This document shows, piece after piece, positions 1-64,000 of a DNA stretch of 64,000 nucleotides. The notes beneath the pieces were generated by a model that made no database searches, was not told where the DNA came from, and saw nothing but the letters and a program-made list of their open reading frames with translations. Positions within the stretch are counted from its first letter, which is position 1; each line of letters opens with the position of its first letter. Source of the stretch: Drechmeria coniospora (Eukaryota > Ascomycota > Sordariomycetes > Hypocreales > Ophiocordycipitaceae); NCBI RefSeq assembly GCF_001625195.1, contig NC_054389.1:3778520-3842519 (forward strand), given 5' to 3'. The position numbers and the translations under genes are program-made.

Positions 1-1525
1 CGTCCGCATCAATGTCAAGGGCGCCTTCATCGTCGATCCGGACACGAGCACCCCGGCGCCCGGCCTCGCCCAGGGGACCGGCAATGATAGAGGCAGTCCG
101 ACACATCGTGAGACGAGCGACATTAGGCTGCCGAACCACACGGCCGTGGTCAGCCACATTGCCGTTGATGTACGACTCTCTCTCACTCCTTTGTTCTACC
201 CTTTACTCCCCCCTTTTCTCTCTGCTCGCCTCTCTCCTCGCCTCTCTCCTCACCGCTCTCCTCGCCTCTCTCCTCACCGCTCTCCTCGCCCCTCTCCTCG
301 CCCCCTCGTCCACTCTTTCCAGTTGTGCGAATGGTCGCACTGGTCCCGCCGATGGTTGCACAGAGGGAATGCGACCGCTGACTGCCCCGCCTTAGATTGG
401 CGGTTCGCTCATCAAGCTCGTCTACTACTCGAGGGAGGTGGACTCGACTGACCCTGGTGGCCGGCTCAATTTCCAAATATTCGAAACAGATCGTGTCGAT
501 GACTGCGTCGAATACATGAAGCATCTTCGCGACAAGCAATTGGAGCTCAACGGGTCGCAGCACGGTGCCCTCTGCGTCATGGCCACGGGGGGCGGCGCGT
601 ACAAATTCTACGACAAGATCCGCGATGCCCTGGGAGTCGACGTGCTGCGGGAGGACGAGATGGAATGCCTCATTATAGGTTCGCGCCGCAGACGACTTAT
701 GGTGCCCTTTGACCGTGAGGCTAACAATTGCATGCAGGCCTCGACTTCTTCATCACCGAGATCCCTCGCGAAGTTTTCACCTACTCAGAAACCGACCCGA
801 TGCATTTTGTCAGCCCTCGCGAGAACATATACCCCTACATGCTCGTCAATATTGGATCTGGTGTATCGATTCTGAAGGTGACGGGTCCGAGGTCGTACCA
901 GCGAGTGGGTGGCACCTCATTGGGTGGCGGCACGCTCTGGGGGCTGTTGTCGCTGCTGACCGGAGCGAATACCTTTGACGACATGCTGGAGCAGGCAGCA
1001 ACGGGCGACAATGCCAAGGTCGACATGCTGGTCGGAGACATCTACGGAACGGACTATGGCAAAATCGGCCTGAAAAGCACCGCGATTGCATCGTCTTTTG
1101 GGAAAGTCTTTCGGATTAAAAAGGCGGCTGAAGCGGGAGCGGCGAATGGCATCCAGGAGGACACGTCCACTACCGACGTGGGCTTTACCGACGGGGACAT
1201 TTCGCGCTCCCTGCTGTACGCGGTTTCCAACAACATTGGGCAGATTGCCTATCTGCAATCGCAAATCCACAATCTCTCGGACATCTACTTTGGCGGCACC
1301 TTTATTCGGGGCCATCGGCAAACCATGAACACGCTGAGCTACGCCATCAAGTTCTGGAGTAAGGGCGAGAAGCAAGCCTATTTCCTGCGGCACGAGGGCT
1401 ACCTCGGTGCCGTAGGTGCCTTCCTGAAGCGACAGCCTATCAACTGGGGCAGGAGAGGCAGTTTTGAGGCCAACGACGATCTCGCGAATTGGAGGAAGAG
1501 CCATAAAGGGGGCGTGGCGGCATGA
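1..1525 (+). CDS. Pantothenate kinase (eukaryotic type II / fumble family), 5' end cut by window edge
   Basis: This enzyme phosphorylates pantothenate (vitamin B5) with ATP, the first and usually rate-limiting step of coenzyme A synthesis, in the cytosol. Three exons are visible: up to 169 (frame starts at base 2), 396-678 and 738-1525 (TGA), with introns at 170-395 and 679-737. Joined, they give 412 residues without the N-terminus. Family signatures include the N-terminal strand VRINVKGAFIVD, LPNHTAVVSHIAVD running across the first intron into IGGSLIKLVYYSREVDST, the MATGGGAYKF glycine loop, NIGSGVSIL, RVGGTSLGGGTLWGLL (nucleotide/pantothenate pocket), YFGGTFIRGH and the C-terminal HEGYLGAVGAF. 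The first intron is a C/T-rich tract of CTCGCCTCTCCTC-like units. The only uncertainty is how much N-terminal sequence lies outside the window. Confidence 0.95.
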
Positions 1526-2195
1526 GAGCTGTGCGATGCCGTTGCCCCCGAGCTCGAACCCGAATTTATCATTTCGCAATAGATCTTGCTGGGACGATGT
1601 TGGCACATTTGGTTTTTTTTTTGGATACCTGGGCATCAAGGCTATTTGATAGAGTACGGCGTCGGATTCGCGACATAGAGTATGATTTCCACACCGGACA
1701 CAAGGGTAATGTTTTTGTATTGTACATATGTATATTGAGATCGCTCGCCCGACGCCGCTCAAGGATAGGTTACCCAGACGTCACGTTGCGGTTGCTGGGA
1801 ATGGTTGGAGGGAGAGAACTGCAATTGGGTATCAAGGGGCCACTCTTCAATCAAATAGGTTCCAGGAGATAGGTAGGCATATATATCCGCCTTCACGCAG
1901 CCAACCCTTTCCGGAAGGAAAGAATCTCGCCAAGGATAGGGAAGCATAAGTACTGTCGCGGTAATGTGCCACAACGGCCGTGATGGCCGAAAAAGTTGCC
2001 GAGCTGCCGTCGGCAGCCGGGGCAGGGCCGAGACTCAAGGCGAGTCGTGATGCATGCGTGCGCGGCGGGCCAGCCGAATGGCGTTCGGATACCGTCATGG
2101 TGGAACGGCTATGCAGGCCATCCGATGGCTAGGAGCCGCTGCATCATCGGGTGCAACAAATGGCAGATGTCAAGTCGTCCAGTCGGCAGCCAGCG
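1526..2195. other. Convergent intergenic region, pantothenate kinase / Aim11
   Basis: These 670 bases hold the 3' flanks of two genes transcribed towards each other. There is a T-run near 1612-1622 and no convincing coding potential on either strand. I see no repeat or RNA gene here. Confidence 0.6.
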
Positions 2196-2852
2196 TCACG
2201 TCTCCTCATGGGCGGCGCCGCTTGCTTGGTCCTCGGCAGGCTTCCCAGGCTTCTCGGGTAGCGTGGCATCCATGCCCAGTTTCTCCAAGAGCGACTTCAT
2301 CATCTGCTCCATCTCCCGCTCGGCCTCGGGGTCCTCGTTCCCCGGTCGCTGCAGGGCCGCCTGGGTGCGCTCCCGCAGTTCGGCGACGGAGCAGAGGTCC
2401 CAGCCCCAAGCGATGCCGCCGGTGAGCATGACACCGAAGCTCATGACGTTGAGCGTGGCGAGGCCCAGTGCGTGCGAGGCGAGGAGGACGCGGTCGGCGC
2501 CATCATCACCGTGGCCGGGTTTGAAGGCGAGCCGGTTGGAGGTGTGGAAGGCGGGCAGGGCCTCGATCTTGCGCCGGATGACGGAGCGGCGCGCGACGGC
2601 GATGGAGGCTGCGAGGAAGGAGGCGCCGGCGAAGAAGAGGCCAAGCTGGTGGAGCCGTCTGGTTGCGGGGGAGTAGGAGGCTGTGGAGGAGGTTGCCGAG
2701 GTCGTTGAGGCCACAGACGTTGCCGAGGCAGCCAAAGGTTGCTGTGAGCGAGGAGCCATCTCGTTGCGAGGCGGCGAGGCTGATTCATCGACGGCGGGGC
2801 TCGGAGGGGACGGGGTGAGCCCCATCGATTGAAGGATAAATCGAGCAATCAT
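2196..2852 (-). CDS. aim11: Aim11-like mitochondrial inheritance membrane protein
   Basis: This is a single-exon gene of 218 residues. Residues 1-60 are Ser/Ala/Pro-rich and probably disordered. Two hydrophobic segments follow, at about 68-87 (QLGLFFAGASFLAASIAVAR) and 127-151 (around LNVMSFGVMLTGGIAWGW), and the polar tail contains helical ELRERTQAALQR. The pattern RRLHQLGLFFAGASFLAASIAVARR, a basic linker, then a second Gly-rich transmembrane span is that of fungal AIM11, whose yeast mutants show altered mitochondrial genome inheritance; its biochemical role is unknown. The start at 2852 gives MIARF and needs no intron. It is divergent from the oxygenase gene that starts 434 bases away. Identification rests on the two membrane segments and their spacing, so it is good but not absolute. 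Confidence 0.8.
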   Translation of the reverse strand: MIARFILQSMGLTPSPPSPAVDESASPPRNEMAPRSQQPLAASATSVASTTSATSSTASYSPATRRLHQLGLFFAGASFLAASIAVARRSVIRRKIEALPAFHTSNRLAFKPGHGDDGADRVLLASHALGLATLNVMSFGVMLTGGIAWGWDLCSVAELRERTQAALQRPGNEDPEAEREMEQMMKSLLEKLGMDATLPEKPGKPAEDQASGAAHEET

Positions 2853-3286
2853 GGCTGGAGGGAAAGCCGTACGAGTTGGGCGGTGGGCGGCGTATCCTGG
2901 ATTCTCCCGAGGAGCGTGCTTAAATTATCATGATGTCGATGTTTGGTGGAGTGGAAAAGATGGGGCTAGTGGTGGCACTTGGGAGGCGTGATTGGCGGCA
3001 TTTCGATGACCACAACGAAGCCCATGATTGCCGTGCGCCAGACCCTGCCAAGACAACTCATACCTCACGCAACCTGGCTCATCCATCCGCATTGCCTATC
3101 GTTATTTCCTTCAAACCAATACGCGACCGGAGCAATCCCGAGTCAATCTTTGCATGGAACGAAAAGCGACGGAAACGAAGGTGGCAAGATCAATGCAGGC
3201 TGAACTTGAACGGCAGTAACCTTGGCTGCGAATAGCATCCATCGGAGAGGCATCATCCCCGTGACTCCACGCCAAAGTCGAGCGTG
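2853..3286. promoter_or_regulatory. Divergent intergenic promoter region, Aim11 / oxygenase
   Basis: These 434 bases separate two start codons on opposite strands, so both promoters must lie here or overlap the transcripts. I see no clear TATA box and no GTAC-rich repeat; the region looks like ordinary unique sequence. Confidence 0.5.
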
Positions 3287-4217
3287 ATGCCGAAGCCTGC
3301 AAAGGGCTCGAAACCGGCCAAGGCTGCCACGTCCACACCGCAGAATTGCACTCAGGCAGCAGAGGCCCCCGGTCCGCCGGCGTGGCCCCAGTTCAAGCCC
3401 CGGCTGCCGGTGATGGACCTCGCGCCAGAGTTTCTTCCCGCAACGTCCAAGGTCGCCCTCATCCCATCCTTCTTCCCCCGCTCCCTGTGCCGAGAGTACG
3501 TAGCCTTCCTCAAGACGCTGCCGCTCCAGACAACACCGTCTCGTCCCAAGCGCGGCGATGCGGTCCGTGTCAATGATCGCTTCCAGACCCACGACGCGGC
3601 CTTTGCTCGGAGGTTGTGGGAGCAGACGGGCCTGAAGGAGACTCTGCTCGAGAACGAGAGCCTCAAGGGCTCGTGGTCAGTGATTACGAGGAACGGCACT
3701 GTGCATGACCGATGGATTGACGAGCTCGCTGCAGGGGCGGTGAGCCGATCGGGTTGAACCCGAACATTCGAGTCTATCGATATACCAAAGGCCAATACTT
3801 TGACTGCCACTGTAGGTCCCGCAGCTCCCATCCAAGCTCGCATGCTGAGGAATGGCAGACGACGAATGCAACAACCTGACGCTTCCCACCGAACCACCCA
3901 CGGCTGCGCGTACAACCTGGACCTTGCTCTTGTACCTCACCTCGGCCGCCGAGGGTTGCGTCGGCGGCGAGACCGTCTTTTATCGTCACGACAGGAAGTC
4001 GCCTTCTCAGGAGATTGCAGTGCCGTTGGAGACAGGGATGCTCCTGTTGCACAAGCACGGCGACGACTGTCTACTGGTAGGTTTCCTCGCCGGCCAGCAT
4101 GACCGTGGTTGCGACGGCTGTCCTCCGACCTCGGCTGACTGGCTGCAGCATGAGGGACGCGAGGTGACGGCAGGCGAGAAATGGGTCTTGCGAACAGATC
4201 TCTGCATTCGCAGGTGA
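3287..4217 (+). CDS. 2-oxoglutarate/Fe(II)-dependent oxygenase, prolyl 4-hydroxylase-like
   Basis: Four exons (3287-3675, 3735-3811, 3859-4076, 4149-4217) splice to 250 residues. Each junction restores a family-typical sequence: KGSW|GGEPIGLNPNIRVYRY, FDCH|YDECNN and DDCLL|HEGREVTAGEKWVLR. These are the elements of the P4Hc double-stranded beta-helix: Fe ligands H155, D157 (HYD) and H229, with K239 or R243 placed to bind the 2-oxoglutarate carboxylate. Family members hydroxylate proline or other side chains using O2 and 2-oxoglutarate; the substrate cannot be read from sequence. There is no signal peptide, so it is likely cytosolic or nuclear. The N-terminal 40 residues are Lys/Pro/Ala-rich. 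A GTG lies three bases upstream, but ATG 3287 is the natural start. Confidence 0.88.
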
Positions 4218-4649
4218 ACACTACATGATCGACGCCAATCGACATTGACGTGGATGGCGCATCGCTGCTCCCCACGGTTGAGTCAAGGCAGAGTCCAATA
4301 TCATTTCTGCCCCATGGCGCCTGTTGGGGAGACGAAAGGCGCAGCGGCCCATTCAAGACCGATTGAGGACATGGGACAGGTGCCATCTTTTGCAGGCCAT
4401 GTTCCATCATGCCTACGATTGCTGGCATGTATCCGACGAACCATTCATCGTCTTCTGACTTGGCCGATTGAAACCGTGAGAGCGTCGAAGGAGCAAATTC
4501 ATTGCAATGGTGGTGACGAGTTAATATAGCCGTGCATTGGGTGGCCGGCCTTATCGTCTACTTGTCCGCCCAGCGAGTTGACGACGGAGCAAGGAGGCCT
4601 CCAGAAACCTGCGCCCCGAGCGATTATCGCGCGGTAATGTCGCAATGGC

Positions 4650-5260
4650 CAAGTACGGAGTACATTACTTAATTATTACACACTTGCTGGTACTGCAGGG
4701 CGTACAACTATTATTACGGAGTAAGTATTACGGAGCACTCGAATACGGGAATACGGAGAACTACTTCATGCTACTTGCACATGTACTGTAGGTGTGCTCC
4801 GTACTAAACAGTTGTACTGTACTCCATAACGCACAGTAAGTACTAGGTACTAGGTATGCAGTTACTCCGTACTCCCGTACTCTGAACAGGAATACTAGTA
4901 CAACAACGAAATGAGTACTGTACAGAGTACATGTACCTGCTGTCAGTTGCTTGCTCCAATGCAGGCTCCACCGATTTCCCTTGCATTTAAGGACTAGTAA
5001 GTAAGTACTAGGTGCTTGCGCCGTAGTTGTAGGTACTCGTATGATACTCTGGCCCTACGCATGACACCTGTCAGTGATGACGAGTCCCAAAAGGGGGTCG
5101 ATGATACTATTCCAAGGTTAGTTCTCCGTACCAATGTTGGGTACCCAAGTACTTGTACTGTACGGAGATGTGTACTGTAGTTGTTGTAAGTACTTGTACG
5201 GTACGGAGTAATACTCCGTACTTACGTACATGCACTGCAATACAACCAACCAAATGTCGT
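4650..5260. repeat. GTAC-rich palindromic-word island 1
   Basis: Dense occurrence of GTAC inside variants of TACGGAGTA / TACTCCGTA, AGTACTAGGTA, TACTGTAC and ACATGTAC. It includes a perfect inverted repeat at 5201-5221: GTACGGAGTA, one A, then its exact reverse complement. No coding potential. Islands of the same composition recur across the window. Confidence 0.8.
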
Positions 5261-6236
5261 CGCAAGGGACAGATTCGACTGGCTAGCAACCACGGGGCAC
5301 CATTCAAGCTCTTCCCCCCCCCCTAGTGGTTGAGCGCGGGGCATCTTGACGGCAAAAAGATCATTACAGGCCGAGCATTGCTTGTTTTTATTGCCGAGCG
5401 GCTCCATGGCGCACACCTACCTAGTGAGGCATGTGTGCCGCGTAAGTGCTGTTGGGTAACGTTGAAGGCTGCATTAGGTATCCAAGACCACATGCAAGGA
5501 TGTAAGTAAAGATACTGGGAATATGTGGACAATTAGCGCCAAGTGCCCATCCACACTTGCAACAGAACCGCCATGGGTTCGAATGCGTTCGTCCCGCCTC
5601 CGAATTAATAGGTACCTCGTGCTCATGACAGAACGGAGTACGTACCTCGAGCCAAAGCACGATAGCCGATGTTTAAACGTGCGCCGGCAGATGAGGTACC
5701 GTTCACATTTTCGTCCACTAGCACACCATACTTGCCCAAGGTTGCCGGTACTTGGCCCTGCCATGTGGTGCCGCACGGCGGGTCGATGGAACCATAACGA
5801 TTCCAGCTCATCGACCGCACCGTCTACCTTCTTTCGAGGTACATTGCTGCCGTCGCGCACAGAGCATTCACCATCAGTCACGGCGCAGCTTATCCATCTC
5901 AGACTTTTCATCGAAGCTGTACATGTACTCCGTGATTGTGCATGTACTCGCCTGCTATACTTGCTTAAGAATACCTCCATACTTGTCAGCCGCATCCATC
6001 CATTTCTCCTTTCATCCTCTCGTCCTCCCCTGCGCTTCCTTTGTGCCGCTTTTTTCGTTGAGCAATCGCATCACCCGCACTCTGGCAAACGTTCGTTGCC
6101 TCGTCGTCCTTTTATTCGTCAGCTCAGCCAACCAGCCTAACAGTACGGAGTACCTTGCTAGCTAGCAGACTTGGTGCTTCGACGGCCACTCCCCGCGTAC
6201 CATCCGCCCCGCCCACCCAACGGCTTGATTCCTTCT

Positions 6237-6260
6237 CCCCCCCCCCCCCCCCCCCCCCCC
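6237..6260 (+). repeat. 24-base poly-C tract
   Basis: An uninterrupted run of 24 C residues within the pyrimidine-rich leader, about 510 bases upstream of the Chs4/Skt5-like start codon. The length may be unstable or affected by sequencing error. Confidence 0.9.
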
Positions 6261-6768
6261 ACTCCACCGAGCTCATATCTCGACATCATCTGAGACAAAC
6301 CCTCGTGCAGCCTTCATACACATACGCTTCTTCCATCCACACCGTTCAACGGCTGACCTAAGGTCTCCGGCGCATTCCTTCCGCTCGCGGTTGAGCATCT
6401 CTCGTTCCCATCCCATCTTTTATTCACTAGCTGGCGTCGGTCGGCAACCTCCACGTAAACCAAGCGACGAAAGGGTCCGACAGCACCGGTCAAAAACATT
6501 CTGTCCCTTTTCCCTCGGACGACGCCTACGACGGTGCTCCAAGCGACCCGTGGCAGCCACATGCGGAGGTCCTCCTAGCTTTCCCGCATCGTGGGAGCGA
6601 AACCGACGGCGACTTCCGTTACCGTCCCTGCTCGTCGCCTGCCGCTCGGGCATGGGATCTCAGCAGACAAGGCCACTTATGCGTCGACAGTGAGATCGCC
6701 TACCTTGCGACCCCTAGACCGACACGTCGGACCACCACTTCATCCCTGCCGTACCTGCCGTGGCCGCC

Positions 6769-9681
6769 ATGGCATATGACAGAGGAGGATACGGCGGTGG
6801 CGCCCACCAGCGTCCGGCGCAGCATGCATTCAACGATCGGCCGCCGCCAGTGCGACACTACGAATCTCCGCAGGCCTATGGCGACGCGTACGACGACCGC
6901 GGTTACGACGACCGCGGTTACGACGACCGTGCCGGCTACGGGCAAGATGTGAAACATGCATATCAAGGCAACGGCCGGGCCCCGCATGGTCGCCCGGGAC
7001 CGGGACATCAATACCACGGATCAGGTCCCGAAATAGGCGGCCTTCCCATGCCTCCCAGCCGAGGTGCCATGCCCCGTCCCTCGACGGCTGATGGTTATCG
7101 TGCCGGTCAGCCTCCCAGAGACAGGGGAGGGGGTCCGAGGCCCGGGCCGGGACCGCCACGAGCCATGACAGGCCCCGGCAGAGGTGGCCCGTCCGGCCCG
7201 TACCCGCCGAACCAAGATCACGGTGGGTTTGATTTCGGCATGCACCGCTTGCTTGGCCTTTTTGCTAACCTGCCGACTGGACAGCCGGCCGCCGACCAGA
7301 GATGAGAGGCCCGCCGGGCCGTCGTGAGCCCGGCTACGGCGCGAACGAGGACATTGCCGGTCCCATGTCGGACATGTCCATCAACGGTCGGCGGGGAGGA
7401 TATCCAGAGGCAGCCCCCGGCCCGGGCGGTTATCCGGCATCTGGACAATACGCCTCGCACCCGGCGGATGCTGGCAGGGGGGGTCGGCCACGGGATTTTC
7501 CGCCGCGCGAATTCCCCGACCAGAGGCAAGGTCCGCCCCCCGGACGGAACGCGGGAGGTTACGGAGGTCCGAGGGAGGACTTTGGCCACCCTAGCCGAAG
7601 CATGACGATGCCTGTAAACGACTCTACGAGGCACAACATACCTCCACGGCAGCGAATGGACTCGGTGCCCGTCAACGGCCTTTCCGGTCAAGGCATGATG
7701 ATGCCTAGGCAGGGCAATCGACTGCCTCCTCAGAGAAACTTCAGCTCGAATGCTCAGCTACCGCACGAGCAGGCTTTCGCCGACAATGACCGTTCTGGAT
7801 ACGGCCGTCAGCAGGCTCCGGCGGCCGGCGGCGCTTTCGACACGTACGGTGCCCCGCCTCGCGGCCGCCAACCAGGGTACGATGCCGAGCCCGCCTCGCG
7901 GCCAACCCTGCCCGACTTCAACTCGGATCCGAGCCAGCGAGGAGGACGGCGATCGTTCGACCAAGTGATGCGGCCCGAGTATGGGCAACCCCACGCCGGT
8001 CCCAATCAGATGCCTAGGCTGCACCACGCCAAGTCCGAGGCCAACATCCGTCAGCCGCAGGCTGCCGTCTTCGAGATGCCGGGCGACATTCCCTCGGTCC
8101 CTCCCATGCCGCCCAATCCGGCGGGCTTTTCGGACGGCTACGGCCGCTCCAGGAGCTACGACGTCATGGCCCATCCGCCTCGCGGGCCAGCTGCGCCGCC
8201 CGCCGCTTCTCAACCCAGCCACGGAGGTGTCCCGAGGACGCAGACGGGCCTGTCGCAGGGCACGAACGCGGACTCGCTGCCTTCCCATCCTACGCCGGTC
8301 CGCCCGGGCTTGATGGCCGGTTCCATGGTCAGCCTGAACGACAGGTCGCCCCCCGTTCGGCACTACGGGGGCGTGCCGCACATGGCATCGCCGCAATCTC
8401 TGCCGCCTCAGGGCCAGGAACGGATGGTCGCGCGAGCGGGCCACCAGGTGCCGGAGGTTGCGCCCATCGAGGAGCCCGTGTCTCCGCAGGAGCTCGAGCG
8501 GCTGCGGGTGGCCATCAAGAACAACGCCAACGATCAGGAGGCGGCGCTGAGGCTCGCCCGGAAGCTCATCGAGGCGGCCGACGTGCTCGCGCCGAACCTG
8601 CCGGACCCGAAGCAGCGGACCAGAGCGCGCGAGCGCTACCTGCTGGATGCGCACAAGATTCTGAAGAAGCTGACGGTGTCGCAGAACCAGGATGCCATGT
8701 TCGTCATGGCCGACGGTCTCGGCCGCGGCCTCTTCGGCAACGCGCCCGACAACAAGGAGGCCTTTACGCTCTACCAATCGGCGGCCAAGCTGGGGCACGC
8801 GGCGGCGGCGTACCGGACGGCCGTCTGCTGCGAAATCGGAAACGACGAAGGCGGCGGGACGCGCAAGGACCCGCTCAAGGCGATGCAGTGGTACAAGCGG
8901 TCGGCCACGCTCGGCGACCCTCCGGCCATGTACAAGGTCGGCATGATCCTGCTCAAGGGGCTCCTGGGCCAGCCGAGGAACCCGAGGGAGGCGGTCGGCT
9001 GGCTCAAGAGGGCGGCGGAGCAGGCTGATACGGAGAACCCGCACGCGCTGCACGAGCTCGGGCTGCTCTACGAGTCGGCGCAGCCCAACGACGCCATCGT
9101 CCGGGACGAGATGTACGCCCTCAGCCTGTTCCAGCAGGCGGCCGACCTGGGCTACAAATTCTCGCAGTTCCGGCTCGGCAGCACGTTCGAGTACGGCCTC
9201 ATGGGGTGCGGCATCGATCCGAGAAAGTCCATCTTCTGGTACTCCAAGGCGGCAGCCCAAGAGGAGCACCAGTCGGAGCTCGCGCTGAGCGGCTGGTACC
9301 TCACGGGGACCGAGGGTGTCCTCGGTCAGTCGGACACGGAGGCGTACCTGTGGGCGAGGAAGGCGGCCGTTGCCGGGCTGGCCAAGGCCGAGTACGCCAT
9401 GGGATACTTCACCGAGGTCGGCATCGGCGTGCCGGCGAACCTCGAGGACGCGAAGCGGTGGTACTGGAGAGCGGCAGGTACGTATCGGCACCGGAGAGGC
9501 GACGAGGCGACGTGATGAGGACGAGACGCTGACAACGCCGACAGCCCAAGACTTTCCCAAGGCGCGGGAGAGGCTCGAGGATCTCAAGCGGGCGGGAAAG
9601 AACGGACATCCCCGACAGCGCGAGAGGATATCACGAAGCCGCATCGGGAGGCAGCAGGAAGGGGAGTGCAGCATCATGTGA
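6769..9681 (+). CDS. chs4: Chitin synthase activator, Chs4/Skt5-like Sel1-repeat protein with CaaX box
   Basis: Three exons (6769-7222, 7285-9477, 9545-9681) encode 927 residues. The first 560 or so are disordered and rich in Gly, Pro, Arg and Gln, with a threefold YDDRG repeat. About residues 620-880 carry Sel1-type helical repeats (for example AFTLYQSAAKLGHAAAAYR, KAMQWYKRSATLGDPPAMYK, EAYLWARKAAVAGLAKAEYA). The tail is basic and ends in C-S-I-M, a farnesylation CaaX box; yeast Chs4/Skt5 ends CVIM. In yeast this protein binds and activates chitin synthase III at the bud neck and cell tip. Splicing of the last intron matters: without it translation ends early at TYRHRRGDEAT and loses the CaaX. 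A GTG at 6760 is in frame, but ATG 6769 (MAYDRGG) is preferred. The first intron has a textbook TGCTAAC branch site. Confidence 0.92.
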
Positions 9682-9702
9682 CATGTGACATGTGACATGT
9701 GA
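9675..9702 (+). repeat. Four tandem copies of heptamer CATGTGA across the chs4 stop codon
   Basis: Four perfect copies of CATGTGA, at 9675, 9682, 9689 and 9696. The first copy contains the last Met codon and the TGA stop of the Chs4/Skt5-like gene (9679-9681), so the rest lie in the 3' UTR. Confidence 0.9.
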
Positions 9703-12431
9703 GGAGTCGGTGGCGACTGGGCAGCGAGCATATGGGAGGGGGGGGGGGTAATTGAGCGAGCGTCGGCTGCTCCGGGGAAGAGGGGGGGAGGGGTGGTGGT
9801 TGATGGACATGGGTCACGGATATGAGCGCGCCATGAGGCGCGACGCGCGCAACGCATTGGCCGGTACCAGGCGAGCCCGTGGAAGCGATAGAAGATTTTT
9901 GCCGCGAACAGGAGGCTGATGGATTGATCAACCGTTGTCCGATGATTTCTCGTGCACGCAGCCCGTTGCCACTTGATGCGCGTGAGAGCTTGCGGAGGGA
10001 CGGCTGCGGTGCGGCGGTGGTCAGATGGAAGGCAACCAGGATGATGAACGAACGGATGCCCGAGTGAAGGATTGGGTCTTCGCAGGCGGACAAGATATGC
10101 ACACGTGCTTCAAAACCACTGTCCAACGCACCAGGTGCTACGCGTACAACCCGCCGTTTTTTCATTCCATGGTGGGCCGGTGCGGCAGTTGCCGCTGCCA
10201 CCATCACTGACTGCCATCGGTCTGCATGCATACCCATGAGGGAGGGAATGAGGGGGATCCGCGAAGTTGTCCACGGCGGAGCACAGGGTACTTACTGTAC
10301 GGGAGTGCCTGCCACGGACATCAAGCAACGGCCCGGGCGGGTGGTGCAAAAAAATGCACAATGGTACGCCAGATTCCCGTCTGTGCCCTGTCTGCCCTGT
10401 CCCTCGATCGTCTCGGAGCTGGAGGTATGTAGGGGGGGTGGGGGGTTAGGAGAGCAAGGGTGTCGGTTTGGCGGCTGATGGCTGATGGATGACGGCTGAC
10501 GGATGATGCGCGGCCCCGGCAAGGCCCAATGGGCAAGGATTTTTCGCATTACAAATCCATTCGTAATTGTTTGCTTGTTGAAAAGAGCGAGCACTGGGTG
10601 AACTCGGGGTGAGTATTGATTGAGTGTCGTCGAGTGAAGCGAGTGAGCACCAGGTGATGGAATGGAGACGGTAGAATGAGGAGGAATCGAACGACGGCCG
10701 GTGAGTGCTGTGCTGGTGGACAGTCGACGGTTGCTTGCGAACGTTAGTTATTCTTGGCTCGCGTGTGCTAAAGGCCCTGGCCAGACCATTGGCTTCTAGG
10801 TGACAGAGTGCGTTCTAGCCCTTCCCTGATCGTACGGCTGCAGGGATGCTGAAAGTCAGGGTCCAAACGTTCCGAACCGGGCCGTCGGGAACCCCGTAGT
10901 TGTGCAGCGACGGGTAGGTACGTACTTACATACCACAGTACTGTGCAATACACTTGCAACTACAGTACATGTAATTCCAGTATTATCTGCACTGCATGCA
11001 AGTACGTGATCCGTGTTCGGTTGGAAAAGGTAAGTAAATACCAAGTTGAGGGAACTATTACCTGCACGCCGGCACCGATACAGCATTGCCTGCAAACCCC
11101 CATCACGCCAAGGTTAGTACTTGCTTCTGATTGCTGCGCCACCGTTGTCGGCCTGTCGGCAGTTTGCGCTCCGTCTGCAGCACTTGCACGGCACTCTCAT
11201 AGTTCGCATACAGTGCCTGTACTGCCTCCCAGAACTCCTTACATACCACCCACCAAGTGCTTCCCATGTACCGAGTCCAAGGTACATACTATGTACCGTT
11301 TGTTTGCTGTCCGGCTTCGCCGTCTCGTCAGCCGCCTCGCAGCGCGCCCGATTACCGAGCGAGCAACTACGTCGTATGTGGTGCGCACACCGTCCACCGT
11401 CCACCGTCCACCACCCGCGTCTGCCGTAGACGTCGGTCGCGCCTAGAACTTCAAAGAAGCCATGAGAGGAGAGCTTGGACCTACTAGCAGGAGTCTCCGG
11501 CCCGTTAGACTCGCCCGAGCGACCAGCAACCGTGCTCCGTAGGTGCCGACATGGATTTGACCGACCAATATGTACCTGAACGTAACTTTCCTCGACGGCC
11601 ACGGCCGGGTACTTTGTACCTTGGGAATACTTTGCTCGAGTACGAACCATGTATGCGGCCAGTACCTACGACCAGGAAGTACTTTGTGGTAGAAATGCTA
11701 CCTGCGCAGCAAGTATGCAGTACATCGACATGCCCACTACTAGATCCAGCGCGCAATAGTCTCCTCTCTTCTGGGAGCTTTCGGGGGAGGGTGGTTCCTA
11801 TGAGGTGGAGCTTGATGGCCTCTGCCCATTCCCCCGGCCAAGTACCGTCTCGTCTCCCTTCTTCCACTGCAGCTGGCAGCTGCGTTCTTCGCGTACTAGC
11901 AGGTGCATGCCCGCTGCTACTGTACTTGGCTTTAATCTACTCTGCGCTCGCTGCTCTTGCTCTTGATCCTGCTTCTGCCACCTTCATACCCTTTTCTCAA
12001 CAAATCAACAAAGCTTTGCCCCTCCTCGTTGGCCTTGTCGCCTCAGCCTGGATCTCAAAGATACACTTACACTCCCGAGACCTTGACTAGCATCAAGGCC
12101 GGCCTGTCATCCACCCACCACCCATCATACTTTGTTCCCTCCCCATCCCTGTTTCCTCCTCCTCCTCCTCCTCCTCCTCCTCCTCCTCCTCCTCCTCTTC
12201 CTCCTCCTCCTCCTCCACTTCCTCCTCCATTTCTTCGACCAAACGACATTGCACATCGTCAGCCAAAGCGGGAGGCTCACCTGCCTCTCCCATTCTTCCG
12301 TTGACTGGCTCGTATCGGTCTCCTACCTGTCACCTGGCTGCTGTCTGCGTTCTGCCTGCTTCCCATTGTCGGGATAGAACGTACAGCGGCGAGGCCATTT
12401 TCATCCCAAGCCCAAATCAAGATCCAACACG
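9703..12431. other. Intergenic region chs4 / MFS transporter
   Basis: This 2.7-kb gap has no gene I can support. A G-run lies near 9739-9748. Bases about 10900-11720 are a weaker GTAC-rich island with words such as GTACTTTGTACC. From about 11740 the sequence turns C/T-rich, includes a TCC microsatellite, and looks like promoter and leader of the MFS gene. An open frame at 11551-12090 has a hydrophobic stretch but no recognisable family and probably lies in that leader. Confidence 0.55.
12154..12228 (+). repeat. TCC trinucleotide microsatellite
   Basis: A (TCC)n tract with two small interruptions (TCTTCC and CCACTTCC), in the pyrimidine-rich leader about 200 bases upstream of the MFS start codon. 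Confidence 0.9.
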
Positions 12432-14975
12432 ATGCCGCTCTCTGCATCTTCCATGGAGAGTCTGAAGGAGTCATCCACTCGACCCCGCGGCATCATTGCC
12501 CGCCTGTTCGGAACAGACTTCAAACGGCATGCCTCCACGAGGGCCTCAAACCAGACCTCCAACGGGCGGTTAGCTCCGTCACCAAAGAGGGCCATGGGAA
12601 TCCTGAATGTCAAGGAGACAGTCGACGTGCCAGGTATGTAGTGCCTGGTATTCACCCCGACTCTTCTTCGTACCCGTTCCCCCAACGGCCCGTCCATCCT
12701 CGTCGGCTGGGTTTCCCGCTTACCCCTCGTACGCAGGTTCCGTCCGCCTCGTTGCTACAAAGTCCAACCATTCACCGGCTTTCCGCGGTGCTGATGCAAG
12801 AACGTCCCCGCACTCCTCTGCTCCCCAGGCATCCTTCCCCCTCGACCTGCCGGCGAGTTCCGCCGTGCCCGACACTATCGAGGGGATGAAGAAAACGAGC
12901 GACGGTAGCATCATCCTAGAACCCCAGCCCGAGGAGTCGGTCAATGATCCTCTCAACTGGCCTGCCTGGCGCCGCGATGTTGCCTTGCTATCTCTCGGCT
13001 TCTACTGCATCATTTGTGGTGGCATCACACCCCTTCTTTCCGCCGGCTTCCCCAACCTGACTCAGGAGCACAGCATCTCGCTCGAGGCCTTCTCCCTCAC
13101 AACTGGCCTGTACATGATGGGGCTCGCCATCGGCTCCGTTCTCGCCTCTCCCACGGCCATCCTGTTCGGCAAGCGGCCCGTGTATCTTGCCAGTGCCGCC
13201 ATCTTCATCGGCACTTGCCTCTGGGCCGCCTTGTCCTCTAGCTTCGCCTCTCTCATGGCTGCCCGCGTCTTTCAAGGCATGGCTGTGAGCCCCATTGAAT
13301 GCCTTCCGCCCTCCACCATTGTCGATATGTTCTTCCTCCATGAGCGGGCTTACCGCATCGGCATCTACAACATGCTCCTGCTCGGCGGCTTGAACCTGCT
13401 TCCCCTGCTCAGTTCTGTCGTCATCGACGTGTACGGCTGGCGTTGGGTCTTTTGGTTAGTCATGGCCCTACACCGCCCGCCGTGCTGCCTGCTTGCCAGT
13501 ACCAGCATGCCCTTGTCGATGCTGCTTGTTCTCAACGCTGACTGTCGTCAAGGATCGTCGCCATGCTCGTCTTCCTGGCCTTCGTCCTCCTCTTCTTCTT
13601 TGTCCCAGAATCTTACTGGGAGAGAAAATCAACGAGGGAGCTGTCGATGGCTCCGTTCTTCCTCCGCCCTCTTCCCTCCTGCTTCTTCGCACCCCGCGTT
13701 GCCATGACATCCACGGCGCGTCGTGGCTGCGATGTAGGCCCAATCCCTCCCCTCTCCGGAAGGCTTGCCTCAGTCGCCACCATCGACCAGGATGAAGGCG
13801 GCGACCATGACATCCATGCTCGCTGCCATTCGGTCACCTCACCGCCCGCTCGTCCCCTCTCGGCTGACCGAGCCACAATCGCGGGAATTCAAGCAATGGG
13901 CGAGCCTTGGACTGGGCCCCCTGCCACTGGAAGCGAAGCTCCTGAGGAAGACCTGCAGGACTCACGCGTATGGCCCACGTCGTCGAACCCAGGCATCAAC
14001 ATTCGAGTCCTCGAGCTTCTGAGCCGCTCTGCTCCAGACGTACCGCCGACTCCTAGGCTGCATAGCTTTTCCTCGCCGTACTATCAGACCATCCTTGAGA
14101 GGAATTCCGATGCCGACTATTTCACCGTCGAACCGACTCGAGACAGTGGGAAACTGCTTTCATTCCTGCACAACGAGCCGGCCAGCACGAATTCGTACAC
14201 ACAAGCCCTTCGTCAGCGGCCCGCCCAGACCCTTGTTCAACGGTTGAAGCCGTACCATGGACGCCTTAGAAATGACAAGTGGCTGAAGGTCATGATCCGT
14301 CCCGTCATCCTGCTCGCCTATCCCGCTGTCCTCTGGTCTTCTGCCGTGTACGCCTCCTCGGTCGGCTGGCTGATTGTCATTTCCGAGACCATGACCGTCC
14401 TCTACCGCGACCCAGCCATGTACGATCTCACGGGTCTGCAGACAGGTCTCGTCTACTTTTTGCCCCTCCTGGGCGGCATCTTAGGAACCGGGGCGGCGGG
14501 TAAGCTGAGCGACTGGACGGTGAGAGTCATGTCACGCCGCAACGGTGGCCTGTACGAGCCCGAGTTCCGCCTCGTCATGGTGATTCCCGTCTTGGTGACG
14601 AAGACCCTAGGCCTTGCGGGGTTTGGTTGGTCCTCGCAGGAGCTGGAGAGCTGGATCGTTCCCTCCATCTTCTTTGGCATCCTATCCTTCGGCTGCGCCA
14701 TGGGCGCCACGACGGCCATGACCTTTTGCCTTGACAGCTATCACCAATACGCTGCGGAAGCGTTGGTGGCTCTCAACTTGAGCAAGAATATGCTGCACGG
14801 CCTGATCTTTGGCTTACTGGTGTCGCGTTGGCTGGCCGCCGACGGATCGAAGACGGTATATATGTGGCTGAGCATCATCCAGTTGATTGTCCTGCTCACC
14901 GCGGTCCCTCTGTACATGTACGGAAAGCGAGCCCGGATGTGGACGGTGAGAAGAAATTTGATGGGGAAATTCTGA
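12432..14975 (+). CDS. MFS transporter, DHA1 type (HOL1-like)
   Basis: Three exons (12432-12633, 12737-13454, 13553-14975) encode 780 residues. The 5' part reads NDPLNWPAWRRDVALLSLG, typical of fungal drug/H+ antiporter-type MFS proteins, then six transmembrane spans including RVFQGMAVSPIECLPPSTIVDMFFLHERAYRIG (cytosolic loop and TM4-5 motif) and a sixth ending FVPESYWERK. After a cytosolic loop of roughly 220 residues (about 329-550), six more spans follow, starting at VILLAYPAVLWSS and ending in VYMWLSIIQLIVLLTAVPLYMYG. The PESYWER motif after TM6 matches the HOL1-like group, which in yeast imports cations and polyamines; the substrate here is unknown. The central loop is unusually long and compositionally odd, so an unrecognised intron inside exon 3 (around 13680-13870) is possible. 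Confidence 0.85.
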
Positions 14976-15743
14976 GCATTGAAGCCACCGCGTACCTTTT
15001 CCTTTGCGTTCGGTTGCCAGAACGAACTCGAGAGCGAAAGGCGTTTGGATTTCTACGACACGGCGCAACGGATCCCCGGCCGTGTATGATTTGGCGTTTT
15101 TTTGCAACTGAGACGATTATATGTGTTGGAAAGGTAGGCAAGCTGAATATGCATCTTGGCAGAAACGGATGGGATACTGCAGCGATATGGGAGACGTTGT
15201 GGGATTCCAGGGTCTTGAGAGGGTCCTGAGGTTGTGGGGTGCCGATGACGGCGACGCGGTATCACGATTCAATGTCTGCAAGTAGTTGGTGACGTTTCCT
15301 TGAATCAGATCAATGTCTGCAAGTAGTTGGTGACGTTTCCTTGAATCAGATTACGCATGAACAAGCGCCAATGCCGTAGAAGGCTGATGTGTTTTTGTAG
15401 TGATTGCATCGTCGGTGCCAAAGATTGGGCACTGTGTGCACTGTGATGGGCCGTTGTGGCATTTCTCTTCTTGAACAAAGCCAAGCCCGCGGGGAGCCCC
15501 TCCAGAGTGGACAGTGCGGGTAGGTAATTGTCACCGTGTCCACCCGCTGAAGTGCAGGCAAAGTTCTCGGGAACCGACGACGGCACAACACGACGACCGA
15601 CGGCACGGCAGTGCACCCTTCTCGCCTTTCATTACCAGCGACTCCCTACGCAAAGCAAGCACGCTGCGCCTGAGGGGGCGTCTACGATCCACATTGGCCA
15701 CCGGCACGCATCGTGAGTCTCGACTCTCGGCTGCATTGCGGTC
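14976..15743. other. Intergenic region MFS / Elp6 with a 41-bp duplication
   Basis: A 768-base gap with no gene I recognise. It holds the 3' flank of the transporter, a perfect 41-bp tandem duplication and the promoter and leader of elp6. Confidence 0.6.
15269..15350 (+). repeat. Perfect 41-bp tandem duplication
   Basis: The unit at 15269-15309 (begins TCAATGTCTGCAAGTAG, ends CCTTGAATCAGA) is repeated without a mismatch at 15310-15350. The absence of divergence suggests a recent duplication. Confidence 0.95.
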
Positions 15744-16817
15744 ATGTCGTCGTCGAGGATCCCGCACCTACTGGAGCCCTACATGGGTCTACCGCCCGAG
15801 GCGGCCCTCGTCGTCCTCACCGGCGTCCTTGGCGCGAGCACAAACTGGCTCATTCTACGGTGCGCGTACTCACTCCTGCTCTCCCGCCAGTCAGCTGCCG
15901 AGCAAGTGGAGGAGGCGGACGCCGCGCGTGGAGGGACCGACGTCGCCGTCGTTCTCGTCAGCTTCATGCGTGACAGGGCCTTCTGGAGGGAGGGCGCGAG
16001 CAAGATGGTGCGTGTGACAGGTTTAACACAATGTCGTTGCGAGCGAAGACCGCTGCGTACTTTTTACTTGATTTCTGCATGTGTGTGTGGGTGTGGGTGT
16101 GTGTGGTTGTGGGCGTGTGTGCATGCGGGTGTGTAGGTTTGTATGCTGATCTACCGACCCGGTGTTAGGGCTTCGATCTGGATACCCTCGACCGCGCGGG
16201 ACGCTTCACCTTCGTCGATGGCCTGACCGGTCTTTTCGCCGCGCCGTCCTGTTCCGATGCGCGCAAGGAGGCACCGCTGAGAAGCCCGGCCTTGGTGGAC
16301 GTGCGTCGTGCCATCGAAGTAGCCATGGCCAAGGTAAACGCGACCAAGACGGTCCTCATCGTTGACCAGGTTGACGCTCTGCTCGCGGCAGCAGGGCCCT
16401 CAGCCGGCGTGACGAGCCTCTCGCTACAGAACATGCTCCTCTCGCTTCGGGAAGTGCGTTGTTGGCCCCCTCGTCATGGCGCTGTCCCGCTATGCTGGCC
16501 GACTGGCTGACTGGCTGACGAATTGTTCACAGCATGTGCACGCCTGTATCTTAACACTCGCTGCCGACGAGCCGCTGCTGCACACGCAAAACACATCGCT
16601 CGAGCGTGAGCATGCCGCACTGGTGCTCTCGCAGGCCCATGCAGCACAGACTGTGCTGGCGCTGCGCCGGCTCGACACGGGGGCGGCGCCCGATGTGAGC
16701 GGCGTCGTCCGCATCACGGCGCGTGGAGACGGTGCTGCCGCCGACGGTTGCGATGTTGAATATCTGTACTACGTCGCTGCCGATGGAGGCGTGCGGGTCT
16801 TTGAGAGGGGAACATAA
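15744..16817 (+). CDS. elp6: Elongator complex subunit Elp6
   Basis: Three exons (15744-16007, 16169-16453, 16533-16817) encode 277 residues. Elp6 forms, with Elp4 and Elp5, the hexameric RecA-like ring of Elongator that acts in wobble-uridine modification of tRNA. The N-terminus MSSSRIPHLLEPYMGLPPEAALVVLTGVLGASTNWLILR is typical of fungal Elp6. The strand VAVVLVSFMRDRAFWREGASKMG runs across the first splice into FDLDTLDRAGRFTFVDGLTGLF, and TKTVLIVDQVDALLAA is the RecA-like Walker-B region. No Walker-A lysine motif is present, as expected, since Elp4-6 keep the fold but lack the canonical site. The first intron (16008-16168) is unusually GT-rich. The gene lies tail to tail with eL37. Confidence 0.88.
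16075..16140 (+). repeat. GT-rich simple repeat within elp6 intron 1
   Basis: A (GT)n/GGGTGT-like tract fills much of the intron between the donor at 16008 and the acceptor at 16168. It makes this intron the longer of the two in the gene. Confidence 0.8.
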
Positions 16818-16856
16818 GGGATGGGCTCGATAGAGCTGGGCGTAAGGGTACGCTAC

Positions 16857-16914
16857 GATAGTGTGGCCGGCAGACAAAGGGACCCGATAGTGTGGCCGGC
16901 AGACAAAGGGACCC
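16857..16914 (+). repeat. Perfect 29-bp tandem duplication downstream of elp6
   Basis: The unit at 16857-16885 (begins GATAGTGTGGCCGGC, ends AAAGGGACCC) recurs exactly at 16886-16914. It starts 40 bases past the elp6 stop, in the convergent spacer with eL37. Confidence 0.95.
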
Positions 16915-17397
16915 TCTCGCGCTCGCATCAGCTCGGTTGGAGTTTGCGATTGCTCATCAACAACGCCCTGCCGCTGCCTTCTGCTTCTCACGTTCCCCAT
17001 GGGTGTGATCTCACCCATCCATCCAGCGTTCTCAAAACACGGCGTTCCGGTATGCGATGCGATGCCTTGGGAGGAAACTTCGTCTCTTCCGGGTAAAAGA
17101 TGAGAGTCCGATATATAGCAAAGCGTCTTCTTGTTCCTTGCCCAAACGCACCAAAAAAACACCAGGTCCGGATCCATAGCCGGTCAGCTCTCGTCCCTCC
17201 AATCCATCAGTCGCCACCATGGATCGTCCCATGACAGAAGGGTACGTGCCCGCCGCGCATTCCCGTATCACGGTAGCAGTCGAACCTCCCCTCCTACACC
17301 ATGGTCCCTCGCCAAGACTTCTCCTCAGTCAGGCAAGAGTCGCTTCCATCATTGTCGAGCTTGGCTTTTTGTTCGAGTCGGGTCGCCATTAGCCGGT
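16915..17397. other. Convergent spacer elp6 / rpl37
   Basis: The 3' flanks of two genes transcribed towards each other. I see no coding region or RNA gene. Confidence 0.55.
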
Positions 17398-17992
17398 CTA
17401 GGACTCTTGCTTGGTCGTGCCACGGGCGCCCTTGGGCTGGCCGGTCTGGAAGCCGTTCTTGAATCGTCGAGAAACGTCCTTGAGGTAGCGCATGCGACCG
17501 GTACCGACAGTCTTTCTCCGCTTGGCCTTCTCGCCCCAGTTGTCTGTGGAATGAACCATGGTCAGCGTCACGCTCGGATGGTGGAAGGGATGAATTCCGC
17601 TCAATCCGACGTGGGCAAGACGTACACTTTCGGGTCTTGGCAGCAGGGTAGCCGCAAGAGGAGCACTCATGCTTCTGGATGTGCAGCGAGCGACGACCTG
17701 GATTGCCGTCAGTATTTCCACATCCAATGCAACTTTTCGCCGCCTTCGTCTGATTTCGATTCCCATTCCCATTTCCATATTCGACAGTTTCTCCATTTAT
17801 CCTCCTCTTTCTCAGTCCGAAGGGGAAGAGGTCGGTGGGCGACTAACCGCATCGTCGGCACAGGGTGTGCGTCTTGTTGTGACGTTTACCGAAGCTGGAG
17901 GTACCCTTCGCTGCAGGAAATCGTCAGCAATGACAGCCAATTCATCTCGCGGTCGATTCGCTATTTCGTCCGCAGTGACGGCACGTACTCAT
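17398..17992 (-). CDS. rpl37: 60S ribosomal protein eL37 (L37)
   Basis: Four coding exons on the minus strand (17989-17992, 17848-17910, 17626-17697, 17398-17543) encode 94 residues, the usual size. The spliced protein begins [20 protein letters not shown] and ends in [10 protein letters not shown]. The zinc ribbon is C19-x2-C22 ... C34-x2-C37 (LCRRC and CSSC), followed by the basic rRNA-binding region [17 protein letters not shown]. It binds rRNA near the polypeptide exit tunnel of the large subunit. The first coding exon is only ATGA, and the remaining CG of the Thr2 codon lies in exon 2. Introns are 78, 150 and 82 nt. All junctions restore the near-invariant eukaryotic L37 sequence, so the model is very secure. 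Confidence 0.97.
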
Positions 17993-18089
17993 CTTGGCGG
18001 CTTGTCGTTGGGCGTGAGGTTGATGAACGATCTGGGAATTCCCGAAATGCAGGAGGGCTTTTTTCGGTGGAGTGTCAGTCAGAACTGCT

Positions 18090-18097
18090 AGCCCTAA
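18090..18097 (-). promoter_or_regulatory. Telobox / Tbf1-like site (AGCCCTAA) in the rpl37 promoter
   Basis: AGCCCTAA on the plus strand, about 100 bases upstream of the eL37 start. RCCCTAA is the Tbf1/telobox core known upstream of ribosomal protein genes in Candida and other fungi. Position and gene type fit; binding is inferred. Confidence 0.5.
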
Positions 18098-18168
18098 TTG
18101 CGGTGGAGCGCGACTCGGTTGATGGAGTTGATCCGTCTGGGTCATGTGATGATACCCTGTTTGTGTAA

Positions 18169-18176
18169 CACGTGAC
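18169..18176 (-). promoter_or_regulatory. Cbf1-type E-box (CACGTGAC) in the rpl37 promoter
   Basis: CACGTGAC on the plus strand, i.e. GTCACGTG reading towards the gene, about 175 bases upstream of the eL37 start. A related GTCATGTGA lies at 18141-18149. This matches the RTCACRTG motif of Cbf1, which accompanies Tbf1 at fungal ribosomal protein promoters. Confidence 0.5.
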
Positions 18177-18239
18177 CTAATCTCGCAACGGGATCTGAAA
18201 AAATGCGGGTACGTTTTCTGTGTGAGGGACCATGTTAAA

Positions 18240-18660
18240 TCCTCTTGAAATATTATACTGTATAATTAACTACTTAAGTAAGTACTTACTGTACTTACTC
18301 CGTGCATGTACTGTACTCCGTACTCTGTACGGAGGACCGGGAGGAGTAATTACGGAGTACTCCTAACTGAACTCGTAGGTGTACTGTACTCCGTAAAAGT
18401 ACTCCGTACATATTTGTAAGTGCCGGAGTACGGAGGACGGAATCCGGAGGACGGAGGACGGAGTACTTACAGTACGTCTACGGAGAACAGAACTCCATAC
18501 TGTACTTGCATCTATTCCGAACATCTACGTAATGCTCCGTACTCCTCATTTACTACTTACTTGAGCACTTGCAACACATGCAAGACAAGTAATTACCTGT
18601 AATACACTTTGGGGTGTTCCCGAGCAGGAGTACGGAGGACTACAGTACGTACGTACTGCA
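18240..18660. repeat. GTAC-rich palindromic-word island
   Basis: Many copies of TACTCCGTA / TACGGAGTA, plus repeated GGAGGACGGA-type words near 18429-18462 and AAGTACTTAC-type words. An imperfect inverted repeat lies near 18314-18336 (TACTCCGTAC, TCT, GTACGGAGGA). It separates the rpl37 promoter from the 3' side of the OPT gene, and nothing codes within it. Confidence 0.8.
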
Positions 18661-19001
18661 CTTGCATGATGGCACCTTTCGAAGCCATCACCATCCCCAG
18701 AACGGCTATTGTACGATTGCTTTGCATCATAGTACTGCATCTCGGACGTGGCGACACGAACAGACGTGACGTTTTCTTTGCACCATATCCATCGCTCAGA
18801 TTTTATCCGCAAGAGTACATGTCAGCCGTAATTCATCAGAGGTATCTTGTGCGCCAAATCCCACTACTAGTAAAATGCTATACAATCAACATCCGCCCGC
18901 AGACTCCATGTCGCCCCATACTCAAACTCCGGCTGCTTCTAAACTGTCCCAAAAACGTGCCTGGCCACGACCAGCATGACGTGCGAGTTGACAGTCATCA
19001 T
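18661..19001. other. 3' flank of the OPT gene
   Basis: About 340 bases downstream of the OPT stop codon. I see no coding region; it probably contains the 3' UTR of the OPT gene. Confidence 0.5.
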
Positions 19002-21636
19002 TCAAGGCCAGACGGACGGTCCAAACGTTTCGCCAGGTTGCAGATGCTTCTTGATGGCTTGGCCCGTGTAGTCGAGGGTTTCAAATGGAAAACGATTCCC
19101 CCACCAATTCGGTGCATTCTGGCCTGTCAGGTACAAGGTGAAGAAGATGAGGAGGGAGCAGACGATGAGGCCACAGTCGAGGGCGGCCGAAACGATGTAG
19201 TTGTACTGCAGCCACCAGCCGGCGTAGCGGCGCTTGATGAAGTAGTTGAAGATGATGCCCACGACACCCCAGCAGAGAAATATGTACACCGTCGCCGGCG
19301 GCAGCAAGCCGGTTCCTCCGTAGATGACGGGCGTGCAGACGTAGCGCCAAATCGACTTTGGCCACCGACGAGCGAGGAGCCAGGTGATGATGGGGGTCGC
19401 GGCGCCGACTAGCCAGAACCACTGCAACGACGAGTATATGGCACCGTGGCTGAATATGCGGGCGGGACCGATGGCGCCCCACACGACCGAGGCCGTGTAG
19501 AAAACGCGACCGCTGGGGCAGGTGTAGCTGTTGGGCTGGTTTGGCGAGCAGACATCGGGGATTCTGTGGATGGCCCAGTTCATGACGCCGATCTGGACGA
19601 GTGCCGACCAGATGGAGGCGACCAGCTGGGAGGTGAACATGACACGGGGAGGCACCTTCATGTAGTGGCCTAGCTTGAGGTCCTGCGAAAAGTAGAGGGC
19701 TTGCGACATGGAGATGTAGCCGTAGTTTTTGAACATCATCATGGCAAGGGGTCGTCCGGGGACCATGTAGCCGATGATGAACTCGGTCAGGACGTTGAGT
19801 CCAAGCTGGATGTTGGTGATGGCCTGGATGAGGCCGATGGGGATGAGCCAAATGATGGGGAGCAGCAGGCAGATGACGTATGCCCACGCAGGGAATCCGG
19901 TAGGCCAGCCGACGACAACTCCAAAGGAGATGGCGATCATGACGACGAACAAGGCTGCGCAGCGGTCAGTCAGACGAGCGGCGGGGATGGGTTGGGAAGG
20001 ACAGATTCGGCGGGGGTTGCCTACCAGCGTACCACCAGTCCTCGGCGTCTCGGTACTTCTTCATGAGGCGCATGTGGACGTCGTCTTCCTGGTGGCGTGC
20101 CATTTTGAACTGCCTCCAGATGTCCGGGCCGTGGTAGAGGGCGACGTGGATGATGACGGCGGACATGGCGGCAAAGGAGAGGCCATAGGCCATGGCAAAC
20201 TGGGTGGAGAGGAAGAGAGGCGAGTACTGCTTGTAGGCCGTCTCGTTGAAGCGGAAGTTGCTGTCGAGGATTCGGCTCACGTTGTAGATGTTGCCCATGT
20301 TGTCGTAGGACTCGGAGGACTGGACAGGAACGTAGTCGGCGTACCATACGCCGCTGAAGTGAACGCCCATGGAGACGAAGACGAAGAAAACGACGATGCC
20401 GACGAGGACATTGGCGATGGCGTGGAAGGGAGGGATGAGGGGCGAGCCGACGAAACCGCTGACGATGGTCCAGTCAAAGGTGACGGGCATCAATCCGTAG
20501 CCATGCTGTCCGCCGAATATCTTGTTGACGACGACGTTGTTGGGGGCAACCCAACACAGCCAAGCAAAGACGGACAAGCCTCGAAAGATCCAGCCTGGGA
20601 TCCAGTAGTAGACAAAGGCGGCCACTCCGACGATGAGAAAGAGCTTGTATCGGCCAATAGACCAGCCGTTGGTCTTGGAGGGATCGGATCTCGAGTGGTC
20701 GTGCAGGGTGTAGAAAAGAGCGCAGTTGACGAGGTCGGCGGGCCAAATCATGGCGGCGGGCCAGACGAGGAAGCGTCGAGCGAGACCGGCGAGGCCGTAG
20801 CCGGTGCAGAGGGTTGTGATGCCAAAGAGAATCTGGAAGGCAGGTCCAAAGTCTTGTCCATAAAACACCTTCTGGGCGATGAGAACATCGGTAGCGTACA
20901 GGACGCCTCCACCATACGCAGCCTACGTTTGTCGTCAGCAGCTTTCCCGGCTCCGACACGGCACAGTGTGCCCCGGGCAGGGAGTGGAGTGTATCGGATT
21001 TACATTTGACATGGCGACGATGACGACGTGCTCCTTGTAATTGAACTTGCCGGGTCGAAGGTTGAACTTGAGTCCGCAGAGGTTCCAGACTCTGTCGGGC
21101 ATGACGAGGTCCCAGCCACGACCGATGGGGTAGGCGATGAGCTGGACGACGTAGGTCGTGATGGCGATGCTAGGGTTTCTAAGCGAGAAGAGCATGTTGA
21201 CGCCGGAACCTAGGGTGCAGAGAAGCATGCCGATGACCCAGGCGCGAACGGTGTTGGCGGGGAAGTCGACGTCGTAGTTGCGGACGACGGCACGAACCTG
21301 GCATTCTGTCAGTCCCATTCCGTGCGTCTGGGTGTGCACGCGGGATGAAGGAGCCGGCGGTTGACCGCGAAAGGGCGTGCGTACCTCTGGATAGGGGCTG
21401 TTGTCTTCCATGAGAGCATGCTCAATCTCGATGCCCTTTTCGGCATTGCCCGTTGCGATGGCGGCATCCACATCGTTGAGGTCGTCGAGGGGGAGGTTAG
21501 GGTCCAGCTTGTGGGCCTTTTCGAACTGCTGAAGGTGCTGCAGGTGATCGACGCTCGACGAGTTGGCATCAAAGGGTCCAGGTATCGGCGTGATCTCCTC
21601 GACCTCGAGTCGCTTCCGGAAGAAGGAGCGAGCCAT
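19002..21636 (-). CDS. Oligopeptide transporter, OPT family
   Basis: Four exons on the minus strand (21385-21636, 21004-21297, 20025-20922, 19002-19954) encode 798 residues, the usual OPT length. The first splice joins SPYPE to VRAVVRNYDVDFPANTVR, restoring the SPYPEVR motif before the first membrane span. About a dozen or more hydrophobic spans follow, with family sequences such as NPSIAITTYVVQLIAYPIGRGW, WPADLVNCALFYTLH, KIFGGQHGYGLMPVTFDW and YMVPGRPLAMMMFKNYGY, and the C-terminus ends NAPNWWGNRFPFETLDYTG. OPT proteins are proton-coupled plasma-membrane importers of tetra/pentapeptides, glutathione or metal chelates; the substrate cannot be told apart here. The C-terminal half is in one long exon. 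Introns are 87, 81 and 70 nt. The soluble 84-residue N-terminus is acidic. Confidence 0.93.
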
Positions 21637-24600
21637 GATGAGCGAATATGACGATCGATTTCGATATCGGATGGGCTTGCAACTCGGGAACTCGAGACTG
21701 ACTGACTAACTGACTGACTGATTGACACCCGCCGTCAAGACGACGATGGCCGCCGCCGTAGATTCGACGACGAAGGAATGGAAAGCAACGTATCGTCTCG
21801 TCTTCGTTCTATCATCGCCTGCTGGAGACGGAAGAATGCGGCAGATGGGAGGAGCGAGGGGGGGGAAGCTGGAACGAGGGTTCCGCCTGCTCCATCGAAC
21901 GAGTACATACGGAGCCAGTGTTCGGCAACGAAGCCGCACCGTGCTGCGGCTGTTGACCTGATGCGCGGGCAGCGTCCCGGGGCGAGCCCGTCCAACTGGC
22001 GGGCCAGGAACAGGGGGCAATCAAGCACTAACGGGCCACTAACTATCCGCCGCAGCCGGGGCTTTGCTTTGGCCCGGCTGAACAGGCGGCGGGGATGGAG
22101 GGACTTTGGTCACGCTAACGAGACCATTGGCGTGAGAGGTTGACATGAGCAGGGGCTCCGTCGCCCTGGTTGTACATGTAAGTGCAGGTGAGGGCTGTCT
22201 TGGAGGAGGAGGTTCGAAGCCGCCTGTCGGATGCAGTCCAAAGCAGGATGAGAGCGGGATCGAAAGAAGTGGCAGCAGATGGAAAGAGTGGACAGATGTT
22301 CTGTGAAAGAGTCTGTCGCCTCGTTTCTTTACAGGAATGAACCTGTAGCAACACCGTAAATGTTTGCTCAAGCTGTCAAAGGGGCACGTTTGGAGAGGAG
22401 GAGGGTACCTAGCGTCCATGTGCGTAGCAAAAGTACTCGCACAGTGATGCTGGGTGCCGACCTGCCTATCCGGGCGTAGTCGCCACGATGGCTGCAGCAA
22501 TGAGTGAGCCCTAGCCAGCTCGAGTCTGGTATCGCCCGTTCGCATGGTACAGGAGCAAGTACACTTGCACCAATTGCATGCGTAACTAGTACATGGACAG
22601 TAACACGTTCGGTGTGTTCCCCCAGAACTAATAGTCCGTGCCTGCAACTATTATTAGGTGCAACCGTGGTTGCGTGGCTCCCGCAACCTCATCCATCCAT
22701 CCACAACCAAACCACCACCACTACCACACCACGATAATACCTTGCCGCATTCGCCGGACTTGGTCCACGCTGCTGTGGCTCGGCATTTCCTTTGATTCCG
22801 GACGGTGGATCCGGGACTCGGGACTCGGACCCTTTCGGACCCGGAGCGGAGAGTTTGGCGGATAGCGGTACGTCAGCGAGTCGTCGCGGCTTGGATGACC
22901 AATCGAGGCAGATGCAAATGTCTCCTTGAGCCAATATCGATTTGCAATTCGCCATCGCTGAGACATATCGTGCCTACGACTTTGCTGCCCAAGGACCCTT
23001 GCTGTCTTATTTGTTTGCTCGACTGTTTCCCATCCGAAGCATTCCCAAAGTGGAAATGACGCCCTTTGCTACCTACGCTCAGCAGCAGTTGGTTGAAGAT
23101 GCAAAGTCTTCTCCCGACAGAATAACGATGTACGTTTTAGATGATTCCCCTTCGCACGAAAACAGTCCCTTCCAATGTCTCTCGATCCTCGCAAGCTCGT
23201 TCGTCAGCAATCCGGGGTCCTTGGCACCATTTCTCGCAGCACACAACGCTTACCCGTCAGTGAGCACTTGGGGGCCCGACGTTTCGAATGCAGTAGTTGT
23301 CGAATATCCCATTTAATCCGAGTCATCCGTTTGATGGCGACTATTCGTAGGAAACTATGGCAAGACACAAGTGTTGGTAAGATGGATTTAGCATCCGAGA
23401 ACTTGCTGCTGCCTCACCTACCAAGCCGCGGCCTGTAGGTCGCTGTAGGATTCCATGCAGCATGCAGGACTTTTTGCCCACGGTGGTCTTCTAGTCGACA
23501 GTAGTAGGCCGAAAACCCCTAGAAGCAGCTATGGTTTCTATACGGTGGCACTCGGAGCAGCCGACACCCTTTCTGACTTGCACGGTGTCGTGGCACTATA
23601 GGGTAGCACGAGTGAAAACACGAGGCATCACGGCGGGTGGAGAAACGTCCCAACCCACGCGCCGTCAAGGCTGGCCTGCTCGCTGCCGCCTACCGAGTAC
23701 AAGTACCCGGCACAAGGACAAGTATCGTATTTATCTAGGCACCTGCCCAGCGGCCGCGCTGAGCCTTCTCGGAATGGTTGGTCATCCAGGTCGGTGACAT
23801 GGAGGTTTCTGTGACAGGACGGGGCCTCATCCGTTCGACCATTGAGCACGACATCTCGACCCCCATGGCAAGCACGGGAGGATAATGCCTCTGATTTTAT
23901 GATCATTATTCCGGATTCAAGGCCGATCAAAAGCCGCAGCGAAGAAGGATATTTCCGGATGCGCATCACAGAGTTCGCCTCGGGCGCAGCCTACGCCGAA
24001 CCTGGCGAAAGAGGCCTCTGATGCTGCCTATCAGCACGTTCCGTGGACCGGGACATGGTGCCGGTAATAACGTCATGAAATTGAAAGTGACAACCGGGGT
24101 CGCCGAGAAACTGGAACGCACCCCACCCTCCGACAACGAGAACGGAGGACACGGGTGAGGTGCGATGACAGGAGGACATGACGGAACGAATGAAACATGG
24201 TGAGTCTCTATTCGCAACGCACGGTTCGATAGGGCCGTGACGGCTTCAGCAATTCCATGGAGACGACCTTCTCTCACGATAAAGTTACTTTTGCCACCCC
24301 CCCCTCCTCCAACAATGGAATAATAACCCGGGAAACGGTTGCATAAGTATGCAGCCAGCCTCGACACGAAAACGACGTGCAGGAAATGTGTTCCTCGCAA
24401 GTCAGCCCAACAATCGACAGGTCGTATCGAGGGCCGGAGCGCAAATGCAGGTGCATGCTGATGCAGATATCATGCACGTGCAAGGAGCACAAGAAAGTGG
24501 TGATGCCTCCAAGCAAGCGCATGCAGGTGAAACGAATCAAGGTTGCCGTTAACAATACCTGCTGAACTCAATCAGTATGAACATGTACGCCCTCGTCATC

Positions 24601-25399
24601 AAACGGGTCACGACCCATTGGTGCGTTTATTATCGGATCTGCGAGACATGTCTTCAGCCGAGCAAGGGCTCGGTGAGTGGCCGACATCTACTCCGGACAC
24701 CTGCATACTTTTATACAGCTCACGCACGCACGCACGCACGCACTCATAGGTGTGCATGTACCGCACAGTGCACGTGTGTGCCTACCATGTCTCATGCATA
24801 TTCGTCCAGTTGACCCGTTCGGGAGACATGCCGACGCTGGGGGTCCAACTTCTCCGTTTCAGCCTCCTGCCAGTTGCCTCCCCGTTCGCATCCGCAGCTG
24901 ACTCTCGAATGTACGATACGGTGACGGGGCACAGGTGCAGGGAGGGATCTAGTCAGAGCCCCGGACGCGACCGGTAAGCGACCAGCTCGGTGCAAGCCGG
25001 TGAGGAGCCTCGCGGCAACCTCGGCCCATATGTAGGCAAAAGCCAATTCGCGGTGCCTGGTGCATTCGCCAGTCGTCACATCCCATCACATCTACAGTAT
25101 GCCACATGCCTGAGCGAGGCCTTGTTCCGTTGTTGGCCGTCCCTGTGATTGGCAGGTTTTTTTTTCCCTCCGGCACGGATGCACTCTACCCAAGCGTTTG
25201 TCTGCCATGGCATCGTGGTACTGTCTTGGTATCATGGCATCATGACATCATGGCCCTGCATGAATCTGGCACAATGACAAGCGTGACATTACATGCTGGC
25301 GAAGGGATTCTCTTGCTGCCACCATGATCCAATCATTGCAGGCGCAACGGACCGGTCGCCCTTGTACCGGCAATTTTGCTCCGACGCGGACAACGACCG
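21637..25399. other. Gene-poor region, left part of the 13.4-kb desert
   Basis: Upstream flank of the OPT gene followed by sequence of mixed composition. I find no recognisable gene. An open frame around 22942-23316 is described separately. Scattered GTAC words occur near 22540-22660. An (ACGC)n-type run of CACGCACGCACG lies near 24722-24742. Confidence 0.5.
22942..23316 (+). CDS. Unrecognised open reading frame, possible gene or relic
   Basis: A 124-codon frame (starts MQFAIAETYRAYDF, ends SNAVVVEYPI) with fairly balanced amino acid composition, unlike the Cys/Thr/Tyr-rich spurious frames in the GTAC islands. I recognise no domain, membrane span or signal peptide. A second frame (23175-23438) overlaps it, so a frameshifted or intron-split gene is conceivable. 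It sits alone in the gene desert. It could equally be non-coding; confidence is low. Confidence 0.2.
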   Translation: MQFAIAETYRAYDFAAQGPLLSYLFARLFPIRSIPKVEMTPFATYAQQQLVEDAKSSPDRITMYVLDDSPSHENSPFQCLSILASSFVSNPGSLAPFLAAHNAYPSVSTWGPDVSNAVVVEYPI

Positions 25400-26546
25400 G
25401 AAAGCGACATATGTGTACAGGTAGGTACTCCATGCATACAACTACATGTCGTAAGTGTATGCCCGCACAGAAGTACAAGTAGATGACAAAGGGGCAGCTA
25501 TACAATGGAAACGTAAGTACTGTACACTTATACGGGGTACATGTGGGTGAAATGAAGCGTTGCGTTGACCCTCAGGGCAGTGCAAAGTCCGAATGGAGCT
25601 GGTGTTTCCAAGTGCGTCATGCACCTTTGTACGCAGCACGCGTCAAATTATCGTTGGTGCAAAACGAGTGTAAGTACTGTACTGTGCTGCCAGGTTTACG
25701 AGGACGGAGTGCCCCGTTCTTGCGCACCTATGTAAGTAGAACATATTGCTAAATATAGAGACACTCGGAGCGTTTGCTGGCGAAGCACAACGTACGCAGC
25801 ACCTCTGGGCTCGTGCAAGGGGCCTTAGGACGCATGCCGAAGGCGCATTGGCAGGGGTACGGAGGACATGAACATGCCCTACCGCCGGGCACCCGGGGGA
25901 AAATTCGGCGACAAACCAAGCGATGCGCAGCACGTTGCAAGTAACGGCATGTGTACTTGGTAGTAGCGCCGATGTTCTGTCCAGGGGCATCGAGATGTCG
26001 GGCGAAGGTGTGGCTTCGCAGCGAGATACGGCGATGCGTCATCGGCATTACCGTCCTCGTACTCATCTCACGCAAGAAATTGAGCCGTGAGGGGTTGAGA
26101 TTGCTCCGTGCGAGTATAGGCATTGCCATGTACTCGTACGGAATGGAGAAGACGCCGATTCGTATCGTCATCGTGAGCCTCATCTTCCTCCGCCTCCGCC
26201 TCTTCTTGGCTTCCGCACCACTGTGTGGGCGGTGGCTATACTGTAGGGGCAAGTAGAGTGGTAGGTGTAAGTACAAGTACCTGTAAGTTAGTGGAGGTGG
26301 ATGTACTGCACATGTACATTGGAAGGCTGTTAAGAGGGAGCGAAAGGGAATTGCGACGAAATTCGAAATTGCTGCGTCGCGTACATGTGCCTGTTGGTCG
26401 TTGTTATTATTGAAGAGACCCGGGTATTGCTGAATTCTACCTGGACGAATTGATAGATGCAAGTACGGAGCATGCAGCACTCCGAAACTCCGTACAATAC
26501 CTGTTGTTCGAGCGCCAACATGCATGCTAAGCATGTTCATGTGCTA

Positions 26547-26575
26547 CCTAGGTACCTAGGTAACTAGGTACCTAG
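26547..26575. repeat. CCTAGGTA palindrome cluster
   Basis: A perfect 14-base palindrome CCTAGGTACCTAGG (26547-26560), then TAA, then the 12-base palindrome CTAGGTACCTAG (26564-26575). Immediately upstream, CATGC-TAA-GCATG also forms a small inverted repeat. Confidence 0.85.
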
Positions 26576-28347
26576 GGAATGGCATGGTGAATACGGCGCA
26601 AGTACTGCACTGTACTGTGCTGCACCTGAGTACCAGGTACAGTTACAATCTTACATGTAGGTACTCCGTAGTACGCAAGGTAGATCTGCAGGAGGACATA
26701 CCTAGTACTTACGTACGTTTCCTCAGCTTTTACGGAGTAATAACGGAGGCCAGCACTTGTAGGCTTCCAAGTACTCCGTACCTACCGTATTATACTTACA
26801 TTTGCGGGTACTCCCTGTCCCCGTACTTGCTGTATACATGCATGTACATGTAGGACGTATACAGTATCTACGTATTTGTACTCCGAACTCCGTACTTGCT
26901 CCGTACTTATATCAAGGAATAATTACTCCGTACCGGTTGTGTACTTACTGCAGTTGTACTCCCTACTCCGTACGCAGACTGTACTGTAAGTATAGTACAA
27001 CTACATGTACTTGTGTGTGCTGGCAAGTGCACGGGCACTCCTCAAGGATGCTTGAATGGATGGGTCAAGGTTTGGAACCCCCTTGTCCTTGAAATCGCTC
27101 GTTGGCCGATGAGCAAATCAAAGGACTCGGAATATGGATGTGGCAGAAAAACCCGCGACGTACGGAGTACTCGGAGCGTGAATATCGCGACGGGTCCAAG
27201 TCAAGGTTTTGGCAATTTCCGCGACAGGGGGGGGGGTCGAATTGATCAAGCTTTTGATAGCACATGGCCTGTTCATCCATCCTGTACCGGGTACCTAAGT
27301 ACTCACAGTAAGTGTAAGTACTTAAGTGCAAGCGAGTATTAATCAGTTTTGTTTCTCCGTACGGAGCACGGTACGGAGCAAGTATTACTGTACTGTGGCT
27401 GTACAGTACTTGCACCAAATTCCGGTTGCGATGCGGACCACAGCAGCAGTCTTCACAAGTACCCGTACTACAGCACAAGTCAAGGTATTACTCCGTACAT
27501 GGAAGTATTTTCGCGGTACTGCAGCTCTACGCGTCGTGCACTATTGGTGCCTTGAGATACGTGCTTGCATGTACGCGACCGCGTTCGAGCAGCCACACGC
27601 GCAAGTACGGAGTACTAGGTATGCACATGTAAAAGTACAGTGCTCCGTAAGCGCGCATGCATTGCACGTGTAAGTACTTACGTGCAACTAAGCAATAGTT
27701 GTACTTTGTCCTCTGTACTCCGTACTGTACGTGCGCACCTTGGAACGAACGGATGTACTTACTGTACTTGTACAACTAGGTGTAGGTGTACGGAGCACAT
27801 GTGCTCCGTACTGGTCCAGATTTTATTTTGGCATACGAGTCAAGATGATCAGGAAACAGGTCAGTGCCCTCATGTGGAATACTGTGCAGGCACTCTGTAC
27901 TTGAGTACTCCATACTTCCTACTGTAATCTGCCTATTCATGTAAGCATTATTACTTGCATCTGCATGTGGACAGGCGCACTGCAAGAACATGTTCTCGTA
28001 CTGTAAGCAGGTGTTCTTGTACATGTACGTAGCACTGTACTTGCATCGTACTTGTGCGCGGAGTATCTAAATGTACACCAACAAGTACATGTACGCCTGT
28101 GCGCACACGCAGTACAAGTACAGTACCTCAGCAAGAACCTACACGTATGAGTGCAAAGACAGTACACAAGTATACTCCGCACTCCTGCGATAGATGCAGG
28201 TACAAGGTAGTATTCGTTTGTCCAATGAGGCGATCAAGCAGGGGTCGCGTCACGGACTTTGGGAGGGATCGTGCCAGCCAACGCGAGGGAGCAACGCCAA
28301 TGGGGCGGCGGCTGTGGCGCCTTAGCTTCTCGCACAATGTACCTACA

Positions 28348-28380
28348 CGTACGGAGTACTCCATACATGTACTCCGTACG
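28348..28380. repeat. Inverted repeat with 12-base perfect arms
   Basis: CGTACGGAGTAC (28348-28359) and GTACTCCGTACG (28369-28380) are exact reverse complements separated by nine bases, able to form a hairpin or cruciform. Confidence 0.9.
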
Positions 28381-29232
28381 CATGAGAAGCATGCAGGGCA
28401 GAGGTACGGAGCACAGCACAGAATAGGTAGGTAGGTGCGAGGATGGAGGTCGTCTTTCCTAGGAACAGGACGCAAGCTCGTTCTCTGCTGCTGACGGGGA
28501 CGGTCGATGTGCGTGGAACGGGGACTTGGCTGACAGGTATGAGCACAAGTATACCTTGGTGCATTTGCACGGGGTATGCTCCGTACAGTGGGAGGGTGTA
28601 GAATTAGGATGTACTTGGGTGCAATTGTACAGTACACCTCGGGACAACTACAAGCGGAGTACGGAGCGCAGCGGACGCCATTCGTGCTGACGACTACTTG
28701 TACAAGAAGGAATTCCTAGTACTATTCCTGTGCGGAATCCTCTGTACTTGAGTACAGGAAGTAATATGAGCTGAACTGTGATGTTTACAGTATTACTTAC
28801 TCCCTGCGAGTCCCGTACAACTAAATGTATTACTTGTGCTTATCTTCACACGTACTCGGCTTACTGGATGGTACAGAGAACTTGTACTTGCATGCGCGCT
28901 ATTAGTACTCTGTACTTCACTCCGCACCGAAATAGCATGCACAGAGTGCCTGCACTTACAGTAATACTCCATGTCTAGTACTTACTAGGTACCTACCTAG
29001 TACTGTACGTAGGTACTGATCTAATGGTGTACTTGTGGGTGTGCAACCACCTGCACTCACATGCAGGTTAGGCGCAGGTGCTGTACTTACGTACAAGTCT
29101 GTACCGATGATATTGCTGCACAGTACGCCGTGCTCCGTACAGTAATACTAACCTGGTACTCCGTACTCCGTACTTGCATTTCTGATCGGCTTCAGCCCCT
29201 CCACCTCCAGTGAGTGCATCCGGCATGCGCTG

Positions 29233-29332
29233 GGATGTTGAACCAGCCGAGTTCGCAAAAGTGCATATTGCCTTGCAGAGATGGATGTTGAACCAAACGA
29301 GTTCGCAATAGTGCATATTGCCTTGCAGAGAT
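29233..29332 (+). repeat. 50-bp tandem duplication, slightly diverged
   Basis: The unit at 29233-29282 (GGATGTTGAACC... to ...CTTGCAGAGAT) is followed by a second copy at 29283-29332 with about three substitutions (AGCC versus AAAC, and CAAAA versus CAATA). Confidence 0.85.
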
Positions 29333-29621
29333 GTGTGCTTACTTCGCAGCTCGCCGCTTCGCAATTAGACCACGCTGTATTTCGTACTCCGTACGCAGTA
29401 CATGTACGCGTCTTGTTCTCGTGCACTGTTACTTGCACCAACTTCTGTACACGACCGACACCACCAGTACGTAGTGAGTAGGTGCTTAGGTGTGCAGCAA
29501 GGCCGACAAATACAAGCACCCGTCACCGACCGCCCCTTCAGTGTCCACCGTGGAAAATGAAAGAAGACGGCGACGTTGTGCAGCTTGAGCTGATGTCTCT
29601 TCCATTCGCGTACTTGCCGAC

Positions 29622-29687
29622 GCAGGTGTAGGTGTCGTCGCATGGTACTGCCACGCAGGCGTAGGTGTCGTCGCATGGTACTGCCAC
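29622..29687 (+). repeat. 33-bp tandem duplication
   Basis: The unit at 29622-29654 (GCAGGTGTAGGTGTCG ... TACTGCCAC) recurs at 29655-29687 with a single T/C difference, and a partial third copy GCAGGCG starts at 29688. Confidence 0.9.
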
Positions 29688-32600
29688 GCAGGCGCGCGAA
29701 CCCAGCCGTCGTTGAGGCTCTAGCTTGCGACCGACCTATCGGGCAGCCGCCTGATACGAAAATGGCATCATTCATGCACCAAGCAAGACGGCACGGCTCG
29801 GTCGCAAGAGTCCATTCGCTCGATGTGAGACGGCAAAGGCGGATTCGGGGGTGCTGTCGCCTTGGATGGGCCTGCGAAGAGATCTGCGGTGGCGCAAGGA
29901 CGGGGGAGTGGACGACTTGTTGGTCCACCAGCCTGACGACGACGTTACGAATACGAGTGCCTACAGTAATACCAGGCACTCCGTAATTATGCATGCTCAA
30001 TGCTCGATCCAGGTTCAGGGTGGAGGATACGAGAATCATGAGCCTTGCAGGGATGACAAGCGAGATGCACTGCTGTTGGTAGCGCGTGCAAGAACAACAA
30101 GTACATACATAAAGTTGGCTGTAGGTGCACTTGTATGCATGTCTGGTACGACACCAGTCGGCAAGACTTGGAGAAGTTGCTGAGCATCTTGTTCAACGCT
30201 TCATGCAATTTATGGCCAAAGGAAAAGCCCGTGCTCGTACACTGCACTTGTACGCGCACTCGCAAGTATACAGGTATGCATGCTGGTACAGTGATATCGA
30301 ACATCTTGTTCAGGGTGAATAGTGCAAGCACAAAGCACTAGCAGGTATTAGTTGTACTGTAGGTTACGGAGAACAAGCGATGTACGATGTACAGTACCTG
30401 CTTGTGCTTATACCTACTAAGTATTACTGTACGCGCGAAGTTGGAGCACTCCGTACAAGTACACTTACAAGCACTGTACTCCGTATTAACATACTTAAAG
30501 ATTGTTTCCTGGGCCTCCATCTGCCTGCCGCCATCCATGTGAGGCTTGGAACGGGACAGTATTCCTTTACCATCAGCGGCGCAATTCGTCTAGCTAGTAT
30601 TGCAGGCAGGCTGCCCACTTGGTCACGGAGCTGCTTGCCACGCCTTACAGCACAAGGCCCTCCCATCATCATCCTGTCCTCATCTCGCCATGTGAATAAC
30701 CCGAGGAGGGGTGAGCAGAGAGGCATGAATGGAAGGGATGAAAAAGTCGAGTGCACGGCACCGTACGCCACTGCCGCACGGGCACTGAGATCGGGCTGCC
30801 TCCCAGGCCACCAGACAGCATGACCGGCTTCTCGGTGCGATCTTCTCCACTGCCATCACCAGTCTCACCAGTCCTTGCTCCCGTGCCTGCACCCCTCTGA
30901 GCTTCGTCCGCCGACAACTCGTACCCCGTACCGATCCCGTAGTGACTCGAAATGGAAACGACGGGTAGTGTCGGTCATTGGCACACGCATCGTCCGAGTA
31001 TCACCGCACCGCACCAGCACTGGCAATTGCGTCCTTGTCCCAGGACGTGAAGCGGCGGAGCACTAACATTATACCGTGCAAGTACATGTACAGCACAGCA
31101 GGTGTATGTGCAGTGCGTTCTAGGTCACTTAGTGCTCCGCGCTACTGGGGGCCACATCTTGTCTCATCCCTCAACAGGCTTAACGCTGGCCCCTGATCCA
31201 TGGGGTCAAGGCTCTGGTAGCTCTGCAGGTGCTCCCTACCTCGCAGCCCAGCACATTCATTCTTCATACTGCTCCGTTGGTACCTAGGTGGTCTTAATTG
31301 GCACATATGTTTGTGCATGCGAACAGCACCGAGTGCGGAGTATAAGCTATGAGACTGCACAACTACGAAGTACTCCGTTTAGGATGTGCCAATTCAAGTA
31401 CAGAGTACATGTCGTGTTAGTGTTACAAGCACTTGCGGAATACTGCCGGCGAACAATGTACTGCGAGGTGGGACGCGGACGACGCATCAAGCTGCGGGTA
31501 GTACGGCATTCTCGCCAATGCTAGCATCGGTAAATTTCACTCAACCTGGCGATTGTTGGTAAGCATTCGAACGAGGCCCGGAAAATCAGCAAACACCCAA
31601 GTGAGTGTTGCTGCTTCCAAGATAAGTCCGCCTCGGCTCAGATTCCATCATGATACGCAAGTGCATGCATGTACTTGTAGGCTCACCCCCTAGCCACGAC
31701 AACTACAACTGCCTGTACTGTACGACTCGACCATGACATATTACCAGCAAGTACAACAAGATACATACTTATTTCACATGTCCGGCGGAGGAATAATTAC
31801 AATGCGATGCGCCGTGTGCTACTGTGTTTGCAGGTGACCGACTTCCTGTACGGGTTTTTGCCACCAGCGGCCGCCGTGACCAACCCGACGCCAAGAGCCC
31901 CATCGGTGCAATGACAAACGGTGGGGGGCGAGCGAAGTTGACGCCAGCCAGACGCGATGCAAACTTCAAAGTTGAAAAGTGTCCACTCCAGTTCTTGCCT
32001 AGTCCGGCAAACCGTAAACGTACATGTACTCGGTACAACGTGCTTACCGTTGTACCTTTGTACCCAAGAGCCCCTCTACGCGTGTCATCCAAGTACTGCG
32101 GTGAGTGATTAGATAACTTCCTAGTATTTTCTGCTACGTGCTCGTTTACTAGTATCTTTGTGTAGGTGGCAGTACAGGAAATGTACTTTGTGCGTGCAAG
32201 TAAACCTGTTTTGTCAGTACGTACTTGTGTGCAGATACTGTACGGAGTGCATGCACATGTTCCTCCATTCACCGTGAGCCAAAAGTGTCCAAGACATGTA
32301 CCATACGGTAACTCCGTACATGTACTCCGTGTATTACGATTCACCCGTAGGTGTACTCTATGTTTGACCCTCGTCCTCGTTGGTGTAATTAATTCAAGGA
32401 AAACTCTCCGCTTGCTTCAACCGCCACTCACTTGGCCGGAGATCCAGCGACCGGGGCGTGCTGACATGTACTAGGTACTTAATTTATTGTAGGCCCAGTA
32501 CGGGGGACCGGAGTGCTCCGTACCTACAATGTACTTGCTTGGCTTTACTGCGACAGCAGGCCCGACACCTCACAACTCAGGCCGAATCAGCAAGTAGCTT

Positions 32601-33350
32601 CTAGGTCTGTAGAGAAGTAGCCGCCAGCATACTACGTGGCTGAGTTGTCGACTGACCATCTAATCATACCTAATACGGTTCCTGCTGCGAGTATTGTTCG
32701 GTGCGCATGTGTTTAGAGACTACCTGTGGGTACCTGCAGCGGCACGTTGTACCTGTCGCAGTGTACTCCGTACTTGCAATTACTCCGTACCTGTACTAAG
32801 TATTATATGAGCAGAGTACATATACAAGTAGTATGAGCACCTATAAATTAATACATGCAAGTATTTGTACATATTTGTACTCCGTACTGCACAACTACAG
32901 TACATGTATTACGGATTACGGAGTGCATGTACGTTGTACGGAGTACTTGCAGTAATACAACTACTGTACTTAGGCAGCGTGCATGTACTTGTAAGTAATG
33001 TACTTAAGTACTACATGTACTACTGGCTTACTGCGAGATTGTTAGGCGGCGAGTGGGGTGGAAGGGGGGGCGGGTTGATAAATTACATCGGAGCTGGTGC
33101 TCGTTTATTCGCACGCTGCGAGGTAGATCGTAGCCGCGACTACGGAGTAATACCAGTCGGAACACATGTCCTTCTTAGTGCCTTGGCTTGTACCTGGCAT
33201 CAGTCGGGCAGCACCGGTGGTGCACTTTCGCTTCTCCACAGGCCAATTCGCGACTCCATACGAGTACTTTCCCGTACCTGCATGGTGTGCGGCGCTCGTG
33301 AATGTACACCGACGTGTACATGTATGCGCACGTAAGTATTTCTTTCATCA

Positions 33351-35088
33351 ACAAACAGTTCCTTCCGCCCCGTTGCTTCTCGCTTTGCCTCATTTCCTCT
33401 CCTCTCGTCTTTCCTCGTCCTTGCACCAAACAACGCAGGAAACAGAAACCACCAGGACGGACGGAGCAAACGAAAGCGAGACGACTCCAGCGAAACGAGA
33501 CGAAGACGGCGGCAGCACTTCCGGCGCCACGTGACGACCAAACCGCCTGCCTGGTCATTTCTCGATCGAGTAGCGCGCTCTCAACTCGTGCGTGTGTTCT
33601 TTTGCTCACCAGAGCCCTGTTGGCCTGAGTCCTCCCTCTTGGCCTAGGCCCTGCTCGCTCACCCGGCTGGGCCTGCTTGCCTGCGGCTGCGGCTGCGACT
33701 GCGCCCGTGCCTTCTGCTGCCAGCAATTTAGGAGCGGTGCGGTATCACGGTCTACAGTACTTACGGTGTTACGGAGCACAGCACTTGCAGCTGCCGTGGT
33801 CGATGGTGCCCACTCATCCGTCCATCCGCCCATCCGTCACATTCTGAACCGCATGCATCGCCGTCGCTCGGTTGGCCGTCAGCATCCATCCGCTCCGCCC
33901 GCGCCGCTGGTCCCCAGCACCCTCGCTCCGTCCAATCCCCGACCGTTTCCCCTGCCGTCCTGTCGACCACTGCCGGCTCAGCTCGCGTCCCACCGCCCAC
34001 CGCTGTCCGTCCGCTCGTTCGCTGCCACCTTCGGTTCGAGCTCGTCCTGTGCCATTTGCCATCGGCGCCTCGTCTGCCTCGTTCCCTGTTTTGGCTCTAG
34101 CCGATCGATTAGCACCCTCGTCGCTCGTTCGTCGGCCGGCACCAGGCAAACCCACACAGCACCGCCGTGCAGCCGGCTACACGGTGCGACGACAGCCTCG
34201 ACGAAGCAACCGTGGACGGGTACCAGTCCGTAACGGAGTGCACCGTCGCCGCTGAAACATCCGCCCGAGGCCGCCCAACCAATTGCCGCCACGGACATTC
34301 ACTTGTCGCAGTCACCACGTTTGGTGTGTCTGTCCTGCCCGCCCGCCGCCCTAGGCTCCTACCCATCTGCGCCGTACCGTGCCAGCTACTCGCTTGTACT
34401 TGCAGCAAGCAGGTGCAGGTACTTTTCGCCGTCACTCGAGTCACGCCCCCCCCCCCCGACGCCTCGTCTCTAGGGGTCGTGTTCTCTGGGCCACCATCCA
34501 CAGTCGCGCTCTGCCCTCGTTGCCGTCAGTGTGCGAGCGCAGCGCTCCAGCGGTACACACACGCCTTGGTACCGACTACCTAAACTGTCTTTTTTTTTTT
34601 TTCCAACGGGAGCACGACCAGCGAGCCGTACGGAACGCAATCGCAACACGCACTGGCAGCAGTGCGCACTCGTCCGATCCCTCCCCCCCTCCAGTGGTCT
34701 CCCACACCGACCCTCTACTCCCCGACGCTCTCACGCACATTCTCACCCACGCACCCCCCCTTCGCGGCCAAGCAGCCACGGCGCACTCCCTTCCGATACT
34801 CAGCTCGACTTGCTCGCTCCGTCACATCCTCGCGTCCCAGGAGCGCCTGCGCGCGGTCCCGCACCCATCCAACAAGTCTCGCCCACGCCCTCGTCGTTCG
34901 CTCGCCATCCGTCTCCGCACACGGCACGCATCCCTCCCAAGGAGCCGGTGACCGACGCCCACTGAGATCCTCGTCAGCCACAGCGAGCCTCTCCCGCTCA
35001 TCGCGTCTGCGACTGGTGACGGGGGCCATCGCCAGACGCTACCTCCCAATCTCTGCTCGCTATTCCTCATTGGGGGCCGCGACAGAAC
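33351..35088. other. C/T- and GC-rich presumed promoter and leader of the ketopantoate-reductase-like gene
   Basis: Pyrimidine-rich on the plus strand with many short frames rich in Pro, Ser and Arg but no recognisable protein. It includes a T-run (34591-34602) and C-runs near 34446 and 34682. Its composition matches the leaders upstream of the Chs4-like and MFS genes. Confidence 0.5.
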
Positions 35089-37980
35089 ATGGCACCCATG
35101 ACGCCTCGTCTCAAGGTTCTATCAGGTATGTCGTCCCACCACCTCCCGCCGCCCATCGTTGTCCGAAACGCCTTTTTTTCGCTCTGCTCCGGCTCCCTGT
35201 CGCCTCAGCACACTGCCCTGGCGCGCGCCGCTCTCTACCTTTAGCGTTGCCCATCCGCATCTCCCCTCGTCGTCGCTGCTGTCGCCATTCCAGTTTCCCG
35301 GCCCTGCCGCGATCCCCTCCTACCCTTTCTTGCCTGCCTCGCCTTCGCACTGCTCTCGTCCCTCCCCTCTCCCTGCCTCCTGTCCGATTCTTGGGGAGAA
35401 AGCTGTCGATGCAGCGATCCCCCGACATCATTCACCATGAGCGACACCCAACTAATGCAAGTCTGCTCAGTCGGCGGAAATCCCGTCTCCGCCTTTCTGT
35501 CCTGGAGGCTTCAGGCGACCAATGCCTGCGACGTGACCCTCGTTTGGAAATCCGGCTTTGAGCATGTCGCCCAGTACGGCATCTCGTTCAAGTACGTCCG
35601 GCGACCCGCTGCCTCGTGAATCCACTCCGCCGACGCTTCCCCGCGAGGTGCTGACCCTGGCCGTCGACAGATCGCCCATCTTTGGAAACGAGCGGTTCAA
35701 GCCTCGACACGGTATGCCCCCGGCACCGCCCCGACCCGACCGCATCCTCCGCTGACCCTTCCGTCCCTCGCCGCAGTCGTTCGGAACCCCGAAGACGCAT
35801 CCAACATCCGCGACGGTCCCTTCGACTACGTCGTCCTCTGCGTCAAGGCCCTCCCCGACGTCTACGATCTTGCCGCCGTCATCGACGCCGTCGTCACCCC
35901 CCAACACACGTGCATCCTCATAAACACGACGCACACGCTCGGCGTCGAGGCCGCCATCGAGGAGCGCTACCCGACAAACGTCGTCCTCTCCCTCGTCTCC
36001 GGCGCCGAATTGATCCAGCTCGGCCAGAGCGAGTTTGAGCACAAGTCCTCGACCGAGATTTGGGTTGGGCCCGCGAACAAGAGCAGCAACATCCCGGTCT
36101 CGATACAGGACAGCATGGCCCAGGCGTTGGCCATGACCCTCAGCACCGGTCAGGTCGATTGCAAAGTCTCCCCCAACATCCGCCAGCAGCAGTACGAGAG
36201 GGTCATCGGGTGAGTCGCCGGCCGCTCCTTTCCTCGCCTTGACGCCATCCTCGATCGGCCAGGTCGCTGACCGTGTCGCAGACCCATTTCCTTTCATCCC
36301 GTCAGCGTTCTATTCGATACCCCCAACCACGCCGCCCTGTTGGACAAGGTCGGCGTCCGCGAGATGGTGTCCGACGTCATCGACGAGCTGTTGCGCCTCG
36401 CCGACGCCAGCGGCTGCAAGTTGTCGTCGGATTTCAAGCAGCGCACAGTGGACGAAATGACGAGACCGAACCTCCCGGAAAGCATCATGTGGCAGGACTA
36501 TGTCGCGAGACGGCCGATGGAGGTCGAGACGTACCTCGGCTCCCCCATCAAGCTGGCCCGCGACTTGAACGTCGCCGTGCCAAGGATCGAGACCCTGTAC
36601 GCCATCCTCCACAACCTCAACATCGTCAACAGGTCCAGGCCCAAGCCCGGAGAGGCCGTGCCCATGATGCCCCCGAGCTCCCCCACCGTCTCGACGTCGC
36701 TCCCGCGGATGCCCTCGCTGCAAGGCCACCGCCCCATGATGCCCAACGGCAACGGCATGCCCCGTCAGCCGCGGCCCAGAAACCTGTCCAACGTGAGCCA
36801 ACCCGGCAGCATGCGTCGCGGGCCCCCCTCGATGGCCGGTGGCCCGCCCAACGGCTACCCGCGTCCCCCGCCCTCCTTGAACGGAGGGTCCAGAGACCCC
36901 TCGAGGCGGGGCTCCATGGACGGCAACGACCTCGAAGAGTTCTCCCACCTCGTGCTCTACGACGACATCCCCGAAGGCCAAGAGCCGACGATTGGCGATC
37001 CGGAGCTGGCCCTGCGGGAGCGAGAGCTCCAGCTTCGCCAGCGGGAGCTTGCCCTCAGGGAGCAGGAGATGCGAATGCGGCGCGGCCCGCCGCCGGGTCC
37101 CCGCCGCGGCCATCACCTCGGCCCTCACCCCGGCTCCCTGCCCGTCTCTCACCCCGGCCCCCACCCGATGCGCAACAGCCAGCAGGTCTTCGACGACGAC
37201 GACGACGACGACGATTTCGTGGACCCCTCCGTCGCCACCGGCGCCCCCACCATCGACCCGGACAATTTTGACATGATGAGCATGACGTCTCGCAAGACTC
37301 GCAAGGCAAGCGGACCGTCGGCCGCCCAGTTCCGTCGAAATCCCGAGGTCGACGGGCCTCTGCCGCCCTCCCGCGCCGGCAGGTACCGCCCGAGCTTTGG
37401 TCGCAACCGCGGGAGCCATGTCAACCACGCGCCGGCCGTGACGGACAACATCCTCGAGGACCCCATGATGGGCTTCACTTCGAACCGTTACGGCGCCGTC
37501 GACCGAGGAACCATGGGCGCCAGCTCCCGAGCAAACTCTCTGACGGCTTCGAGGCTGGACGAGCTGCAGCACGGGTCGGCCAACGGCGGCTCCTCCGGAA
37601 GCATGAACGGTGCCTACCCGCGTCGCGCCAGCCAGTCCCCCGGGAACCCGTATTCCCCCTCGGTGCGCGGCGGCAGCGGCCGCCCCTCGCCTCCCAACGG
37701 CTTCGCCTCGTCGCCCATGAACAGGCGCCCCTCGCCCTCCGACGGGGTTCGGCAACCCGTTCCGCGATACCCGCCGGGACAGGGAAACGCTGTCGCTCCC
37801 CAGCAGGTCGAGCAGCAGATAGGGGTGAGCGCCCTTGATCCACCCAAGAAGCCCAGAAATGTCCGTAGTCTGACGGGTAGTGCGAGTGCTAGCGCGGGCA
37901 GTGATGAGGTCGACTCGGGGCAATCGGCGCACAGCAGCCAGAGCAGCCTCGGGCAGGGGCCGATCGCGACGGCGCGCTAG
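35089..37980 (+). CDS. Ketopantoate reductase (PanE/ApbA)-like protein with long disordered C-terminal extension
   Basis: Five exons (35089-35125, 35471-35591, 35671-35711, 35777-36209, 36282-37980) encode 776 residues. Residues 1-330 have the two-domain layout of ketopantoate reductases: a Rossmann-type start (LKVLSVGGNPVSAFLSWRL), then DYVVLCVKALP and CILINTTHTLGVEAAI, and a helical C-domain ending in REMVSDVIDELLRLADASGC. The Lys/Asn catalytic motif of true PanE is not conserved, so the activity is doubtful. Residues 330-776 are Pro/Ser/Arg/Gly-rich and disordered, with a charged helix built from RELALRE-type repeats and a run of Asp residues (VFDDDDDDDDFVD). Similar long fungal proteins exist and their role is unknown. 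An alternative start at 35437 (MSDTQLMQVC) would skip the 345-nt first intron; I prefer 35089 because it supplies the first beta strand. Confidence 0.82.
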
Positions 37981-39421
37981 ATCGCCTCGTCTCGCATCCG
38001 CTTTCTCGGCGAGTGCGTGCGCAACCCGGGCCAGGCGCCGATTCCGATCAAACAACCCTTGGCCGGTCCCACCCCTCGGCTCGACGACGGCGCCGCGCGA
38101 CCTAACCGCCTGTCCGAGGAGTGCCCTGTTTCCAGACATGCCTCGCGCGTCCCGGATGCAGCACTGGCCGGGCCCTCGGCCACCCTCGGCCGCTGCCGGC
38201 TCGGACCGTTCATCAAAACATTATTCATCGCTCCGGCGACCGGCGACCCATCTAGCACGGCACGTGCGAATAGAATAGTGCCGAAAATGCCAAAGGGGCC
38301 GGTCGATTTCTGGCTTTACTGCATTGGGTGCGGGCTTCGTGTCTCGCTTCTTCTTGGCATACAATTGATCATCGATTTCTGCCCAAACTTGACGGGCTCC
38401 ACCTTCTTCGCAACAGCTTGTTTCCGTTGCCGAAATCGACGGGCGAGCGCGCACCGCGGCGATCAACAAGCAACGGCAACAGCATTGGCGAAGAAGCGGG
38501 AGAGCGTCAGGGGGACATCACGGCAATGGCACGATGACATTTCCTATCACGGACCCTCGGGCTCCTGGCTCTGCGGGAGCATTCGACCAGCGCGGCACAG
38601 CTAGCGTGGGGGTGATATACCCATGGTGATTCTGCTTGCGGCGCAGCAGCATACTCTACGAAAGCTCGCTTGTCATCCGAATTCTCATGTCGGCATACGT
38701 CTAATTCCTCTACGCCGTCATATAATTTTCTTTGTTGTGGATGGAGAAAGTGGTTCACGGCCGCACGCTATAGATGGCGGAATGTGTTCGGAGGAGAAGG
38801 AGACGCAGGATGCGTCGAGGGCGGAAGCAAAATGTGCGGAGAGGCATCCTTCAAGCTAGCTAACTGGACTGCTTGAATACTGCGTACGGTACTTGAACAC
38901 GAACAGGCATAGAGGATCATAGGGCGGTGTTTAAAAATGCCGTCCGCTCGACGGTGGCTTCAAACTCTTACCCTGCGATGGCGTCCGGTGCTGAATTGGA
39001 TTTGATGCAATACAATAATTCATGAGTGCATACTCATACTTGCACAAACACTCCGTACATGAATTCATGGAGAGTGAGCGTGAGCGAGAGGGTGAACGCC
39101 GGTACGCATATTCGCTGTCAGTGTGAATTCTGATTGATGTTGGATTGATGTACGGAGCACCTACTGTACACTTGCACCTACGAACAGTTCCGGCGTTTGG
39201 TGCAGTTGGTGGTGGAGACGCAACTGCTCATGACGCACGTGACGCCTCCAACCACCGCATGGCGACCTCCACCGTTCGCGCTTCTTGTTGTTTTCCTCGC
39301 CAGCAAGCAGCACTGTTCCTGTTTCCATTCACCAAGGGTCTCGGGGTATCGTAATTCGCCGTGGCGTGATATTCCGAGCCAATTCCCACCAATATTTAGT
39401 TCAAACTCATTGGTATCAACC
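37981..39421. other. Intergenic region upstream of hsk3
   Basis: A 1.44-kb gap with no gene I recognise. GTAC words are sparse here, with a few near 38885 and 39050-39175. The 3' flank of the ketopantoate-reductase-like gene and the hsk3 promoter lie here. Confidence 0.55.
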
Positions 39422-39853
39422 ATGGCAACACGGAACGTGGGAGCTTCCCAAAACATGAACCGGCAAAGCATGGCCCCCGGCAACAGCATCGCCAAGAATA
39501 GACAACTCGTGCGTTTTCAATCCCCAATGCACCTCCAACTATTTTCTGGCCCTGTAAGGCGACTGACTCGGCCGCTCAAATCTAGGCGCAGCTACACTCG
39601 CAACTCGCGCAACTATCGTCGAACCTCTCGGACACGGAGAACTTGCTTCGTATGACGAGCGTGCAGGCGGAGGCGATGAGGGGGCTCGGCAGCTGGCATG
39701 GCGGCCTGTGAGTGGCGTTCCTGTTGTCCGCACACTGCGTGCGCAACTGTTGAAGGGCTTCTGGTGAATCGTTGGCTGACTCGAAGCAGATTTATGGCCG
39801 CCAGCAAGGTGCTGGGAGAAGAGAGCGTGAACGACGCGCCGCAGGGCGCTTGA
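39422..39853 (+). CDS. hsk3: DASH/Dam1 complex subunit Hsk3
   Basis: Three exons (39422-39508, 39586-39707, 39790-39853) encode 90 residues. Hsk3 is a small coiled-coil subunit of the fungal-specific DASH ring that couples kinetochores to spindle microtubules. The core across the first splice, RQL|AQLHSQLAQLSSNLSDTE followed by NLLRMTSVQAEAMRGLGSWHG, is the Hsk3 signature: a short coiled coil with Leu/Gln heptads. The second splice gives GGL|FMAASKVLGEE, matching the conserved family end. Introns are 77 and 82 nt. The N-terminal 25 residues are Asn/Gln/Met-rich and variable in the family. It lies tail to tail with rpr2. Confidence 0.88.
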
Positions 39854-40171
39854 CGAGCCACGGGCACCTCGCCATGATGAAGATATGATGATTACGAATT
39901 ACGCTCATGTTCATTTTGTGCTAGTTTCAGGTGCAGAGTGATGCTGTTCGATTCCAAGCTACACTGTCTATCTGCCGAATGCCTCGTCGATGGGAGACAC
40001 TTTACCATCGGACCATCTGATTCCGCAAGCTTGTCGCGGGCGAGATTGGATTTTAATGAGAAAATTTGGTTGGGACGGTGCCTCGTCTGGAAACCCTCAC
40101 GATCTCGCGATGCAGCGGCGCCGAAGCCTCTGCACCTTCCCTTGTCGTGTTGTATTGATTCGCAGCAAGCC
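39854..40171. other. Convergent spacer hsk3 / rpr2
   Basis: 318 bases of 3' flanking sequence for two converging genes. I see nothing else in it. Confidence 0.6.
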
Positions 40172-40753
40172 TCAAGCGTCCCTCGCAGAAGGCCTTACAA
40201 CAACGTCTACGGCCCGTGGATGTTGTTCGGGACCGACGGTGGATATCATACTTCGCGCATCCCCGGCCTTTGACGTCTGCAGATTGGCCACGGCAGGTGC
40301 AGATGCTTGCGTACGCATCGCTCTTCGCATTTGCTGCTTTGCGCTGACGGGATACCTCTTTGATCTGCCGCATGTGGCGCACTTGGTGACCAGGATATCT
40401 GCCCAAGGTTTGCGGCCGCCTTTGCTCGTGTTTTCGATGACGGAGTGGCAGGTTTGCCCTTCGACCAGGAGGGTTTCGCAGAACTTGCAAATCGTCTGCT
40501 TCATTGCGGGGCTCAGCCGGATCTGCCCCTTCAAAGCTACTGCCCTCAGATCCGAGGTAAGGGATCGAGAAATGTTCTGAGCAGCCTTGAGCCGGATACC
40601 GGAGGACCCGTCATCCCTGGTTACTGGATGCAATGCTCCATGTCGGTTCCTGTCCGCGCAGCCGGAGAGGTAGTTGGCAGCCTGGTAGAGGTAGGACACC
40701 CGAGAGTACAGAATTTTGTTTTGGACACTGCTGTTTTTTTTCTCCTTATTCAT
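40172..40753 (-). CDS. rpr2: RNase P/MRP protein subunit Rpr2 (Rpp21)
   Basis: A single-exon gene of 193 residues. Rpr2/Rpp21 is a protein subunit of nuclear RNase P, which removes 5' leaders from precursor tRNAs. The N-terminal helix QNKILYSRVSYLYQAANYL and the middle MSRSL-like segment (NISRSLTSDLRAVALKGQIR) match the family. The zinc ribbon is C89-x2-C92 (ICKFC) with C125-x2-C128 (KCATCGRSKRYPV), spaced by the typical GGRKPWADIL. The C-terminal 60 residues are polar and variable. The start at 40753 gives MNKEKKNSSVQNK, a plausible basic N-terminus. The gene is divergent from sub2 with a 756-base spacer. Confidence 0.88.
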   Translation of the reverse strand: MNKEKKNSSVQNKILYSRVSYLYQAANYLSGCADRNRHGALHPVTRDDGSSGIRLKAAQNISRSLTSDLRAVALKGQIRLSPAMKQTICKFCETLLVEGQTCHSVIENTSKGGRKPWADILVTKCATCGRSKRYPVSAKQQMRRAMRTQASAPAVANLQTSKAGDARSMISTVGPEQHPRAVDVVVRPSARDA

Positions 40754-41509
40754 TGCGGATTATGGCCTCTCTGTCGTAATGCAACTGCCGAAGCATCGAG
40801 ACAGGCTGGCTTTCATTCACCTGTTTGCTTGTTTCGCGAGGCAAGCAATATTAAGGTGCGAGGTCGGAGTAGATTTCTCTCAATGCGTAATAATAATCAA
40901 ACCTCCGCACTGTACGGAGTACTGTACAGTAAGTAATTGTACTGTAGGTACGGAGCAAGTGTACAAGTGTACATGTAGTACCGGGGGGGGGGGTTGTTAC
41001 ATCCGTAACAGGAAATATTAAATGTACATGTAGAGTATTGCATGTACTTAGCTGCACAAATACACATAGTTGGTGTACTTGTGACACTGTGTGTCCTCCG
41101 TCCAAGCTACAAGTACATTTAGTAGGCCAACAAGTACATGTATTACAGCAGATGTACTGTACAGTACATCTACGGTGCACATGAGAGAACCGGATCCGTC
41201 ACATGACTTAGCGTGGCGCACGAGCCAGGACGACGGCAAACAGTCATTCACTCCACTAGCTTCAGCCTTGCAAACATCCCTTCGTCAACATCAACTTGGT
41301 TGGGAAAGTCGACCCTGGACGCTGCCAACCCCGTTCATCATCGCACTCCGTCCATACTTGACGCTGTCTGCCTTCAATTGAGTAATCTTGTCCCACTTGC
41401 CCCTTGCCACGGACTACGCCTCGGCATCAACTACCTACCCCTCCCACCCTCCTCTTCGGCGACGACGACTGCATTTCTGCATCCGGCGACAGAGAGCACC
41501 GCAGACAAG
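40754..41509. promoter_or_regulatory. Divergent intergenic promoter region rpr2 / sub2 with GTAC island
   Basis: About 40905-41180 is GTAC-rich (for example GTACGGAGTACTGTACAG and ACAAGTACATGTATT) and is split by a G-run at 40984-40993. Bases 41190-41509 are plainer, C/T-rich sequence, the likely leader of sub2. Both promoters must use this spacer. Confidence 0.55.
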
Positions 41510-43513
41510 ATGTCCCACGAAGAAGATCTCATCGATTACTCCGATGAGGAGATCGGTGGAAACGACACCGTTCCCGCCCCCAGCGGTTCCAATGGCAAGA
41601 AGTCGGAGCTCGCTACTGGCAACGACGTCGACAAGAAGGGCAGCTACGTTGGCATCCACTCGACTGGTTTCCGCGACTTTCTCCTGAAGCCCGAGCTTCT
41701 CCGCGCTATTGGCGACTGTGGCTTCGAGCATCCATCGGAGGGTCAGTTCTGAAGAATCCTATTCACATCCCGTATCATCAAACCCCCTCCCCACAACCGT
41801 CCGTCCGTCGCGCGCGTGGCAACGCACGACCGAAATGAGTGGAATCCGACGGCCGCCTTCCTACCTCTGTCGCCGCATCAACTGCATCAAAGGGGCCATG
41901 CCCATCTTGAGGTGCATCAACACCCGTACTGGTGCGGGACTCGACCATGATCGAGATGGATCAGCGCCGAGATAAACGGGGCGGCGCTGTGGGGGATGCC
42001 GAGGGTTGAGAAACCTGCCCACCACGCCCGCGGCGATTCGGCCACGCCTTTTTATCCGGGCCTGCCGCGACGCGACGACCGCCTGGAGCTTGGGAGGATG
42101 TTTTGCAGCGACTCAACGGCCGCCCTCGACACCGCGAGCTCTTTCGGTCGTGCTTGATGCGCGATGGACGGACGGGGCCCCTGCCTCGTTTCACCTGCCG
42201 TTCGTTCACGCTTGGGAGTCCATGTCTAACATCCGCTCGATCGATAGTCCAGCAAACTTGCATTCCTCAGGCCCTTCTCGGTGGCGACATCATTTGCCAG
42301 GCAAAGTCAGGCTTGGGAAAGACGGCCGTCTTCGTCCTCGCCACCCTGCAGCAGGTTGAGCCGATCAACGGAGAGGTCTCCGTCATGGTCATGTGCCACA
42401 CTCGCGAGCTTGCCTACCAGATCCGCGATGAGTACAACCGATTCAGCAAGTACATGCCCGACATCAAGACGGGTGTCTTCTACGGCGGTACCCCCATCAA
42501 GCCGGATGTCGACATGCTCAAGAGCAAGGACACGTGCCCGCACATCATCGTCGGTACCCCCGGCCGACTCAAGGCTCTCGTCCGCGACAAGGCGCTCCGT
42601 CTCGGCAGCGTTCGCATCTTCGTGCTCGACGAGTGCGACAAGATGCTCGACCAACCCGGTACGTCCTCGGCCCCGTCGGTGCATGGCAACACGGCCGGCC
42701 GTCTAACCTTGAGCAGACATGCGCACCGATGTGCAGGAGGTGTTCCGGGCCACCCCCACGCAGAAGCAGGTCATGATGTTCTCGGCCACCTTGTCGGAGG
42801 CCATCAAGCCCATCTGCCGCAAATTCATGCAGAACCCGACGGAGCACTACGTCGACGAGGACACCAAGCTCACGCTGCACGGCCTGCAGCAGTACTACGT
42901 GCAGCTCGAGGAGAAGGAAAAGAACAGAAAGCTCAACGAGCTTCTCGACGAACTTCAGTTCAACCAGGTCATCATCTTCGTCAAGAGCACCATCCGCGCG
43001 ACCGAGCTGGACAAGCTCCTGAAGGAATGCAACTTCCCGTCCATCGCCGTCCACTCGGGTGTGAGCCAGGAGGAGCGGTGAGTTCCGACCAGTGACCGGG
43101 ACGGCGAGCATGGCTGCGTTGCTTACCTTTACTGACGGCCCAACAGCATCAAGCGTTACAAGGAGTTCAAGGAGTTCAAGAAGCGCATCTGCGTTGCCAC
43201 CGACGTCTTCGGACGAGGCATCGACATCGAGCGCATCAACCTTGCCATCAACTACGACCTCCCGGCGGATGCCAGCTCCTACCTGCACCGCGTAGGTCGT
43301 GCCGGTCGATTCGGCACCAAGGGTCTTGCCATCTCCTTTGTGAGCAGCGACCAGGATCAGGAGGTGCTCAAGGAGATTGAGAAGCGCTTCGAGGTGGCCC
43401 TGCCGTACGTTTCTGTCGGACAAACCCCACCGGATGACGAAGTGATGCTAACCTGCGTCTTCAGCGAGTTCCCCAAGGAAGGGGTGGAGCCAAGCACCTA
43501 CATGGCGTCCTAG
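41510..43513 (+). CDS. sub2: DEAD-box (DECD) ATP-dependent RNA helicase Sub2 (UAP56)
   Basis: Five exons (41510-41741, 42248-42658, 42717-43077, 43147-43404, 43465-43513) encode 436 residues, the usual size. Sub2/UAP56 is a nuclear helicase needed for spliceosome assembly and, in the TREX complex, for mRNA export. Visible motifs are the acidic N-terminus [16 protein letters not shown], the Q-motif region [15 protein letters not shown] across the first splice, Walker A AKSGLGKT (96-103), [22 protein letters not shown] (205-208), SAT (237-239), VFGRGIDIE and HRVGRAGR (382-389). The C-terminus [15 protein letters not shown] is typical. The first intron is 506 nt, much longer than the other three (58-69 nt). 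Confidence 0.97.
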
Positions 43514-46500
43514 GTGGAGAGATGGGATGACATGGGCAGAATTGAGGGTTTGGGTGTGTACTGCAGGTTCCGGATACATGTGTCGAGACTAAAATAAGGT
43601 CAGGGGGTTTCGTCTAGGAGTTTCCAGCAGAAAACAACCAAAAATGAAGTTGCTGCGTTGCTCGCGCTCTTGCTCACGCTCTTTCTCGGTCCGAGCGACA
43701 CAGGTGACTGGCAGCAGGACAGCAGGACGTCGGGGTATCGGAGCATCGAGACGGCCGCCAACGAGCATCAACTCGCCTTTGTTCGGCAGCGGGGCCTGGC
43801 ACGCAGGAGCACCGGCTGGAGGCGGGGATCCTTTGTCATATTTGCTATCTACATTTGAGGGGCGGCGCCGTATTGTCGTGCCAGCTCGAAGTTTCCATCT
43901 GGTTGCAGCACAGTCGAATAGAAGTGGCCAGGTACCCGAGAAGTCGGGTGCCATCATCATTGCTTCGTCATTTCATTTGGAGAACAAGCCCGTTTCTGCG
44001 TAGCTCCACGCCGTGGCAGGTGGATTGAGCACGATACGGGGTCTCGCATGTTGGGGAGCCTGCCGCGTCTGCTGCCTGTAGGATATCGGCCGCTCCTCGG
44101 CCACAGACATTCACGGCCATCTGACTCACAGCATGCACGAGGGTTGTGAGGCCTCGGCTTTCCATCCGGGCTACGCTCTAGGCGTCCTTGGCAACGGCCA
44201 GGTGAAGCAGAAGGATTCACGGGGCCATGCTGGTACGCACGGGTCCGGGCTAACTACAGCACCACAGGGCACACAATTGTACTTGCAATTTTTGATCCCG
44301 CAGCCTCGTGCATGTATGGACAGCCGTGGGCGCCGTGACGTCACCAGCAAGGATGCGTAATCATCCTCTGGGTCTTGTTTCAATTTATTTGCATAATGCA
44401 ACGCTTCATGTAAACAGCAGGGTATGCTTGTGGACGGATTCGGCCATGCCGGATGAAGATGCCGATCGATGACGGATGGATGGCGAGATTTGGGCGCGGA
44501 GCGGAGAATGGATGTGCTCGTGCTCGTGAGCAACTGATGCAATCGAAGGCTCGTGTGCTGCCATCAAAGGCCAGGAGTAAGAAGTCGAGTCATGAATTCA
44601 TGGCTGACCGAGCAGGAGTCACTGGTGGTGAGATGTCCATCACGTGGTCTGACGCGATTCAGGCAGCAAGCTTGATTTCGGAGTTTTGCGGCGTTTGGGA
44701 ATGGCAGGCGGGGTGTTCGGAGAGAATCCACAGGCTCGGTCGAGGGTGCCTACGGCATGTCCAAGTAACTAATACTGTAATTACTGTACTTCGGTACGGA
44801 GTTCGCAGTACTGTACATGAATGCGTAAGTACTAACACCAGCAGCGAACAAGAGGTGTGCTTTTGCTGTACTTACGGAGTAAGTACTCGTATTATTGCTC
44901 TATTAGTCAACGCCATGATCCACTACTCCTTAAGTAGATCTGTAATACGAGCGGAGTGAGCACTACTGTACAGTACGCACTTTCTTACGCAGGCTGAACC
45001 ATACGAATGGTAGTACACTCACAGCTGCATCGATCGAGTCATGATATGACATGAAGCATCTGTTGCAAGTACAACCAAAGTTTGCGGCAGAAAGCATGAG
45101 GGGATGTGCAAGTAGGCAGAAGTATTGGCCAGGTGCAGAGATGAGTGAACCTGCTGTGCGTCAATCGGTACCTACTCGGAGCACGTGAATGTGCCACGTA
45201 ATTGCTTGAGAGGAAATATTGAGCACCTCACAGCTACGCACAAGCGCACACGTATTCTCAAGTACCAAGTAATTAGATTTTTGGCTGCATACGTGTACAG
45301 TACCTAGTTGTAGCTAGTACGTTGGGCACAGGAATTCGTGGATGAACGGCCCAGCATATCATACCAGGATCCACGGTGCTCTCTCTGGACAGCAGGTGCC
45401 TCACGCATCACCTCCTCAACACAGGAGGACCTTTCCGACATATAGCGCGCGCCGTTGTCCATTCTCGTACCGGTTTTATGTACATACAGTGAGCAACGAC
45501 ATTCTGCTTGGTCAGTTCCATGCAATACGATCACGAGACCGCGGCGTGCGTGTGCCTACGGACTTGCACAAAGATACGACAGTCGTATATGCCTGGGTAC
45601 AGGGTAGGTAGCAATGCTTACAGGCAGCCAACAGGATGGAAAGCGGGTGGTGGACGGAGGACTCGTGCGTGCATGGGCTGTTCCTGCTCGCCCGACGTGC
45701 TCGAGCCTTTGTGCCATTCCCAACAACCGTCCGGACTGCCGCGGCATTCGCCCTTGCCGACGGATAAATTTTTGCCACCCTTTTTTTGCCACCCTGCTGT
45801 CGCTCGTGAAGTCACCTTGTGTACAGTAGCCGTTCGGAACAGGCCCGTACGCCAGGCGGGTTTCCTGTCGGCGCGGATGAATTGCGGCTGACCTGGCCTG
45901 GTCAGTGAGTGGCTTGTACCTGCGACGGTACGCACGACGTATATTCCTACAGGGAGATGATTGCTTGCTTCAGCACGCACAAATGCTCCACCCAATAAAA
46001 TGGGTAATATGAGAGAGATGTCACAGGATCGATCAAGGGCACACGCCATGAAGTCACCCGGCCCGACTATTCGACCATCGATCGGGCAGCGCCAGTTGCG
46101 GGCGACGGCGTAGGCGAGGCGAGGGTGAGGGTGATGGGATCTCGTGCTAGCTTGTTGACGCTTGAGCTGGATGGCGTGGTGGGTAGAGGAATCGAAGCTC
46201 AACGAATACGCACACGTATTGCATTCTACCTACGCCTTGTTGCAGCCTGCCGAGTCTACCAGTACTGGCTCGTATCAAGCGGGAGAGTGCGAGTACTAGA
46301 GCAGGCAGGAAGCCAAACAGGCAGGAGCAGCCGGATCCTCGACAATCAGCATGCTCGATGCCTCAGGACGAGAAAGCAGGCTCGATGCCTCAGGAGCAAA
46401 AGGCAGACAGGTATTGCGTATAGTAGTAGATGATCGGAAGGAAGGACGGCGAATTCACGCTCGCACAGCTCCCAACGCCGGGATAATGGCACGACGACAC

Positions 46501-49500
46501 GATGTGAGCGTCCGTCGTCCGCACAGGCGCACATTCAAACGTGCACAGTGTTGAGCTGGAACAGTTCTGTTGTACTTACTCAGCACCTCCAGTAGCCGTT
46601 CGGAGTACATGATGCTGGTATTCTTTCGTACGACGGCACGGCATACTTACTTAGTACACCGCGTACGTATTGTACAGCCTGCTATTTGCCGGGTTGTGTA
46701 CCTAGTTGTACTGTGCCTGCAGGTGGCAAATTTCGACCATGATCTCCTGGTAGGGGATGGTGCGGACGGATCCCCCGGGACTGGCACGGGCACACCCTCC
46801 GCAGCCCAGGCACCGATGCCGGGGTCGTCATGAACGGAGTAATATCACTCGAAACTAGACACATCTGCAGCTGGAGCCGAGCAAAGAGTTGCAACGAATA
46901 ATGCGAACGTGTGACGGCTTGTCTGCGCGTGGTGCCACCCATTCCGTATCACGCCCTCGACGTCGCACGTACAGGCACCGTGCCGGCAAGTACTCCTGCA
47001 GCGAGAGGGGGTACCGAGTCTCGGGTATCTGTGCATGTGCGAACAAGACGGACGATTTGGGTCCAGACGTCGTCGCACTTGGACGTCGCACTTGGACCAC
47101 GGACGGCGGCCGGAAGCTGTTTCACCGAGCGGTCAGGTCATCATCGTGTGTTCATACGGACCAGACTTGCCCGTCATGCTGAGACAGAAAGACGACACAC
47201 AGCGTTTGCTGCAGGGGTCGTCGTCGGTGGCGCCTCTTTCTTCGCTTGCTGGCCGTTTCCAACACCACAGCAAACTGCAGGTACGCCAAGCTACCGAGTA
47301 CCGAGGTGCGCAGGCAGTGCACGCCGGTCACGTACGCCGTACTGTATACCGTACCCAAGTGCGCGCACTCACTGCAAGCACAGCCGTAGGTTGGTCGTGC
47401 GGTGACTGGTGGCGTTGCTGAAGAGGGGTGGAGCGACATGATGGTGGCGATGGCCATGCCATGACGACGGCGACGGCGAGGAGGGGGATGTGGTCAAGTC
47501 AGACCAGGAGGAAACCGAGGGGGTCCATACAGAGTACCTGTACTCCGTACACGCACACACACTTGTCCACCTGCGTGCACATACTCCCCGCCCTCGTTCG
47601 AGAGAGCGGCGCTGCAGGCACTAATTATCTACAGATATCCGCACCGACACATGCACTCGACGCATGCAACAACTCGCCTGCCATGCGATGCACATTCAAT
47701 CGAACAGAAGAAACAGGAAACACGCACACGCACACGCACACGCATTAAACTCCAGCACAACACACCTGCACTTGCTCGTTCTCGTACACCGTACATCCGT
47801 ACGTACGGCCAGTGCGGCCTGACCGCTGCGGCGTGTCCCGTACATGTGCTTGCTGCCCGCCGTTTGTGCGCACTGGAAATACGCTGCATGTACATGTACG
47901 TGCGTGGCACAAAATACACTGTACTTGCCACCGCCATGTGTTGGCAGCATGCGTTGCTGCCTTGCTTCCCGCCACCTTGCTTGTGGCCACCAGACGCGAC
48001 GCATGGGAGGCCAGCAAGTGCACTACGTGTACATTCGCCAGTTGCCCGTTCCTGAATCGATGAGCAGCGATCACCATCGGCCGTGCCGTCGTGTCGTGTT
48101 GCGCTCGCTCTCGGCTTTGTACTCTACGCACACCGGTTCTGGCTCCGCGCACCATTTCTTGCTCGTCGCAGTGCACCTCCGTCCAATCGATGACTCCCAA
48201 GTCTGCTCGGGCATGGGCTGCCTCGCCCCTCCATTGGCTGGAGTGCTCGAGGCACCCACACGTCGCCGCCCACGCTATGCCCGGATTGGCGAAGAGGAGA
48301 TCAACGACGGAAGCGAGCGACTTTTCTTCTGTCACAGGCTATGAGCAAGTACTTGCGCACATGCACTTGCAAATGTGTACAGTAATACCCCGTACTGTAA
48401 GTACTTACTCCGTAATACATGTATTCTTTATTTCTCCATACTTGTCCTGTACTGTAAGTGTGCAGTACTTGTCCTTGGCCTTGGGTGCAAGTACACATTC
48501 GTACTTGGGTGTTCGGGACATGTGGATCCTGCGAGAAATGGTACTGTGTTTGTACTGCAAGCCCTGTATTGGATAGGAAAGACCTCGTCGGCTCAGACGT
48601 AGGCTGGCTGATGGTGAAGCGCCAGTTCAGAGGACAGACCGCCTCCAGGAACGTACGAGGAAGGTACACGAAATCAGGTAGTGAACCACCACCTAGCGCC
48701 TGGACTTGGGGGCCGACCAGGAGGTATCGCTTGGATGATGATGACCTGGCTCCGGAGAGGTATATCTGGCTACTGGCAGAGCTTCCGATCGTCCGGCCCC
48801 CGTACTGCGTTCCTGCCTACCTCCAGCTCGTACGTGCCTTGATGACGATTAAATCCCCCTCTGCGAGGTATATGTTTCGTAGTCGCCTGTGCGGGAAAAG
48901 TAGGTGAATTGCTGCACTCGTAGGTGTGCGTGTCCTCGTTCGCAAACTAGTCCCAAGTCCGTACCACCATTGCCCACAGGTGCACTGTGCAGTGACCAGC
49001 CAGTGACACCCACCAGACGAGGATGAGGGTCGGCCAAGCTGCTGGCCAGTGGTCGGGGCCCCTCGCCCCCTCCCCCTCTTCCCCCCTCCGGACCCCCAAC
49101 GCTCGCCCCCCCGACTCGAGGCTCTCTCACTTGCTTTCCCCGGCTGCCCCCCTTCCCCTCCCTCCCTTGTCTCCTGTCTGACAGCCTGTCGTCTGGCTTG
49201 GGCCCAGACGGCAGGGGGAAGCCTCTGGCCGACGCAGGAGAGCTGACCAGCCAAGCAAACTGGCCAACTAAAAAGTACACTACATGTACGTAGTGCTGCT
49301 CCGTAATTCACTCCGTACTAGTAAATTAATGGATCATTCCGTATACTAGGTAGGTACCTGCACCAGTGTGTACCGGTGCGCACCCGCGACAAGTACTGTA
49401 TTGCTCCCTAGTTGTTACTGTCCTACGGCAAGTATGTGGAGGGAGTACCTCTCGTAGCCGCGCACTAACATACAGTGCACATCGTGGGCAAGTCAGCAGG

Positions 49501-51369
49501 AAATGTACAGTACTTGGCTTACCGTAGTACGCATCACAACGCATGGCATTGGTAATACTAGGTACGCAAATGCGGGACGAGGCCATGAATAAAAAACCCA
49601 ACGGCCCTCGCAACTTTTCCACCCTTCCTTCACTGTGCTGCAGCGTCGTCACGATGAAGTCCGAAACTACCCAGTAAGCAGCGACTCTCCGAAGTCTGCT
49701 CTGGCTCCAACATTTCTCTGCTCTCGACTCCCGTCACCATTGTTTACCCCCGCCCTTGATCCCCTCCCACCGTCATTTTCACCTCGCGCGCCGTTGCTGT
49801 TCCCCAGCGGCATTTAATCGTACTTCTTTCTGCCTGCCACCCGCACCGCCGCCCGCTCTGCTGTCAGCAGGAGAAACGCCGCTGCACTGCCACAGCCACA
49901 GCCACGACCACGGCCACAGCGCTGCACTCACGCATTGCCGAACGCACGACGGTACGGACACTGACCCACGTCCACGCTCAACGCTCGCCCGCACCGCAGA
50001 CGCAAGCACCCACGCACGCAACAACCGCTGCTGGCCCAACAGGACCTGCTGGCTCAGTCTCCCACCACGGCTTCGCCTTGCCTCACCTCTTCTCGCCTTT
50101 GCCCCTTCCGACTCGGTGTGCACGCACGACGACGACTGTGCCAAACGCTGGCTTGCATCTTGGCCCTCGCCCCTCCCAGTCCCCTGATCGGATCCGCCGG
50201 TCGAAAGAAGCAGGCGGTCAGCCTGTCGGTCAGGTCAGGTACGGAGCGTGCGCTAGCTCGAATTGAATTCTCACGGATTCGCCGTTGCGGCCTACCTGCC
50301 TCAGGCTCAGACTCTTCGTCAGCCCGTCTCAGCCAAACGCCGTCTCAGCCAGCCAACCCGCCAGCCCACACCAGGTAGCCAACCAGTCAGTCAGTCTCGC
50401 TCAGATTTAGTCACCTCGCTGTCTCCGAAATCGCAAGAAGGGGCCCCCCACCCCACCCATTTGGTCCGCGCGGCAACTCTCGGTCGCCACCTGCAGGAGT
50501 CACCCACCCACCCCGCCGGTACCCACTTTGCCTCCCAAGCCTGTCACCACCTTGTACTCACTGTACTCGCTCACGCTCGTAAGTAAGTACTTACTCACCT
50601 TCTGCCTGCTGCTCGAACCATCCGCCTCGCCTCTTAGGCCACGACGCGATAAGGAGTCACCTCGCCTTGGCGGCCTCGCAATAAATACCACTATTGCCGC
50701 CAGCCGCTGCATCGTCTCGTACCTGCGTCGCTCGCTCCCTCTCATCGCGACGCGGCACCGCCGGGCAGACTCTTCCCTCACCCCGACGCCGCTTGTCCCC
50801 AGCGTAACGTATCTTTGGCGTCACACCACACGCACACACACACACACACACACTCGCACGCACACACACACGCAAACAGGCGCACACGCCCAAACACGCA
50901 CACGCACCCGCAGACGGACATCCATACACGCACGCACACGCACGCACCTGCACGAACGCAACTCTACGCCTCGGCTCCCGGCTCTCAACGAACTCAACGT
51001 CTCCTTGCCGCCACCGATGGTCGTTGCTTCGTAGCCACCATCACCCTCTCCGACTCGCCTCTTTGCAGCATTTCTTCGCGATGCGTCGTGCCAGTCGCAT
51101 TCATACCACTCCAGTCGCCGTCTTTGCGTTGCCTTTTCAACCTACCATCGTTCCCGTCAACTCACTCAGCCGTCGATAAACTCGTCTGAGCGGCTGCTTG
51201 GTTGCAACCTTTGACCCGGAACGTCTCTCTGGTCTGCTCGACGGTTTCCGTCCGCGTCCAGTTGGTTGACCTGGCCATCGACGGCGGCTGGAAACTCCTT
51301 CCGTCTCGACCTGAACACATCTCGAGTGGGACACGACCTGCTTGAGATAGCGCCCCTTCCTCGATCAGC
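43514..51369. other. Gene-poor region sub2 / cyclin
   Basis: This 7.9-kb gap holds no gene I can name. GTAC-rich islands occur at about 44760-44990, 45240-45320, 46560-46710, 47330-47560, 47770-47930, 48345-48560 and 49260-49570. Bases about 49620-51360 are C-rich on the plus strand with a CA microsatellite, and look like the promoter and long leader of the cyclin gene. A 16-base direct repeat (GCTCGATGCCTCAGGA) occurs at 46353 and 46380. Open frames such as 47745-48335 (minus) have no recognisable domain. Confidence 0.5.
50822..50952 (+). repeat. CA-rich microsatellite
   Basis: A tract of CACACA/CGCACA units with small interruptions, in the C-rich leader about 420-550 bases upstream of the cyclin start codon. 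Confidence 0.85.
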
Positions 51370-53372
51370 ATGGCGTCCCACATGCATCCTTCGCCCGTCT
51401 CCCCTCCATCCCCCATGCTCTATTCTTCTTCCGGCTCATCCTCGAACGCCGTGCCGTCGGCTTCCCTCACGTCCGAGTCGTCGGTTACCCCGTCGCAAAT
51501 GTCCGACACCTCCTCCGCGTCGGCAAACACGTCCTTCTCCTCCGCTTCGGCAAACACGTCCTACTCCGACTCGTGCGACAACTACTGTCCCTCCAACTGC
51601 GTCGCCACACCTTCGGACGATGCGTCTACCTTCCGCCGCTCGCTTCTCCCCCAGGACGAAGTCTCCCTTCCCCCGGAGCAGCGGCAGAACCCGAGGCGCA
51701 CCACCGCCCGCTCCCATTCCCAGCACGCCGCCCCGCCGGCTTTGGTTCGAGAGGTCGATCGCCGAGTCGGCTTCGTCGACGGCCTTGTTGGTAGGTCACG
51801 CCTGATCCCCTTCCCCGTTCGCGACGAGCGCTTAGCCTTCCTCCCTCGACAGACGCCGCTGCCCAGATGGTCGAGGCCATCTGGCCGCTCTCCTCCGTCG
51901 ATGAGCTCGGCGGCAGGTCGGTCCTCCCACTGCGCACCTTCATCCAGGAGACTCTTCGCCGCGCTCGCACCAGTTACTCGACTCTCCAGGTCGCACTGTA
52001 CTACTTGATTCTCATCAAACCCAGCGTTCCTTCGTACAAATCCCCCTGCACCCTCTCCGGTTCCGGCCGCGTCATCCTCTGCGGCCGCCGCATGTTCCTC
52101 GCCGCCCTCATCCTCTCTTGCAAGTACCTTCAAGACCGCAACTTTTCCGCCGGCGCGTGGAGCAGGATCTCGGGCCTCTCCGTCAGGGAGATTAACCGAA
52201 ACGAGCTTGCATTTCTCTTTGCCGTCGACTGGAAGCTGCACGTCACCGATGACGTCTTCCAGCGCTGGACCGAAATCTTTCTCCGATGCACCTCGTCCTC
52301 GGCTCCGTCGCAGTCCCTCAGCTGGAAGCAGATGGCCCGCAAGCTGGACCCGGGACTGACCAACATCGACACCCTGATCCCTCGATCGTCCCCCAAGGTC
52401 ACCGACCTGGCGGCCCTGGCGGTGCGGAGCATCCTGAACGCGCCCGCGGAACCACGCTCCACGCCGACGCCGCACGTCAACTCGATGTCGTGCGACGCAC
52501 CCGCCTTCATGGAGCCGCAGCCCATGCGTACCTGCGGCCGCCCCGCGCCGCTGCTCAACGAGCGCCTTGCCCCCCTGGCGAGCGGATTCTTCACTCCTGC
52601 AGCGAGTGTAGCTTCGCGCACCACGGGCTTGGCCATGCCGCGGACGGACTGTGCCGGTGGTATCCAGGGGCTGGATCGGCTCCCGCACCTTGTCGCCTCG
52701 TCGCCGCAGGGCCGCTTCCCCACGGCCCGCCGAACTTCGCTGGCAAATTCCGTCTCGTCCGTCTCGTCCCCCGAATCCACGTTTTCCGCCCCGTCACGTT
52801 CGCGCTCCGCTTCCTTCTCCTCTGCCTCCTCGCTCGCTAGCGCGACCCACTGCGCCCTCAAGCCTAGTGTGCCGTCGCGATCCCGAGCGATGGAGGCGTC
52901 GGACGAAAGCGTGAGCACGAAGTCGAGTGTCCTGGCGGTGCCTCAAGCGCACCCTGGGTACCTCGTGTCGTCGGGTACGTCGCTGGATACGCGCTCGGAA
53001 GGGCGCGTCGGCGAGTTCGCCCCGGCCTCGGGAGAGGTAGGAGTCACCGTCGTCGCCCTCGACGAGCGTCAGAAGCACGATCTTGCCACCAAATCTGGTC
53101 GAAAGCGAAGCAGAAACCAATCGGCGGACACGGCGCAACATCTTGTTCGTGCTGTCGCGCCTGCCAGCGACCCTTGTACGCTGGCCTGGCTCGGCGGTGA
53201 CGAGGGATCCCATGCCAACTTGTCGGAACCGCTCCTGCAAATGCGCTTCGGCGCAAGCATGGGGGCCCCTGCCAAACGAGTTTGCTACGCCGCCGGCCCT
53301 GGGGCTGTAGAGAACGTTGAGCAGAGCATCAGCTTCACGAGACGGGGAACGTGGGACAGTGCTATGGAATAG
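51370..53372 (+). CDS. Cyclin, PHO80 family (Pcl-type)
   Basis: Two exons (51370-51790, 51853-53372) encode 646 residues. The cyclin box spans about 160-285: LPLRTFIQETLRRARTSY, then ALYYLILIKPSVPS, CGRRMFLAALILSCKYLQDR and INRNELAFLFAVDWKLHV. These are hallmarks of PHO80-like cyclins (Pcl1/2/5 and PclA type) that pair with the Pho85/PHOA kinase and couple nutrient or morphogenetic signals to the cell cycle. The N-terminal 140 residues are Ser/Thr/Pro-rich, and the C-terminal 350 are also disordered and Ser-rich with many Ser-Pro/Thr-Pro candidate CDK sites. The single 62-nt intron joins GLV to DAAAQMVEAIWP. Which Pcl subgroup it belongs to cannot be decided by eye. Confidence 0.85.
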
Positions 53373-54774
53373 CATGCCCAAGACATGCGCCGCATGGTTC
53401 CAGTCATATTGTTCGCATGCACCGGACGCCCAAGGCAGCTCCGTTTGGCACACGACGGTATGGCACGGGTTCACTCGGTATCGTTCATTGTTTTCCCTGC
53501 CTCGTTCTTCAAAACAATTGGGGTGTACCCCCGTTTCATTGCGTGTGCTTGAGAAGCGAGGAGGACAGGAAGTCTCTCTGCCAATGGATTTTTTTTTCCG
53601 TCTTGAAAACACACTACCTGGCGCCCTTGATCATCTGCTTTTTTTCACAACGCAGAGAACTTGCAATGGTACCAAATGGCGCGCGGGACATTGCGCTGAA
53701 AATTTCATTCATGCAGCATGCATCGTTCGGTTCGGCGGGACATTTTTTCTTCCTCTGGATATTGTATGATAAAACTTAGCTTGTTAGCTTGTTCGGAGTC
53801 GGGAAACATAATTGAAGCGATATTTGCATAAAGCTTTGAATGAAACATGTGCGCACGTGCACACGACTGATTCGTAGTTTGAAAATAGCTGGGCGAAATT
53901 TCAAGAAATAGGCATGACGAACACCTGAATGTGACATATTATCCTATCCCCCTTTCGTGCAACCGGAGCGTCTGCGACTTGTTTCCGACTTTCCGCGTGT
54001 GGAACGGCGTGAACAATGGTGAGCGAAGAACCCAATAGTTGTCCCGTTGATCCCCAGCGACTAGTTTGGCACCGGACCAGATAGTTGCCGGGGGCTTCTA
54101 TGTGCGGTGGCCGAGTTGTTCGCTCTGAGCTAGCAGATGGCGAGCAAGGAGAATTCGCTGGGATCTGCGCTTCCAAGACGGCTCGAGGCAGGCCAAAGGA
54201 CTGAGGGTTGGAGGAGTGATGGACGAGATAGAAGACGGCTGGGGACAAGGCCAGGATGCGTTCCACCGTTTCAAGTTATGCTCGTCGGCACGAGGTTCTG
54301 AGCTGAGCCTGAGTGTATGTATGGGTGGGTGGGATTGGTCTCCGTCGAATTGTCGAGTCCATGTGAGTCGAAACGAGCACAAGTGCCACGAAAAGGTAAC
54401 GAGTGACGGAGAACAAGCCGCCAGCAAGCCGATGTGGCTCATTCGTGGGGGCCACCTTGATTGACTGCCGCTGGCGAGGAGTTCTGGGATCCATGTCACA
54501 AAACTTCGTTGTGCATGCAGGTAGCTTGTCCGTCTCCATTCCGACAAAATCGTACCGGCCGTGAAGGTATAGGCCGTATCTCACCCACGTTTCCATTCAA
54601 GCTTGACGCTATAGTGGCCACCATCGTTTCTTCTGCCGGAGTGAAGATACCAGTCATCAGTACACAAGTAATACCGCCTGATACTGCACTGCAGGCAATT
54701 ATAGAACTCTGCAGTGTGCACCAACGGGCGGTGAGGTTCCTGGAGGGGAGAGCTACTCAGCCAGCATTGACGGA
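53373..54774. other. Convergent intergenic region cyclin / F-box-like gene
   Basis: A 1.4-kb spacer with T-rich stretches (for example near 53588 and 53640) likely belonging to the cyclin 3' UTR. There is no GTAC island and no recognisable gene. Confidence 0.55.
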
Positions 54775-55872
54775 TCAAGGGAAAAAACCGAGGGCATGAT
54801 GACGGGATCCATCCAGAATGCGGGCAAGTCCTTGCGATGAGCCTGCTTGGGTAGCAGAGTTCCAATCAAAGTTGGCAAGCCGCGATCGGACGACGTCTGG
54901 GGGCAGGTCTCTAAACATCCAGTCCCCCATCAAGCAGTTGCTCACGAGAGCATTAGGGGCCGCTGCGGAGAGGATGGCATTCTCGAGGCACTGCATCCTG
55001 ACCTCCCACGGCGGCAAGGTCTGGCCGTCGGCATCGTAGGTGATACCCCCTCGAGTAAGCCAGAAGAGGCGGCGCAGCTTCTCATCATCCCAGGGGCCGG
55101 TGATGAGATGGATGGGCATGCGAGTGAGGGGATGGACGTCTTGTGAGTGCCATGTGGTGGGTTCGACGAAAAAGGATGGCCACTTCAGCGCTTGCTGGTA
55201 GTCAGCCTCGAAGCAGCGGCGGCTGTCGAAATGACCAAAGCCGCCTTCGCGAGAGTGGTCCCGGGAGGAGAATTGATCCAGCCATGGCGTGCAGTGGGTG
55301 TACCACCGGTCGTGCGCGTAACGGTCGGCCCAGATCTGCTGTGCTTGCAGGATGAAGTCGATCTTGACCCAAGGAAGTTCCAAGATGGCCGTCTACCACG
55401 GCCGTGTCAGCTTCATGCGGAGTGAGTGGGCGAGGCGCGGAGGACAGACCTGAAGTTGATGATCGCCGTGACAGGGGATTTTACTCTGACCCTTCGGGAC
55501 TTCTTCTTCTCCGGGAACGTAGTGAACAGGCTGGGAGACGGGGATTCCAAAGCCCTGCTGCCAAGTGTCGTGGAAGGCCCAGATGAACTGGCGCAGCAAG
55601 GTAGCGGGGTGGGAAAGCTTTATGCCGATGACGGGGCTCGCACGCGGCAGGGAGAGACTGGAGCTGTAGAGCAAGATGAGCTCGAGCACTTCTGAGGGCA
55701 GGGAGTCGAGAGTCAGGCGAGGTCGGGCAGCGCGGCTGGCGACGACGGACCCGATCGTTCTCCTCTTCTTCCGCTCCGGTCGTTGCAAGATCAAGGGGAC
55801 GGCGGTCTTGGCCGATGATTTTCGCTTGCCTCTGACGTGCACGGGGGTGAGGGTCATGGGAGCCGGAGGCAT
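54775..55872 (-). CDS. F-box-like domain protein of unknown function
   Basis: Two exons on the minus strand (55450-55872, 54775-55392) encode 346 residues. The first 50 residues are basic with nuclear-localisation-type clusters (RGKRKSSAK, RPERKKRRT). A degenerate F-box follows: LTLDSLPSEVLELILLYSSSLSLPRASPVIG. F-box proteins usually bring substrates to SCF ubiquitin ligases via Skp1. The C-terminal 200 residues (for example KIDFILQAQQIWADRYAH and GDWMFRDLPPDVVR) resemble uncharacterised fungal proteins in which such an F-box is followed by a tryptophan-rich region. The 57-nt intron joins HQLQ to TAILELPWVK. Exon 2 begins TAILEL, so a TTG reading at 55383 is not the start. Confidence 0.75.
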
Positions 55873-57062
55873 GCTTGCTGAGACGAGATTGGGGTAGAAT
55901 TCCGTATTTACATGTCGGTGCCAGTGTTTGCAGCCCGCCTGCTAAGAGTAGGGTGATGATCTAGAGCTCAATCATGCGCAGAGTGCGTGACAGTTGATGC
56001 GGTCGATGTTGGGTCGAAGCTTGCGCCAAATGATCAGGGATTGAATATCTGGCTGTCGCATCGTGGAGGCGTGTTCTTCATAACTTTCCTCATTCCCAAC
56101 TGTCGTATTCACCATGGAGGCTGATGGACACACAGGTAGATGGCCGGCGTCTAGCAGCGGAATGGTGAAGAAGACCAAGAAGACATTGATTCGAATGCTG
56201 GATGTATTTTCCGACTCTCATGCATTGCCATTTGCTGTAGGGTACTCCGTACAGAGTACGGAGTATACGTAATACTAATATTACTCGGTCACGCACCTGT
56301 GCTGTGTACAGTACGGTATTAATACAGCACTGCGTACGGAGTACTAGGTACTAGGTACTAAGGCTTGCGATGAACATGTACAGTACCTACAGTACAGTAG
56401 GTCGTAGCACAAGTATTTACTTGTACTGTACGTACACCTAAGACTGAAGCTGCTTGTAGTGCCTATTTGCACTGTAATACAGAGTATTCAAGTATACACC
56501 TCAAGTATGGTAGGTACTTGTACCACTGCAAGTAAGTAAGTAGTATGTGCCAACTTGGAGTTCTTTAGGCTCTGATACTCCGTGCCACTACGGACTGTAC
56601 ACAAGTCAGTACTTACCCTCTCCTCCGTACTGTAGTTGTACTAGAGTTATTAGGTAGGTACATGTACTTGTACATACTGGATATGTGCAAGTCTTACTAC
56701 AGTATGTGCTGCCTGGAACCACTGTACTGTACTGTACTCTGTACTCCAAAGTCCTTCCACTGGTCCGTTTGTGTCCTTCATGTAAGTACAGTACACGGAA
56801 GTAAGTACATGAATAAGTACTTACTAGGTACTTTAAGTACATGCACTTGTAAGTATGGAGTACTCCATACAATATCGTACTATGCCGTACGGAGTACTCC
56901 GCGATTATTTCTCCAAGGATACGATCGAGACGTTTTGCAGATGCATCTTTTTTTGATGCTACGATATTGACTCCACGCACGGTTCTTCTGTCGTAGCTGC
57001 ACACCACATACGACGGCCTCCATGCCACTCCATCGCCACCTTGCTGCTGCCAGATTGCCGTG
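55873..57062. promoter_or_regulatory. Divergent intergenic region F-box-like / mrs2 with GTAC island
   Basis: Bases about 56235-56900 are a dense GTAC-rich island that fills the middle of the space between two divergent genes. The flanks (55873-56230 and 56900-57062) are plain sequence, the most likely place for the core promoters. Confidence 0.55.
56243..56265. repeat. Perfect inverted repeat of the core word, 10-base arms
   Basis: TACTCCGTAC (56243-56252) and its exact reverse complement GTACGGAGTA (56256-56265) are separated by AGA. It lies at the edge of the island between two divergent promoters. Confidence 0.9.
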
Positions 57063-58829
57063 ATGCAGCCAGCCTTGCGACCGCCTGCGCCGTCCCGCAG
57101 CCTGCTCCGCTTCCTGCGCTCCCAGACCGAAGCCGCATTCTCTGGTGGGCGTGGTGCTGCGTTTGAGCCGTCGCCACGCTGTCGACGAGCAGCGATACGC
57201 CAGACCCCGACCTGTACGACAACACCGTGCGTGCGGCCGTCCAGGTTGCCTCTTGGAAGTCCGCCGCGGGCCCTCGGCAGCGCCGGCGCGAAGACGCCGA
57301 GGCTGAGGCTCGCCTTCTGCACCACCGCCGCTCTCCGAAAGCCCGAGACGGACCGGTTGAAGGCGGCGGGCGAGCCGACATGGCAGGAGAGATTGTGGGG
57401 AAGCACGGTCAAGAAGGGCGCGAAGCTGCTCAAACCAGACGACCTTCCGTCGCATGAAAATTTCGACAACTCGGGCTCGTCCATGTTCAACAGCCGGCGT
57501 GTCATGGCCGCCAAGGCGATGCTGGAGCCTCGACTGCGATGCACCGAGGTCGACGAAGACGGCAAGGTTATACTGGTAGACGGCGAGTTCAAAAAGACGG
57601 AGCTCATTGCCAAAGTAAGCAGTAGCAGCAGCGGACGGACGGACAGAGAGTCCGCCCACCGTCAAGCTTCCACCCCCCCTCGGGTGCCCCTATCTCCTCT
57701 CCCTGGCTGTCGGGGAGGTTTGCGAAGGAGGTTGCTGACGGTTCGAATAGTTTGGCCTGCTGCCCCGAGACCTGCGAAAGATCGACTCGTCCAACTTGCC
57801 TCACATCCTCGTCCGGCCGTCGGCCATTCTGCTCAACCTGCTGCATCTGAAGGTCCTCATCAAGCACAACCGCGTTCTCCTCTTCGACGTGTACGGCTCC
57901 AAGACGTCGTACCCGCAGTCGGCCTTCATGTACGACCTGCAGGGCAAGCTGCAGCAGAAGCCGTCCCAGGGCTCGAACGGGCTGCCCTACGAATTCCGCG
58001 CTCTCGAGGCCGTCCTGACTTCGGTCACGTCCGAGATGGAGGCCGACTTCGAAGCCGTGCGGGAGCCGGTGATGCAGATCCTCAGCGAGCTCGAGGACGA
58101 CATCGACAGGGAGCAGCTGCGCATCCTTCTCATCCTGTCCAAGCGCGTGAGCACGTTTGAGCAGAAGGCGAAGCTCGTCCGCGACGCCATCGAGGAGCTG
58201 CTCGAGGCAGACGACGACCTCGGCGACATGTACCTCACGGAGAAGCAGCACGACCTCTACAGGGGCACCGACGACCACACCGAGGTGGAGATGCTTCTCG
58301 AGTCGTACCACAAGCTCACCGACGAGATCGTGCAGGAGGCGGGCAATCTGGTGTCCGGAATCCGCAACACCGAGGAGATGTACGTACACGCACGCGCGCC
58401 CAGAGCGGGTGAAAGCTGACGGAGTCCAGCGTGCGCGCCATCCTCGACGCCAACCGCAACTCGCTCATGCTCTTGGAACTCAAGTTTAGCGTCGGCACGC
58501 TCGGCCTCGCCATGGGCACCTTCCTCGCCGGCCTCTACGGCATGAACCTCGAGAACTTCATCGAGGAGACCAACTGGGGCTTCAGCACCGTTACCGGCTT
58601 GTCGTCGGCCATCTCGCTCATCGTCTGCTGGTACGGACTGAGCAAGCTGCGCAAGGTGCAGCGGCTCAAGATGATGAGCAACGAGCGACCGCACATGCCG
58701 CGAGGGCTGTCGTACCGCGACGACGGCGCCCTCGGCCTGCTGGACTCGAGGAACAAGGAGATGCTGCGACGTGCGCACCTGCAGCGGGCCATGGCCACCA
58801 AGAAGAGCTGGTTTCCCTTTTGGAGGTGA
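57063..58829 (+). CDS. mrs2: Mitochondrial inner membrane magnesium channel Mrs2 (CorA family)
   Basis: Three exons (57063-57614, 57751-58379, 58430-58829) encode 526 residues. Mrs2 is a pentameric Mg2+ channel of the mitochondrial inner membrane, needed in yeast for group II intron splicing. The N-terminus MQPALRPPAPSRSLLRFLRS is Arg/Ser-rich and lacks acidic residues, as expected for a matrix-targeting presequence. The matrix domain includes RDLRKIDSSNLPHILVRPSAILLN, FEFRALEAVL-type sequence and ISELEDDIDREQLR-type coiled helix. TM1 ends in the GMN signature (G431-M432-N433, LYGMNLENF), followed by TM2 ISLIVCWYGL. The last splice gives NTEEI|VRAILDANRNSLMLLELKFS, matching the family. A GTG at 57060 is in frame, but ATG 57063 is the start. 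Confidence 0.94.
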
Positions 58830-59565
58830 GGGAGGATGGGGGGGGACGACGGCACACGTCGGGATGGAAGGAAGGGCGGATCCGGATATGATACCCCTGG
58901 GGAAAGACCATGCAGATTCGGCACTGTCTCGAGCGGAAAGCTACTTGTTCAGCCCATGGCATGGAAGTACGGCAGCCAGAGCGGCAGTTGTGTGAAAGGC
59001 AAGTATATCCCATCGACGACGACGACGATGCAGAACGCATGGAGGCGATGATGCTTCTCGGGCAAGTGAGGCCTCCCTGCCAACATTGTCACCGGCTGGT
59101 CGACGAAGCTCCGAGACTACAACACGTCACTGGGACCCTCCGTCCCGAGACAGGCGTAAAGGTTCCTGCATTAGAACACCATGCCTCGGAATGTTTGCCG
59201 TCACTTCTCTCCTCCGTATCGTAAACTTGCATGCTCTCAGGGTGGCTGAACGTCGAACGCAATGGATAGGTCGACGGAGGTTATGGCCCGGGTCCCCACA
59301 TACGTCAGGTGTGTCTGCACGGTGACGCCACCGGACCTGTTTGCCGCGCCCCCTTTCGGGGGCTGTCCCGGAAGGTGGAACCGTCAGTTACGGGCAGGCA
59401 CCCGCTGCCGGAGAGAATGCGCCGGTTGAGCGGGATCGACCTGCACACGATCCAACCTCTCACTCCTTTACCTTCACGGTTCGGCACGCGGGTAAGTAGA
59501 TTACAAGTCATTGCCGCGTTACTGCCTCCGTAATGGTGCTTTCTCTGCCACGTGTCAGGGGCGCG

Positions 59566-59573
59566 TGACGTCA
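59566..59573 (+). promoter_or_regulatory. Perfect cAMP-response element (TGACGTCA)
   Basis: The 8-base palindrome TGACGTCA, about 300 bases upstream of the small protein start and about 110 upstream of a TATA-like box. This is the consensus for ATF/CREB bZIP factors, which in fungi act below stress MAP kinases. Confidence 0.55.
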
Positions 59574-59676
59574 CGGGCCCAAGCAGCCAACCAGTCTAGA
59601 GCCTGTCAGAACCTTGTGAACCTTTTCAACCACCTTGTTGTTCAGGTTGGAGAGGAGGCAGGCGGGATGCAAAACG

Positions 59677-59686
59677 TATATTTAAG
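59677..59686 (+). promoter_or_regulatory. TATA-like box (TATATTTAAG)
   Basis: An A/T-rich TATATTTAAG, 186 bases upstream of the ATG at 59872, in otherwise GC-balanced sequence. It would allow a leader of about 150 bases. Confidence 0.5.
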
Positions 59687-59871
59687 AGGTGGTGCCTGTA
59701 ACCAGGTTACAGATCCAATGATGCCCATGCCCATTCTGCGCATCGAAGGACGATCCACACATCAGCACCAACCTACATCCCGTCCTCACCTTTGTTCTCC
59801 TCCCAGTCAAACACGAATATCTACGGAACAGAATCACAACTTTCGTCAACAGATAAAAGTGCACATCGATC

Positions 59872-60151
59872 ATGGGTGGCATACTATCCTGCGTAGGCAT
59901 CCTCGAGAGCCATCCATGCATCAGAACGCGGTTAACATGCTTCCACGCAGATCCAATCGGCCATGGCCACCATCGGCAGCTGTATCATGGCCGTCATCAG
60001 CGGCATCGGCGGTATCCTGCAGGCCATTATTAGCGGCATCGTCTCCTTCTGCGGCATCATCGTCTCTTTCGTCACATGTGGCTACTGCGGCCGTCGGCAT
60101 GGGGCTGGCGGCCGTCGCATGCATACGCGTACGCGTCGGAGCCGCATTTAG
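59872..60151 (+). CDS. Small (73-residue) hydrophobic protein with N-myristoylation-type start
   Basis: Two exons (59872-59892, 59951-60151) join in frame. The first encodes only MGGILSC, a classic N-myristoylation context (Gly2, Ser6) with an adjacent Cys7 suited to palmitoylation. The second gives IQSAMATIGSCIMAVISG, then GIGGILQAIISGIVSFCG, hydrophobic Ile/Gly-rich periodic helices, a CGYC pair, and a basic tail of Arg/His/Gly. I recall similar small proteins with MGGI starts and Arg-rich ends in other ascomycetes, but no function. The likely site is a membrane face, held by acyl chains and the hydrophobic repeats. The donor GTAGGC, a TTAACAT branch site and acceptor ACGCAG support the intron. 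Without splicing, an ATG at 59963 would start a shorter form lacking the lipid motif. Confidence 0.7.
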
Positions 60152-60385
60152 ACACCATATAGTCGTTGGACCAACGATGGCCAGCCGCTCAGTTGGGTCG
60201 TCTACGCCGGTTCGTGGACGGCTCGAGTCGCGGGTGGCATTTGAGGTGGCATTTCTGATACCCACTGGCGCTGGCTCGACATCGCTCAACAATACCCCCT
60301 TGGCATAAACTGTAGCAGTCACAAAACGAAATCGGATTGTTTCGATCGGTTCTCCGTTTATTCCTTCGTAAACTTTGTGCCCTGC

Positions 60386-63289
60386 CTAGTCTTCCTCCTC
60401 CATGACGTTGCGACGGAAGAAGCCGTCGATGGCCTTGGCTGCTGTCTTTCCCACCAGCGGCTCGAGCTCCTTTTCGTCCATGTTCGCCACCTCTCTCAAG
60501 TTCGTCGTCTCGAGCACGAGGTTCTTGATATTCTTCGGCGTCACGCCCGGAACGATGGCCAGCATCTCTTGCGGCTCTCGGTTAAAGGCCTGGTCCTCGG
60601 CCTGCATGTCCTTGTCGAGGCCGGCTTGCACCGCCGCGATCGGGTCCGGCTCGTCCTCCTGCGTCTTCAGCGACTCGAATATCTCGGCCGTCTGGTACGG
60701 CGACGACGACCAGATGATGCGCAGCTTCGGGAAGGCGAGCGTCAGGAGGACGAGCTTGGACTGGAGGTCGGACGAGACGTTGGTCGGCGCCACGCTGCTG
60801 AGGCTCCCGGACAGGTCGGCGAAGGGCTCGAGCGTGAAGGACTTGTTCTGGTCAAACTCGATCAGCAGCATCGGGCTGCGGTAGTGCTGAAACATCGTTT
60901 CCGCCTGGCTGTACAGCCGGCCGTCCTTGAAGGAGGAGATCAGGTCCGTCACCGACTTGCGCTCGACGCAGATGTTGGGCGACAGGATGTAGTCGCCGAC
61001 GGTGAGCATGCACGGGACGATGATCATCGACCGCCCGTGGAGCAGCGACGGCAGCGACGACCTAAACTCCCGCACGTCGACGACGACGCGTGGTGGTTGC
61101 GCCGTCGCCGCCAGCCGGCCGCCGCCAGCGATCCTCGTGTTGACGGTGCGGAGAAAGGCTTCCTGGGCATCCTCGGGGCCTTGGCCGTCGGCCGTCATGA
61201 CCAGCGACATGCTCGCCCGCTCGCGGATGAGCTTCGTGAACGCGTCCTTTTCGCGCCGGACGGAGGAGAGGTAGCGTTGCTCCTCGACGGATCCTCCGTA
61301 ATACATGAAGTAGACCCTCACATTTCTGTCGTTGTGCGACGACCGGTAGACCTCGACGCGACGGATGAAGGACGCGTCCGGTTCATACATGATGATGTAG
61401 CGCGGCTTGACCTCCTCCAGCACGTGCTCGTCCTGGTCCCCGTCGTATGCATGGACGACGACGAGGTCCTGGCAGTCGTAGAGGTGAAAGTAGTCCTCCA
61501 TATCCTCGAGCGGATCGGCACCACCAATCTCCGCCTTCTGCTGCGCCTCGGCCTCCGTCATCTGCACCTCGGCCAAGAGATCGGCAACCTCGGCGGGCTT
61601 CTCAAAGTACTGCGCGATCACTCCGTTCGCCGCTCGGCCGGCCGAGAGGGCCACGTTTCCGCCGCCTCGGACCCTCCGTCTCTTGCTCGGCGGTGCCCTG
61701 CCGGCGCGCGTGCCGTCTCCGTGTCCGGGCCGGCCGTCGACGGCGCTGTTGAGGGCCTTCTGGTTCTCCTGGAAGAGTGTGGCGCTGACTTGGGCAAACT
61801 GCTTCTTCCAGATGAGGTAGTTCCGAAGTCGCCTCCTCATGAAGAAGGCTGCCGACGGCTTGTGGGCTTCTTCTCCGTCGTCGTCGTCGTCGTCGACCGG
61901 ATGCTCCGTCGTCGGCTTCACATGCATCGTCTGCAAAAAGTCCCGCAGCTGCCTGCAAGTGTCGGTGTTCGAACACATCATCAGAATGGTCCCGCTCGAG
62001 TCGTCCCTCGTCGGGGGCTCAAAGTAGAGGTCTCGGTCAATCTCGTCCAGAACGTCTGCCAGGAGCGCCCACTTCGGAAGCTCCTCGAGCGCCGGTTCGA
62101 GGTGATCGATGCTGCCGGTTCGGGAGACGGTGCTCGGGTTGGCCGAGTAGACGCGCCTTCGGGCCGTGTCGAAGATGACCTGGGCGGCGTCGAGGAAGAG
62201 CCAGGGGGACTGGGATTGACGGGTCGAGCCAGGAGGGGGAGAGTGCGCGGCGTGAATGGTGTCGAGGTGCTGCAGGAAGGAGACGGCATCGTAGGTGAGA
62301 AGATTGTTGAGGAGGGCGCGGAGCACGGTGAGGTCGTTGACGATCTGCCGCGTCTTCCAGCTGACGCGATGCCAGTTGGGGTCCAGCTGGCGGCGAACGA
62401 TGACGTCAAAGTTCTTGAGCAAGGCGCTGTCGAGGTTCCAGTCGTCCATCTCGAGGCCCGTGCTCCCCTTCTTGAGCTCGTGGATGCTGACCTCGACGCA
62501 CTCCATGATGGCGTTTTGTATTTCCTTCATGGAATCCGTCATCGGGACCTCGAGCTCGATAACTTCGGCCTTTCTCTTTCCCTCGAGCGACTGGGCGACG
62601 GTGAGGTGGAACCGTGGCCACAGCGAGGCCTTTCTGAGGAACAAGTTTCGCATCATCGTCGCCAGGGGTGAGAAGCCGGCGGCAAAGGGGTCGGGGTTGT
62701 CGGAAAAGGCCTTGAGGAAGCCGACCTTGTTCTTCTGGCGGTAGACGCGAAGGATGAAGGCCTCGAGTGACGTGGCCACGACGCGGTCTGCGTGGAGGAG
62801 GACGAGACCGGTGATGGTGACGGGATCGAGAAGACCGGTGAGCAGGTCGACGACGAGGATGCGGGAGGTGATGCTGAAGATGCCCCCGGCGGCGTACATC
62901 TTCTCGCGGGCACCGACGGTTTGAAAGTCGGTATTCACAACGGTCAAGCCGCGGGCGTTGGGAGTCGCGCTGATGGCTGCGTGCTCGGCCAGGGCTTCGC
63001 CGATCCAGCCGTTTTCCCGTTCCTCGGCGCCGACGATGACGAGGAGATTGTTGCCGGCGGCATCGTACGAGTGGAGAAGGTTGGTGACGATGCGCATCTG
63101 GCCGAGGCCACGGGCGAGGATGACGAGCTCATCTTCGGACCGGAGTTCCTGGAAGAGGTTCTGCTGATACTCCTGTGGCGGGTTAGGGACGAATGGGCTT
63201 GGCCGGTGAATGGAACGAAGGATGGGTGGGCAGGATCCTACCAGGGGTAGCGAGAGCTTCACTGGTTGCGGCGCATTGCTTGCCGACAT
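60386..63289 (-). CDS. rad1: DNA repair endonuclease Rad1 (XPF/ERCC4 family)
   Basis: Two exons (63242-63289, 60386-63172) encode 944 residues. Rad1, with Rad10/ERCC1, cuts the 5' side of bulky lesions in nucleotide excision repair and trims flaps in recombination. The N-terminal helicase-like module (YQQNLFQELRSEDELVILAR, then RILVVDLLTGLLDP) lacks a Walker A, as in XPF. The nuclease core holds VVVDVREFRSSLPSLL and VGDYILSPNICVERKSVTDL, the GDx(n)ERKx3D signature, at about residue 750. The C-terminal helix-hairpin-helix pair (LAIVPGVTPKNIKNLV, ELEPLVGKTAAKAIDGFF) binds the partner and DNA. The linker contains an acidic run (DDDDDD) and a basic KRRRVRGG patch. The 69-nt intron is in frame and stop-free; splicing yields KLSLPL|EYQQNLFQEL, which matches the family, while retention would add 23 residues. 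Confidence 0.95.
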   Translation of the reverse strand: MSASNAPQPVKLSLPLVGSCPPILRSIHRPSPFVPNPPQEYQQNLFQELRSEDELVILARGLGQMRIVTNLLHSYDAAGNNLLVIVGAEERENGWIGEALAEHAAISATPNARGLTVVNTDFQTVGAREKMYAAGGIFSITSRILVVDLLTGLLDPVTITGLVLLHADRVVATSLEAFILRVYRQKNKVGFLKAFSDNPDPFAAGFSPLATMMRNLFLRKASLWPRFHLTVAQSLEGKRKAEVIELEVPMTDSMKEIQNAIMECVEVSIHELKKGSTGLEMDDWNLDSALLKNFDVIVRRQLDPNWHRVSWKTRQIVNDLTVLRALLNNLLTYDAVSFLQHLDTIHAAHSPPPGSTRQSQSPWLFLDAAQVIFDTARRRVYSANPSTVSRTGSIDHLEPALEELPKWALLADVLDEIDRDLYFEPPTRDDSSGTILMMCSNTDTCRQLRDFLQTMHVKPTTEHPVDDDDDDGEEAHKPSAAFFMRRRLRNYLIWKKQFAQVSATLFQENQKALNSAVDGRPGHGDGTRAGRAPPSKRRRVRGGGNVALSAGRAANGVIAQYFEKPAEVADLLAEVQMTEAEAQQKAEIGGADPLEDMEDYFHLYDCQDLVVVHAYDGDQDEHVLEEVKPRYIIMYEPDASFIRRVEVYRSSHNDRNVRVYFMYYGGSVEEQRYLSSVRREKDAFTKLIRERASMSLVMTADGQGPEDAQEAFLRTVNTRIAGGGRLAATAQPPRVVVDVREFRSSLPSLLHGRSMIIVPCMLTVGDYILSPNICVERKSVTDLISSFKDGRLYSQAETMFQHYRSPMLLIEFDQNKSFTLEPFADLSGSLSSVAPTNVSSDLQSKLVLLTLAFPKLRIIWSSSPYQTAEIFESLKTQEDEPDPIAAVQAGLDKDMQAEDQAFNREPQEMLAIVPGVTPKNIKNLVLETTNLREVANMDEKELEPLVGKTAAKAIDGFFRRNVMEEED

Positions 63290-64000
63290 GCAGGGCTCGC
63301 TTGTCGAGTTGAGATGGTCTTGTTGAGCAAGGCAAGGCGATGCTGGCAGGATGAAGCTAGCTTGGGAGTGCTGGGAGGTGCATGTAGCTATTCGGAGCAG
63401 TCGCTATCATTACAGCGCGCTTGCAGCAATCCTAGCGGGGAGCAAGGTACCCCTTAGGCTAATGATGAACGACGGCCCACTCTGACTGTACTGGCCTGGA
63501 CCTACTGTAGTTGCGAGTATGGTGACCCTGCAGGCACTAACCTCGGTCGTCATAGGGGACAGCACGAGCGCTGCGAGCACTGTAGGTGAAGAGCCACAGG
63601 AACGGCGTTGCAACCTGCTTCGATCTCAGTTGACCTACTAGGTATGTAGTTATGATTATTAGCACCGAGCACAAGTAAGATGCCAGTTCCTACCTACTAA
63701 CCTAGTATTCACTTGCCTCGCCTCTTGCCGGCCTGCTCGTTACTTGGGCTCACGGGCGGTTGCTCGATCTGAAGTCGGCCGGCCAGCATCCATGCACAGT
63801 AGGTTCAACTGTTCAGGCGAAGATGATGGCCTCAGTGTGAATGAATCATACATTGGCCGTGCAGTGCCTGCTTTGCCTCCATGACAAGTACGTACTGTGC
63901 AATCTGTACGTGTTTGCGGGTGCCTGCTCCGTGCCGTCATGTACCGGGCAGCTTCGGCGGAAACGTGACTCAAGCCAATACGTCATTCGTTGCACGTCAT
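63290..64000. other. Upstream flank of rad1 to the window end
   Basis: 711 bases with no gene I recognise. Weak GTAC words recur from about 63640 (for example CTACTAGGTATGTAG and AAGTACGTACTG), suggesting another island may begin near the right edge. Confidence 0.5.

Follow-up and report, generated by a model that had tools for sequence, protein, structure and literature searches.

GTAC islands and their neighbouring genes

The DNA analysed here (the window) is a stretch of 64,000 nucleotides from the nematode-killing fungus Drechmeria coniospora, and contains 588 copies of GTAC and 29 copies of a longer core word (TACTCCGTAC/GTACGGAGTA). A preliminary description had listed ten intergenic islands crowded with GTAC words. 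All ten are indeed GTAC-dense, with 19.5 to 58.0 GTAC per kb, and together they hold 373 of the 588 GTAC and 28 of the 29 core words, the remaining one being found at position 6143.

The first island, taken here from 4650 to 6152, contains five core words (4653, 4863, 5201, 5212 and 6143) and lies upstream of a plus-strand gene for a Sel1-repeat protein (7302 to 9515, a frame of 737 amino acids; Pfam PF08238, E 9.6e-39). Pieces predicted by the coding HMM on the minus strand (6709 to 7586) were taken as shadows of this gene, because the plus-strand frame 7302 to 9512 carries the Sel1 match and the antisense frame 7761 to 9857 has no Pfam match. The second island (10900 to 11720; 16 GTAC, no perfect core word) is situated upstream of a plus-strand MFS transporter gene (12150 to 13704), which consists of a 5' piece predicted by the HMM from 12150 and a frame at 12607 to 13704 that matches Pfam MFS_1 (E 4.7e-21). 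The island at 18240 to 18660 (20 GTAC, core words at 18314 and 18400) occupies a convergent region and is an exception to the upstream location. It is faced on one side by the 3' end of a plus-strand gene of unknown family (17131 to 18168, 345 amino acids; six homologous proteins, the best at E 2e-24 over 48% of the query, and no Pfam match for this frame) and on the other by a minus-strand gene for an OPT oligopeptide transporter (19002 to 21681), present in three pieces (Pfam OPT, E 1e-79, 1e-75 and 6.6e-21).

The main group of islands (25400 to 33350), with 208 GTAC and 16 core words, occupies a stretch with few genes that extends from the OPT gene to putative frames at 33.8 to 36.2 kb, one of which (34599 to 35552) has no homolog at E<=0.001. 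This group had been listed as one stretch and is GTAC-dense overall, but it is uneven, with the highest density at 26.5 to 29.5 and 32.0 to 33.0 kb and sparse stretches at 29.5 to 30.0 and 30.5 to 32.0 kb. Further to the right, an island at 40905 to 41180 (16 GTAC, core word at 40912) is located between the divergent genes for Rpr2 (minus strand) and a DEAD-box helicase (plus strand). Four small islands (44760 to 44990, 47330 to 47930, 48345 to 48560 and 49260 to 49570), with a single core word at 47541, precede in a long stretch a cyclin-domain gene on the plus strand that starts at about 51831. The last island (56235 to 56900; 38 GTAC, core words at 56243, 56256, 56334 and 56887) lies upstream of a plus-strand MRS2-like magnesium transporter gene with a predicted 5' piece from 57000 and a Pfam-matched piece at 57751 to 58380 (PF22099, E 1.5e-80).

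None of the 29 core words of the window falls into a coding-like frame. As the coding HMM had been trained in part on GTAC-rich noncoding DNA, the exon claim was rechecked on the 30 Pfam- or homology-supported pieces alone (39.2 kb), which contain no core word and 2.86 GTAC per kb. In the small sample of 13 putative introns (1.3 kb in total) there is no core word, at 4.5 GTAC per kb.

Abundance and composition of the core word

A third-order Markov model predicts a mean of 0.55 core words for the whole window (maximum 3 in 40 runs) against the 29 seen, and a mean of 3.19 for the islands alone (maximum 9 in 200 runs) against 28. The excess extends to the genome as a whole (32.83 Mb), where the 10-mer GTACGGAGTA occurs at 12,197 sites and its reversed-letter control at 58, while the 11-mer GTACTCCGTAC is present in 8,489 exact copies compared with 21 for the control, that is, about one perfect copy per gene. 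The palindromic form GTACWGTAC was found at 8,731 sites (control 501). The crowding of GTAC words in D. coniospora is therefore genuine.

One of the explanations put forward earlier was that mutation or repair is biased at GTAC. RIP or another C-to-T process, for its part, would convert GCAC or GTGC to GTAC. The genome does encode two C5-DNA-methyltransferases, and two blocks (L016 and L021) have RIP-like indices of 0.30 and 0.35 for (CA+TG)/(AC+GT) and of 1.89 and 1.86 for TA/AT. With GTAC masked, the islands are shifted slightly in that direction relative to non-island noncoding DNA (1.14 vs 1.23, and TA/AT 0.97 vs 0.71), but this shift falls far short of the values in the RIP-mutated blocks, on account of which the islands were rejected as a RIP product. 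Moreover, GCAC and GTGC are not depleted but about twice as dense inside the islands as outside, such a conversion offers no route to an 11-base word, and an approximately 200-fold enrichment of a 10-mer is hard to derive from a 4-base context. A bias at GTAC is therefore not supported, and we consider RIP or a similar conversion extremely improbable as the main cause.

Palindromes of 10 bases do not separate the hypotheses, because their excess over a third-order Markov expectation is shared by other cores and by non-island DNA: inside the islands it is 2.7 times for GTAC-centred palindromes, 3.1 for CATG, 3.5 for TTAA, 2.4 for AATT and at most 1.6 for the other twelve cores (many of these with small counts), and outside the islands 2.7 for GTAC and 2.0 to 2.6 for several other cores.

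A self-spreading palindromic element had also been suggested, and the words might be footprints or targets of mobile elements, either of a small palindromic element or of a Starship resembling Tardis, whose predicted target site in Aspergillus fumigatus is TACGGAGTAG according to the available part of the Starship account (PMC12153272). The 8,489 copies of GTACTCCGTAC speak against such an origin. In addition, 56 aligned local copies share the word's own last base C (45 of 56) and a following T (30 of 56), but the other flank columns are not strongly conserved; in view of the lack of a conserved body or flank beyond the word, a transposon or MITE was rejected, and a mobile origin is highly improbable. 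An Rfam scan of the window at gathering level gave no matches. What does hold of the earlier suggestion is that short tandem copying at 7 bp occurs.

This copying is the basis of another explanation, neutral growth of short repeats. On this view slippage or template switching would multiply the heptamer GTACTCC and words resembling it, which persist only where the sequence can change freely, in the manner of the short tandem heptamers known from bacteria. It is consistent with several observations. Core-word pairs not more than 10 bp apart show a same-strand excess of 7:1, and pairs at 1 to 3 kb are 56 direct and 30 inverted, although these pairs are not independent of each other. Identical GTAC-centred 10-mers are commoner at distances of 10 to 300 bp than between loci, about 4 times in direct and about 2 times in inverted orientation. 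The direct two-unit form CGGAGTACGGAG (CGG-N4-CGG; 1,739 sites, control 8) is three times commoner than the inverted CGG-N6-CCG (580 sites, control 1). Longer arrays also exist, e.g. at C1:526350-526473, where GTACTGTAC words follow a 23-bp register, and look-alike tandem heptamers can be found in bacteria and phage-like contigs.

Most copies, however, are single and dispersed, and neither orientation is preferred in pairs 10 to 1000 bp apart (direct to inverted pairs 4:6 at 10-30 bp, 10:13 at 30-100 bp, 28:23 at 100-300 bp and 33:34 at 300-1000 bp). Head-to-tail 7-base arrays are thus not the prevailing form, even if the direct two-unit overlap is enriched: the 18-base two-unit form was counted 6 times in 254 kb, compared with 87 words in 224 kb. 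Neutral growth is further at odds with the absence of strongly conserved flanks and with the uneven tolerance of substitutions along GTACTCCGTAC, for which the genome contains, beside the exact copies, 1,274 variants with A>G at position 3, 1,052 with C>T at position 7, 701 with A>G at position 10 and 583 with C>T at positions 4 and 6 combined. For the ratio of A>G at positions 3 and 10, we prefer these genome-wide figures to the stronger local ratio of 11:1. Altogether, neutral growth as the main explanation seems unlikely.

The C>T change at position 7, at 12%, resembles in part ordinary CpG decay. Around the core word there is a wider spacing grammar of GTAC pairs at 5, 6 and 7 bp. The preliminary description had also speculated that CCG and CGG half-sites in opposite orientation would suit a Zn2Cys6 factor. 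The inverted form CGG-N6-CCG does occur, but the direct form CGG-N4-CGG is three times as frequent, and the 8,489 words, with one CGG apiece, greatly outnumber either pairing, so that a Zn2Cys6 protein may be no more than one candidate among others.

Position relative to genes and the possible role of the words

The placement of the words as intergenic is correct insofar as they lie outside coding DNA, but the comparison of flanks shows that it is largely the DNA upstream of genes that contains them. In 17 five-prime flanks of Pfam- or homology-supported genes the density is 15.0 GTAC per kb (median 12.0), compared with 4.1 (median 2.0) in 18 three-prime flanks (Mann-Whitney p 0.00026, permutation p 0.004). 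The core CTCCGTA occurs 35 times upstream and 13 times downstream on these flanks, and 9 of the 13 come from the single flank at the island 18240 to 18660. This set was chosen by hand: 42 gene edges were entered, 7 were dropped for too little noncoding DNA, some edges of supported genes are left out (among them the 5' edge of the Sel1 gene), in several cases flanks come from the same stretch between genes, and many of the 5' edges belong to adjoining predicted pieces without a Pfam match of their own.

Gene calls made by the HMM only give a weaker upstream excess (12.1 vs 6.4 GTAC per kb; 1.3 to 3.9-fold for the word classes), and bins more than 600 bp downstream of a 3' edge reach 15 to 30 GTAC per kb on 7.6 kb in total, with the region 4178 to 6708 still counted as downstream. 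When regions of 400 to 4000 bp are compared, 9 of 12 divergent, 4 of 10 tandem and 2 of 12 convergent ones are GTAC-dense (Fisher p 0.012 for divergent vs convergent), and one of the two dense convergent regions, 4178 to 6708, is actually upstream of the Sel1 gene. The location upstream of genes is thus a tendency, with a clear exception at 18240 to 18660, and is weaker under automatic gene calls. The sparseness of words in noncoding DNA downstream of supported genes is another point against neutral growth.

Taken together, these observations suggest that the islands are probably upstream clusters of protein-binding sites. Of the three options in the preliminary description, it is the dispersed protein-binding site that has most in its favour, owing to the upstream enrichment, the uneven tolerance of substitutions, the lack of an orientation preference from 10 to 1000 bp and the identity with a motif published from ChIP and EMSA work. 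Such upstream regulatory DNA would be packed with sites at which one sequence-specific DNA-binding protein, or a small number of them, could bind. The main site would be GTACTCCGTAC, with the core CTCCGTA and looser at its first bases and its last base, and related sites may consist of two GTAC words joined by spacers of 1, 2 or 3 bases. Selection for binding could have multiplied GTACTCCGTAC, with short duplications in tandem of its 7-bp unit contributing. Our confidence in binding-site clusters is held down by the orientation count at 1 to 3 kb and by the distal downstream bins. Furthermore, the number of perfect sites, roughly equal to that of genes, is high for a specific regulator, and the island between two 3' ends at 18240 to 18660 does not fit this reading.

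The number of sites would be in keeping with docking sites for a general organiser, such as a nucleosome-clearing general regulatory factor, an insulator or an origin protein, instead of a gene-specific activator. Words are also present in one convergent region and in a housekeeping promoter, the divergent promoter of RPS3 and myotubularin, which has 8 core words and 44 GTAC in 1.7 kb. Some supported promoters, however, have no core word, e.g. that of IML1/cation efflux with 4 GTAC in 1.65 kb, and we regard a general organiser as very unlikely. A broader view would be a 'GTAC code', in which the half-site GTAC, paired at a spacing of 5, 6 or 7 bases, marks the upstream DNA of many genes genome-wide and is read either by several related dimeric regulators or by one general organiser. 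Taken as a whole this is quite unlikely; if true, it would correspond, in filamentous fungi, to the general regulatory factors of yeast.

Comparison with known systems

Tandem heptamers GTACTCC/GTACTCA of bacteria (Thiohalocapsa, Omnitrophica, planctomycetes and others) have the 7-base unit in common with the fungus and resemble the heptanucleotide STRRs of cyanobacteria. They form tandem arrays, whereas the fungal words are mostly single dispersed 11-mers, and the two are probably unrelated.

Aspergillus fumigatus belongs to another class of Ascomycota than Drechmeria, and its SomA protein is a Flo8-type regulator. The available part of the SomA study reports GTACTCCGTAC as the ChIP-seq motif, present in 119 of 476 peaks, and binding to it by EMSA with a mutated-probe control (PMC7667024). 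In this respect the two fungi are alike, with an identical 11-mer upstream of genes (target genes in A. fumigatus), but in Drechmeria there are about 8,500 copies, as putative sites, and many companion GTAC words. In D. coniospora GTACTCCGTAC may be read by a protein of the SomA/Flo8 type or by some other regulator, and SomA itself is a tentative candidate for this role. Searches of the genome for the LisH domain gave five matches, none of them convincing as SomA; by our reading of the frames they resemble GID8, RanBPM, TAF5, another CTLH protein and LIS1.

In A. fumigatus Af293, as far as the accessible text goes, CTACGGAGTA is over-represented above the 99.99th percentile of k-mers and is also the direct repeat of the Tardis Starship; its authors propose a transcription-factor site, which overlaps with a predicted C6 zinc-cluster motif, and state that the function of the word awaits experimental confirmation (PMC12153272). 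Common to this k-mer and the Drechmeria word are the core TACGGAGTA and the genome-wide over-representation, while the upstream rule and the GTAC spacing grammar are features of Drechmeria that were not met in the available portion of that account. Neither the wider grammar of GTAC pairs at 5, 6 and 7 bp nor GTAC words in Drechmeria were found described in the literature searched.

Ustilaginoidea virens is a hypocrealean fungus like Drechmeria. In the accessible sections of the UvCGBP1 study, the 9-mer core TACGGAGTA, which is thus common to both fungi, is one of six MEME motifs in the ChIP-seq peaks, but the EMSA-tested site of UvCGBP1 is AGGGG, so that TACGGAGTA may be a passenger in those peaks (PMC8344781). 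In the filamentous-fungus literature the 9-mer core is commoner than the reversed word: among the papers listed it was counted in 18, of which 13 deal with filamentous ascomycetes to judge by their titles (the SomA motif being the subject of three), and the reversed word in 3, one of them on such ascomycetes. The Drechmeria pattern would represent a word already seen in other moulds that is used here at very high density. Since its genome has roughly as many perfect copies as genes, and since the words follow a spacing grammar and tend to lie upstream, Drechmeria is well suited to asking which protein reads them and if filamentous ascomycetes in general use the word as a promoter element.

Abundance of GTAC words and absence of the core word from supported coding pieces

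The D. coniospora GTAC words form a real, genome-wide set that is biased towards upstream DNA. All ten stretches of the window that had been described as packed with such words (islands) do carry 19.5–58.0 GTAC per kb and together hold 28 of the 29 copies of the core word (10-mer GTACGGAGTA). A third-order Markov model of the window as a whole produced 0.55 core words on average and at most 3 in 40 runs, compared to 29 observed; simulating the islands only, where 28 are observed, gave an average of 3.19 and at most 9 in 200 runs. The excess also holds for genome-wide k-mer counts. The assembly of this fungus, a parasite of nematodes, amounts to 32.83 Mb; its large contigs measure 12.54, 10.20 and 9.75 Mb, and the window corresponds to C1:3778520-3842519. 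Across it, GTACGGAGTA occurs 12,197 times versus 58 for the reversed control, the 11-mer GTACTCCGTAC 8,489 times versus 21, and palindromic GTACWGTAC sites 8,731 times versus 501. As a published annotation of a different assembly comprises 8,733 genes (PMC4859500), this corresponds to about one perfect 11-mer per gene.

None of the 29 core words lies inside the coding-like frames which make up 49% of the window. Because the coding model had been trained partly on GTAC-rich noncoding DNA, the coding pieces were rechecked: the 30 pieces supported by Pfam or homology (39.2 kb) contain no core word and 2.86 GTAC per kb, far from the island density.

Position relative to neighbouring genes

The preliminary description had called the words intergenic, which turns out to mean, for the most part, upstream of genes. 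The strand of many neighbour genes was set by Pfam scans and 42 edges of supported genes were entered by hand, 7 of them with too little noncoding DNA. The other edges provided 17 five-prime flanks (at most 1 kb each, 14.9 kb) with 15.0 GTAC per kb (median 12.0), compared to 4.1 per kb (median 2.0) over the 11.5 kb of 18 three-prime flanks; p was 0.00026 in a Mann-Whitney test and 0.004 by permutation. Both p-values are optimistic because several flanks share an intergenic region and many of the 5' edges belong to adjoining predicted pieces that themselves lacked a Pfam match. Automatic gene calls alone gave a weaker contrast (12.1 upstream, 6.4 downstream); with these calls the upstream/downstream ratio of eight GTAC word classes ranged from 1.3 to 3.9, and comparison words followed no upstream rule (CATG 0.77, TGCA 1.03, CCAAT 0.86, GATA 1.02). 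Divergent regions of 400–4000 bp were GTAC-dense in 9 of 12 cases, tandem ones in 4 of 10 and convergent ones in 2 of 12 (divergent versus convergent, Fisher p 0.012). On the 5' side, density is 6 per kb up to 200 bp and climbs to about 20 at 600–1000 bp; on the 3' side it is 4–7 up to 600 bp and 15–30 thereafter, these latter bins amounting to 7.6 kb in all and including 4178–6708, later read as upstream DNA of the Sel1 gene.

Islands lie upstream of the supported Sel1 (4.65–6.15 kb), MFS (10.9–11.7 kb) and MRS2 (56.2–56.9 kb) genes, and at 40.9–41.2 kb between the divergent supported Rpr2 and DEAD genes, upstream of both. Those at 44.8–49.6 kb lie some distance ahead of a cyclin-domain gene, and the big group at 25.4–33.35 kb occupies gene-poor DNA several kb upstream of an OPT gene, its right neighbour being a putative frame. 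The exception to the upstream rule is the island at 18.24–18.66 kb, between the convergent 3' ends of a homology-supported gene and the OPT gene; the surrounding region, 18160–19010, contains 9 CTCCGTA cores, and an unannotated RNA gene or a small gene might possibly start there. An XPF/RAD1-type gene (60389–63289, minus strand) encodes a product with 98% identity to the D. coniospora 'MUS38-like protein'.

Spacing, upkeep and origin of the words

In 94.5 kb of noncoding DNA with normal base composition, GTAC pairs at start-to-start distances of 5, 6 and 7 numbered 52, 42 and 76, compared to 34, 16 and 14 in a fifth-order Markov simulation; one A or T separates 49 of the pairs at distance 5, and TCC/GGA 45 of those at distance 7. 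Beyond these peaks the clustering excess is nearly flat, slightly higher at 11–13. The 11-mer is the strongest word yet not the whole phenomenon, as the CTCCG family accounts for only 168 of the 892 GTAC in the islands as defined in this analysis; 380 belong to other named words and 344 to none. A minisatellite made of island vocabulary lies at C1:526350-526473, where GTACTGTAC words recur in a 23-bp register.

Relative to the 8,489 exact 11-mers, genome-wide variants at position 3 (A>G) number 1,274 (15%), at position 7 (C>T, the CpG position) 1,052 (12%), at position 10 (A>G) 701 (8%) and at positions 4 and 6 (C>T) jointly 583 (7% for two positions; among 100 places listed, 4 were position-4 and 1 position-6 changes); reversed controls for exact and variant 11-mers gave 21 to 52. 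In a local sample of copies the word ends are loose and the CTCCGTA core is tight. Freely decaying copies would be expected to carry variants at each position in proportion to mutation rates; the counts are uneven. Direct and inverted core-word pairs are about equally frequent at 10–1000 bp, and no strongly conserved flanks were found around the copies. Direct pairs prevail at up to 10 bp (7 versus 1) and at 1–3 kb (56 versus 30, the pairs not being independent), and direct CGGAGTACGGAG occurs 1,739 times versus 580 for inverted CGGAGTACTCCG. We infer from these patterns that a protein probably recognises the word, and that the copies have undergone a degree of CpG decay and, judging from the close pairs and CGGAGTACGGAG, of tandem copying of the 7-base unit.

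A mutational bias acting on GTAC had also been considered. RIP-like blocks with indices of 0.30 and 0.35 do exist in the genome (C1:3000001-3010000 and C2:2000001-2010000, respectively), and so do two C5-DNA-methyltransferase genes. These lie at C1:4284982 and C1:7409160, and their open frames (654 and 1373 aa) would presumably fit RID- and DIM-2-like proteins. RIP is nevertheless disfavoured as the source of the islands: with GTAC masked their index is 1.14, compared to 1.23 in non-island noncoding DNA, and GCAC and GTGC are commoner in islands, not depleted. Both blocks are strongly RIP-like, with a GC content of 0.31, and are dense in TAGCTA (2.9 and 2.8 per kb). A further 10-kb stretch (C1:2500001-2510000; noncoding part 9.8 kb, 19.8% GC) has a normal (CA+TG)/(AC+GT) index of 0.99 and is a candidate centromeric or other AT-rich block.

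Comparison with known motifs

Tandem heptamers (GTACTCC/GTACTCA/GTACTGA) with a 7-base unit as in the fungal word were seen in bacterial genomes and phage-like contigs (GTDB loci L036-L115, IMG/VR loci L032-L035). GTDB contigs contained 91 stretches with two 11-mers at most 30 bp apart, about 1 being expected by hand estimate; among the 80 matches listed, many were from Thiohalocapsa and others from Omnitrophica, Gemmatimonadetes, Opitutae, planctomycetes and Chloroflexi. These arrays look like a widespread heptamer repeat family, probably without kinship to the D. coniospora words.

Among the matches listed from the open-licence PMC literature, there was no report of GTAC words in Drechmeria or of a GTAC spacing grammar, and a LisH-domain search did not locate a SomA ortholog in D. 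coniospora, its matches being read as other proteins. The kind of motif is already known from filamentous ascomycetes. The six MEME motifs from UvCGBP1 ChIP-seq in Ustilaginoidea virens include TACGGAGTA (PMC8344781). In a study of Starship transposons, CTACGGAGTA ranked above the 99.99th percentile among the k-mers of A. fumigatus Af293; the authors suggested a transcription-factor site, pointed out that the word overlaps a predicted C6 zinc-cluster motif, and left the function open (PMC12153272). Of the origins proposed earlier, a dispersed protein-binding site is the best supported, among other things by the upstream bias and the identity with the published SomA motif, although the island at 18.24–18.66 kb, downstream of both neighbours, does not conform. 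Clusters of putative protein-binding sites in upstream DNA are the best explanation for the islands. The D. coniospora 11-mer is identical to the motif of the Aspergillus fumigatus regulator SomA, where it was the top MEME motif in ChIP-seq (119 of 476 peaks) and fragments containing it were bound by SomA in EMSA (PMC7667024).
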